A DNA stretch of 64,000 nucleotides from Straminergon stramineum (taxonomy: Eukaryota > Streptophyta > Bryopsida > Hypnales > Calliergonaceae), in NCBI GenBank assembly GCA_963920665.1, contig OY987265.1:10173001-10237000 (forward strand). The letters are read 5' to 3'. Shown piece by piece: positions 1-64,000 of this stretch. The notes under the pieces are model-generated. The model saw only the letters and a program-made list of their open reading frames with translations, searched no databases and had not been told where the DNA came from. Made by a program: the position numbers and the translations under genes. Every line of letters starts with the position of its first letter. Position 1 is the stretch's first letter.

Positions 1-369
1 CATAAATTACCTTACTGTCTAATTTGGTTTCACACATAAGTAAACCACCAACAGCGTCCAGCCGCCCACCAGTGTCCTATCGCTTCATTTCCTAATCACT
101 TGCATGTATAGATCAATCATATGAGAAATGTGATCCTAAACTATGATTCTAGCATCTACATAGTATTGAATAAAATAGAAATAGTTGTTTCAAAACAAAA
201 CAAAAAAATTCAATTACTATTAAATTGATGATTAGTTAGGGATGCTAGAAATACCTCTTCGAAAAATTTGGTTTCATTGATAGAGTGAATATTTCTGCAT
301 TGAAGTCACCCCTTAGTTCCACTTTGACTTGATCATCTAGAAAATGCAAGCAAGATAGATGGCTCGGAA
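1..369. other. AT-rich spacer
   Basis: No convincing gene or repeat is seen in this stretch. It is plain AT-rich spacer leading into the short minisatellite array that begins near 370. Confidence 0.5.
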
Positions 370-560
370 AGTGAAATTTTGGATATTTGATGTTGACTTG
401 GATTAATTAGAAATGCCCATGGAGTGAAAATGCCTTTGGTATGATAAATGCCCTCATTTGAAGGAAATTTTGGGTGTTTGAAGTTGACTTACATTAATTA
501 AAAATGGCCATAGAGTAAAAATGCCCTCGTCCTGATCTATGTCCTCATTTGAGTGAAAAT
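370..560 (-). repeat. Minisatellite array, left inverted copy
   Basis: About two units of a ~92-bp repeat. The anchor 'gaaattttgg' recurs near 371 and 463, followed each time by 'tgttgactt', 'attaatta' and 'atgccctcattt'-like blocks. It is the reverse complement of the larger array at 5667-6386. The units are diverged, so the array is old. Confidence 0.75.
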
Positions 561-2230
561 TTTCACTTGTCTTTCAATTGTGTCCTAGTTTTAACTTGTA
601 ACACTAGATATGAAGACCTAACCTCCTACCACCTCCCCTCACTATGTAAAGCAACACCATTTTTCAAGGCATTTGTTTGCTCCTCAATTCACCTTATGTA
701 TTTTTTTTTTTTCTCCTCCCTTTTTCTCTTTTTTCTTCCTACAGAAAGTCACATTTTCTAATGACAAACTATCCCTCTTCCCCATCTCAAATCCTAATAA
801 AGGTAAATATAAACACAAAATAGATAAACTAGGACTTTTCATCTTATCTACCTCCATCTTCAATGAAGAATCGTAAATATCAGAAACTTGATTTGGAGAT
901 TGCACCCCTCTCACATTCTCAGCGCTAGGTGGATTTTTCCAAAATCTTGAGCTATTAACACTCTCAAGAACCTTTTTTTTTTTCTTCATTTGATTAAAAA
1001 AAAATGTGTCAGGTGTGTTAACTTGATGCATAAATAGGAAAGGAAATATAGGAGGTCAAACTCCTTACCAAGTAATTGGGGCTCTTCATCATGTGCTGCT
1101 GTTGAACACCTTTTTCTAAATATACCTACCTGCTCACGTACCAACATCCCACGAACAACAACCTCTATTTGTTGCAATTGAAAAATGACAACAAAGGCTC
1201 AGCTCACTTGCACTCAATGCTCCTACTTAAATGACTCACAACACATCCACAATAATTTCTATATCAAATGTTTAAAATTGAAATTCCTACCTTTGTCCTA
1301 GAAACTTGAGTGCTATAAACAAACTTCACGAAATCTTCCCTAGAGTCAGACAATTTGTAGACTGCATAGAAATCATCCAACTCAAATGAGTTGAAGCTAG
1401 ATGCTAAGCTATCTCTCTTTGGCACCCTTTCCCCCTTCAACTATAACTTTTCAACAAGTTGTTCAAGAGACTCCACCTATAGGAACACAAAACATAGAAT
1501 GAAAAATGAAGAGTTTCAATTTGGCGCTAAAATACACCCACTCAATTAATGGAGATCTATACAATAGTCTACATTGAAATAGTAGGTTTTTACTTGTTCT
1601 CGGAGAAACTTCTTTTCACATTCTATTGCAAAAACGTTGTCACATTGTAAATGCGTTCATTATGTGAAAATACATAATTGTTTGTTAAATCGGAGTTTTT
1701 TTTTCTAGAGTCTCAAGAAACAAATGGAGTCATACTCCACTTGAACTTTTTTTTTTACCTCTATTTGACAAACATTTAGTTCTTTGATTTCTATACTTGA
1801 AGATATTTTTTATTTTAGTTAGTTTGTTTGAAGTTGTAAAAACAAAAGGTAAAGCTTGATTTACCTTTTTAAAATTTTTTTTTAATGGATTAGAAGTCCA
1901 TGTAGATGATGTGGAAAGACTTACCGAGGATAGGAGGTGACCCATGGGGGTATTATGGCCCATGTAGCATCTTAGTGGCCAAAATCCACTAGCTTAGGTG
2001 GATGGCATGGAGGTTGAGGTGGCAGATGAGGTGAAGGGTCATCTTCTTCCTCCTCCTTGTTTGCTTAGGGAGACCCGTGACTTTGAGAGGGCATTGCACT
2101 TTGTACATAGAGAGTTTGGTAATGAAATTTTGAGAGCTTGTGTATCTTGTTTTTGTGTTTTCAAAAAGCTATCACTCAAGAAGTTTGGAGTTAGTATGTG
2201 TAAGTTATGAGTTTGGGAGTGAAGTGTTGT
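561..2230. other. AT-rich spacer, no gene seen
   Basis: Low-complexity T and A runs, for example near 699-735, 970-1003 and 1697-1755, give long chance open frames on the minus strand. None shows a recognisable domain. Nothing supported is present. Confidence 0.5.
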
Positions 2231-3950
2231 GGAGTTGCCTCAAACTTTCAAGAGAGTGAGCCTCATCTTCTTCGAGAAAGACTTATTTCCATAATGAATA
2301 CATTGGAAGAAATTCCTAGACGGTTGGCCTGACCAAGGGATGTTGGTAAAAGCTCGAGTGGTGTACTCTTCCAAAAGGCAGTTGAATTCTTCCTTGCTGC
2401 CATAGATAACATTGTATAAATGTTTATCGATCTTCACTTCCCGGTAAAATTCGCTCTTCTACGTTCCACCCCACCCAGTGCTTTTGTCAGTGAGGGCAGC
2501 ACCTCCATTCTTTCTTTGCATGCTTCAACAACCAACACCTACGCACACCCTAAACAAGTAAATAATGGAGCAGAACCTTTACCTTTGAATTGACACCAGT
2601 AAGTCCTCAAGGTTCGCTACCAAACCCTCCCTGTGCCTTGTCGTCTCCTTCTGGCGTTGCATTCTTTTCCTTCCCCATGCTACAAGCGGTGAAGGCTTTG
2701 CAAGAGTCAACTTCGTGAACCAGTTTGCCAATGTCGGCAACCCTAAACCAATTCTGCCAACCTATTTGCTCACCCCAACGAAACACTGGGTGATAGTAGT
2801 AGTAATGGTCAGGGTAGTGAATTGGTTCGCTACCCTGCTCATCCAGCCAATCGTGCAAAGATAACCCAACACTACAAACCACAATTTCATCAATGAGTAG
2901 TTCCTGTCAATTCTACAATTTAATTTGAGGCAAAGATTCAACAAGCATAAGCATTACCCGCTCTTTCGACAATGTTGGAGGGCGAGGATGTAGGTTGAGC
3001 CTAAAACCCTAGACACGTACAACAATTCTGAACCATAAACCCTCACCTATGAGCATCACTCATGGGTGTCGCAAGCCCAACTGGCCTCCCTGCTACCTAC
3101 AACTTTGAATGCACCCCCATTGAAGCCTAATGCGATGAAAGTGGCCCTCTAAATCTCCGACCTAGAGTACAACCTCCAACTACATTTTCACTTCAAGAGC
3201 ACCTTTACGCAACCCTATCGATGTGCCCCAATACTAAAACCCTACACCCAAAACTGAGATTTTGCTCTGAACAGCTGGTCTGAAACAAGAATTCCGTCGC
3301 ACCTAAATCCCTTTGCACTTGGCAGCCCCAAATGATACTCCCTTGATGATTAATAAACTGCCTAAAGCATAACAAGGTCGCAAGAAAGGAGAGAGTTCCT
3401 CAAACGTGAGCAATGGGCACCCGAAGAAGATGTTGAGGCTGTAGATGCCTCCGCCATCCTCTTGAGCGCTCTGAGGTTGACATTGAAGTCCACAATGCCA
3501 TTACTGTCTTTCCCCTTAGACAACTAATCAATCCTCCACGAACACGACGTAAAACAACTTGGAAGTGATGTCCCTAGAAGCAATCAAGTGCCTCGAACCC
3601 CTAGCAGTGACAAGTGAATTTGCTTCTCCACCTCGGCAATTGCTTACAGGACATTGAAGTAGTTCGTCGTGGCTACAGGAATCACGACCCTGAACCGCTA
3701 AGTAAGGCGAGCTAAAATGGGGAGTGCCAAAGACTTGTCAAATTTAGAATTGGAGCGAAACACTGCAGTAGAGGGGAACAACAACGCGCATGCTCGGAAC
3801 GCAATGAACCACAACTCAGTACGGCCTATGAACACTGCTTCCGGTCGTAGTACCCAAGGCAAGTGTTTCACGGCTAGACCTTGGCCCAATTCCATCATAC
3901 ACAAGGTTTTAGGATTGGAGTATGATGAAAATTGGCATATTGCCTAAACC
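2231..3950. other. GC-richer unidentified stretch, possible decayed coding DNA
   Basis: Base composition rises here relative to both flanks. Short open pieces occur on the minus strand around 2882-2607, which reads as an aromatic-rich segment with DHYYYYHP and WQNWFRV, and around 3904-3698. Stops separate them and no family is recognised. It could be the decayed interior of an old mobile element, since it lies between the two inverted minisatellite arrays, or a dead gene. It could also be non-coding. Confidence 0.25.
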
Positions 3951-4547
3951 TAAAGATTGTTTTAATCAAAATACAAAATACCATGAACTATGGATAGAGT
4001 TTTTAAAATTATATACAATAGTAGTAAAGTATATTGGACCTCTTGAGTAATTAAGATTTTTCTTGGGTCCATTTTGATGTATGAATTCCATCCTCTCACA
4101 AGAAATAAATCCTTACTCTCTTACAATATGAAAGGTACTTCTATTAAATTGTATTAAAGCAAAATGCAAGTGTACTTTCATTTAAATTTATAGTTCTATA
4201 CTCGGAACTCATTTTTTCCATTCAATTCCACAAATTAAAAGAAACATTTAGAGTGCATCATTTTTAGTTTGAAGTGCTTTAATTTGAATTGACTTGAAAA
4301 AAATGGGGAGGAATTTAGAGCGCATCCCTTCCTCCGGATTAAATAAAACTTGGACTAGGCATGCGCCACTTAACCCCCCCCAAAAAAAATAAAATGAGCA
4401 GGGTTTGGGATTGAACCATTCCCCCCTTCATTCTCCAATGAAACTATGCTATTTTTCTTTTTCCAAACAAAATTTAAAAATGGGGATGGTTTGGGAGGTA
4501 ATCCCTTCAATCTTAATCAATAAATCCAACAATGCTAAGTGATTATT
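3951..4547. other. AT-rich spacer
   Basis: No gene or structured repeat is seen. The right part, from about 4290, begins to show the 'aaatggggagg' blocks that are clearly duplicated just downstream. Confidence 0.5.
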
Positions 4548-4830
4548 TCCAAACCATAGGAGAAAAAAATGGGGAGGGTTTTAAAGACCATCCCTTCCCC
4601 CTAATGAAATGGGAAGAAAGTCTAGGCAAGAGTGCCAATCCCAAAGAGGAGGCCCAAAAAAAATATGAAGGGTGTAGGTTTCATCCATCCCCCCTTTCAT
4701 TCGTAGGGACAATATTGGTAGAGTGATTGATTCCAAACCATAGGGAAAAAAAATGGGGAGGGTTTTAAGGACCATCCCTTCCCCCTAATGAAATGGGAAG
4801 AAACTCTAGGCAAGAGTGTCAATCATGGCA
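4548..4830 (+). repeat. Direct duplication, period ~183 bp
   Basis: The block starting 'ttccaaaccatagg' near 4549 recurs near 4732. It is followed in both copies by a 'tggggagggttttaa' block, 'gaccatcccttccccctaat' and 'gaaatgggaagaaa'. About 95 bp are nearly identical between copies. The open frames that overlap it are by-products of the repeat. Confidence 0.8.
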
Positions 4831-5666
4831 GCCAAGGTACAATAGTGTGGATTTCAAAGAATTTTTCTTGGAGCATTCCATGTGATGAAGTTTTGTAAGT
4901 TCTATTGAAACCACCTTCAATACTTCAATTCTATAATGGGCAAGGAAATGCAATGGGATGCGCCCTAGACCAGAGAAAAATATCCTAAACACCTAAACCG
5001 TGATTACCCTACCCACCTCACTTCTAAACATCCCAAACCTTTACTAGCTAAACCCTCCAAGTGCTGCGAAACACTGGACATGGAGCACTACATATGGGGC
5101 CCCATGAATATGTTGTGGGCCATGCATGCTCCATGTTCTATGTCTTATGCACTACCATGGCATTTCTAAGTCCATGCATGATGGATATGGGCCATGGTAC
5201 TCTCCTACCCTAAAACACTGTGACTGAAATAGAGAAAATATTACCGGGTAGAATACCAATCAACAAGAAAACACATCTGGATTTTCAAAGTGGACAATTT
5301 CTGACTTTAGCGCAAGAAACGAGAAACTGGACTAGTCAAGGCTTGCTACAATGTCGCAAAAATTGCCAATCTCATTAATCAGGGAGTGAGTTTTAGTGAA
5401 CACCATTATTGGGGGTGGGTGGGTATTATTATGTTTGTGACTTTGGTCATGGGATCTTCCATTATTTGAGCCACATCTAGTTGTAGCTAGAAGCCCCGCG
5501 TTTTCCCAAGGCAAGGCCTCTCTACTCGACAACGTGATGAGCATTTTTGTCCTCGTACACATCCTCATTAATCACAGCTTGTTCACAACCTAATACAAAC
5601 CTTTCATGTTTAGTCTATCCAAGGATGTTTCTATAGTGTAGTTGTACTCGTCAAAACAAGAAAAGA
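4831..5666. other. Spacer, no gene seen
   Basis: Mixed-composition spacer with no supported coding region. It includes a few short 'ccatgcatg' and 'gggcc' motifs near 5100-5190 that form no clear larger structure. Confidence 0.45.
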
Positions 5667-6386
5667 TGCGCACTTAAATGAGGGCATTTCCACTCCATGG
5701 GCATTTTTTAATTAATCCAAGTCAAATTTAAACATCCAAAATTTTACTCAAATGAGGCCATTTATCAGGCCGAAGTCATTTTCATTTTATGGGCATTTTT
5801 AATTAATTCAAGTCAAGTTCAAGCACCCAAAATTTCACTGTAATGAGGTCATTTTTTATTTCGAGGACATTTCTACTTTATGGTTATTTTCTAATTAAGC
5901 CAAGCCAACTTCAAAGACCCAAAATTTCACTCAAATGAGGGCATTTATCATGCCGAGGGCATTTGCACTCCATGGGCACTTCTAATTAATCAAAGTCATC
6001 TTCAAACACCAAAAATTTCATTCAAATGAGGGCATTTTCACTCCATAGTCATTTTTAATTAATCCAAGCCAACCTCAAAGACCTAAAATTTCATTCAAAT
6101 GAAGGCATTTCTACTCCATGAGCACTTCTAATTAATCTAAACCAACTCCAAACAACCAAAAATTCATTCAAATGAGGGCATTTTCACTCTATGGACATTT
6201 CTAATTAATCCAAACTAACTTCAAAGACCCAAAATTTCACTCATATGAAGGCATTTATCATGCCGAGGGCATTTTCACTCCATGGACATTTCTAATTAAT
6301 CTAAGTCAACTTCAAACACACAAAATTTCACTCAAATGAGGGCATTTTTCATTCTGAGGGTATTGCCACTCCTCGGCCATTTCTAA
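5667..6386 (+). repeat. Minisatellite array, right copy (about 8 units)
   Basis: About eight diverged tandem units. Each carries, in order, 'ctaattaatccaag', 'cttcaaacacccaaaatttc', 'actcaaatgagggcattt' and 'cactccatggg'. Two unit lengths alternate: about 91 bp with an added 'atcatgccgagggcatt' segment and about 73 bp without it. The same family occurs inverted at 370-560. The arrays bracket about 5.1 kb, so they may mark the subterminal parts of one inserted element. Confidence 0.85.
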
Positions 6387-7397
6387 TTTAAGCTATCAAA
6401 AATTTGTCCTTCTTCAACCGCTTTCTCAACAAATTTAGTCTTTGTAATTGTCGTGAAATCGCAAACACCCCATACACAAGGACAATGTAGATCTATTGAC
6501 ACCAAACCATGCACTGTGTTTGCATTGCCTTCACCATGCTCAAGCCACCTTTTGAACAAATCCTCATCAATTAATTCCACTCACAACCTCGACACCCTCC
6601 ATAACCGATTAGATCATCTCGGATACAGGTCAATGGAATCGTGCTTGCAGTGCAATCAGCTTGGTCTCCCTCCACCTCACATGGAAACATAAACCACCAC
6701 AACACATACTCCAATTCTAGACTCAGTAATGCCACAATACAAAATTAGTCTGGGTGAATCCAAGGCCTAATAGGCAGTGACCAACCTTAGTAGGTTAGAA
6801 AATGGACATTGGTGCCAACTACTATGTCTAATTTTTGGAGTGAGCATTGAAATCCCTATTCCACGTTCTGTAGTATATACAAACTCTCATCCAAGCACAC
6901 ATTTCGATACACCTCAATGAATCAACTAATTTAGGTTTTCACTTCATGCTCATCCCGATTATAAATTGAACACTACATGACTTTTTCATTTTCGAGCGGC
7001 CAGATTTTAGCCTCTAGGACGGTGAGGGGTTAAGCTCTTATCGTTAGATTATCCCATATCCTTCAAGGATTCATGATGGACAATGGCTTCATTATAAAAG
7101 CAACTTCTCCACCCACAATCCACATTGAATGTTTGTGAAATATCCCCCTCACTATGCTATCAAGTACTTTCATGATGGCAATAGGACTCAACTTTGACCT
7201 TTTGGGTTAATACAAGACATTTTCTTCGTTTACAATAACTTGGTCATTTAATTTTTTCTGAATTTAGCAATTTCTCTCTTCTATTTTATTTATTTTTTGG
7301 CTTTTTGCAAAATAATGATTTTATGCCAACCCTACCCCAAAGGTACAATATATATTTTTTTAGAAATTTACAATACTTTGGGTGGCCATTTATTTAG
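6387..7397. other. Spacer with possible degenerate Pol III-like segment
   Basis: Mostly plain AT-rich spacer. On the minus strand at about 7060-7000 there is a stretch reading 'taatctaacgataagagctt', which resembles a tRNA-type A box. No good B box follows, so this is at most a decayed tRNA-derived piece. No protein-coding gene is supported. Confidence 0.3.
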
Positions 7398-8255
7398 TTT
7401 AACCACTAAAGGACCAAGGTGCATTTTTTGGCAACATCAAAAATTTGGATAGGTATATGCAACTAGAGATTTTCATGTTTTTGGCCCAAACTTTAATTGA
7501 AGGTGTGGACAAGGAATATCTTTCATGTGCACTAAATTTCAGGACATTTTGAAACATGAGTCAAAAATTGTGGCCTAATATGTAGTTTGCTTCTCAACTT
7601 GGGCAAATCTGAAAAAATTCCTCTGTACAAAAATAAAAATTTGAAATTGGTTCTTTAGATTAATATGTACATAGAAAGCTTTGAATCATTTCATTTTGAT
7701 CAATGAGTCAAAAGTTATAAGATGTTTAAGTTTGTGGACAAGTATGGATTTTCAACTCTAAAATAAACTTTGAAGTCCTTTATTTAACTCAATTTTTAAT
7801 ATTTTTGGAAAAAACTAAATTAGGTGTAGATTTTTTTATTACAACATTACAACCATTGGGATTTTCATTTTTCAATTCCAATAATAAATTATTAACAATT
7901 TGGTATTTTGAATCATTCTCTATATCTTTCTATTTTTTCCTATATGTTGCACAATTCCAAATGATTTGAAAATTTTCAAGTATAGAACCAACTTGCCTTG
8001 AAGAATGAATCCAAAGAAGCACCACCATTTTAGACATTTTTTCATATAAATGTGACCTTGTGAAGTGTAGTTGTCCATTTTCTCACAAGGGCAAAAAAAG
8101 AATTTTTGTCACTTCAAATGCTAATATCTTGCAATGTACATGGTAGAAATCTCTGAAATTTTGTTCCACATCTTCTCAATCTACTATACTACAAAATCCT
8201 ATGGTTGCAAATGTCAAAAAATGATATTTTTCAAAAATTTGGTTCTTGTATTAGA
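7398..8255 (-). repeat. Dispersed ~0.9-kb repeat, copy 1
   Basis: Read on the minus strand, this region aligns by eye with 18090-19023 and 47590-48530. Shared blocks include 'cttcacaaggtca', 'attgcaagatatta', 'ttcaaagtttattttagagt', 'tggaattg' and a final 'gttgccaaaaaatgca'. It ends with a variant of the terminus 'ggtcctttaggggttaa'. No open frame is conserved between the copies, so it looks like a non-coding mobile or amplified repeat. Confidence 0.8.
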
Positions 8256-9479
8256 AATGGCAGTTTAATATTGGTCATAAACTACTAGCTATATTGGTTA
8301 TAAAGTGGTTACAACAAAAGACAACAAAATCAATTAAAACCTTTGAAGAAGCATGTTCCATTCAGTATGGAGTTGAAAAATCTAAAAATGTGACTTTATT
8401 TGTATAAATAAAACTATACCTCTTAGTAAACTCTTTGATTTTTTGGACTTCTTTGTATAAAGTTTTAATAAAATTCTTAATGAAGGACATTGCAAATTTT
8501 TAATGCCCATTATTAGTGCCAAAACAAAAAAATTATGGGTGAAGGTGAAGAGAGAGATTTCAATTGAAAGACCTTCATTAACTTCTAAATTAGAAAATTG
8601 GAAATTCACAAGATTATCATGGATGAAGCCAATTCCTTAAAGAGGCCTTCAAGAAGACCATACTTAATGGTCAAGGTTGGCATTCCCTATCAAATAATAT
8701 ATTACATTTGGAAAACATGATATGACAAATACTTAAAAAAATAAAATGATAATTTTTTCTATACTAAAATTTCATTAAAAAATAAGTAAATTCCCAAAAA
8801 TTCCAGCATCCATTTTTAGAGACATTTTTGCCAACCCTAGAGACAACATACAAAAGGGATGATATAATGGTAAATTTAGCTATCCAATGATGGAACCATA
8901 CACTATTGACTAGTTGCTCATGATATTTTTGAGTTTTATCAACTGTTTTTTCCTTTAGTTCTCATTTTTCAACTATTTTTTCAAGTATTAAGTCCATTTT
9001 TTTTTCCCAATTTTTTACTCTAAATAGAAACATTATAGATTTTTCAAGTTTCAACTGCATTTTTTCCAATCTTTTCAAAGTGGATTTTTTCCCCATTCCA
9101 CTAGCTATCTTTAAACTAGTCATTGTTTTTTCCCAAACATTGCTGTTGACAACGAAACAAACTTTGTTTGCTGCTCAGGATACTATTGTGTTTGAAGAAT
9201 ACTACTCCGTAACTTAATGCCCATGTAACAAATGAGTTCCCCATCTTCATGACACTTTGACTGGACATGATCAAGAAACAAAGTTGGACTGATTGGTTGT
9301 TTCAAGGCTCCATCTAAATATTCAAATTGATGATTCGTGACAAACTAGACTCAATAGCGTTTTTGATGCCAAGAGAAATGTCAAGCCCAAAGGCAAAGGC
9401 AACTGAGTTTCTAGTTTTTACATGAAAAATTATCTATCAATTACCTTGACATAGTAATTTATTGCCCTTGGTTCTTTCA
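8256..9479. other. AT-rich spacer
   Basis: No gene is seen. T-rich runs of the 'attttttccc' type recur between 8935 and 9130 without forming a clear tandem repeat. The region ends at the TAA that flanks the putative Harbinger left end. Confidence 0.5.
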
Positions 9480-9482
9480 TAA

Positions 9483-9509
9483 GAACATTGCCACCTATTC
9501 TCGCCAAAG
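9483..9509 (+). repeat. Left terminal inverted repeat of the Harbinger element
   Basis: A 27-bp end that pairs with 21626-21652 at 22 of 27 positions, preceded by target duplication TAA. The next ~100 bp are GC-rich, as they are inside the right end. Confidence 0.65.
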
Positions 9510-9655
9510 CCAGCCAGGCTGGTTTTGGGTGGGCCCGATGAGAAAAAAGTAGTCCACCGGGGACTCAAGGAGGGAGACTGGGAGCCCGGTCACTCCAAAA
9601 GTGTCTCGCCAAACACTAGGACACTATCCCCGCCACTTGTTGACTATTTTCTTTT

Positions 9656-12600
9656 TTGTCTGCTCGTTTTGTTAGTTCACGTTTTGTCAAACTTAACTGC
9701 AGCTTGATTTTGTCGCTTAGTGTGTGTAATGGTAGGAGGGAGAGACAAGAGTATGCAAAAGAGAGTCGTGAGCAATACGGGGAAGGGTTTAGGGTCACAT
9801 CACCAAATTTTGGCAACAATGGCAATTGGGGTTTAGGGTTTGGGGAGAAGGGGAGCTTGCAAGAACAAGGTGTGCAACAGGGAGCAAGGCAAGGGTGCAG
9901 TGGAAGGAGTGTGCTTAGCAATAGAGGCGAGTGGGGGCTAGGAGATCGAGAACGCAATGAAAAAGGCCAACGATTCGGAGTGCAATGTGGTAACAATAGA
10001 GGGCGGAGCGAGACTGGGCGTAATCAACATGCACGCAGCTGTGGTGAGAACAACAATGAGTAATGTAGGCGCAGTGAAAACCCTAGTGAACGTGAAAGTG
10101 ATGTGAGGGAGGAGTCACCCTATTTAGAAGGTGACCATTAGAGTTCTCGAGTTGGAGATTTAAGCTCCCAACCAGAGATTGATGTACTGCTAGGGGCAAG
10201 GGGGTGAGGGCGGGGGTCGGCAACAAGATCAAAGTGTGCAAGTGCAGGCTGTGCAATAGAGCGGAGTGGTGGAATTGTTGTAGCAAAAGCGAGAAATTTC
10301 GTGGCCGAAGAAGAACAACAACTTACCAGGAACGTACTCACTGTGAGCCAAGATCCAATTTCAGATAACCAACAAAAAAATGATGCCTACTGGCAGCACA
10401 TTTGGACACATTTCAATGAGAACAGGCCTTGTGATGAAAGACCTTTGCGTTCATTAGAAAGTAAATGGGGACAAATAAAGCATGATATTGGGAAGTTCAT
10501 CTGAGCCCTCTTAGCAATTAAGAGGTTGAAGCCAACAAGTACAAGTCCTGCTGAAATTATTCTATTGGCAAAAGATTTGTATAGATCAAAACACCCGAAG
10601 AATTTGGACTTCTCCTTCGAGCATTGTTGGGTTCTAGTGCATGATTTTCCATGTTAGGCTGATGGTTGGTATATTATGAAGCAAGTCGGCTCTTCAAAAA
10701 GAAAGGCCATGTCCTCTGATCAGGAGTCTCATGGGGGTGCTCCGGAATCTAATAGTGCTGTTGTCGTACAGTTTTTATGACAACCCAAGGCAATTCCAAT
10801 TAGGTTTGTTCGGAGGAAAACTCAAATTAGCTCAGTGTTTTAATTAGCTAATGTCACTTTGTAGGTAAATTATACCATTAATCTTAATGTATTAGGGTAT
10901 TTGAGTATATTTCATATACTACTTAGGAGTGGGAAAGGAAGTCTCTCTCTAATTTCTGTCCAATTGTAAGTATAAATTTCTAACCACTAAGTCCGTCTTG
11001 GTCTTATCTTAAAATAAAATGCGAATCTAAAGTTATAAACTAAGGGAACGTACATCCCCAAATCTCATACTTTGAATTCACTGAAATATATTACAAATAT
11101 ATCCATTTGCAACCTGCATCTCACAATATATATTTGAACTTTGAAAATTTAGTTTAACCGAGAATTCTTTAATTGTGTTTCACAACTATGATTTCAACAT
11201 CTAAATTGCTTTAAGCGCTAATGACTCAATTACTTCAAGTAAATGTAACACATACCCTTTTTAGGGATTGAAAACAACCAAGGACATCACTTTAAGCAAA
11301 CACATTAACACACGTATGCTTTAAGCAATTCTAAAAATAAATTCCCTTCAGGGATGCATGACGTGCGTTCTTAAATTATTTAAAGAATTTCAAATTCTTT
11401 CCTTTTCAAGGCTCCAGTCTTCATTTGACTATGTATCATTCCATCTTTAGCTTTAAGCTTTCTCCATTTGCATCACCCTATTATCTTGGATCTCCTCTTT
11501 TCTCCAATTGTAATACTGATTCTAAATTATACTTACTAAATTTACATAACTAAATACAATTTCTAATGGAAGAACTTAAATACACATTCAAACATTCAAC
11601 CATGTGCTCATGTCTTTAATTGGAATACAATTTATTAAATATGCGAATAATCATTCAATAATTAGAATGTACATCAATTGTTTATAATTGTTCAATGATT
11701 TCTATTCACTAGAAATGTAAACTCATATTTCAACTCAAAATAAATCTCAATCACTAATTTTATTTCAAAAATAAATGTCCATTTGTGATACAAATATATT
11801 CCAATCTTTTAAATGAAAATAATTATCAATCATTGGTTAATCATTAAATTTCAAAATAAAATCCAATCTCTGGATCATTCAATTCCAAACCAATCCTTGG
11901 TTTACAAATAATTTTCAATCACTAGAATTATCAATTATTAAGTCAATCACTAACTTAATATTTTTCTCCTCTTAATACTTTAAATCTTGCTTTAAACATT
12001 GATACAAAAATTCTCTCAAGAGATAAAATATAAACAATAGACCAAATCTATTCAAAATATAATCAAATTCTCTTAAAGAGATTCTTCTTTTTAAGATGCT
12101 CAAGGCAAAGAAAACTTACTCATTACTTAAGTGATTATTAAATTATTCAATTTAATTGATTTGACATTCATAAAATACTCAAAGTAAAATATCATCAAAA
12201 TTCAATTTCATGCTTAAGCAATAATCACTATCACTTATGTGAATAAAATAACTACAAATGACACTTATGAATTTATAAAATAATACAACAATGGAAAACA
12301 TACAAAAACAACTTCACCTCCCTAATGCAATATAAAATTAAAAAAGAGAGAGTAATGAGAGAAGAGAAACCTATATATATATCACAATCCTTCCTCAAAT
12401 ACCCCTTCCAATCTCTTAATAAAAACCCGTCAAAGTCCACAACCGCTCAAGCCAAAAAGTCATTTCACACTTTAACTTCAAATATCATCACATTCACATT
12501 TAATTACCCAAAACTTTAAACATCTAATCTATTTCACACTCAAAAAAAAAATTATTCTAATTACAGCTGTCAAAGAATCCAATGCTATAAAGAGAGATCG

Positions 12601-14032
12601 CCCACAAGGAACGAAGGTAGCAAAGCTAGTGCAAAAAAATGAGAAAGGCCGAGAGGGAGCCCTATATGCTCAAGCAATAGCTATGAAAATTTTAGCTGAT
12701 GCCACTCTTACGAAGACCCATCTTCTTGCAGAGTAGAACCTTCTAATCCTCATGACAACCTCAAATTCACAACTTACCAATCTAGTTGCACAACAATTCA
12801 TGCGAATCAAGCAAGAAGAGGAGTTGGAGAAGCTACTAGAGCGTAGGGCGGAAGAAAAATTGCAGAAGGACAAAACAATGGCAGAGAATGAAGCCAATAG
12901 AATAGAAAAAATGAAGGCAAATGAAGAAACCATGGCAATTGAAGAGAGGGACCGCATTGAAACTGCTAGGCAAATGACAGAAGGGCGAGTTACCTTAAGC
13001 GATGACAAGGGAGATGAATATGAATACCTCCCAAATGGCCAATTACAAGGAGACAAGTATGATGAGGAGTACATTGCACCGGCTGTAAATGAAAGGGCAG
13101 AGTTTGAGGAGGGATACTTTGGCGATAGCATGGGGCACTTTGAAAACAACGTGCTTGGTGGCAGTGATTGGGAACAATGCACAACGAGGCAACAATTTTC
13201 GGGCGGTAGCAATGTCTTTGGGGAAGAGATTTGCGGTGCAGGCAATTCCGACATAGGGCATCGCAGCAATGGTGTGGGCCTTAGGTGGGATTTCGGGGCC
13301 AAGGGCACTGTTGCATAGAGTGCACACAATTGTTCTGTCCAGCCTATTGGAGGTCAAGGTGTCCATTTGGAAGACAGGAGCATTGCTCGCCAGGGTGGAG
13401 AAAATCGCAGTACCGCACTTCATGGAGGTGTGATTGTGCCCTGCACATTAACCATAACTTCCCATTTCTTTCATGTTTCAATCTAGCGCTTGTGAATCTT
13501 GCTAATTGACAAATCTAAGTAACCTTGCTAATTAAAACACATTTAGGTCATATTAAAGATCAAGATTGAATGGTGTGACATGTCATATCTCATGTGTGAC
13601 CAAATTGCTTTCCAACCTTGCAAGTTAGGACTTCCAAGCAAGACATTCATATCATTCATTCCCTCAATTTTCCATGATGTAGAAAGCAAATTTATAGCCT
13701 TCAGATCCATCCTCATCATACTGTCTACATTTTTTTAATTGTTTGTGGGTGCACGGGATGCAGGGTCTCGTGTGGAGAGAAATGGGGGTCTTTCTAGTTG
13801 TCCAAAAGAATTGGTTCACAATGTGTATGTTGAAGGTGATCGTAGTAATTGGGAACAAAGGGATCATGTTGATCTAGGCATGCCTACTTCATGGCATGTG
13901 TTCGGCTCTCATGGAATTGATAGTCACAATGAAGTTCTAGAAAACACAGTGCATGATGTAGGCAATGCAGAAGAAGACCAAGTCAACATTAGCTTGGCTC
14001 TCAATGGCCAAGGCTTGTATTATAGAACATGA
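9656..14032 (+). pseudogene. PIF/Harbinger ORF1 (Myb/SANT- and NAM-associated-like), broken
   Basis: In plant PIF elements ORF1 encodes a DNA-binding partner of the transposase. One frame runs through 9656-10761 and resumes at 12571. After a Gly/Asn/Arg-rich N-terminal part, 10290-10650 reads like a trihelix/Myb domain: EEEQQLTRNVLTVSQDPIS, then YWQHIWTHFNENRPC, then SLESKWGQIKHDIGKFI, then FSFEHCWVLVHDFP. The C-terminal part (12571-12950) has the usual AQAIAMKILADATL stretch and a charged EEELEKLLERRAEEKL helix. In-frame stops lie at 10061, 10139, 10205, 10502, 10655, 12734 and probably 13316. A 1.8-kb LTR-like insertion splits it at 10762-12565. A likely second exon (about 13762-14032) follows a candidate intron with donor near 13426. 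The family assignment is by motif reading only, but the order of blocks is characteristic. Confidence 0.75.
10757..12570. mobile_element. Solo-LTR-like insertion within Harbinger ORF1
   Basis: The inserted body (10762-12565, 1,804 bp) begins TGTCGTACAG and ends TTCTAATTACA, so it has TG...CA ends. It is flanked by the five-base direct repeat GCTGT (10757-10761 and 12566-12570). Deleting the body and one repeat rejoins the ORF1 reading frame exactly (N-S-A-V-K-E-S). Five-base duplications and TG/CA ends are the marks of LTR retrotransposons. No internal gag/pol and no second LTR are seen, which points to a solo LTR. The sequence is very AT-rich, with 'caatcactaa'-like blocks at 11750-11960. 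An intron is less likely, because the splice signals are poor and the duplication is precise. Confidence 0.75.
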
Positions 14033-14229
14033 CATGAACAATTCAAATATATGGATAATGAAATTCATTTGTTGTGTTGATATGTGTGTTATTTATTCTA
14101 TTTGTATTATACTATTGACAACTTGTAGTTTTTATTTTGGATTTTAATAATAAAGACCATTGTCCCTACTTTTATCAAAATTTATAGTTTCCTTTCAAAT
14201 CAAACATGAATGCTTTTGAATCCATATGA

Positions 14230-15205
14230 AAATACAAGTAAATTGAGGTGTGCTTCATATCTACCTAAAACCTCCATGAACACAATTTCTGTCTTTCTTT
14301 TTTAATCTACATTCCATGTAAAAAGTAAAAGTGAGTTGAGATGTGCTTGAGATAGACCTCAAGCACCACCTCAACATACTTTTTGTGTTACATAATTTCA
14401 TTTCATTCAAATTCAATGTTCAAAGTCAAATTCTGTTGAGGTGTGCTTGAGGTATTCTTGAAGTAGACCTCAAGTACAAATCCATATCATTTAAAAAAAA
14501 AATTTATTCAAACTCAACATCAAAATACAAAAAGTGCTTTATGTGTGCTTTATGTGTGCTTGAGGTCTACTTCAAGCACACCTCAAGCATACCTTAAGTA
14601 CTTTTTGTGTTACATAATTTTTGGTAGTTAAATTCAATATAAATATTAAATCGTAATGAAGTGTGCTTGAGGTGTGCTTGAAGTAGACTTCAAGCATACG
14701 TCAATAATACTTTTTTAATTCTTAATTTTTTTTTACTCATCTTTAATATAAATACACAAAAAGTACTTGAGGTGTGCTTGAGGTCTACCTCAAACACACC
14801 TCAAGCATACCTTAAGCATTTTTTGTATTTTAAATATTTTGGTAGTCAAATTCCATGTAAAATATTAATATTAAATAGTGTTGAAGTGTGCTTGAGGTGT
14901 GCTTGAGGTAGACCTCAAGCACACCTCAAGCACACCTCAAGCACACTTCAATACTTTTATTTTTATTCTTCTTCAATGTAAAAATACAAAAAGTGCTTCA
15001 GGTGTACTTGATGTAGACCTCAAGCACACTTCAATCCTGTTTCTGTATTTTTACATTTATTTTACTCAAATGTAATGTGAAAAGTAAAAGAATGTGTTTA
15101 GGTGTGCTTGAGGTTTACCTCAAACACACCTCAACACATTCTTTTACTTTAACCCAAGTCTACCTAATATACTTTTTTACTTAAGCTCAAGCCTAGCTTG
15201 AGACA
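14230..15205. repeat. Array of ~8 imperfect hairpins built on an 11-nt unit
   Basis: The unit gtgcttgaggt and its complement acctcaagcac alternate to make palindromes about every 100 bp. Centres lie near 14355, 14460, 14570, 14680, 14790, 14910, 15015 and 15120. The best, at 14881-14950, has a 29-nt left arm that is fully complementary to the right side, with a 2-nt centre; the right arm contains one extra copy of the unit. AT-rich 'aaaatacaaaaagt' and 'actttttgtattt' spacers separate the palindromes. The array ends about 230 bp before the dioxygenase-like frame. Transcripts would fold into strong stem-loops. Confidence 0.9.
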
Positions 15206-15434
15206 CTCTTTTACTTTTTATATTGATCTAATATATATATAAAGAATAAAAATCTATTAGTCTTGTTATTCTTGTTAGTACACATTTTAAATATAAAAAA
15301 AGATAGTACTATAATTTTATGTGGAGTTTGATAGTTGAAAGTGATAACATTGTCTACTTGAAAGAATTATATTTCTATACTAGTTTGCAAGAATATAATA
15401 ATTTTCATTTTAATATTCTTGAGTATTAGTTATA

Positions 15435-17011
15435 ATGGAGCTTGCTATTGCAAAAAGTTCCAGAGTTGAGGTCAAGAATGTAAGATATATTGAGGAAAGA
15501 AATATTCTAGAACTTGACTATGGAGGGAAAATGGCAAAGGGTTGTGTGTTTGGTAATCATAGGAGAAAAGAGTCATTTGTGAAGTTGTTTGTGGTACCAT
15601 GCGCTTATACTTTACAACTTCCATATTTTAAAAATGTTTTTACCCTAAAACTTAAGGACTATCAAACTCCAAACCCACATAAAAACTATTACCGAACCCA
15701 TTGTCATAAAATTTGTGAATCTTGTTTGAAAGAATTTTTAGACATTCAAATTACATGTAAAAAATGTGTGGTACCCAATAGTTTTGAAGTGGAGAAGTTT
15801 TGTAGGAGAGAAAGGAACTTTTGTATTTGTGGTGTGGTGCCCATCAAGAACTTAGAAGAGTTTCATAGCATTGTCAAGGAATCTTCACAATATATTATAA
15901 ATGAAAAAAATATTAAACAATATATCATTAAATGTAAAAGAGAATGCAATGATGTTGCAAATGCAATATTGCAATACTTTGGAATTAGTAGGAACATTGA
16001 TATTCATGTATGTTTCACTACATTATCAACAAAATGTAAAGTTGTTGATAGCAGAAGATCAAAAAAAAAATGAAAAAAATGAAGAGAAATGAATTAGAAG
16101 ATCCTTTTTGGATTCATTCTAAATATATAGATACTTGGGAACAAAGTTATTCCCATGAGAGCATAATAAGTACCACAGAGGAACCCTTATTAGTTCTAGA
16201 TGGAGGATTGATCATAAACAATAAAATCTTTCATCACAATCATTTAAGTATTGAATACATTTCTTTACTTTATATACCTCAACTCTTAAAGAAAACTATT
16301 TATAGAAGTACATTGGTATTAGTGAATACCTATTATGAAAATTGTCTTTATAGAGGGAAAAGTGGGAAAGATGAAAAAAGGGGCAATTACGTATCAATTA
16401 GTCATGGATATGGTTCTCATGGTGGTCCTAATGTATGAGGTAACATGATTCAATATCATATGACAAATGAATCGCATTCCAAAGAGTATGCATGGAAGGC
16501 CCAAGGTGATTTGATTGCAAGTAACATATGGAAGCACATGCATAAATTTGGTGATTCCATCAATAAATTTTTTGCAGATCAATTTGTGGAGTTAAAATGT
16601 ATTGGTATTGGAGAAGAGGACCATCCAACAAATGTACATTCCATGCATATTTCCAAAAATTCGAAGATTAAACCACATCTTGATGCAAACGATAAAGAAG
16701 TATCTATTATAACATGGTTTCATCAAGGTGATATTAGAGGAGGTGATTTTGCTGTACGCCAAATGTGTTACAAGTTTTCCACATGCAATGGTCTAGGACT
16801 TTTTATTAGATCTGAAAAATTAGTTCATGGAACCTTGCAATTCAATTGTTTAGGAGTAGAGCTACATTCAAATTTTAAATTAGGTGTAGCACTAGTTAAT
16901 AAAAAGGGAATTTGCACTAGGTTGGTGAATCAAAAAATAGAAGGACAACCACTAACATTTTCTAAAGATTATTGGTCTTCTATAACTACTGAATATGAGA
17001 GAGATTTCTGA
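15435..17011 (+). pseudogene. 2-oxoglutarate/Fe(II) dioxygenase-like protein with N-terminal Cys cluster, broken
   Basis: Three consecutive open pieces form one ancestral frame. Piece 1 (15435-16073) starts at a true ATG and carries C90-x3-C94-x2-C97-x10-C108-x2-C111 plus C123, C130 and C132, a likely zinc-binding module. It runs into a run of ten A residues at 16061-16070, where the frame shifts to piece 2 (16070-16438). Pieces 2 and 3 (16445-17011) are in the same frame and are separated only by one TGA at 16436. Piece 3 has the oxygenase core: H78-x-D80 in KPHLDAND, the RGGDF turn (98-102), distal H128 in KLVHGT, and K145 in the place of the 2OG-anchoring basic residue. The general fold family is inferred. 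A nucleic-acid oxygenase of the TET/JBP type is one possibility, but I cannot assign a subfamily or substrate. The frameshift and stop suggest inactivity unless A-run slippage and stop readthrough occur. It lies inside the putative Harbinger element, just after the hairpin array. Confidence 0.55.
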
Positions 17012-18089
17012 AATTATTCTTTATAAATGTATTTTGTACATATTTATAAATACTTATATTTAAAAATTTTAGTATTTGAATTAATTATTTATTTGTATCT
17101 CATAGATTGTATTTTTGTCTACATAGAAAGCTTTCATTCATTCCATTTGAATTCATGATGTAAAATCAATGGAGCATCTAATTTTGGAGGCAATCATAGA
17201 ATTTCTTAAAATAAATTGCTTGTAGGATTCATTTTTTAACTTAGTATTTATATTTTTTTAAACAAAATGTTTTCAAAGGATAACTTTCGTTGTTTCAACA
17301 ATGTCACCATTTGGAATCAATGTATTCTAATTCCATCTTAGACTTATTAATAATTCAATTTTTTCTTCTACAACTTATCTTCTTGTACTTCACATTTTTT
17401 TAAAGAATTCAAATCAAAATTTTGATTTACTTTTATTTTTTTAGTATTTTCAAATCAATTGTTCATGATAAAGAAGTTTAAGTTCAAGATGTATAATGCA
17501 AAATTTTAAGCTAAAAAGATTCAAAGCCTTGTAAACTAATTTGCCAAGTTTCTCCAAACATAATGTCTTGGATTTGAACAAATTTATCTTGCAATCAACA
17601 CATTTTGGTGAATACTATTGCAAATTTTCTCATTGTGGTATCTTTGACTATTCTAAAGTTCAAAATGCTTCATCAAAAGATCATCCTTGTACTATGTTTT
17701 AGCCATTTTAACTATAAACTCTTGATGTCAATAATGCCAGAATAGGCCTAAATGTCCAAGGCATCAATTTAGAATCAACAATACTTGGAAATTAAATAAA
17801 ACCTAACCAAGTTATTATTTTTTAGATAATATCGTGAACAATTATTTTGAAGTCTAATTTTAGCTTTAAAAATATAATTTTGAAAATGAATGATAAAGAA
17901 TTTTCTATTCAAAATTTTGTACAAAGGTGTGCATTGCAAATCTTGATCTTCTCTTGTTGAGGGTTTTTGAAATGAGCCTCAAATACACTAGATCTTGGAG
18001 AGAAAATCACATTAGAAATTCATTTAAAAAAATTATAGAGTACATTTGAGAAGCTAGACGTTGATTGGGCTTATGCATTAGTTATGCCC
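17012..18089. other. AT-rich spacer inside the Harbinger element
   Basis: No gene is seen. This probably includes the 3' flank of the dioxygenase-like frame; several AATAAA-like words occur but none can be singled out as a functional polyadenylation site. Confidence 0.45.
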
Positions 18090-19023
18090 TTTAAACCCTA
18101 TATGTTTTAGACTATACTTTCACCTAAACTGCTCCAAAATTGTTGTTTCTAGTACAAAAACCAAATTTTTGAAAAAAAACATTTTGGAACACATGTAACT
18201 ATAGGATCTTGTAGTACGCTGGTTTGAAAAGATTTAGATTAAATTTCAGAAATTTCCATCATGTAGATTGCAAGATATTAGCATTTTAATTGACAAAAAT
18301 CCTTTTGGGGGCCTTGTAAAAAAATAGGTAGGTGCACTTCACAAGGTCACATTTGTATGAAATTTTTTCCAGAAGGGTAGTGCTTCTTTGGATTCACTCT
18401 TGAAGGCAACTTGGCTAAATGTTTGAAAAAATTAAAATTATTTGGAATTGTACAACATGTAGGAAAAAAATAGTAAGTAGAAAGAAGTAGAGAATAGTTC
18501 AAAATACTAAATTGCCAAGAATTTAGTTATGGAATTGAAAAAATGCCTATAACCATGGTTGGAATGTTGTAATAAACTATATACATTCGATGATTTTAAA
18601 ATATTTTTAAAATAAAGTTAAATAGAGGACTTCAAAGTTTATTTTAGAGTAAAGAATCTATAATTGCCCACAAACTAAAAGTCCTTGTAAGTTTTATCTC
18701 ATTATTTAAAATAGAATGATGCAAAGTTTTCCTCATATATATAATTCTAGAAAACTAGTTTGAAATTTTTGTTTCTTAAGAAAATGATTTTAAAAGATTT
18801 TCTTGGAGTTGGCCAAGCTCCCCACCAAGCAATGGAAATAACATACCATACAATAAGTATTTAACTATGTAGTCAAAAGTTATGAAATGGTTGAGCTTTA
18901 AAGAAAAAATTGGTCCAAATGTTGTGTGAAATTTCAAGGAAAGAAATGAAAATTCCATTTGTAGTAAGCTGCCCGAAATAGCTATGTTGCCAAAAAATGC
19001 ACTTTGGACATTTAGGAATTAAC
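18090..19023 (+). repeat. Dispersed ~0.9-kb repeat, copy 2
   Basis: Aligns along its length with copy 1 (minus strand of 7398-8255) and copy 3 (47590-48530). Shared blocks include 'ggatcttgtagtacgctggtt', 'attgcaagatattag', 'gtgcacttcacaaggtca' and 'gttgccaaaaaatgcacttt'. It ends 'ggacatttaggaattaa', a variant of the shared terminus. Its presence inside the Harbinger element suggests insertion after that element. Confidence 0.8.
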
Positions 19024-19655
19024 CTCAACTTTTTGTAGTGACCAAATTTTTAGATTTGACATGTGAAAAAATGATAGAAAGACTTGAAATCACTTTTTTA
19101 GTTTTAACACCTATGATCAAATATTATAGTGTTTCAATCTTATATATATATATATATATATAGTGATATTGATGTGTTTTTCCCATGTAATCTCTGACAT
19201 GTTTAGTTTGAATATGTACAGTAAAATATTTAAATCAATTGCTGAAACTTATCAAGATGTTGAATTTTTGTTTAATTTGAAGCAAATTTCAAGAAGTTCA
19301 AAAAGTCATTGGGAATTTTTAGGTTAAAAATAATGCTAATTGAATTTAAATCCAACTAAGGAAACAAAGTTAATCATGTGCAGTTCTTACTCTAATTGAA
19401 AATGTTGTACATTTGTAATTTTCAACATTATGTATCTTTTAATGAAGTTATATTTTTTCAATCTTGACTTATTATGTGTCCATGCAAATGATCAAAGAAT
19501 CCAACCACATGCCATTCTATAAGTGCACAATTTATGGCCAATAAGATTACATCTACCATACATTAAGTCACACAAGTACAAATTATAGAATTGTACCTTA
19601 GTCATGATTAAAAAAGCATGTGCTGAGCACGAATCCATATCTCATACAATTTAAA
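19024..19655. other. AT-rich spacer with (TA)n microsatellite
   Basis: A pure TA run of about 21 bases lies at 19141-19161. The rest is plain AT-rich sequence up to the 3' end of the transposase pseudogene. Confidence 0.6.
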
Positions 19656-20951
19656 TTATGCCATGTTAGCTCCCTTCAAAGCCCACAAGTGTTCAATCAA
19701 GTCACCTCTCAAACCAAAATGGCTATCCACATCTTGTAATTTTGCAATGCCACTAATCAAATCCTCAAATGACAAGTCCCTCTCCAAGGGCAAGTTATTG
19801 TCAAGTACTTCTATAACTATGTCCTCTAGCCCAAACTCATCTTGTTCATCCTCCACAATCATGTTATGGAGGATGCAACAAGTGAACATAATGTCACATA
19901 TGACATCCATATTCCACTGACATGGATTTCTTATAATGGCAAACCGAGCTTGCAATACTCCAAAGCACCGCTCCACATCTTTGCGAACTGCCTCCTATCG
20001 CTTCGAAAAATAGCCCCACTTCTCATCAAGAGCCATGTGAATTGTTTGCACAAAACATGACCATGGAGGGTAAATGCCGTCAGCCAATAAATAATACCCG
20101 TTGTAATCAGTTCCATTGACCTCAAAGGTCATGTCTCTAGCTTCACTTGTTAACATATTGTAAACAAGTGGAGAACAATCCAACACATTTAGGTCATTGT
20201 TAGACCCAGGCAAGCCAAAAAAAACATGCCATATGTGTAATTCCTCACTAGCTATAGCCTCAAGTATAATAGACTTTTTACCAAATCGATCACCAAAGTC
20301 CCCTTGCCAAGCAACTGGACAGTTTTTCCATTCATAGTGCATGCAATCTAATGAAGGAAACATGCGAGGAAAACCATGAGCCTCATTGATTGCAAGTTGC
20401 TTTTCGAAGTCCTAACGGGTTGGCTATCGTAAATGGTACCCTTCAAACTGAGCCCTAATTGCAACACATAAACGCTTCAGTGACTCCATGGTTGTACTCT
20501 CACTAGTCTTGCAATATTCGTTAGTTGCATCTGCACACAAACCATAACACAACATGCGAAGTGTTGTAGTGATTTTTTGGTAGGGGGATAAACCCTCTAA
20601 ACCAGTAGCATCCACTTTTTGCACAAAGTAACTGTCATAAGCACAAACCCTATCCATGATATGCAAAAACAAGGAACGGTGCATATGATACCTCCTACAA
20701 AATAAATAAGGCCTATATACATGGGTATCTGAGAAGTAATCTTTCATTATCCTTTTATGCATCTTTTGCCTATCTCTAGTAATATTTGGAGCTTGACCAG
20801 GCTGTGAGCCTCTAGCTTGTGTAGACATATCTACACCATCACCATTGTCCCTTTGCATCTCTAAAACCCACTGCAAATTGAAATCATCCTCTTCTTCATC
20901 CTCCCTCATCCTCTCTCTAGCAGCCAACAACCTAGCCCTCTGAGGATGCAT
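19656..20951 (-). pseudogene. PIF/Harbinger DDE transposase (HARBI1-like nuclease), three in-frame TAG stops
   Basis: One continuous frame of 432 codons. The N-terminal part has DYFSDTHVYRPYLFCRRYHM and GLSPYQKITTTLRMLCYG, the usual Harbinger lead-in. The DDE nuclease follows: D202 in SLDCMHYEWKNC, D253 in LPGSNNDLNVL and E327 in VERCFGVLQARF. The family's CILHNMIVEDE block and a terminal DLIEHLW complete it, so the length is normal for the family. Stops at codons 176, 180 and 319 are all TAG; there is no frameshift. The full catalytic triad survives, so decay is mild. The gene points away from the right terminal repeat at 21652, toward ORF1. No intron is needed to explain the frame. Confidence 0.9.
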
Positions 20952-21625
20952 TTTTGGAAGCCTTTATCACAAAATGAATACCACAACACAAAATGAACAA
21001 TAGAACAACTGCAAGGTGGCTCAAAGAAATTCAAGAAATGAACTACAAAATAACTTTGAGGGAGCTCAAAAAAACAACAAGAAATGATCACCCCAATAGC
21101 TCCTTGGACCTCGCAGCAACTCTAAGGGAGCTCAAGAAAATATGAAATCGCACTTGCACAACAGCTCAACACAACGCCTCCAAACACCCTTGGCTACACT
21201 TCTTTGCAATGGAGTTTTGTCTCATTTGTGGCCCAACCTCCACCCTCCAAACCCCCTCTAAAACCTCATGTAAACACCTAAATTAACCACGCAACAACTC
21301 CAAGTTACAACCCCTCTTCCCTACTCTAAAAAACTATTCTAAACATCCCTCAAACTCCCTGCCACAACTCATTTGTTTTTTTTCCGTCAACAACTCCCAG
21401 GCAAACTCAAACTGAAACTCATAGCTTCTTCACCAACTCTTTTTGGGATAGTCCTGAATACCAATGCCCTAACAACCTACTAATGAAGCACCTAAACTCT
21501 GCAGTCATTAAGACTACTTCATTGACTTTTTTTCTAGTCACAAAAGTCAGGAATGACTGGGGGTCCTCCCCGGCCAAGAGGAGACCGGGAGGAGCAAGGC
21601 CCAAGCCACCCATTCCCCAAGCCAC
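20952..21625. other. 5' flank of the transposase and GC-rich subterminal region
   Basis: The segment between the transposase start and the right terminal repeat. It becomes GC-rich at 21550-21620, with 'ctccccggccaagaggag', matching the GC-rich character inside the left end. No other gene is seen. Confidence 0.5.
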
Positions 21626-21652
21626 CTTTGGTAAGAATGGGTGGCGATGCTC
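21626..21652 (-). repeat. Right terminal inverted repeat of the Harbinger element
   Basis: Pairs with 9483-9509 at 22 of 27 positions and is followed by TAA (21653-21655), the same triplet that precedes the left end. Confidence 0.65.
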
Positions 21653-21655
21653 TAA

Positions 21656-23099
21656 GAGAGGTTAGAGAGCTCACTAACTTAGTCATGTACCACAACTGAA
21701 ATGCAGCAGTGGTGCAATTATTTGTAACAGTAATTTCAGTGATAATATGGTAGTCTGCTCTAATTCCACCCCTCTTCTAAAGACTATCCCTAGCCAAGGT
21801 CTAAAATGGACATTAACAAGTTGTAAAATAGATAAGTGTAAAGCATTGAATGTTTTGTCAATGATGTCAGAGCGGTTTAACATTTGTCAAATGTTCCTTT
21901 ATTCTTTATTAGTGGATGGAATAAGAGCCAAGGTGGGTCCATTTCTGAAATGTTTACCTATATTCAAAAAAAAATTTCCCTACAACTTTGAATGCTAGTA
22001 TTTTTCAATCTGTACGGTCAAACTTGATAAAAATTTTACCACATGATTTCAGACAAGTATAGTACAAGATCCTATGGTTAGATTTTCTAATTTTAATTTT
22101 TTTTCTTTCTTGAATGAATGCAACAAAAATGACAATTTCGAGTGATTTTTGACAAAAAAATAGGCCTTGGCCCTTTAGGAATTTAGTTTAGTAAAGGTCA
22201 CATTTTGGAACCCTGTCTTTTACTTTCTACATGCTGCAATGCTTGTTTTTGGTGACTATACATGTGGGTTTTGTAAGGCCTACGATCAAGAAATAGATAC
22301 CTATGGCAGAATTCTTTAGAAATTCATAAGTAATTAAAAAATGCTCCAAAAAATATGAAACCACTTGGGGTAGATTCCACATCAATTTTTCTTCAAGTGA
22401 ATAATATGGAAAAATAATTTCATGCATTGAAGAACCATCAAAAAGGACGACCAGCCCTTAAACGGGCGCTTTAAGAACAAACTACTATAATGTGTGTGCA
22501 ACATTCATACGTGGAATTTACATAGCGGCGAAATCATACATGGAATTAAGTGGAAATTTCTTGCAGGGACAATTCACCGGCTTTCTTACTAGATTTCTAC
22601 CTTTCTACAATGGGATTGCCGAAAGGAAGGGTTGTTAGGGACAGTGTGGGGATGAGACTCCCAGGTGGTCAACCATTTTTAATTCAGGTCCGAGTTTGTA
22701 GTTCTATCTGGCCTTTGGATTTTGGAAAAATTACTGGATCCAAGTTCACTTTGCTCTGATTTAAAATACCCAACTAGAGTGGAATATAATTATTCTATAG
22801 AAATCCTTGTGCACAAATTTGAACAATTAAAAATTGTCAAATTCATCAAGGTTTCAAAAACAAAGTCTAAATACAAATTGTAGAGTTAGCCAAAAAGTCA
22901 AGAACTATACTTCAATTTTCACATACCATCAATTATAATTTCGATGGGAAAATGAAGAACTTACCTCATGGACTTTTATAAAGCCTATTGGGTGGAGAGG
23001 TTGTTTTTATAATGAAATCCATTGTCTTGAGTCTTCAAAGAATATGGGATAATTTAAAGACAAGAGCTTCACCTTTCAATTTCAAAACTTACAACTTGT
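21656..23099. other. Spacer with a decayed dispersed-repeat fragment
   Basis: About 21975-22190 weakly resembles the dispersed repeat family: 'gaatgctagtattt', 'acaagatcctatggtta' and 'ggccctttaggaattta' echo its blocks. The rest is spacer without a supported gene. Confidence 0.3.
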
Positions 23100-23460
23100 G
23101 TTCAAAACAAAACTTTAGACCTTGTTTAGGCATAAAAGAATAATTTTTTTCAAGAAACTTTGAACTTACAAAAGTTGAGTAATCAACCTAACCTTTTTCT
23201 CAAAAAATCCGTTTGTGATGTTTAGCTTCCAAGAAAAAGTTCAACACAAAATTCAAAGAGGATGTTTGACAATGTCAAAAAAAATGTTCCTTCCAACCTC
23301 TCTTTGAAATTTGTCCACAACTTTGGATTGGAAGCTCAAAATCACAAAATGATTTTTGGAGAAAAAGGTTAGGTTGATTCTTCAACTTTTGTTAGTTCAA
23401 AGTTTCTTGAAATAAAATATTCTTCTATGCCTAAACAAGGTCTAAAATTTTGTTTTGAAC
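23100..23460. repeat. Foldback element, copy 1 (361 bp)
   Basis: A long imperfect inverted repeat. The left arm begins 'gttcaaaacaaaactttaga' at 23100 and the right arm ends with its complement at 23460. Inner arm blocks also pair: 'aaagttgagtaatcaaccta' with its near-complement around 23370, and the 'agaggatgtttgac' region with the opposing 'caacctctctttgaaattt'. The centre is near 23285. Related to 43605-44128. Confidence 0.85.
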
Positions 23461-26400
23461 ACAATTCTAGCTTCTAGCTTCACTATGAGCAGTTCCCCTC
23501 CTACTAATTATAATTTATATATCCAACATGGTTGCATTACCTCCTACCATCCCATTTGCATATGATGACCTTGTCTTCACATCTCTACTTCATTCAAGCC
23601 ACTATTTGGGATTAGGCTACAAATTTTTTTTTATTGTATTGTATCAATTTTCAAAACAAAAAAAATTTTCATGACATTGATTTTGCATCTTCAAATCATT
23701 GCAATAGTACAAATGAATTTGGTTGTAATTCTCACTCATTCTACTAAATTGTGTTAATCTATAAAATTTACTAATTAGTCTTCAATAAATTTGAAAAAAT
23801 TGAAAATCTATAATTATGCAAACACAGTTTTGGCAAACATGTAATAGTTGTGAAATGAAACTTGCAAACAACACTACTCAAACCCTTATAGGGCAATCTA
23901 CACTTCAATTACAGAATTATGTTTATATAGTATGAATACTATGAAGCTTGTAACAATGATTTATGAATGATGATTGCCTACCTTCCCCTCTAGATACTTT
24001 AAAAACACATTGTTGTAGAATCTAAATTTAAAAAATAATTCCTTCCAAGCAAGCCCATTGAAATGTTTTTTTGGTGTACAAAATATAACTTCACAAATGC
24101 ATCTTTTGCTACAAACATAATATTATTAAAATACTAAGCTATTACCAAGTATAGGCAATATTACCCTCAAAGTTCTTAGATTAACAAGCACTCACAAACT
24201 AGTCTAAAGTGTGAGACTACATCCTCGAAAGTATTTAGTATATTCAAATATCTAAAACAATGAACATGCTTCATCAATAGGAAATAAACAAATAAAACTT
24301 ACAAATCTCTTTCTATCAAAACTTATTAACAATGGCTTACACAACACATCCATAGAATTGAACATCTTCCATATTGCATTGACCAACATTTATTGATTAA
24401 ATTGACAATGGAAAAATGAAAACTTGTAGTATTGTAAATTTTTAAATTTTGTGTCAATTTGATTTTTCAAGTATAAATTGGGTTGTCAATTTGCCTCATT
24501 TCCATTAGTAAGTCAATTAGCAATATAAATCTTTCATTAGAATTGAATGGGTGGATTTGCTAGGATTTAAAGCAAGGCGAATTGATAAAGATTTAAAAGT
24601 CAAATTGAATAGTTGTAGCTCTCTACGAAAAGTCATCTTCCCAATTTTGGGACTATAAGTCCAAAGGTCGATTTGATTTTAAGTTTAGTTCATACATGTC
24701 GTATGTCTCACTGTACTCTTGTGATTCTATTGTAAAAATTCTCAAACTTTAAAAAGTTTGTAATTGTCAATTCGTTTTGTTGAGAAAGTTGTACTTGTCA
24801 ATTTGGCTCAGTGATTCGGCCATTGGTTGCTGTGGTATTGGACTGAGGAGCGAGAGTCAAGTCGACTTGGAGAATTGTATCATTGTATGGTTGTCTAATT
24901 GATGTGTGGAAATTGGTGCTTGTAATTTAGATTATTATTAAATCTCTATATATGTATGCATGTTTGAATTCATAGATTAGTTGACTATGCAATATAGTTA
25001 TGTATGTGTGTGAACTGTGATAGTCAAAATTGGCTGCAAGTTGGTTATTGTCTATTTGCTTGAAGAATTGAATTGCTATATTTGAGGTTGTATGTTAAAG
25101 TTATTGTCCAATTCACTAAGAAAGGGATCATGGTGAAATACTGTGACTGCTAGTGGCTGGTCCAGTTGGTAATACATTGTAGATGGATAAGCTAGATCAT
25201 AGACTAATTGGGTGAGATAATTAAAAATATGCATAACATTGTTTGTTTAATTGATTGCAAGTGGTAGCTTATAATATGGGAAAGGATTGTTAAGTTGAGG
25301 AATTCATCCAATCACATGAATTGATGCCTTAATTTTGATGTGGTGGTCCAGTAGTCTAAATTATATTATAAACACTACAGATATTAATTTGTTAAATTGG
25401 CATGTAAGAATTGATTGTATACGGGCTTAAATTTGGAAGTTTGATAACATCTAGTCAACTAGAATAATAAATTGATGAAATGTTGAAATATATAAGTCAA
25501 CTGGAAGTTTGGACTGTAGCTTAAGTAGAGAGGAATTATTGTAGTCAATTAGGTTTGTGATAAATTGACCAGTGTTATGTTTTTCTGATCTAGTATGAGA
25601 TGGTTGGAAAATTATGGGATGTTGTTTTGATATGGCAAAACAGTGGATATCCAAAGAAAAAGGATTAATCAGTTTATGAGATTGCATAGTTAAGTTTATT
25701 TGACAGAAGGTTGAATAAGTCTATTTGTCATTTCTAAATAGACATGGTCCAGTTACAACAAGTGTAGCATGTGAAGTGAATTGATGAATTGAGTTTTGAA
25801 TTAAATTAAATTATATGGCTCAAGCTACAAGTAATAGAATTGAAATCTGAAATTAAGTCAAATCAGACATAAAGCATATCTAGTAGTTGATATTTGCTTT
25901 GTTAAAGGAGTTAGTCAAGTTGATAGTGTAGCTGGAGGTAGGTGGAAAGTTGATTGGGCTTTGTATTAGACCTTGTGCATAGTGATAGGTCTAGTCTCTT
26001 GGTTGTGTGTCCATGGATGGATAATAAGGCCAATTAACTCAACCACAGACAAGTTCAAAGATAAATTGACTTCAAAGGGAGAATGGAGCGAAATGGGTTG
26101 ACATGAAGAATTACTCAAGCCCCAAGAACGAACTAATTCCTTCTTTTGAAACTTTTGATTGCACGGAATTAGGAGACAAAATTATTTTATAAAATAAAAG
26201 TTGCAATGAAATTAATACGGTTTAGACGGATAAGAGAAAGAAAAGAGGATTGAATTTATGTTCAAATTAATTGATTTTTTTTTATAAATATTTATACAAT
26301 ATTAATATTAAGTGGCTAGAGCATGCATAAGACAAATCGACAATTCCTTGACAAATTGACTTGAGAATTGACATGAGCCACATATTAGACAAGACTATGA

Positions 26401-29400
26401 CGTCATCCATTGAGTCTATAATATAGCATTGGGAATTTGGATTGTGAAAAATTGACATTTCAAGTATTTCCTTGGGTTATTTCTTGAGTCAAACCATAAA
26501 ACACAATAGATAAATATTCAAAATACAAAAACGAGTGACCTTAGTCATGCAAACGTTAGATTTATTGACCTTTCCTTAGGAATTACCCCCCTATACTATA
26601 TTTCCTTGGGTTTTGTAGAGTAGGCAAAATCTACATGACAAAACTCTTTTTAAATCTAATTCTACGTTGAGTATGATCAATTTGTAGGACCATTCTTTCC
26701 TATAGCTTCAGAAAATTGAATTCCAAATACCAATTCTTTTAAAGATATTTAACTCATTTTCAATTACATCATTTACATGTCATCATCTGTAGACCATGTT
26801 CCAAACTAACTGTGTAATTTTTGAAGTCAAACTGCACTTGCTTTTTAAAGATTACACAACAACTATTAAGGAGAGTTTCAAATGTTAAACAATGGACTTG
26901 AACACAAACAATTTCTGAATAGTACGTATTCCCGTGCACTTGTTCTTCAAAAACTTCAACTTGTCCATTATGGAATAAATTGCCCACAAAACACTTTCCT
27001 ACCTATGTGCTTCAAATTTTTGTAACCACTTTTAATCCTCAAGAACATCCCCATTGAAAGAATACATACATCGAGTTAGTGGTTCATAGAGATTGTCAAA
27101 AAATTATAAAATTGGCAATTACTTTTAATTTTATGTATTCACAACTACACAAAATCCACATAACACTCAATAAGGTAGAAGCTCTTGAATGTAACACAAG
27201 GCAATCTCTGATACCTAAGAAACAACCTAAATCCAAGTGCAAGTAGACCAAAAATAGATAGATGGGGTACAATTCCCAAAAGTTGTCACTCTTCCAAGAA
27301 GTAGCCAATCACCCACATATGATCCAAACTTATAGTGTGTTACTTTTGGGTGTTTCCATGCCTACTTTACATTTAGCTTGGTGTCCACCGTAGCTACATC
27401 TACAATTTTCTTTCCAAAAAATTGTATAATATTCAAATAAGCTTGAAAATACATGAAACCAATTGTGTTGGTTTTTTGAACCATTTCCTACTACACACAC
27501 ACACACACACATCATTTTCCTCTCTATGCACCCTTAGGATCAAAAAATCGAGGGTAAGTGTTAAATGTGGGTGCTTCTACCTTAGCACACACTATCATCT
27601 TGGCTCCAGTGTACATGATATGGAATATTTCAAATCCAACAATCTTCATGCCCATTGTCTTTCCTCTATTCATCACTTTCAGACTCCACATGTCCACTTA
27701 CTATAACTATTCATGAAGTAATGTTGCATGTAGAATATTCCAAGCCATCTATTCTAAAACTATGATTCATAGTGACTGTACATGCTACTCAATGTCGTGG
27801 AACTTTCTTATGTAAATCACTCAATTCATTTTTCCTTTTGTTCAATTATTTATTCGTCAAACCTAAGAGACTCTTCAATTTCCAATAGAGAATTACTGAC
27901 AAGTTAAGGGAACGTGCAAAACATTGGTAACCAACGTTGGAGGGGCTATTCTGCTCTTCCACAAATCGTGCATCTTAACTAGGCCAAGATTCATTGCCAC
28001 TTTCCAATCAATCAAGCACAAGAGCACTACAACTTTTCAACATACAAATGATTCTCTCTATGTGATGACTAAATCTCCCTCCAAGCATCTACAAGGCGTT
28101 AACTTTCTTCCAAGGGAGATTGCTTTACACTAATTAATTAGAATGTCATAGAAGCTATTACAATGTGACGAACTAAAACAACAAAGGAATGAATGGAACA
28201 ATGGACTCTCTATGTGAAAGGGGACTAACTTCCATACTCTGATGGACCCATTTTCCCATTCATTTCTATCCAACATTGGAGTTCTCTTTGTATGTATTTT
28301 CTTCAATGTTTGGATCTCCCTCTATTATTGCACATGGCCATCTATACTTCCAACACCTTCGCTACTAGCATTTCATTTTGTACTTTGACAACAACCCTTG
28401 TTTTTTTTCCTTCTTCTTACTAATGCAATGCATTAAAACTCTTTTGTTCAATTTTTTTGGTTTTTGCTACAACACAAGCAATGTTCTTCACTACTTCTAA
28501 GAACAAATTATTTAGGTCCACTCTAATTAGTTCATTGCGATGTTCGTTTGTCAAATGACATTACTCCCCCTTTATCATTAGAATTCCTAAATGGAAAAGC
28601 ATTAAATGAACAATACGTATTTTAATTCCAAGTAATAATGATTGCTTCACACTTACTTCCAAAGCAAGCAATTCATCGTTCACAACATGGCGGTGGCCTC
28701 TACAAGTTCCAATTCAATTGAATCATTGTTGACAACTCGGATTTTGTCATGCAACACCTAAATTACAAGAATTGAATTCAAACATCTTGTATTTGAATAC
28801 AAAAATGATGCATAACATGAGTCTTCATTAAAATTATGTAATCCTTCAAGTCATTCACTACACTTCAATGAAAAAAGATAGTTCACAAAGATGTGTTGTA
28901 ATTAATAACTTCTTTATGTTTTATGTTGTTAGTCTCATACAATTTTAAAAGAATAATGTCTTCAAATTCTTTCTATGCTTATATAAATAAAAATGATTAA
29001 TGATCTTTCTTTGATGACACTAAAAATATTTTACTTCTAAAATGATTTTTGTGCTATATGATGAATACGCTATCTATTTTATACCATTTCTATCAATTTC
29101 AATGGAAATCTATGGCTCGCTTGTTCTCTACTATCAAAAATGTTGAATGTATTGTAAGTTTTTATTTTTGTGTCAACTTGATTTGCCATGTCCATTATAT
29201 CTGTGATCCATCTATTGCCTTAATGCCTAATCAATGTTTTCTAATAGTAATTTGGATGCAACAAACCTTCTTAAATTGCAGTTTAAACCAAATGAATACA
29301 TATATGTATATATTTATATACATATTTCAAGAAGAAGAAGTTTGCACAAGATAGATAGATATATACATATTACAAGAAGAAGAAGTTCATACAAGATCAA

Positions 29401-30337
29401 TTCATTCAATGTATTCAATTTGAATGTGTTGAAATCAAAAATTGTTTTTACAATTTTTGGTACAATGCAAAATGAAAACCTCTATAGAAGTCTTGTTTTG
29501 AAAAAAATACAATTTATAATAAATAAATTCTTTCATTACATGAAGGAGTCAAATCTTGACTTTTCCGAGTTCTTCCCCCAAATACTACATTCAATATAGC
29601 ACTATGACAATATTTAAAGTTTAAAAAAAAATCATTCTCCATAGAGGTCAACTTATAATCCATTGATATAATTCACATTTTGAATTTTGGTTCATTTGAT
29701 ATCCTTTTTCTAAACATTTTATTTATTGATATAATTAATTTTTCATCTTGAGGAAACCTTACAAATAAAAAAAAAATATTGTGATGGTTCTATGGTCACT
29801 TAGGATTTTAGTACTTCTCATATAAATGAAGTAAAAAATGATGAAAAGATTATGTAGTAACATAAATTTCTTCAAACATAATTATTTAAAGTACAAAAAA
29901 GAACTTATGTAGAAGACACAAATTAAAATTTTACAAGTGAAAATCTAAAATTATGAAACTAAAATAAAATTCTAAAAATAATAGCTAAAAAAAAATATTC
30001 AAAAAAGGATTTAAAGTAAAAATTCATGCTAGCATGGAATATATGAAGCTAATACATTACAAACAAACAAGCTTCAGAATTCTTCTACAAAGATATCTTC
30101 ATATAAGATTCAAACAACATATACAAACTTCATAGTACCTTTGCACTTCATCTTTATGTGGTAATACATATAGTATATCATTTGTGTTCAACAATCATGG
30201 CTACAACATCTGAAAATCCAAGGTATACACTTTGTGAGACAATGTTTTTTTCCTATGCAGTTTTTAATTGCATTTTTTTTCAATCACTCATCTTATTATC
30301 ATTTTCTATTCAATAAAAGCTTACAATTTATCAATTT
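23461..30337. other. Long AT-rich spacer, no gene seen
   Basis: Nearly 7 kb without a recognisable coding region. Minor features are a (CA)n run at 27493-27511, a bZIP-type TGACGTCA word near 26399, and a direct duplication of about 44 bp at 29318-29405 ('aagaagaagaagtt' blocks). The 24.4-26.4 kb part is enriched in 'gtcaatt'/'aattgac' words, which could reflect an unrecognised old repeat. All open frames are short and lack domains. Confidence 0.4.
29318..29405 (+). repeat. Short tandem duplication (~44 bp x2)
   Basis: The block 'tacatatttcaagaagaag', followed by 'aagtttgcacaagata', recurs immediately as 'tacatattacaagaagaag', followed by 'aagttcatacaagatc'. The intervening 'gatagatagatat' is a small GATA run. 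Confidence 0.7.
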
Positions 30338-33300
30338 TGTTGCAAGGTACCATTGCTAGTTCCTTGTTCTTGTAATTATTCTCGCAAAGACAATGAGAAC
30401 GAAGTCAAATTAGTACATCCAAAGACAAGGAAGAGGCATGCCAATTATGATGCTAGGGGGCTAAAGAAGCAACGCAATGCTATAACAACTGAGCATTTAG
30501 AACCTTGTTTATGTACTCAATGTTAGGGAAGAATATTTTATTAACTCGTTGAACCATCAATCGTCATTTTGCAAAATGATCTTGAAAGACAATCACATGC
30601 CCCACCCCCTACTTTGCATCTATATTTCACTATAGAAAATAGAGGAGACCTATCTTTAAACCAAGAAGAATTCCAACTTGATTCCCATAATTAAGAAGGT
30701 GACCAAGTTCGAGATGACTCTCAAGTAATACTTGATGATCAAGCGAGATCATATCATCATGAAGACCTTCATAATTCATTAGAAAAAACTCTTAAATTGA
30801 AGCTTCTTGAATTGCAATCACTCATGGACTCTGGTAACAACTCCATCATAAACCAAACAAAAATTTTTAGACTTCTATTTTATAATTTTCAAGATGTAAA
30901 CAATAGTGAAGTTCCTCCCAATGCTAATTTTCAAAACTACAGTATAGGAACACTAATTAGAATGCTCCCCCATCTTTGGGATGGCACTCTAGAAGGATTT
31001 CCTTCACCAGAATCTTTCAAAGATATTAATGAACTATATAAAACCATGGGAATGTTCAAACCTTCTTGTTGTAGCCTCTACACGGGAACAACTAGTTCTA
31101 AACATGAGCCTATTTTGATCCAACCATCTACTAGGAAAGAAGATGATATACAAAGTTGTACCGAGTTTGGTCAAATGAGAAAAGACATATTATCCATTGA
31201 TTATTTACAAGTGATGGAACAATTAAAATTATTATGCAAATGGAGACTTTTTGTAGTGAATTTCTAACTACGTGGAAAGCCCAAGATAGGTAGTTAGATA
31301 AAGGGTTAGATGAATTTTTAGAATCTATACAAGATTTTTGGGATGGTGGTAAAGCGAGACTTTGGAGTGACTTTTGGAATCTAACCAAACTCTATGGGTT
31401 GTTTGTTGCATGCTCTAAATGCAATATAAAGTACACCACTTTTTCACAAAGTATTCATGCACCAAAGTTGGACAAAGGATGGTAGGCAAATACCAACATG
31501 TACATATTTATTTGTAGAAATTGTTCACACTGCATCAAAGCCTCATCACTTATGGTAAAGGTATAATTTTCATTTGGACTTCAATATTCTTGATTTTCTA
31601 TGTAACTTCATTTTCAAATTTTAATAGAATTTTATTTTTTATTTGATGTCTATATATCATTATATCAATACTATAATTATTCTAAAATATTGGAATAAAA
31701 TTTGATATTTTAATTCATGCAAATGTAGGGGGATCCACTTAATTTTAGCATATTGGCACATTAGGATGGATTCCAATCAACAAGGACAACATACAAAAAC
31801 TGTTGGACATTGGAAATCACTATTCTTAATAGTGGCAAAATATCCTCCATTGAACCATTGCCTATAGTATTCATTCCTTTGTCATCTACGAAGTTGCATA
31901 AGTCCTAAGAATTTAATGTCATGAATTATTTTATGAACCCCTTCATTGATGAAATGGAGAAAGCTTATTATCTCTTGTGATGATGCATATGCCCTTGAGG
32001 TTACAATTAATGCACCCCCCTCTCTTTCTCAAAATGAAGAGCCATTGATCTTGTAAACAAAAATTCCCCTCCCCCCTCCAAGGCCGTTGATTTGAAAAAA
32101 CAATATAATACAGATATAGATATTATGGGATATGGATACCCTGGGGTATATCTATCTCTATCTCTCTCTCTATATATGATGGATACAAATACAAAATATA
32201 AAGTGAGATACAAGATATTAATATATAGACGGAATATATACATATCCATACAAAATATAGGTACAAAATACACTAATATATCCCATATTGATTGGTGGCC
32301 AAACTACTTCTAAAAATTATAAGTATTTGTGTAGAAGGGGGGTAATTCTTGATGAATAATATGAATAAATAAACCACTTTTATAGGGGTGGGGTGTAATA
32401 CAAATAAACAATTCACTAATTGAATTGTCCCCTGTGAGTGACTATCCACTCAATAGACATTGAAGGATTCTAAGTTCAATATTCATATGATCCACAAAAA
32501 ATTCATGAAAGCTTTGTTCATTCACAATACAAGTACTTTTCCTATATCCTATATGTTATTTCATTTTGTACTCATTCTTTTATTTCCTTCTTTTTAATTT
32601 TTTTAATTCAAAATATGTATGATAATTAATTATTTTATTTATTTATTTATTTATTTTTAATTTATATTAAAAATCCATTTACTTTAATGTTTTACAATGG
32701 TATACAAAATAACTTTCTATATATCCTTTATAATTTCAAATTATTCATGTAATTCTCACTAATCATGTGTAATATTACATTTTTGAACATTAGGATTCGA
32801 GGTCCATTATTCATCTTCACAGGTGACCACCCTACTCAATGTAAAGCGGAAAACTTAAAAGACGGTGGATATAGTTCTTGCCATTGGTGCTACGTTCCAC
32901 AAGAATTGGACGTTTAAAACAAACTAGTCTTCAAAGAAGACTTTGATGCTGATTTTGTTGTTGCTTCACCAAAATCACACTAGAAGAAAATTGTGAGGAT
33001 TTCAATACAAACAACTTGATGTTTTTGTTTACTCTAATGCAAAAACATCAAATTCAACGCAGATTTTGCGTTGAACTTGATATTTCTACATTAGAGTAAA
33101 CAAAAACATCAAGTTGTTTGTGTTGAAATCCTCACAGTTTTCTTCTAGTGTCAATTCATGATTTGAACATGGAATTGAATTCGTGGATGAAAGCCTCAAC
33201 ACTTAAACAACATGCAACATTGTCAAATAATTTAGGTATGCAAGTAATATTGTTTTTGCTATAATATTTTTAAACTTCAAAACATTTTCGTTTTTTTATT

Positions 33301-34830
33301 AGAACTATTATTGGAAATTCAAAACTACATTCTTATTCAATTTCAAAATTGCATGCACTTGTAATTTGTTTCGCAATGACATTAAATCTTTACTCTTGTT
33401 GCAATTGTTTTCCATATAGGCATCACTAGAAAATCTCCGTTGTGGTGTTGAAATGCACTATATAGTTTTGATTTATCTATAGACTTAGTATTTGACGGAA
33501 TGCATTGTATATCTTTAAACATATTTAAAAAATACATCGAAGAATTCATAAATATGTATGATAAGATGACCAATGAGAAGGCGAAGATAGAATAAACATT
33601 GGCAATAGTTCAAGCTACTTGTTTAAAGACTATGGTAGGAAGATGGCCTCAAACTCCTACTTCTTGTCTCAAATTCTTCAAGGTAGATAAATATCAATTA
33701 TATAATGTGGTGCCTTCATTAAACCATGACTCACATTAAAGTTGATTTTAGATCCAAATTCATTCATATTGGATTGGTTTTGGTAAATATTGGAGGACTA
33801 AATTATTCTTATAGTCATACATACGGATGGTCAATGAATGACATCAACATAGCATGAGATCTATTCAAAGTTTGGAGAAAACTTTGCATTGAACATGTAG
33901 GACAAAAACAATTGATATTGGAGTATGTAGTAGGTGTTGGACATTTGATGGACGATATATTACGACATGGTCTACAAGATGTTTATTGGTGCTATAAGTT
34001 TGAAGAGGAGGTGAGTTCTTACATGCGAACAAGTAAAAATACAAATCATTACTTGTATAATGTAAGTTTTGCATTATACTATAATCAAATTTTATTCACA
34101 AATACAACCTCTCAAATGAACCGTGATATTGATGGATTATACCCTCAGGATCGAGCATTGCTTCAAATTTACAATAATCTACACAAATCCTCAATGTCTC
34201 TTTATCCCATCACAAATCAAGAATTATGCTTGGACTAGCATAACTATTGTATTGTAAAGGTTTCTTCTCAAGCTGAAGCTTTACTCATGTGAAAAAATCA
34301 ATTTCTAGTAATACCATCAAATTGTGCATATAAAAATATGATAAGTCAAAAAGGCATACTAATTAGTCCAAAACAAAAGAATAGAATTATGTTAGAAGTC
34401 CTTGGAGTAACTAATTCATTGCGAGCTCATTATAGTGCAGATGATGCTTTCAATGGAGATGTGCACAAATTAAGCAATTGGATATATACATTTCGGGCAA
34501 CTGTAATAAGAGGTTAGCTATATCAATTGGGTGACACTATGGTTGTAAAATCCAATTCAACACATTTGCAAAGGCAATTATAAAATCATTTGTTGGGCAT
34601 GAAGTTGATGCAAAGCTCAATGTGTTATTTTCTTCACAACATTTTGAAATGTTATGTGATAGTAATAATAATCCATTACTTCATCCTATTACAAATATGA
34701 CATTTGTGAACAAGACAACAAGAGAATGTTCACAATTGGTTATTCACCCCATCTCTTCAATACTACATAAATTTATTTTATTGCCTGCTTTAGGCAATGA
34801 AGATTTGGAGCACAATAACTCATAAATGGC
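30338..34830 (+). pseudogene. Tnp2/Plavaka-like (CACTA-superfamily) transposase relic
   Basis: Fragments in conserved order span about 4.5 kb in shifting frames. A Cys-bearing start (VPCSCN, then HPKTRKRHANYDARGL) lies near 30350-30520. A 156-residue open piece (30797-31267) contains MLPHLWDGTLEGFPSPESF. A CSKC...CRNCSHC pattern lies at 31270-31550. A first catalytic-type segment, HxDGFQ then CWTLEITILN, lies at 31755-31830, with NPFIDEMEKAY near 31940. GDHPTQCKAENLKDGGYSSC (32822-32880) is the block around the second acidic residue. VGHLMDDILRHGLQDVYWCYKFE (33930-34010) and a C-terminal GDVHKLSNWIYTFRA...LGDTMVVKSNST part (34455-34560) complete it. Many stops and frameshifts are present, and a MITE sits at 32978-33150. 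Assignment to the CACTA/Plavaka group rests on block order; the exact subgroup and element ends are unknown. Confidence 0.6.
32975..33153. mobile_element. CACTA-type MITE, 173 bp, TSD TCA
   Basis: The element at 32978-33150 begins CACTAGAAGAAAA and ends with the exact complement of those bases. It is flanked by TCA on both sides (32975-32977 and 33151-33153). Almost the whole element is one palindrome, with arms of about 80 bp and only a few mismatches. A CACTA start and a three-base target duplication are diagnostic of the CACTA (En/Spm) superfamily. It has no coding capacity and the arms are barely diverged, so it is young relative to the transposase relic it interrupts. Confidence 0.92.
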
Positions 34831-37697
34831 TTATGAATTAGAAGACATAATGCCTAGGTATCTTTAATAATCAATTACTATAGCACTACATAGGAATTGA
34901 AATGTTTCATGTGATTATATTGTATACAGTATTACTATATTATTTATATTCCATATGTGTTTCTCTTTTTTAAATATTTCTCACAATTTTTTCCTTTCCT
35001 TTCCTTCTTTGATTCATGGCAGTATGGATTTTAAATTAGCTATGTTCATTGTTGTCTCCTAACCTTCTCTTTACTATTAAGTATCCATGCTACATATATT
35101 CACCAAAAAAAAAACTAGAATCTCATAATGTAAAATATATTATATAATTATGATATTTTTACATGTATGGTATATTGAAATCAATTTACACTTTTTTTAT
35201 AATCATTTATTTATAAAATGGATTTTATAAGATTTTGCTAATGTTATTCTTGTAATAGTTATAATACTTATAGAAATGTCTAAAATAGTGTAATTTTCTT
35301 AGTGAAAATTTAAATAGCACTAATGAACAACAAGGGGTAGTTGACATGCTTTAGTAGCTTACATATCAAGAGAAGCAATTTATATGTGAGTTTCACGATT
35401 TTGAGCCTGAAAGTGTCATAATAATCACAATTTATAAAAATTTTAAATTTTCAAAAATTGTTAGACATTCATGAAAAAATAGTGGTAGTAGATGTTATAT
35501 AGGAAATTGAACTTCTTCAACTAAAGTCATTTAGCTACCAATACCAAAATAATATCCAAGAATCACTATACTAAGTTCATCACTTTGAAGTAGTATACTT
35601 AAATGTTTCAATGAGGACATTATGAAGTCTACATTTTGTAACCTTCTTTACAATGCCAAAAACAATTAAAGTTACATTGTGGGGAGCATTCAACAATGAC
35701 CCAAACATTTGGAAAAAACTATGCATGCATCACTAAAAATGTGAAGGTGGAATGAAAAAACTGTTAACATTTTTAGAATAAAGTATAATTTACTAATTTA
35801 ATTTTTCAAGTTTGCATGAATTTGGCCATTTGAAGTTGCTCTACTTCAAGTAATATGTATTTTGAGAATGTCAAGATGACATTCCAAATTAAAAATCATT
35901 GTCAACATAATAGTTCAAGCACAGAATTAAATAAATTTGAAAATGTGATAAGAGATGGGACTACATAGATAGTGAATATTTGTCCTATAAGTCTGCAATT
36001 TCAAGGTGATTTTTACATTAGAAGTTACTTAAAACTATCATTTCTAATGCAAAGAGCAGAGAACTTCATTTTTTATTTACTTGGATACTTTCTTGTAGGA
36101 TTTTGTACTTCAATAAATTAAGAACGTGTAGAAGGAATTTTATAAACTTTAACCGTTTCCATTGCAAGCTATTTACATATATAGTGAAGAAACCAAAAAT
36201 TTTGTACACCTTGATGAACTCAAGCTTTTGGCTTTTAAGCTTCTTAACTTAAAGGTTATGCACTAATGATTTTGATTGTTTCATTTTTGGTGGTGAAGAA
36301 TTGAGTTGAGAATGTAGGGAATTTTTTTAAAAAGTAGCATAATTTTTATTCATTAAGAATTTGTATAGTAGAAGTATGTTTATGATTGAAGGGAATACTG
36401 AATTGTTAGTAGCTCTAAGATGTTATTGAAACACACTACTCTAAATAGAGAGTTTTTTCTTGCAAGAAATGCGTACCTTCTAAAACTTTAAAAAAGAAAT
36501 TGAGTTCCAAATTGAATCCTAGAAGTCATTTTTTGAAGATGCTTTGTTTGCCTAAGACTAAAAATATCCAGAACCTTCCCATAGCAAATCTAAATGGAAT
36601 GAATGCAAACTTTATATGTAGATGAAAATACTATATATGAGAATAAAATATTTAGTATATGATATTTTAATTATTGAGGGTCTTTTTTCATGCCTTTTGA
36701 ATTGATATTGGATTTATTGTCCTATGACTCTTGATCCCCAATACTAATTGAAAGAAAAAAAAACTATACTCATGGAAAGCTAATGTGTTTTTTTATCTTC
36801 AGAAAAAATTTCCAAAAATTACAAAGAGCATTCATATTGTTGGATTCTACCCGTAAGTCCATTTTGTCCCTTGAGGGAATAATTGGACTTAGGTGTTTCA
36901 TAAATTAGAGTTTCATCTTCAACAAAATGCAATAAATTACTTTAGTCATTTCAAAATTATGTTTTAATTCTTTGAACAGAAACCTTCAAAACTATAAGCA
37001 TTTGAGGTTATAGTTTTCATTATTTTTTAATGTATCATGAAAAATTTGAGTGCACTCTACATTTGAATTCCCAAATTATGTATATAAAGTTAATATAGAG
37101 AATAAGAAAAATTCTTCCACATGAAATAAAAATCAACTCTACAACATGATTGTAGAGTCAAGTATCAATTTTGAATATAGTTAAGAAAAGGTTTTGTCAA
37201 AATAATAACATATATGTAATGTGTAACATGCTTTTTGTATCTGAAATGTAAGTTTCAACATTGTAGTTCACTCTTCACAACAATATGGAGTTGTAATTGA
37301 AAATTGGATTTTGAAATAGAAAAATAAAGAGAATTGACATTTCTTGAAATAGACAAAAATATGTGGTAGAATGAATGTAATTTGGAACATTAGTCATTTC
37401 TAAATGACATTCCAATCCTCCAAATTAATACCTTCAAAACCTTTGGTGCCTCTGAACGCCACTTTTGTGGTTTTGAAGGCCCATTTTGCAACCGCTTCAA
37501 TAACTGAAGAGTCTTCCGTGGACCTTATATTTTTATTTTTGGATATGACTTGTGAATTTTCTTTCTATCTACAATCCACGTTCGAAAAAATTTCTCTACA
37601 TCAAATCATGAATCTACATCCATGAGCTTCTGCACTAGAGTTGTCTTATCAAAAGATGTGAATTCCTCCCATTGAAGTTTTGTGGTTGCATCTTTGG
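34831..37697. other. AT-rich spacer, no gene seen
   Basis: About 2.9 kb of low-GC sequence without a recognisable gene or a strong inverted or tandem repeat. The open frame near 37404-37625 overlaps the 3' flank of the unidentified pseudogene on the other strand and shows no domain. Confidence 0.45.
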
Positions 37698-38760
37698 TTA
37701 CATTGCTAAGTTTCTTTTGTTTTTTGGATGCCAATGGCCCCTCTTTCTATAAGGGCTTACTCTTCTAGGAGATTCCTTCATCCTCTTCGGTAACAACCTC
37801 AATTGCTTGTCAAATGGCAATGCCTTCTTTCCTCGTAGTGATGTCTTCTCCACTAACAATGATATGTTCTCCAATGTCAATGTCTTCATCTTCTACAACA
37901 TTACTGACATCGACAATAGTGAGGGCTAAACCATCATTCTCTCCTTCTACATCTTCAATGATTCTTCCATCTTCTTTTTGGCTCACTGCACATTCATTGT
38001 ATATTTTCTGATAGTTTTGCTTGTTGTCCATAAAATAGACATACACATCATCTACCTCCCAACGCTACTGTGAAGATAAGCCGTTGATAACAAATTTAAG
38101 TGCTCTCAAACCATCAATCCTTTGCTCAATGAATTTGTTGCATTTTTTCCTAGCATCTATGTTGTTTCTATAGTTTGAAAATAGAACATCATAAACCTCT
38201 TCATTAGCAGGGTTTGTAAACCACCAATTGATTTTTGTTTGGGCATCAAGATAATCTAAATATGCATAATAATGATAAGTATGAGGGTACTTCTTGCCAA
38301 AAAGATTGTCACTGCTTGCATTTTTGGAGTACTTGGGAGCCTTCATTCGAAATATGCGTTCACGAGTAGGCCTTGGATCTGCCTCCACTGCCATCACGCC
38401 AACTCCAACATTTGGAGACGTAGTACCCTTTGTTCATCTTCTTGCAAATGGCCTAGAAAGCATGAAACTAGATGTGTCAAGTTGGGGCTGGGCGGAAGCA
38501 TTGGGATGCAATGGGGCAAGAACTCAAGACCTTGTAGCAATGTTGAGTTTGAATCGAGGATGAATAGGAACATGAGGCGACAACTAGATTGAGAAGGACG
38601 ATGTAGAAAAGAAGATGGGCCCTGAGAGGTAGCAGTGGGACGAGAGGCAGAAGGACAAGAAGGAACAATGAAGGGAGAGACTACAAGTTGCAACTCTCTA
38701 AAAATTGCTACAACTTTAGGAATGTCTTCTAGAGATAGTGTCAAAAATAACTCCATCACT
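37698..38760 (-). pseudogene. Unidentified broken protein-coding frame
   Basis: Not recognised. One frame runs 38397-37640, interrupted by a TAG at 38065 and a TGA and two TAGs beyond 37810. It reads a basic/aromatic part (KAPKYSKNASSDNLFGKKYPHTYHYYAYLDYLDAQ, split at residue ~35; NWWFTNPANEEVYDVLF), then an acidic stretch (DVSNVVEDEDIDIGEH), then a lysine-rich tail (SKKQKKLSN). A separate frame upstream (38759-38394) gives EDIPKVVAIFRELQLVVSP and may be the same gene before a frameshift. The order of basic, acidic and lysine-rich parts, kept across stops, argues for a real former gene, perhaps from a mobile element. Chance open frames cannot be excluded. Confidence 0.35.
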
Positions 38761-41700
38761 AAAAAGCTTTGAAATCCAAGATGAATTTGTGCCTAGTAAA
38801 TTGCTCAATTTATAAGTTTTGTGATTATGTTGGGAGGGCGGTGGGCGGTTGTGGGAAATTTGACAAGTAGCGTCCTTTGTTCGCAATGGATTTTTGTAGC
38901 AATGAAATCTTGGCACATCGTAGGATGTCTAAGTGTCTTGTTGAGTTTTGCGCCGCATTCATCTTCAGTATTTTTCTCCTAGGGCTAATATCCCGCAAAT
39001 TCTGGGCGGAGGATGGAAGTTGAAAAGAAGGGGAAGTATCTTCATTGTTTGGATATGGTTTGCAGCGCCCAACGAGTTGTGTGTCTACTTTGGATTGCAA
39101 GTTATGAACGAGGCATTGTACCACTTCGTAGACCAAGTATTTTTGGAACATGCACCATGCAGTACGATTCAAGTGAGACCCCTCATTTCATTGTGAATGA
39201 CCTATTCTTTGTTTGATGTAATGACTTCATGCAACGCTGCAACCAATGTTTGAGGTCCTAATTCTTGAGAATTCTTGTCTCTATCTCCTTGACTCTTCTC
39301 TGAAATTTAAACCAACTCATACGATTTACCATAGATTTATTTTAAGCTTCATTTTTGCATTTCATAAAATTAGGGTGCCCGTCAAATAGGTCAACCACAA
39401 TGAATATTCCTGTGAAGATAAGCAAAGAATTATCCTTCATTGGCCGATATTGCCTCCTGGTCTCTAGAAGCTTGAACCCTAACCTTCACCAAAGTGAAGC
39501 CATTGATGATTTGATGCAGGATGTCCTGGAGAAGTAGCTGAAGTACTTGCCGTCTTTCAATCACTACTATTGAGCATGTTGTCTTTATTAAGTCCTGGAA
39601 AATGATGAACAATGATGCAAGAACTTATGGAATTTGATCATAATTGTTTACTCTTGGATTTGGTGAGTCCTACTTGATCATTATACTCATTCAGTTTAGG
39701 TTTATTAGAATTTGTGGACTCTAGGAGATCAAATGTTGTATTCGTTGAAATGGTGAGTTTCAGTTGAAATTGGGGAAGCGCATTGGGGAATAATAGTTTT
39801 GATTTTTTGACTAGAATATGAGATCTATGCAAGTCAAAGTTTGCAAAGATTTGGGCTTATGAGTGACACAATTTCAACGCCCTAAACACAAACATATGAA
39901 TGCTCTAATGAGTAGTTAGAATTAGAAAATCCTTTAGGAATTAAAGGCTTCAAGTTTTAGGCTAAGATAGTAGCTTTGTCTGTTGGTTCAAAGTAGAACC
40001 TATAAGCACATTGGAATTTAGGGTTTAGGATTAAGTAAAATCTTATGTGTTTATAGGTTATGCTCCCCATTCTACAGATTGTATAGTCAAAGAGTTGGAA
40101 GGAGCCTTTTGAAAGATGATTGTTCTTGTCATTCAAGTCATGAAGATGTTGGTGTTTTGAATTGTATGTAGCACAAGGACTTGGACCTCATTAAGTCTCC
40201 AAGGTATGATGATGTTTTTAGCGATTTATATTGATTGTTAGCTGACTTGTTGATGTTGCCTACCCTTTGACTTGAAATAATGAACAACTAAGCACTAAAG
40301 CAATCTAGCTTTGAAAGAAGTTAAAGCATGTGAATTTGGTGTTATAGATGCATCTGTGTGCAGAGAAAACATCAAGTGTGTGCAAAAGAAAGATTGACTA
40401 AGCGGTTCGGTTCTTACGAGTAATGCCATGAGATAACAAAGGATGGGGCCTTGACATGTGACCTTGGCAATCGTTCCAATATGTAGTCGAGAGTGGAGAA
40501 AAGACTCTGACTTTGGCAAAACAAGGTGACCTATGGTTTATTGCTTACTATAGAAATGTGATATTACATTGTGTGCATGGATTCCAAGAATGTGGTGGGC
40601 ATTCCAAGGTACGCCTATATGCACAGGCTGGGGATTCTGTTTAGGACGACATGGGAAAGGATGAAAATTCTCAAGGACAAGCACTAGGTGGGGGTTCGAC
40701 CTTATCAAAACAAAGTCATTGTTAACATTGACGACATGCTTAATTTCAGGTAAGTATGCACTCACGTCCCTTTATTCAATTTTTTAGTTGTTTATAAGGT
40801 GGAATTAATTAAACACATAGTACTGCTATTAATTAGAGACATGAGTGAAAATGGGATGTTGTCATGGTCAAGAGGAGAATTCGAGATACCAAATTTAGTG
40901 TTTGTATTGTGCGTCTGAGCATGATGATGACAATTGTGTCATAAGATTATATCTCGTACTAGAGTGATTAACTGGCTCTGTAATTGGCCCCATTAACTCA
41001 ATGACACATTGTAAGCATGCTTTTGTTTAGCGGAGAAGCATAATTTCAAGGTGAGTTGTGCATAGGAGATTGTTTTGGGAAGTGAGTCTTATCAATTCAC
41101 CATGGAGGAAATTGAACTTAGATGCTCACTATTACCCTATTCACTATGACGTCACCTTCACTCTGTCCATATTCAAATTCTTTTCATCGTTTGTCACAAC
41201 TGTATATTTAAACCTCTGGGTTTTGTACTTCCTTATCTTGTGCAATACACTTGATTTGTTCAAAGCTTATGATTTCTCTTACTAGTGTCAATAGAAATGA
41301 GGCGGGGTTTACCAACTCAATTGAAGCATTACCATCTCATAAGTGGAAAACTCCGTCTCATTACCATGATGGTAAATTCATAACAGTTAGCTTGTGCTTG
41401 TTTCATTTACTGGAATATCTAATTTTTTTCAAGTGATTTGCACTAGCTACAAGCAAGGACAAATTACAAGAAAACATCACTAGGAATTTTCATGTTGGCA
41501 AAACTGAAAATAGAGAATGGCACAAAATCTAGGAACTAGAGATAGATAGAGAACTAGTATAAAAGGATATGATTGCAATAGTTAGATCGATAGTTTTGCA
41601 ATGACCACCACAAATATTTACTCGATTAACCATTGTGCTATGACGTTGATTAACATTGTCGAAGATCGTCAATTTTGTTAAATTGTCAATATTTCGATAC

Positions 41701-41991
41701 TAAGGATGTGTAGCTTTGAAACATAAATTTGTGTGTGTCGTAGTTCTAGATTGTGGTCTTAAATTAGTCTTTTGTGAAGATATATCTCACCATTTTTGAC
41801 ACCGAAGTGTGGCCAATGTAAAGAAATTGACAATTCAACTAATCACAACTTTTAGAGATTGTAGTAGTTTAGAGTTGAATTCACCATTTTGCACTCTAGT
41901 ATTTGAGGCTGCAAAGAAATTGACAATCCAAGCAATTGCAGCTTTTAGAGATTGTGGTAGTAGTTTAAAGTGTATTTCGCCATTTTAGAGT
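38761..41991. other. Spacer, no supported gene
   Basis: Somewhat higher GC at 38.8-39.6 kb, with short open frames on both strands that match no family known to me. 39.6-42.0 kb is ordinary AT-rich spacer. A TGACGTCA word lies at 41148. Two related blocks of about 70 bp with 'agagattgtggtagtag' and 'aaagaaattgacaa' recur around 41823-41990 and just after the MITE near 42190. Confidence 0.4.
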
Positions 41992-42158
41992 GTACACTAG
42001 TAGAAAACTACATTGCGGTCAACAAATGCTAGGTAACATTTTTTGTCAATTGTGTTCATTGCAACGCAGTTTTCTGAAAACTGCATTGCAGTGAACGCAA
42101 TTGGCAAAAAATGTCACCTAGCGTTTGTTGACCGCAATGCAGTTTTCTTCCAATGGTA
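41992..42158. mobile_element. CACTA-type MITE, 161 bp, TSD GTA
   Basis: The element at 41995-42155 begins CACTAGTAGAAAAC and ends with a near-complement (CATTGGAAGAAAAC when read inward). GTA flanks both sides (41992-41994 and 42156-42158). The arms are about 75 bp long, with a shared inner block 'attgcggtcaacaaa'. It is essentially one palindrome without coding capacity, of the same superfamily as 32978-33150 but with a different interior. Confidence 0.85.
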
Positions 42159-43288
42159 ATTGACCATATTGCAGTATGCTATTTTGAGGCTCTAAAGAAA
42201 TTGAAGATGGAAGTAATCACAATTTTTAGAGATTTATGTTTCAATTGAAGTAAATGTGAGTTTCTTAAGTACTTGTATTCGTGCATGCACGTGCACAATA
42301 CTACTTGTTAGCAAGGTGACCGAGAAATTGCCAAACTCTAAGTACCTCTCTTTTTGATGATGTGATTTTGGAGCTCTATATTTAATGTATTGTGTACCAG
42401 TTATGCATCCTTGAGTTTTAGAAATAATAATGATCAGTTGCTTAACATTGAGTGTCTCTTCCAATTCTCTGTAGTATGTGGCGTCGATAAGGGATCTTGA
42501 AATACTCACTTGTTAGTATCGATAGTCTAACCGTTATCTCTCCTTTCGGTAGCTTACAAGATTGTGTGTGTGAAGACCCGCTTCAGCACTCAAGCATAAG
42601 ACAATCACTAGTATTCAATAAATTTGGTCTCATTGGAGTAGGTCATTACGTAGCCAACAACGTGACGAAGAATAATAATCATGGGGTGTTAGTGATGGCT
42701 ATAAACACTCACGAGGCTTTGGTAAAGGGATTTGAGGTGAAGCCATTACACATTTTTGGTGTAAATGTGTTTTTTCCACAAACTACTCCTACACTGAAAC
42801 AACTTTAAAGGTATTTTACAACATCTGCTGCAGATGAATTGGTGCGAAGAATATGAAGTTGACTCAAAAAATGTTGTAGATGGGAATAAACTTAGGACAA
42901 TTTTAGAGAGAGAGAATTTCATTATGATGCTAGAATGATAAGTTCAATACTTTCAAAAAAGCCACTAATAGGTTGTATTGCTCTTCATTGCATATGGTGC
43001 TTAGAAAATATGATTTACATTGAGGTTTGCAATTTTACCAATGAGATTTTGATTAGTGAAAAAAATACATATGAGGTGGTAGGAGTATGTTGATGAGCAA
43101 GGAATGATTCATTACTTGATTGTAGCCAAAATAGAAGCTATTCTTACTTCTTTTCTTGGTAATTGGTTGTTAGTCAAAGTATTAATCAATATGCATATGA
43201 GTTGGTACAGATATTATCCTTGTGGTGTGTGAGTCCTCGTTCAATGCAAATGTGAGTTGAACTACAACTTTAGTTAGGCAAGAACTTG
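42159..43288. other. Spacer, no supported gene
   Basis: A 103-codon open frame at 42497-42808 shows no recognisable domain and is probably chance. Otherwise AT-rich spacer. Confidence 0.4.
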
Positions 43289-44545
43289 CACTACAAGGAA
43301 ATACAATGCAAGATGACAAGTTTTTGATAGAAAATTGTCCGAAATGATAATAGCTATATTATTGCTACCTCATCTTGTCAATTTGTGAGAACCTGTCAAT
43401 TTTTTATCAAATTGTTGTCAAATTTATAGTCGATGTTTGGTTCTCTTTTTCTTATTTTCAAGGCACCAACTATTCATGGATGATATATAGACTCACTAGT
43501 GATTGTTAAGATAAATGATTTGTTAAAAACCCAAAGATTCCATTAGGTTTCTTATACATTTACTTTCTTATCATTTGCCATAGATATCTTAGCTTGAGTT
43601 ATGTGTAGAACAACCCATGTGGGATATGTCATTTAGAAGTTGCAAGAACTCAACCACTCATAGTTAAATTTGAAATAGGAATTGCATTAAAACTAAAATT
43701 TCAAACCTCATTTTAGCATAATATAAGAACTTTTCAAAAAAAACTTTCAATTAAAAAAAGTTGATGAATCAATTCAAGTTTCATGTCCAAAAATTTGTTT
43801 GATATTTTGGTCCTCCAATCAAAAGTTATAGACAAATTTCAGAGAGGATGTTTCAAAAGATAAAAAAATAAAATCCTCTTCCACCGCCTCTCTAAAATTT
43901 GTCCTTAACTTTTGATTGGAAGATTAAAATATCAAATGGATTTTTGGACATGAAACTTAAATTGATTTATCAATTTTTTTTAGTTCAAAGTTTTTTTGAA
44001 AAGTTCTTATACTATACATAAATGAAGTTTGAAATTTTAGTTTTAATACAATTCCTATTTCAAACTTAACTATAAGCATTTGAGATCTTGCAACTTCTAA
44101 ATGACATATCATACATAGGTCGTTCTACCTTCTACCACTCCATGCGTATATAGAGAGTTTATCTTCTCTTCTCAAATTCACAAAACATTTGTAGTTCATG
44201 AAGTGTTGTGGAGCAATGGCAATTGGTTGTGCTATATATACATTTTTGCTCAACATATAAAAGTTTAAAATTTAAAGCAATTTCAATTTTGATATTCTTT
44301 CACAGGAAATGGGACACTTGTAACCATTGGTTAGGCCATCATGCTAGCATGACAATGGGACAACTAAGAAAAGAGGGTACTATGGAATAGAAGTTGACAA
44401 AAATTCTAGCAATGTGACAAAATAGTTGATAAAATTTTGTCAAATTATTGAACAAATCTAGTAATCTACAAGTTCCTACTGACAAAGCAATTGACAAACT
44501 TTTGTCAATTTTTTGTCAAATAGGACAAAGTTTCCTTTGTAGTAG
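43289..44545. mobile_element. Possible non-autonomous CACTA-like element (~1.26 kb)
   Basis: The left end reads CACTACAAGGAAA at 43289. The right end, read inward, gives CTACTACAAAGGAAA. Both subterminal regions are rich in the word TTGTCAA and its complement, about five copies near each end (43305-43435 and 44395-44520). Such clustered short motifs are typical of CACTA subterminal transposase-binding sites. No clean three-base duplication is seen, so the right boundary is uncertain. It contains a foldback element. Confidence 0.5.
43605..44128. repeat. Foldback element, copy 2 (524 bp)
   Basis: A long imperfect inverted repeat. 'gtagaac' starts it at 43605 and its complement ends it at 44128. 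Pairing blocks include 'tcatttagaagttgcaaga' with its complement near 44090, 'aaactaaaatttcaaacctc' with its near-complement near 44030, and 'ccaatcaaaagtta' with 'taacttttgattgg'. The central part, 'agagaggatgtttcaaaaga' facing 'cctctctaaaatttgtcc', matches the centre of copy 1, so both belong to one family. Confidence 0.85.
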
Positions 44546-46063
44546 TCCAACATGAACTTGGAGAAGCAAGTGGATCGCCTTACACGGATTTTGTTTGCTT
44601 GTTTTCATGTACAATGTCATGAGGAGAAGGTATGCTTGAACACATATGCAAAATGGACAAGATATAGGAGTGTGCACAAGGAAACAAATGAAGTTCAAAG
44701 CGTTAACCTTCCTGATAGCTATGAGATTTGAGACTGGGTGATGCTAAACAAACCAAGACCATGTAAGGTTCTAGTGAAATTCAAAGCATGGGAGGTTTAT
44801 AGGAAAGTTGAGTATGTAGTGGATTTGATGCAGTCTTTTATTATCTTCTCAAATATTGAACTTGATGAATTCTAATGTTTAATTAATTATTGGCTAATCA
44901 GAAAGAACTAGGAAGCTTGTTGAAGACCTTAAAGAGCTAAAGAAAAAGTACATCCAAAGTAGTCAAAGGGAATGGGGATGACAGAAACTTTAGTAGATAG
45001 ATGCATAGGTAGATTATGTATACAGACATGTGCTACATTAGCTTACATTTTTGTGTACCCTTTTCATGCAATAAAAATAATCCAATTTCACACACTAAAA
45101 TTGTGCAATTTAATGTAAAGAAACTTATGTATTATCATGTACACAAATGTTCCGATTTTCAAACATAGAATGTGCTAAAATTTGAACTACGGATTTTGGT
45201 CACTACTCATGCCTACAAAATGGATGGATCAAGGCTTACGAGCACCCCAATTCCATGTATGAAAAACAACCATTTTCTTGTCACAAGGACACAATTTAGG
45301 GACAAAATTCATAAGATGAAAATCCCACCTTTTCATCTATGTCATACATGAAATTTTGGCCTTTTTTATGTGTCACATTCTAGTTGTGATATACGGAGGA
45401 GGGTCAGAGATTTGTTGGGTGTCCGTGATTTTTGTTACGTTGCTTCGTCTTCCCAAAGGAATTAATGATGATGTGCTCTGAGTGTATTCTTGTTATTTGA
45501 GGCATTGTTTGGGACAGCATGGAATGATGCGAGATATTAAGAATCCACCGATTAAGAATCGACGTTGGCAACCCATTTTTTAATTTGTCGAGATGCTCTT
45601 TGGAACAAGTTTCTCCAACCTTGACAAGATCATTATATTGTAACTGATGATGCCACACAAGAAATTTTCGGAAGGACTGCCTTGGTGAAATAAATTACCA
45701 ACCGGACAATTGCATTCCAGCCTTCGTCTTTCGAAGATTAATAGTTACAAACAACTCTTTTGAAATCTCGGAAGTACCGCACCTTGAAACATGAGTTATC
45801 AGGTAAGCTTACAGCACAAAAACATACCAAAGTGTTGCAGAGAAGAAGACAGAAACTATAAGGTAATCTTAACTTACATGAGCCATTCCGGTTCTAAGAC
45901 TGAGCAATTGATACTTCAATTTATCTGATAAATCTGTCGCATGAAGGCTCATCACTTGAGGCACTTGTGCTCACTCCCGGGTTCACGGAAGGGACTGGGA
46001 CTGACAATCTGTTGCATAAACCACAGTAAGTGATGATCAATCCTCACGATTAGGATTAACAAA
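44546..46063. other. Spacer, no supported gene
   Basis: Mixed spacer; GC rises from about 45.4 kb. Short open frames only, without domains. Confidence 0.4.
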
Positions 46064-46252
46064 TACTCCCTCAGTCCCAAAATGATTTTCCGGTTACACA
46101 TTGTGGTATGGGAGGAAGGGGACTGGCACTAGTTTCGAGAGCAACTGCAATGAGAATGAATGAAGCAAGTACAGGTTCAAACCCTGGGTAGAGATTCAAG
46201 TCCGGGCAATGATTCAAGCCCAAACAGAGATTCTTTGGGGACAAAGGGAGTA
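46064..46252. mobile_element. Stowaway MITE (Tc1/mariner), 185 bp, TSD TA
   Basis: The element at 46066-46250 begins CTCCCTCAGTCCCAAAAT and ends, read inward, CTCCCTTTGTCCCCAAA, the standard Stowaway terminal sequence. It is flanked by TA on both sides. It has no coding capacity and would move only with a mariner-like transposase in trans. Confidence 0.93.
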
Positions 46253-47589
46253 ACATACTTCTCTTGTATAAACCATATGAATAAACCCAATGGTTCTATG
46301 CATATTGAACCAAACAATGCATATCAGAAGGTATGTACACCCATTATCAAAACTGCCTAAAATGCAAGACCTCCACTCGAACCCCAAAGCATCATTTTCC
46401 TTAGATATTGGTGTACACAATCAAAATTTGAAAGTCTATGAGAGTCTATTGTTGATTTTTGGTACACCAAGAGAGAATGTTTTTTGAAAATTCATAACTT
46501 CTTCATATGGTGTCTAAATAATGCATGCTAAAGTGCAGTGGAATCCTCTTTCAATTGCCAATAAGATCAAATAAATATAATTGATGTCTAAGAAAAGTAA
46601 CTGTTCTCAGTTGTAATAAGTGACGATAAATTGTGCACACCTTGACACACTCCTCATTTCTCGCTGAAGGCATAACACTGCGGCTAGCCCTGGCTCCGGC
46701 AGACCCGGTTAAGCTGTGCAGCTTTGTAGAAGAAATTTAAAACTTGCTTTGGCATATCAAATTCTAGAACTCAAGGGTAGCTTTATTCAAATCCATGGTT
46801 CGGGAGCTTTGAAGTGAAAATTGGTACTCATTTTCGAAATGTAGAACCATAGGATCTGCAAGAGGCTTGCGCCCAATTCCTAGCTACCCAAGTCAATTCA
46901 GTAATAGCAACGTCTTGCTTTCTCTTGTCAGCGCAAACCACGAGAATCAGTAAACGGAATGCACAAACGGAATTCACTGTATTGCATTGCATTCCAAGAG
47001 TACGTAGGATGCTTATTTTCCTGCTTTTACACAAGAATTTGCAAATCAGTTAAAATGTTCATACCTCTGCCAGAAAGTTCTAGTTCTCAAATAGGGAAGG
47101 TCACACAGTCCACAATCATAATCAATTAATAACATCCATACTTGATAACCAAGATCAACAACTACCCTTTGCGATAGCGATTGTTGTGACTATTTCATTG
47201 ATTGCGTGCTTGTACTGTACAGAACTGAAAGCCAGGATCCGCAAATATGGTGCTCATTAACACAATTTTTCAGAGATGGTGAGCAACAAAACCCAATCAG
47301 AAGCAGATTAACTCCACAACCACCTTAGCAGGAAAAAAAAAATTCAGATTTGAATAAAATATATGCTCCTGCTTAGTGCCTACCTCTCCAAAGTCAACAG
47401 TGTAACTCAATCTGTTAATGATCTTAACCCTTTTAGAACAATACGGCCAAATCTGGTTTTACTCATGTTTTACAACTTTTGCCATTTCAAAGAGCTTATG
47501 TGGAAATTTTTATTTGTTGAGATAATTTATCATTTAATCAACACATGCAATTCTCTTCACTCATATAAAATTTTCTTCAATTAGTTTAT
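46253..47589. other. Spacer with one arm of a distant inverted pair
   Basis: An ~85-bp block at 46436-46519 is repeated inverted at 54478-54566. The rest, including the GC-richer part around 46.6-47.3 kb, shows no supported gene. Confidence 0.45.
46436..46519 (+). repeat. ~85-bp repeat, + copy of a pair flanking the kinase locus
   Basis: Contains 'gagagtctattgttgatttt' and then 'tgaaaattcataacttcttc' and 'atatggtgtc'. The reverse complement of 54478-54566 has the same blocks with scattered differences. Confidence 0.75.
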
Positions 47590-48530
47590 ACTTTCCACAA
47601 TATGTTTGACTATGTTTTCACCAAAAACGCTCCAAAACTATCATCTCTAATACAAGTACCAAATTTTAGAAAAAATACATGTTTGGACAAATGTAACTGT
47701 AGTATCTTATAGTACGCTGGTTTAGGAAGATGTGGAAAAAATTTCAGAAATTTCCACTATTTGGATTGCAAGATATTAGAATTTGAAGTGACAGAATGGC
47801 CTTACAAAAATCCGAGCAAGTGCACTTCACAAGGTCAAATCATTATGAAAAAATGTCCAAAATGTTTGTAACTCTTTGAATTCATTCTTCAAGTCATGTT
47901 AGCTACATGCTTGAAAATTTTTAGATCATTTTGAATTGTACAACATATAGGAAAAAAATAGTAAGTTGAAAGAAGTAGAGAATGATTCAAAATACTAAAT
48001 TGTTAATAATTTATTTATGAAATTGAAAAATACCAATTCCAATGGTTCAATTTTTGTAATAAACAATCTACACCTCATATTTTTATTTTTTTCCAAAAAT
48101 ATTAAAAATTGAGTTAAATCAAGGTCTTCAAAGTTTATTTTAGAGTAGAGATTCATTACTACCCACAAACTACCCACAACTAAAACTCTTTATAACTTTC
48201 ATCTCATAAATCAAAATGGAATGATTTAAAGCTATCCATGTATATAAATCAGGAAAATAAATTCCAAATTTTTATTTTAAAAAAAAGTGATTTTTAAAGA
48301 ATTTTTTTTGATACCCGGGTTGCCCCCTGAGCAATGAAAACAACATATCTACAAAATAACTTTTTAACCATGTATTCAAAAATTATGAAAATTGTTGGGT
48401 CTTAAAGCTACTCCTTGGGCACATGTTGTGTGAAAATTTCAAAGAAAAAAAAAAAAAAATCCATTCGTAGTGAGCTGCCCCAAATCACTATGTTGCCAAA
48501 AAAACATTGTTTGGTCCTATAGGGGTTAAT
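47590..48530 (+). repeat. Dispersed ~0.9-kb repeat, copy 3
   Basis: Aligns with copies 1 and 2: 'cttatagtacgctggttt', 'attgcaagatattag', 'gtgcacttcacaaggtca', 'aaagtttattttagagt' and 'gttgccaaaaaaac'. It ends with the terminus 'ggtcctataggggttaa' (48513-48529). No conserved reading frame. Confidence 0.8.
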
Positions 48531-50994
48531 CAAAATGGTCATTTTATAATCATGAATCTTTTGTCCTCAAAAAGGATTGAGTGGCCACTGTGGATACTTC
48601 AGGTGCCTAATCATGACTTTGATCATGTTGTGAAATCATATGAAAAATGCTCTACTCAAAGGAGAGAGAACTAGAATTTGTTAATAAGATCTTCATAAAA
48701 AATTTATGGGCAAAAGCCTACCGTCTAATGAAAGCTCTTGAAACCGACTGCGGAACCATATGAGACAGTTTTCTGGTAATAGACGCTTTCGCACTGACTG
48801 ACCAAAACCTTGCCATTGGGGCCGAGCCCATCAAACTCTGTTTCAAAAGAACTCAAAAATTGTTACTTTGCTACATAAATCAATCTGCAAGTGTTTTTCT
48901 TCATATACTTTCTATCAACAAACACCACCTCGAAGTCTTTATATATTGTATGAAATAAATACAACCTAGCAGATTACGACATGAATACTTTGATACATCA
49001 CTGCAATTACTACGGTATGTGCATATGGGAAATTTCATTAAAATGGTGGTATTCCGTACGCCATTTTTCCATTAATTTCCTTCTTTACGCATGGTCTAAA
49101 CGTAAAAAGTGCCAAGTTTCTGGAATACCGCCATTTTAACGAACTTTTAGTTGCAGCCTGAATGGTAGCCACTTAAAATGAATGCCCTCTTTACATTTTA
49201 GGTGGCTACTCTGGGTACCCAAACCTTACTGCAGCATTCCTCAGAGGAAGTAAGACTCAGAGGTAGCTTCTTTCAACCCACCATTTCAACCATACTGCCG
49301 AATTTCTGCAGACAAGTCATTGCTTGTGCACAAAGGATAGCTTCAGCATACTTGCGATGAAACACCTGTGCACGTAACTTACCTTACCACCAGAACAGAA
49401 TTTTAATAGGCGGCCTTTTCAATGCATTCTAAATAATTTCCGGCTGACTGCTGGTTATCACTGTTTTTCATTAACTTATCTAAACCCTCTCCCGGACTTT
49501 TCACTGTTCTCAGCAGGTAGTAAGCTTAACTTAGGTAATTACTGATGTTCAGCTTCGTGCGTCAGTCATGGCCGTACTTAGGGTCACATGAATGCCAGCA
49601 GACCTCTCTGCACTTTGATAGACTTTTTCTACTTGAAAGATGCTGAAGCACAAGTTGTATCATGGAAGAACTTGTGCCGAAGACCCAGATCTGTGGATTG
49701 ATTTAAGACCTTGAGTTGTAGCGAATGCTAGCATGCCGGTAATTAAGCTATAGTAAGAAAAAAGGAAAAAGTGTTTCGGGCATGATTCCGCCTGCTAAAA
49801 CTGAACCCTGTTACCAACTTAAGAGTTCGTGCAAGTGGCTCAAGCGCGGTTTCACTACGTTAAATGTCAATGTCAGTGGCCACTGATCCTTGAATGGAAT
49901 TTGTCTACAGTCACTAATGGTGGTCTACAACCTCCCACTTCGAAAATTCTTAACGTACAGTGCATCAGGAATTCATACACGGGGATAAAAACTTGATCCC
50001 AACAGATTTGGCAATTATGATATTTCCATAAATCTCTCGCCAGATCTACAGATCTACCCAAAATCAGTCGTACACATGTCGCAATGCTTAAAAACAGGAC
50101 CCTAACCTGAGAAATAGATACATGACAACTGAAAATTAGCTGAAGACAGAAAGATTTGCAATTCAGCTCCAAGTTATTGGTAATCGAAAAACTAGTTTTT
50201 TTTTTAATAGATGCAAAACAGGCAATGGATCTTGTCGAAGAAGCCCATACAAACTGGTAGATTTATGGTCTCCCATGAAGGTCCTATTCAAGATCCTATT
50301 GTACAATACTATTGTAGTAATCTAGGAGGTGGAACACAAAACGAAATCACCACCCGTCCACAGAAAACTTGGCTACTTACATCTGGTTCCAGTTTTACCA
50401 CTACCCAGACAAAAGAGGTCTGAAGCTGCTGCTGTCATTGCTTAGCATTCATCTCCCTTACAGCAAAATAATCACAAAACTTACTCAAGCAACTGCCTAC
50501 CCTATTTCTATCCACATTCTTCAGGTCCTCTTTCGTAGTAACCACTGCACTTCTCGCTGCAAGATGAAAAATTCGCAACAGAACCGCCACTCCTCCAGTA
50601 TCAACAAAAAGCCGCCACCTCTCTAATATATCGTTGGAGTGTACTAAAAAAACAGCATCCAATAAATATCGAGGGTGAACTTCACCACACCCTTGCAAGG
50701 GTTATCTAGTGAACAGACCCAAAGGTTTCAGGTTTGCAAGGCTGGGAGATTCCAAAGCACATCTGAGACCCAGTATCCTCGTCCACATAATGGTCAAAAT
50801 TTTCTTCTTTTTTTCACTAAGCAACTGTGTATGGGTCAGTCACTTAACCCCCGTAATATGTATGCCACACCGTACAGTCAAACGGTGGTGATGTTCCTGA
50901 ACCAAATGTAAAGCCAGAAACTAAAAGTACAAAACCTGCAGGAAAGCAAGACCATAACATAGTCTGGCATGTCCAAGTTGCAAATCCCAACTGG
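48531..50994. other. Spacer and probable 3' flank of the kinase gene
   Basis: GC rises toward the kinase. A short hairpin lies at 49038-49139. A run of ten T at 50196-50205 would read as poly(A) on the kinase strand and might mark a retrocopy tail, but this is weak. No coding region is supported. Confidence 0.45.
49038..49139. repeat. Short terminal-inverted-repeat hairpin (possible MITE)
   Basis: 'ttaaaatggtggtattcc' at 49038 pairs with its complement at 49122-49139, with one mismatch in 18. The interior is about 65 bp. The TTA and TAA at the tips may belong to the repeat rather than being a clean duplication, so a Tourist-like MITE is possible but unproven. Confidence 0.55.
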
Positions 50995-52479
50995 TTACTC
51001 ATGCGTGAGGAAGTCGGTAATCCCAAGAGTGCACCGCAAGGTTTGATGCCCCACTCCGCCATTCCCCTTCCGCATCATCGCCACAAACATCTTATAATCA
51101 ATCGTCCCATCATGATCCACATCCACTTCATGAATCAAATCCTCAATCCGCACATCTTCCATATTAAACTCGTGACAAACCTCCAGCACCTCATCCATGG
51201 TGATATGCCCACTCCCATCCTTATCGAAGTACTGAAAGGCCGCAAACAGATTCTCCTCTAGCTCAATGTGATTCAAGCTCAGAGTCGCAGCTAGAAACTC
51301 CCCGTAGTCGATGATCCCATCCTGATCCACATCTGCCGCATCCATAAGATCAAAAATCTCGGCTTCCTTCAGTGTAGTTCCAGCTCTCAGCAGCCCTTCT
51401 TTCAGCTCCTCAAAGGAAATCGCACCATCGTTATCACTATCAAGCGCAGAGAAAATCTCCTTCAAGCCTGCAATCTCCTCCTCAGACAGCTTCTCAGCAA
51501 TGATCCGGATGGCCAGCTTCTTCAGCTTGTTCATGGCCGCAAATTGCTTCAACCGGAACTGAACCACATTTGCAAGCGGTTTGTGCGGCGCCACACCATC
51601 TTCACGAATCCAAGGATGCTTCAAAACCTCAGAAGCTGTGTAACGTTTGAGTGGATCAGGGTTCAACATCTTACGAAGCAAATCTTTCGCTCCTTCACTG
51701 ATGTTCGGCCATGGATCAGCAGCAAAGCTGGGCGGCTCCCCTTTCATCACCTCCTCGAAGATCCCTTGCACAGTTTCAGCCCAAAACGGAGGCGCCCCGC
51801 TCAACAAAATGTACAAAATCACGCCTGCACTCCAGATATCCGCCTCAGGACCATAGTTTCGGTCCAAAACCTCAGGTGCCACGTAGAACGGGCTCCCCAC
51901 AATCTCGCTGAACACATCACCAGGCTCAAAGAAGCGTGACGAGCCGAAGTCTGCAGCTTTCAAAACAGAGTCATCATGTTTGGAGACGAACAAGAAATTC
52001 TCAGGTTTCAAGTCACGGTGGACGACCCCCGAGTTGTGGCAAGCTTCAACCACACCAACAATGGTGCGTGTGAGATCAGCTGCTTTGGCTTCAGTGTAGG
52101 TCCCCCGCTCGATGATGCGGTCGAAAAGCTCGCCACCTTCACAAAGTTCCATCACTAAGTAAACTGTGGTGGCGTCCTCGTAGGCGCCCTTGATGGCCAC
52201 CACGTTGGGGTGGCCAGCCAGATGGTACATGACTTCAACCTCGCGACCCACATTCTCGAGCTCTTCCTCAGAGATGAGCTTGCGCTTGGGGATGCACTTG
52301 CAGGCGTACTTGAGACCTGTGGCAATTTCAGTGCACAAGTAGGTGATGCCGAATTGGCCCTCGCCAAGCTTGCGGCCGAGCGTATAAAGATCTTTCAGGT
52401 CTTCGCTCTTGTGCTGGAGGACGGTGTCGTAAGAGGGGAGGGGTTGCTCGAGTGGACTCCAGGTGATGACGTCGGCCAT
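50995..52479 (-). CDS. Calcium-dependent protein kinase (CDPK/CPK), intronless
   Basis: A Ser/Thr kinase that couples cytosolic Ca2+ to phosphorylation. From the start at 52479 (MADVITW), 494 residues. Kinase domain ~32-290: glycine loop LGEGQFG (38-44), ATP lysine K61, gatekeeper M110, HRDLKPEN (H154-N161), DFG (177-179) followed by Ser, YVAPE (199-203). The autoinhibitory junction follows (~299-330; [21 protein letters not shown]). Four EF-hand loops sit at 347-358, 383-394, 419-430 and 453-464; the last ends in Met (M464) where Glu is expected. The frame opens at an upstream ATG (52602), but that 41-residue extension contains a repeated ALLGFQ segment and the inner ATG has a stronger context (G at -3 and +4), so I prefer 52479. 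Neither start gives Gly-2, so N-myristoylation is not expected. No intron interrupts the frame, unusual for the family. Group I is my guess; ATG choice is the main doubt. Confidence 0.95.
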
Positions 52480-53960
52480 GGCAGGGGGGAAGTGAAGGGG
52501 AAAAGGTTGGAAGCCTAACAAGGCTGGCAAAGATTGAAAGCCTAACAAGGCTTGCCTAACTGAGCGCTTGCAGCAACTAAGTCGCTTGTTGATCCTGCAC
52601 ATAATCCAACGGTGTTTTGTCTTAGACGTTGAACCAGTTTTGACGGTCTTAGATAATTACAGGAATGCGCCATTGTTGATCGAAAAGGCGAACTACATCT
52701 TCAACGACCAAGTCCACTTCATCATAGTCTAGGCTATGGACGCAAAAGAATGTTGACAGCACAAGATCAGAAACTTGCTACAGACTTGCGTGAAAAGACC
52801 ATGCCTGGTACTTTGGTACTGATTGAATAAGGCTTACGACAAAGAATGCGCGACCCCAGAAATTGACAGAGCAGAACGAATGCAAATAGGCTGTGGAAAC
52901 GAAAGAAAGACGTAGACAAGAAGAGCCAAATTGTGGAGTGTTTTTCAGGAGACACCCATTGTGTGCTCTATGTAGACAGCATGTACCAGAGGAGTACATT
53001 TCAGGGTCGTCCCCAGGAAAATTATCTTTGAACTCAAATTTTGAACAGGCTATGGAACAGCCATGCTCTTGTTTTCGATTCGGACCTCACTATAATTCCT
53101 AAACCCAGAAGCTACCAAAGCACGACAACTGCAAACAGTAGAGTGAGAGAGGGAATCGCAACTCACCAGTATTGAGATTGAAAACGGTTTGGGCTTCTCA
53201 AGGGTCACCGCAGTTCGACTTGTAGACATCCATCTTGTCAAGTTTTTCTTGAAGCTTGAATGCCGACCAAAACTTGCACAGAAATCCTACAGTCGTTCAA
53301 TGCGTCCAATGCCGTTCAAATTATCACAGTTTATTCGCTCTCCAAAACGGTGATGGCGTTACACAAGTGGAAATTCCTGAGGTCCAAAATTTTCTCCGTT
53401 GTTCAAGAACTTATTCATACCGAGCCAAGAAAGACCATTCCTTGACCTAACTTGCAGCGCACTACACGTGACGCCCTTGCCACTAATCGAAAACTCCCCA
53501 ACAGACAGTCCCTCCTCCTCAAGAAACAACCTCGAAACTCAAAGATACACCAATCTCCCCCAAAACAAACCCCCAAGAGCCCTTGCACACGTCCACAAAA
53601 GACACAGCCTTTGCACGCGTCTACAAAATGCACAGCTCTTGCAGACACTCAAATGTACCAGAGTTCCCCCCAAAGATCAGGAATTTATAAGTTATTACCC
53701 CACCCACACCAAACACAAAATCTCAAGACTCCCAGTAACCGAAACTTCGACTGCTGAGGAGGACGCGGAGATCTAGACCCCACACCTTGAATTCCGGCAC
53801 CAAAGACGCAGCCAACCCCGGATTCACTGCAATGAGCTCAAAGCATCAAATTGAGTAGCCAAAAGCATCAAATGAAGTGCAAAAAGCATCAACGTGACTG
53901 ATCACCCAAGGAAGGAAGGAAGGGAGCAAAGCAAGCAGGATGTGGGCTTGTGAGAGAAGC
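52480..53960 (-). promoter_or_regulatory. Probable 5' UTR/promoter region of the CDPK gene
   Basis: A GC-moderate, repeat-poor segment upstream of the kinase. Just before the preferred start is a direct repeat of 'agcctaacaaggctgg' type (52511-52555), which encodes the ALLGFQ duplication if the longer start were used. No clear TATA box was identified. Open frames on both strands here show no domain and are taken as chance. Confidence 0.35.
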
Positions 53961-56400
53961 AAGCAAGAAGGCTGGGGACTGGGGACTGTTGTGTGGCTGC
54001 TAGAAGGTTCCTTGGAAATACAGCGTCCTGGAGGTGGAGAAGCTAATTATAGTGACGGCCGCGTTCAGGGAATGAGGAAAGCAAGAGCAACACTCCAATG
54101 GGGCTACCCTACTGTAGCTTGCTGGCAAATTTTGGTTGCTGTGGGACTTCAAAATGATGGGGCAACAGAAATATCCACATCCAGAACGCCACCCAAGTTC
54201 GTCTATTACTGTGGAGTTTGCGTTGGTAGGGTTTGTTGGACGTGAAGTAGGGCTCCAGAAATAGACTGGTGGTGTTGTTTGAAGACTGGAGTTGAAAACC
54301 TGGATTTTTGGGCTCCCCTCGTGGGATGTAAGTTACGGTGACTTTACAGTAATAACTACACCTAAAATCGCACAAAATAAGCGATTCAGCATGGTTCCCA
54401 TTATTATATTGGAAAACTTTTTGTGGGATCTTGTTGGTAATCAAAAGGGAATTCTCAGTTTTCTTAGAATACATTTTTTGGACACCATATGAAAAAATTA
54501 TGAATTTTCAAAGTATTGAGAATAGGTACTTCTAAAATCAACCATAGACTCTCATGAATAGTGGGAATTAGAGTTTTTTTTATTGGCAAAATTTCATCAG
54601 ATCTATCAAAATCTCGCAAATCTAGTGAAGTCAACACAAGGGGTACTAGTCCAAAAAAAAAGCCATGTTGGGAATACATTTTAGGCAAGAATCTAGCCTA
54701 GTTAGTTTTAGAAAGCGGTTGAAATTAGGTGTAGTTACCTTACTCTTGCTTAAATATTTTTGCTCTTGCAAGACCACTCAGTTTGTGGCAACTATAGTAA
54801 GTGCAACATGAAAACTTGAGTTTATGTTAAAATTTCCATTTGTGTCAACAAAAAAACTTAGCCTTCAGTTTAGGCAATTTTAAATATATTCTTTAAAAAG
54901 AAGATTGGGCAAATCCATCTCTACATTACATTTCATGGAGGAGAAATATGGTGATCTCATGTTATAGAAATCATAAAATTTGTAGTGGTATATTCTTATT
55001 ACAACTCATGAGGTTGACTTTTGAGATTTTTCACTATACCATTTGTTATATTGAATTTCTATAGGTCATCATACTATCAATGACTAAGAACATTGTCATT
55101 TTTGGAATGTACTCCACACTCATCTAGCTTGATGTTAGGAGGGGTAGGCTTTCCCTTCATCCCCCACCCCAAACATAAGAAGTAAGATTTTTAGCCCGGA
55201 GACTTCAAGAAATGACCTTTGCACTCCATGATGCAATGCTTGACCACTTTTTCCCCTTATTTGGATATCCAAATTCTTACCTTATCATGTTTTATTTATT
55301 GTATTTGTTGTCAAAATTAACTTTAGAGAAGGTAGTTGGACTTGTTGGATAAATGATACCATCAAAATATAAAAGTCACCCTCATTAGGTTTGAATGGTA
55401 GGCATGAATAAAAGAATAAACCCAACTAGTATCCTAAGTGGTGGAAATGTATCCCCTAGAACTTGTTTGGTATATCTCCCTTCCTATGCAAGTATAATAA
55501 TGCTCTAATGCTTTAATTTACTCTCAAAATAAATATCTCACCATTTTAGGTCACAAGTTTTCTACTTCCTCTTCAATAAGACTTTTCTTCAAATTGAAAA
55601 AAAATTGAAAACATACAAACAAAAACTTATTAGAGTTCATCATAAACATCTTCCTAATTTGTAAAAGGAGTGTCAAAGGAAGGCTTAACTAAGAATAGTA
55701 CAAAAGAAACACAACACCAAATTCCATTGGACCTAGTTTTGGTGCTTTAAGGAATTTTGTCTTGTGTTTTTCTCAAATTTGGACTCTTGGCCCTTCATTG
55801 CATGCACTTTACAGTTAACTCCCAAAGGATTGGGGGTGTTTGAGCAAAGCTCTTGTTTTCTAGACTAGATCTTGTAACAAGCATAATTTCTCAAATGTGT
55901 GATATGATTTTAATGATCACTACTATTGAAATAAAAGAAGACTTGTGTAGCTTTATTATGAAAAAAACATCGACAAAATCGCACAATTTTTGAAAAAATG
56001 CCACCTTTGACAAAAGTGATGAAAGATATCCTATTCAGCAAAACTTTGTACATAGGCTAAAATTGGAATGCTCAAAAGTGATCCAAAAACTTTGATTTTT
56101 TTTTCCACAAGTACATATCATGATGATTTAGATGTATAATTTCTTTCTAATCATTTTGAGGTGTGGAAAAAAAGATATGAGCACGTGAAGTGATAGCCCA
56201 GAGTACTTTTCCTTTTCTCAAAAAATTCACCAAAAAGGGTTCACTCAATCATTTTTCAATTGGATTGTACCAATAGATTCAACAAAAAAAATCATCAAGG
56301 GTCTCTTTGTTGGTCACGGACTATTAGTGAGGTTCACATTCCGAATTTTCTACAAATGTAGTTGTAGAAGCCATGTGGTGGTTTTATGGTCCTTTAGGGG
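53961..56400. other. Spacer, no supported gene
   Basis: 54478-54566 is the inverted partner of 46436-46519. Near 54087, 'gagcaacactccaatgg' resembles the start of PIF-type MITEs, but no partner end was found. From 54.6 kb on the sequence is AT-rich. The segment ending at 56404 carries the terminus 'ggtcctttaggggttaa' (56388-56404). Confidence 0.4.
54478..54566 (-). repeat. ~85-bp repeat, - copy of the pair flanking the kinase locus
   Basis: The reverse complement matches 46436-46519 through 'gagagtctatggttgatttt', 'gaaaattcataa' and 'tcatatggtgtc'. The copies face each other across about 8 kb that includes the kinase gene. Confidence 0.75.
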
Positions 56401-56633
56401 TTAACTCTATTCCTTCATCCAATTTCCAGTCACTTTTGGTTGGCTTTCACTAAGTGGCCATGAAACACAACAGTAAACTCCATTGGACTTAGTTTCGGTG
56501 CTTCAAGGAGTTTCATTATGTGTTTTTCTCAAACTCAGACTCTTGGTCCCTCATTGCACACACTTTACAATTAACTCTATTCCTTCCTCCAATTTCCAGT
56601 CACTTTTGGCTTGCTTGCAGTTGAGTCGCCATT
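55710..56633 (+). repeat. Nested direct duplications (115 bp and 60 bp)
   Basis: 55710-55824 is repeated at 56465-56578: 'ccattggacctagtttt' and 'ggactcttggcccttcattg' recur with a few changes. Separately, 56401-56460 ('ttaactctattccttcatcc', then 'aatttccagtcacttttgg') is repeated at 56571-56630, period 170 bp. The second copies lead directly into the exon-like sequence at 56624-56802. Confidence 0.85.
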
Positions 56634-56802
56634 TGCAGACGCTCCGTCGTTTGTTTTGCGGGCAGCAGGGTCAGCGACGGAGGCGTTGCCGTCACACTGC
56701 AGGCTTTTTGTGCTGCCTGCTGTTCCGTGCAACGATGAAGATCCGGAGGAACCCTTTGGGATATTCTTTGGAGCGCTGGCTGTCAAAGCCGGCAACAACT
56801 GA
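56621..56802 (+). other. Exon-like GC-rich segment, unidentified
   Basis: After a plausible splice acceptor (cttgcttgcag, ending at 56620) the + frame stays open to a TGA at 56802. It reads about 60 residues: VESPFADAPSFVLRAAGSAT, then a short stretch, then LPAVPCNDEDPEEPFGIFFG and ALAVKAGNN. Composition is balanced and clearly richer in GC than the flanks, as expected of a terminal coding exon, and 56.8-57.9 kb could be its 3' UTR. No upstream exon was found and I do not recognise the protein. It could be a captured gene fragment, since the acceptor lies within a local duplication. Confidence 0.3.
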
Positions 56803-58617
56803 ACTTCTCATCCAATTCAAAGCTTTTCTATTCTGTGTTGCCTGGGTCCCCAGCAGACTGACGAATGGACAGAGACAACGGGAGCCCCACTCCCTCACTC
56901 CACTGCAGCATTTTTGGAGCCTCGCAATAACTTACCTTACTCAAATGAAACATGAACAGTTTAGCCAAGTACTTGTCATCCTACCATACGAACAACTAAG
57001 CTTACCTTGCCTGCTGGCAAACCTCCCCGATAATAACAGTGATGAGAGCATGATCCTTCGGAGTATGACATGGACAGTTACGAAGGAGGTGCTGATGGAG
57101 TTCATTCAAATTCGTTGTCTGCAAAACCCGACGGATATCTTCTACAGATGCGGCCTTTCAGGAAATTAGAATACAATAATTAGGTTTTCATTAACTTTGA
57201 GTGTGGCAGCTGTCCAATTCCGCCTCGTTGTTTGATTAGTGAAGAAGATCAATGGCGAGTCATGGAATGTGTGTAGGAAGCCGGTGGCCGACACTGGCTA
57301 TCACTTTTGAAGCTTCCAGTCTTCTTTCATAATCCGGTAGCGTGAATTGTTGATTATCTTATCTCAAGATAAAAAACAACCATTCGGAGTGCTGCTCAAG
57401 CAACCATCGATTTCATGGAAAATATGGTCTGTTTGAAATCATTTCATTCAAAGTATTTCATTACTTGATTTAAAAATGAACTTTTCATACCACTTAAATA
57501 GCTGGGTTTTCGTCGTCTTTCCCAGCATTGACAAGGTCATGATAGAAGCTTCAGATGGCACGGATTTTTTGTGGAGTCCTCTGGAATTTGCCCACACGCT
57601 TGTATGTACGTTTCCACTGTTGTGATTGTTGCTTCGAAGCATCTCCGGGAATAACATGTGGACAGTCTTTTCAACACTTGGTTTTGGGTTTATCAATTCA
57701 ACATGTGGCCATTCTTCACCCCAGATGGCTGTTGCGTAACAGATTGCCTGAGCTGCTGGGACTCTCGAATCCTACTCGAATTCATGAGGCGTGCCCAAAC
57801 ACATGACCCATCTGCTCATAATAAACTACTGGGCCCGGCAGCTTATAGTCTCTGCACCGCAGAAGAGGAAGCTTTGCATCCCAACGGAAGCTATTGTGAG
57901 GAAGTTTGAGTACTTTACTCAAAAAGTGAATCACTTTATTGATTAAAGAAATGAAAAAGAGAGAGACGATCTATTACTTCATCACTTTTCCCATTCTAGT
58001 TCCACGTTTTGTATGCAATGGGGAACAAAGCCTCTCAAAGCATAGCTACTTGCCAGTTTCAAAGGCTACATCTCAAATTTCCCCAATCACTAACATGAAA
58101 TTGCACTATATATATTAATTTAATGCATGCTATTACATGACTTTGGCATGTGATCGTATAACCGGCTTTTAGATGGTTTTCATATTGTTTACAATTAAGC
58201 AACTCTACAAAAGTTTTACTATATAAGAGAGTAAATGAATTTCTCATAGGTTATTATATTTTAATCTCATACATGATTCATTCCATCTACAATATTGGTG
58301 AGAGAGTTATGAAGAATCTTCTTTGTTTTAGGCAATCAAATCATTTTATTGGAATAATCAATTATTACAAGATTATGTTTTTTAACTCAATTTCCACAAG
58401 ATACTATAGTTGGATAAGTCAAGAATTTTTTTCTTTTTTTTTTTGCAATGAAAATTATGGCAGTTTCAAAGTTGGTGTTTCTAAGTAAAACATAGTCATG
58501 AAACTTTAGGGGGTTAAAGATTCAAGATTTTTGCTTTGAACAAATGAGAAGATATTTGGATGAAACATTGGTTTGAAGCACTCTATTCACTGTTCACAAT
58601 ACGAATGTAGGTAGAAA

Positions 58618-58657
58618 CTCTCTTAGTCCATAGTGTTGGGACTATGCACTAAGAGAG
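58618..58657. repeat. Short hairpin, 16-bp arms
   Basis: 'ctctcttagtccatag' (58618-58633) pairs with 'ctatgcactaagagag' (58642-58657) at 15 of 16 positions across an 8-base loop. A related 'cataagagaggtt' lies near 58800. Confidence 0.75.
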
Positions 58658-60077
58658 GTTTAAGCATTTGTAGATGTGCATTAATGGTCACTAACTAACA
58701 TGGCATCTAACTACACTACTTTTTAGGAAAAATTCTTGAAATTGGGCCCACTCACCAACCTCTCTATTGTTTATTCTTCACTAAATTAACAAAGTATGTC
58801 ATAAGAGAGGTTCAATTTGTATAAGCGTTGTCAAGATTCAACTCCGAAAAGCCCAAATGATCATTCTTTGATCAATGCCCCTCAATCATGGATAGGGGCA
58901 GTCTCCCTAAAAGAAAAAAAAATTAATCAAGAGGCACGTGCTTTAATTTCTTTCCTGTGTCACTAAGGTAGAAGGCTCAAGAATGGCACATTTAAGGAGA
59001 AAAACAAATGTGTGGAAGAAACTAGACGGCCAATGATTTCCAATTTTTTTTTGTAGATAGAGAAATGGAAAAGAAACAAACTGTAATTTAAATTGTAATT
59101 TTTTGACTTTGAATGAATTAGATATGATCTTCCAAAGTGAAGAGTCTATAGGTTGCTATTGTTGGTCATAGACTTAGCAACAATGAATTAAGATGTGCCT
59201 TTGAAAAGAGCAGATCAGTCCAAAAATTAATGAAGTGGTTGCTCACTTTGTTCAGAAAAGTTCCATAATGCATAAATAGAGTGTCCTAAATCAAGCAAGC
59301 AAGAGAAAAATATACCCTGAAATTATACCATTTCTTTCTTATTGTCATCTTGAATTCTGTGTTCACAATTAAATGATGCATTCATGATTAGTGAATCAAA
59401 CAGAATAGTAATCCAAAAGCAATGCTCACTGCCCTAAAATCACCCACTTACAATCACATTTTCCTACTTCCAAAAATGGTGTCCATTTCAGCAACCACAT
59501 GCTTTGTATATGGATGACTCCTATGGTCGATTCTAAATGCCCAGTCCATTTAACCCTTGAATGCCAGGCTGGTGATCGTGGAAATCAGGCATTTTGGAAC
59601 CGTGTGACATCATCTACTTTACAAAAATAAAAAATAATCATTGGGAGTCAAACTACTGTTGAAGATCTTCCTTTTTCACCCCTAATTCTGAGGATAAATA
59701 GTTGCACTTCTGTCCTATACATGAGAATTCCTTGTCATTCATCGGACGAAAAACGTCTGCCTCGGCGTTTAGGGGTTAAGGACCTCCTCCTCGACATAAG
59801 TTGTTGCTTCTGTTTTTGAGCCCAATCATCACACGTGGACGCATTGGGGGCCTCAAAGGAGCTGCACTAACAGAATCGCATTTTGGCAGGCATGGGCTGC
59901 TCGGACTTAACAATTGATTTTGTCTTAAATTAGTGTTCTTGGCGAAATAGTGTTCTTACCTTGGGAATCCAGGATTTCTGTACAGGACAGGACTGTAGTG
60001 AGAAACAGGAGAATTATAGCTTATCACCGATCCTAGGGAGGGGGAGGCCGCCGGGACCTACTCCTAGATAAAAAGGC

Positions 60078-60163
60078 AAAAAGAGGGGGAGGGGGAGGGA
60101 AAAAAGGAAAAAGGAGGGGGAAGAAGGAAAAAGAAAAAAAAGAAAAAAAGAGAAAAGAAAGAA
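60078..60163 (+). repeat. 86-bp uninterrupted polypurine tract
   Basis: Every base from 60078 to 60163 is A or G, in G-rich blocks ('agagggggagggggaggg') passing into A-rich blocks ('aagaaaaaaaagaaaaaaag'). Such tracts can form triplex DNA. Confidence 0.95.
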
Positions 60164-62640
60164 TTGAGCTTTTAAATCAATTAGAGATAAAACCTTAATA
60201 TCAATACCTTAAAGAAGAAAGTTTGACTTCTTGGTTCATTATCAATCAAGAGTGTAGAGGCTTTGCACCCTTTATTTACTTATGTATGCAAAGTAAAAGT
60301 TGAATAAAAATAAAAATACAATGTTAACATTTGTTTTAGATTGTTTTGTATGTGACGTTGAGACATCCTTGGTTGTGTGCTCACTAGTCATTTTCTTTAT
60401 ACCATTGGAGAGCTTGACTCAACAAAGGTTGGACTAAGGTAATATCATTACTTTTGGATATATGATGGATTTGTGAGTAATTCTTATAACCATAAATTGA
60501 ATTAAATTATGAAAAATAGAGTATAGGAGTTTTTAATGTCATTCCTAGCATTGCCAAAGCTCTCTCTAAGTAAAAATGCACCAAAGTTGTTTTACACTTT
60601 TGGTTCTTAAGTGTGAAAGCTATGGGTTTTCAATTGAATTTTGTTTCTAAAAATTTAATTTAATTTCAGATAAATTATTATAAAAATTAAAAATCAAAAG
60701 AATACATAGGTTAATTATGGAAAACACTTGAACAAGTGCACAATGCCACACATGTTGTTTGTAAGTTGAACTTTAAGAAATTGCATTGTTTTGAAATTGA
60801 AAAAAAGAGAAAAAAAATCTTTGTAGTTAAGAAGAAGAAAAGTTTTAAATTCAATTCATAAATCAGTTTAATATTCTCTAAATAAAAAAATTAATCTTTA
60901 ACATGGTTTCAAAATATAAAAATTAAATATTCTAAACAATGTTCAATACAATGTATACATTTCAATTAAATGGTAAATGTTCTTCTCCTTATTTTATTAT
61001 GATAATTTTAAGTTGAAATAAAATATTAAATCATTTAGTATTATTGAAAGTAGAAAAAGAATCGTAAATTGATTATCAATTCTACATAGAGAATAAAATT
61101 ATCTAAAATAAAGTGAAAATACATGAAATCATATAGTGAAGTGAAGGAAATATAAAATGATTACAATAAAAGATCTCATTTTATTTGTACAATAGAAAAT
61201 ACATGTTTAAATAGGAACATATATAAATGAAAACCAATGCTTCGTAAAAAAACATCAACATGACACTAAATTTTCTAAATCATCATAGTTTTATGTATAT
61301 GAAATATACATAAATTCTAAGATGTAGTACATATAATATGTACTATATTTTTTGTTTTCCTCTTTTGTCTTTATCTTTCTTTTTTGTTTCAATTGAAATT
61401 AATCTCAAATAAGGAAATTAGAATTTCTAAGATAATTTTTTACTTGGCAAGAATATTTCCATTGTATTGCAAACTTTTTCCAATCAACTATAGTAGGATT
61501 GTTTGGTTTGATATGTTTCTTTTTATTTTGATGATGCAATAAATATAAAAACAATCAAGTCTCTTTTCATAATGTAGAGTGCCTTTTGCTATAGATGGTA
61601 CAATTACTAAGTCAATGTCTCTAGGACTTGGAAGTTGACTACAAAGTGGAAGTTTATATACAAATTTTGATCTTGGCACTTGTAAAGAATCTAAATCAAC
61701 CAAAAAAAATGATATTGGTAAATCTACTATGATTTCAAGTTCAACTTGTGTTTGGACCTCTATAATGATATCTTGATAAATATCATCTACAACATTAGAA
61801 TTAGAAGATGGTAGGATTGAAAGTTGAATTTGCAAATACTTAGTATATTGTCTTCTATGTTGTTCATGTGAATATTTATAAAATCTCAAAAATACCTTGG
61901 GATGCTAAAACATTCCAATGTACCAATTTTTTTTGAATTGTAATCATACAAATTAAAACTAAACATGTTTTGAAGATCACGTAGGTGAAGAAAACACAAC
62001 AATATCACTTATGGATTGAAATATTATAATGTTTGATTATTAGGGTGTCAAAATTGTAAAAGTGGTTTGAAGTCTTTCAATCCACTTTTCACATGTCAAA
62101 TCTAAAAAGTTAGTCACCAAAAATCCATCAAAATTTATTATTTTTTAATCAACTAATGCAACAATACATCTAAAAGCTAAAGGCATGCCACTTTTATTAA
62201 CTTTTTACCTTGCTTCACCCACATGTCTAATTGAATTTAGGATGAACTCAAAGTCAAATTATAGGGGAATGGTAGTTAAGACTAAAACCATAATTGCAAA
62301 TGATAATTATCATTAATGCGAGGATTATTATAAAAGTAAATTATTACAAATTAGTTCATAAGTGTTCAAGATAGAAATAATCCATTTTAGGAATAATTAG
62401 TTGACTTATGTATCTTCTCAAACATAATTTTATTGATCATTTTAAATATGTCTTATGAACCAATGTTTTTTTACCAAGACATTCAACTTCTTTTCCTTAA
62501 AATATGATGAACTCTAAAGCACTTCAACATCCATTTTTTAAACAATGAATAGATTTAGATTCTTGTTTTGATCTCATTCTTGCTTGGATGAAAGTCATCC
62601 TAATTTTAGGTTCAAATTATTGTCCTATCCATCATTTGGA

Positions 62641-63659
62641 TTTGGTGTAACTAGAATACATATTTTTCTAAAATTACAAATGTGGAAGTGTGTCAAGTGG
62701 TCAACTTGCATTGACTCTAGTTCAAAACTATATTTGCAAAAATAAGGTCATAGATGTAAAGAATATAAAATATTTCAAAAAATCACCATGTTAAGAGAAC
62801 CTCACTTCAAATCTATTCCACTAGGTTTTTACTCAAAAAATGATAATGTTTTGCTTGTAATTGAAATTAGAAGGAAATCTGAGATTTTCCTTTTAAAATT
62901 TATAGAAAAAGATTGGTGGTAGCATTGATGGATCTAACCATATGGAAGGAATTTGGAATTCAAAATCTACAACTTTTACTTGTATAGCAATTCCAAAATA
63001 TTCTTCCAAATTGTACTATACAATGGTTTTTCCGAAATTGTCAATTTTGGAAAAGATTCCATATGTTTAGCCTTGGAGCACTCTGATGTCCATTTTTTGG
63101 ACGACGAACAAATAGGAACTGAAGTTTCATCTTCCTATCTATTTGGATAAAAGATCTTCTAATTTGTGGAGATAATATATCAAGTTATTGGTCTATCTAA
63201 GGGTTGGATTTGGTGTTATTAGAGTACATATTTTCCTAAAATTATCAATGTGCAAGTATGTCAAGTGGTTGACCAAGTCTAAATTGCATTGACTTCAATT
63301 CAAAACTAGATTTGACAAAATGAGATCATAGATATTAAGAACACAAAAATTTCAAGAAATCACCATGTCAAGAGAATCTCATTTCAAATCCCTTCCAACA
63401 AATTTCACTCCAAAAATGATAATATTTTGCATGTTATCGAATTTTGAAGGAATTTTGAAATTTTCTTTCAAAATTTATAAAAAAATATTGTTGATAGCAT
63501 TGGTGAATCTAATTGTATGGATGGAATCTACAACTCTCAGTCTATAACTTTTATTTGTATATCAATTCCAAATTATGTCTCCCAATAGCACTTTATAATG
63601 ATTTTTCTCAAATCATCAATTTTGGAGATGAATCAGGACGTTCTAGGGTTAGGGGTTAA
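62641..63659 (+). repeat. Tandem duplication, period ~568 bp
   Basis: Unit 1 starts at 62641 and unit 2 at 63209 with 'tttggtgt'. Shared blocks include 'gtgtcaagtggt'/'tatgtcaagtggt', 'aaatcaccatgt', 'aaaaatgataat', 'aaaatttataaaaaa' type runs and 'tcaattttgga'. About 75-80% of positions seem to agree by eye. Unit 2 ends with 'gggttaggggttaa', the terminus shared with other repeats in the window. Confidence 0.8.
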
Positions 63660-63906
63660 TTTCACTCTTGTACATATGGAAGTGGCCATAATTAGTTAAC
63701 AAATAATAAGAGTGGAGAGTGGTAACAACTTTTAATTTTCTGAGGAAATCTGTGAAGAGTGAGTAACCCTGCCTAGTTCTGGTGACATTCAATACAAATA
63801 AGTTATTCTCAGCTTCTGAGCTCCCTAGAGAGCTCACACATAGTATCACAGCACAGAATAAAAAAGCCTGCAAATTTTCAACTTGCCTCTTAAGATTAAT
63901 TAACTA
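63660..63906 (-). other. Possible signal-peptide exon or gene fragment
   Basis: The minus-strand frame reads LKRQVENLQAFLFCAVILCV, then SSLGSSEAENNLFVLNVTRT and RQGYSLFTDFLRK: a basic start, a hydrophobic core and an SSEA cleavage-like site, as in a secreted protein. There is no ATG; the frame opens at a TAG near 63905. An AG acceptor (aatttgcag) just inside could make this an internal exon. The frame runs into repeat sequence near 63659, suggesting truncation or an exon end. The protein is not recognised. Confidence 0.25.
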
Positions 63907-64000
63907 ACTGGGATGAGTTTCTTACTTCATATCCAGACTCGAGACCGGAAGGGAGAGAAGACAGTAGACAACTTTAAAGTTTTTGGCCTACTTTGGCCTA
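63907..64000. other. Window edge
   Basis: Short GC-moderate end of the window, with nothing identifiable. Confidence 0.4.

Follow-up and report, generated by a model that had tools for sequence, protein, structure and literature searches.

A PIF/Harbinger transposon of Straminergon stramineum, probably enlarged by insertions, and its TET/CMD1-like oxygenase pseudogene

The window, a 64,000-nucleotide stretch of the Straminergon stramineum genome (contig OY987265.1, positions 10,173,001 to 10,237,000), contains what looks like an ordinary plant cut-and-paste transposon that is old and has been swollen by later insertions (Table 1). With a probability of roughly 80%, we read it as one old, dead PIF/Harbinger element that has a compact relative (L053) and whose middle was enlarged by independent insertions. 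L053 has counterparts of its ends, its duplications and both of its genes, and the middle contains sequences that also occur scattered over the genome apart from this transposon. As a Harbinger it is unremarkable; the point of interest is the gene family within it.

Table 1. Features of the element and its flanks (window coordinates).
Feature	Position	Strand	Basis or remark
Whole element	9483-21652		Between two TAA; 12.2 kb
Left TAA, presumed target duplication copy	9480..9482	.	Sequence
Left terminal inverted repeat	9483..9509	+	22/27 vs. right end; starts GAACATTGCCACC...
ORF1-type gene, decayed	9720..14032 (limits approximate)	+	PF13873, tblastn, GC strata
Hairpin array, dispersed repeat	14320..15150	.	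Palindromic core, folding, genome-wide count
Oxygenase pseudogene, TET/CMD1-like, N-terminal part rich in Cys/His	15435..17011	+	Profile, paralogue alignments
Dispersed repeats unrelated to the transposon	17090..19240 (17092-17530, 18099-19027, 19033-19223)	.	Further copies in window
PIF/Harbinger DDE transposase	19656..20963	-	PF04827; one 435-codon frame, three TAG stops
Right terminal inverted repeat	21626..21652	-	22/27 vs. left end; inward GAGCATCGCCACCC...
Right TAA, presumed target duplication copy	21653..21655	.	Sequence

Ends and Genes of the Element

The near-matching inverted ends with TAA outside both, on which the original prediction was built, are borne out: their match is the top score among all TAA-flanked 27-mer pairs lying 0.1-20 kb apart within the window, and the runner-up (21/27) belongs to an inverted repeat that is itself dispersed. 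Past these 27 bp, the likeness of the ends does not rise above that of shuffles (local score 19 vs. a shuffle mean of 12.6 and maximum of 23). The terminal 120-bp stretches are both GC-rich, at 57% (left) and 59% (right), values reached by 0.7% and 0.2% of windows, respectively. Short inverted ends with a 3-bp TWA duplication, TAA here and TTA in L053, are those of PIF/Harbinger elements.

The proposed convergent arrangement, an ORF1-type gene on the plus strand and a DDE transposase on the minus strand, agrees with the Pfam matches, the translation and the gene order of L053. The transposase matches PF04827 (Plant_tran) in two pieces (E 5e-49 and 6e-19) and also PF13359 (E 1e-6), as expected of the Plant_tran/DDE_Tnp_4-type DDE transposases of PIF/Harbinger. 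The ORF1 frame contains many stops; its Myb/SANT-like match (PF13873, 10208-10501, E 8e-4) scores 19.7 bits, under the family cut-off of 21.7, and AT-rich intron-like gaps, with splice sites placed by eye, occur at about 10865-12566 and 13445-13740. ORF1 of L053, L055, and L048 gives tblastn matches to that of the window. Mobilization by an ORF1 protein and a DDE transposase, with insertion at TWA, is established for the PIF/Harbinger superfamily; in this family, the putative Myb-like ORF1 protein and the transposase would act on GAGCATCGCCACC-type ends.

The Oxygenase Family

The frame inside the element had been likened to nucleic-acid-modifying dioxygenases, a resemblance that is upheld; its family aligns with CMD1, the Chlamydomonas TET homologue that modifies 5-methylcytosine. 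In the window, this frame is broken twice, by a frameshift near 16060 and by a TGA at 16436; P0005 is open across both points and P0002 across the TGA point. The DNA in common with paralogues is confined to about 15274-17048. TET-like matches occur in 22 places of the 326-Mb genome, the window's included, and one of them (L031, contig C4) holds an open 563-codon oxygenase frame. By sequence, the oxygenase is an unannotated multicopy gene family, and none of the members scanned has a Pfam match reaching the cut-off. Scans for related loci in viral_contigs and genome_contigs gave no relatives of P0002 and A3.

Searched against the PDB, a family profile found a single protein, CMD1 (E 1e-5), which was the sole PDB match for three family queries, over an alignment of about 78 residues. 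The alignment falls on CMD1 H345, D347, D350, W358, and H397 (by an inferred numbering offset of 374), whose roles are described in PMC7854593. The iron triad of TET/JBP enzymes, HxD...H, aligns with H345/D347/H397: HxD is present in 12 of the 13 members of alignment A5 (P0006 has HxN), and the later His in all 11 of the 13 that reach the position. Asp occupies the aligned 5mC-contacting position in 10 of the 13, and every member carries a Trp aligned with W358, where CMD1 excludes 2-oxoglutarate. This invariant Trp could leave room for an ascorbate-type reaction in the predicted enzyme.

In intact form, the TET-like protein would most likely be a dioxygenase that depends on iron and has 5-methylcytosine in DNA as its substrate. 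That the family represents another branch of iron-dependent dioxygenases outside TET/JBP, one that acts on proteins, RNA or small molecules, seems unlikely, if still worth serious weight. The missing Pfam match and the short span of the CMD1 alignment speak for it, as does the failure of full-length L031 and P0016, used as single queries, to find CMD1; L031 alone matches a DHFR-thymidylate synthase (E 0.002), presumably by chance, and two structure models of oxygenase proteins have pLDDT values (30 and 33) too low to read the fold. Against it, CMD1 is the one PDB protein returned by three family queries, and the alignment falls on the five residues named above. The family shares with CMD1 (PDB 7cy4-7cy8) the triad and the Asp and Trp positions, but differs in being similar over that stretch only, in its Cys/His-rich N-terminal part and in its many dispersed copies.

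Copies of the TET-like gene were probably dispersed within, or next to, mobile DNA of more than one kind. On contigs C1 and C7, it lies inside a 17.1-kb unit with integrase and HECT domains, for which clear inverted ends or a duplication were not found. A 2.3-kb unit common to L035 and L036 was considered as an element and dropped, because one of its limits is a CACTA-like insertion. By analogy with fungal TET-carrying transposons, such spread might be favored because methylation loss helps mobile DNA escape silencing. We tentatively suggest that this plant genome has transposon-spread TET/CMD1-type dioxygenases with a Cys/His-rich N-terminal module, which were once under purifying selection (in the selection comparison, 4 of 6 family pairs were not usable or were saturated at synonymous sites), moved among different sorts of mobile DNA (the Harbinger and the C1/C7 unit) and might generate oxidised methylcytosines in plants.

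Probable Origin of the Enlarged Middle

Among the matches listed, L053 (contig C9) is the closest relative of the element (transposase 73%); the genome search for transposases scored the best 150 of 340 candidates. L053 measures 5,512 bp, has its own paired ends with TTA on both sides and shows the order of the window element: end, ORF1 (+), transposase (-), end. A TET-like match was looked for in L053 and none was found, and the gene is also absent from L055. Terminal ends were likewise sought in L054 and L055 without being found, and both ends are identified in L053 only. The distance between the ORF1 and transposase matches is 0.45-0.64 kb in L055/L046 and L048 vs. 5.6 kb in the window. Independent insertions, namely the hairpin array, the TET/JBP-like gene copy and high-copy repeats, would have widened the gap between the two convergent genes.

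The original prediction saw here a class of large Harbinger elements with cargo. One element with matched ends stands; the class finds no support, since L053 is only 5.5 kb long and lacks the oxygenase. Class-wide cargo in the middle is likewise unsupported, as oxygenase genes occur in other contexts and the hairpin core is dispersed by itself. Short elements with their own ends, and the oxygenase elsewhere, had been named as evidence against the proposal; the search for them found L053 compact, complete and free of the oxygenase.

A narrower form of the cargo idea, in which the element captured a TET-like gene and moved with it like PHISTA of rust fungi, is improbable. The gene does sit between the ends, it has decayed to a degree similar to that of the transposase, and comparable fungal elements are published (PMC12730594). 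The nearest relative nevertheless lacks it; among the transposase matches listed (best 150 of 340, compared by eye), none is closer than 20 kb to any of the 21 other TET places; and the long TET loci L031-L033, L035, and L036 contain no transposase or ORF1 match. Because loci L001-L030 reach just 1.5 kb each way, and the window transposase is 2.6 kb off its TET copy, only the comparison of coordinates and the loci of greater length speak against linkage. The Harbinger transposase test of TET loci leaves out L034 and L037-L040, and one TET-locus comparison leaves out L001, L004, L012, L032, L034, and L037-L040; one ORF1 comparison at TET loci rests on the first ORF1 piece and excludes dioxygenase-domain tblastn rows. 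Around the TET copy, 170 weak candidates for nested-element ends yielded no convincing pair with a duplication, and no target duplication was found for this copy or the hairpin array.

Still more improbable is that the ends come from two different related elements with genomic DNA trapped between them: they differ at 5 of 27 positions, are unlike further in and are unusually far apart, but in L053 this order of ends and genes occurs within a single unit, whose ends are themselves just 20/27 alike (16/20 over 20 positions), and TAA stands on either side of the window element.

Comparison with Known Transposons

The element resembles plant PIF/Harbinger elements in its Plant_tran/DDE transposase, its short inverted ends and its TWA duplications, and its ORF1 is a candidate for the Myb/SANT-like type; the compact L053 is its counterpart. 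It differs in being decayed and in its length of 12.2 kb, probably reached via nested insertions. Published fungal transposons with a TET gene include a Harbinger, PHISTA (Kojima, 2025, PMC12730594). In common with PHISTA, a TET/JBP-like gene lies between Harbinger ends, and as in the fungal transposons, one and the same genome has TET copies in mobile elements that are unrelated to each other, with the gene body as the common DNA. In contrast to the window element with its TAA, PHISTA duplicates TA and lacks a Myb/SANT protein. Furthermore, the TET gene is seen here in one element only and is itself dead, and among the matches listed neither L053 nor L055 carries it between ends; the published work covers fungi.

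The gene family matters because TET/JBP enzymes are described as not identified in plants in PMC6917789, which also reports oxidised methylcytosines in Norway spruce, and because plant TETs are treated as an open question in PMC6949463. A multicopy plant family aligned at the CMD1 active site is a concrete candidate for a methylcytosine-modifying enzyme. If true, the pattern known from fungi, in which transposons carry a possible methylation eraser, would hold for plants as well.

Hairpin Array and Dispersed Repeats

Within the window, Rfam gives no match at gathering scores. For the repeat at 18150-18650, a first-look genome search gave 5,231 candidates (best 40 scored). The 18.1-19.0 kb repeat, present on both sides of L007, was considered as the terminal repeats of a TET element and dropped as too abundant. 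The palindromic core of the hairpin array has seven matches at 14343-15127, spaced 100-213 bp apart, and zero in 100 shuffles; the array folds with z = -24 vs. 20 shuffles. Genome-wide, the core occurs in 138 places vs. 10 for a reversed-pattern control, and among the 50 of these 138 that are listed, only the window's three fall on TET-like places. In view of the 138 places, we dropped the idea that the array belongs to an element formed around the TET gene. The two may still be loosely linked, since L031 has a hairpin array about 100 bp off its TET gene, and single related palindromes are present in L018/L028 and in L026.

Structure of the Harbinger element

All features named in the original prediction (ends, TAA, ORF1, transposase, hairpin array and dioxygenase frame) are present in the window (see table). 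The Harbinger ends, each flanked by TAA, are alike at 22/27 bases and form the top match among all TAA-flanked 27-mer pairs spaced 0.1-20 kb in the whole window; past 27 bp they resemble each other no more than shuffles do. The termini are GC-rich at both ends and the surrounding window is AT-rich. GC content is 41-58% in the element's own parts vs 22-31% in the block 14033-19655.

Features of the window and examples of paired hairpin-core clusters (window positions unless a contig is named)
Feature	Position	Strand	Remarks
ORF1		+	Myb/SANT-like match, score under cut-off; many stops
Hairpin array	14343-15127		
Repeats	17090-19240		further copies elsewhere in window
Plant_tran/DDE transposase	19656-20963	-	profile match; three TAG stops in frame
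Kinase gene	50998-52656	-	intact 553-codon frame, protein kinase + four EF-hands
Paired hairpin-core clusters	C3:8524073 + 8525056		
Paired hairpin-core clusters	C2:39459226 + 39460342		
Paired hairpin-core clusters	C3:28214829 + 28216113		

The middle of the element had been read as Harbinger cargo, a reading that the genome-wide dispersal of its components speaks against. The hairpin core occurs at 138 places, and a control search with the pattern reversed gives 10. Those core places that were listed (50, from C1 to C3:33 Mb) are clustered, often at a spacing of ~100 bp, and only the window's three overlap with a TET-like place. A 501-bp piece of the repeat stretch yielded 5,231 first-look candidates, and all 40 that were scored, the window itself among them, show at least 82% identity. 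The DNA common to the window's TET-like copy (an oxygenase pseudogene) and its near paralogues extends only from ~15274 to 17048. Near the TET-like gene of locus L031 (C4) lies a hairpin array with a spacing of ~102 bp, and L018/L028 and L026 contain one related palindrome each. Genome-wide, hairpin-core clusters frequently form pairs ~1-1.3 kb apart, as if arrays flanked an element. A palindrome array of a second kind, with a different core, is located inside a TET-like gene copy on C11 (L013:958-1134).

In the 326-Mb assembly the window occupies C3:10173001-10237000. Searching this assembly with the window transposase returned at least 151 matches (150 of 340 candidates scored). The closest among the matches listed (L053 on C9, 73%) belongs to an element of 5,512 bp with ORF1 on the plus and transposase on the minus strand, bounded by TTA and GAGCATCGCCACTG on one side and the mirror of GAGCATCGCCACCG and TTA on the other (20/27 alike), and no TET-like match is found in it. 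Two further loci have a recognisable ORF1 beside the transposase: L055, an extension of L046, with 0.64 kb between the two genes, and L048, with 0.45 kb. No ORF1 was detected in L043-L045, L047, L049-L052 and L054, all of which except L054 span just 1.5 kb each way. A search for paired ends in L054 and L055 did not identify both ends. Sequences like the Harbinger ends (at least 19/27) are absent from 183 kb of TET-related loci, and no transposase or ORF1 match occurs in L001-L033, L035 or L036, the short loci among L001-L033 being too small to include a transposase at the window's distance from the TET-like copy. When coordinates were compared by eye, the 21 other TET-like places had no listed transposase match closer than 20 kb; the nearest pair is ~24 kb apart, on C9. 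The proposed class of large cargo-carrying Harbingers is not supported; the nearest listed relative is compact. We infer that the window element is an ordinary Harbinger enlarged by insertions. Its interesting part is the TET/CMD1-like passenger, which is worth pursuing.

The TET-like family and CMD1

CMD1, the Chlamydomonas TET homologue modifying 5-methylcytosine (5mC), was matched in PDB by one window piece (E 9e-4), by the seven-member family profile A3 (E 1e-5) and by the thirteen-member profile A5 (E 2.5e-4), and was the sole match up to E 10 in each search. PDB searches with single full-length L031 or the public relative P0016 did not find CMD1. The match of L031 to DHFR-thymidylate synthase (E 0.002) was taken as chance. 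The family's HxD and later His align with CMD1 H345, D347 and H397, with identical residues at D350 and W358; the chain-to-protein numbering offset (374) is derived from these five agreeing positions. D350 contacts N4 of 5mC, and W358 fills the space of the 2-oxoglutarate-holding arginine of TET2 and NgTET1 (PMC7854593). Among A5 members, W is found at the W358 position in 13/13, HxD in 12/13 and D at the D350 position in 10/13. Two structure models of the family were unusable; this and the missing CMD1 hits of the single proteins count against the assignment. The N-terminal part has conserved Cys/His, with weak RING-like scores (E 0.55, 0.09).

The genome contains 42 TET-like matches, grouped by eye into 22 places including the window; at three places the match is weak (E 7e-5 to 5e-4). 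Internal stops occur in many copies; the most complete seen is an open 563-codon frame on C4 (L031:4523-6211). P0028 and P0029, two pieces encoded on a public contig of 217 kb, show 95-96% identity to it. None of the public protein relatives (P0002-P0014, P0016-P0044) carries a precomputed Pfam domain or an informative name. The dN/dS ratio is 0.31 for L031 vs L032 (300 codons) and 1.0 for the recent copies L008 vs L006 (108 codons), which suggests a family formerly constrained and decaying at present.

Other settings and published work

A 17.1-kb unit (C1:5630056-5647194; loci L034, L037, L039) has a 95.3% identical copy on C7 (L032, L038, L040) and encodes a HECT domain (E 1e-11) and an integrase core (rva_4, E 7e-16, 8e-11), which we take to be of IS3EU type. 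Its TET-like copy is 5'-truncated relative to L031, with homology to the latter in the gene body only. Clear inverted ends or a duplication were sought for this unit and not found. On C7, a TET-like copy is broken at L035:5453 by sequence beginning CACTACAACAAAA, presumably resembling a CACTA element end.

In fungi, TET-carrying transposons include Harbinger (PHISTA) and IS3EU elements, for which escape from methylation silencing has been proposed; transferred fungal TET genes are reported to have no signature at their limits (Kojima, 2025, PMC12730594). Norway spruce DNA contains 5fC, 5hmC and 5hmU, and the same study reports its gene models to be without a TET/JBP homologue and TET/JBP as not yet identified in plants (Yakovlev, 2019, PMC6917789). 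The existence of plant TETs is treated as an open question in PMC6949463. Titles and abstract beginnings of the top-listed open-access papers yielded no description of the present family.

Other features of the window

Mutually inverted tandem arrays with a unit of 73-91 bp occupy 5680-6388 and 370-563. Long near-perfect palindromes (84-91%) lie at 23096-23464, 32977-33151, 42002-42148 and 43605-44128; some are interrelated and foldback- or MITE-like. Together with the Plant_tran transposases, the intact kinase gene indicates a plant as host; its domain arrangement is that of plant CDPKs.
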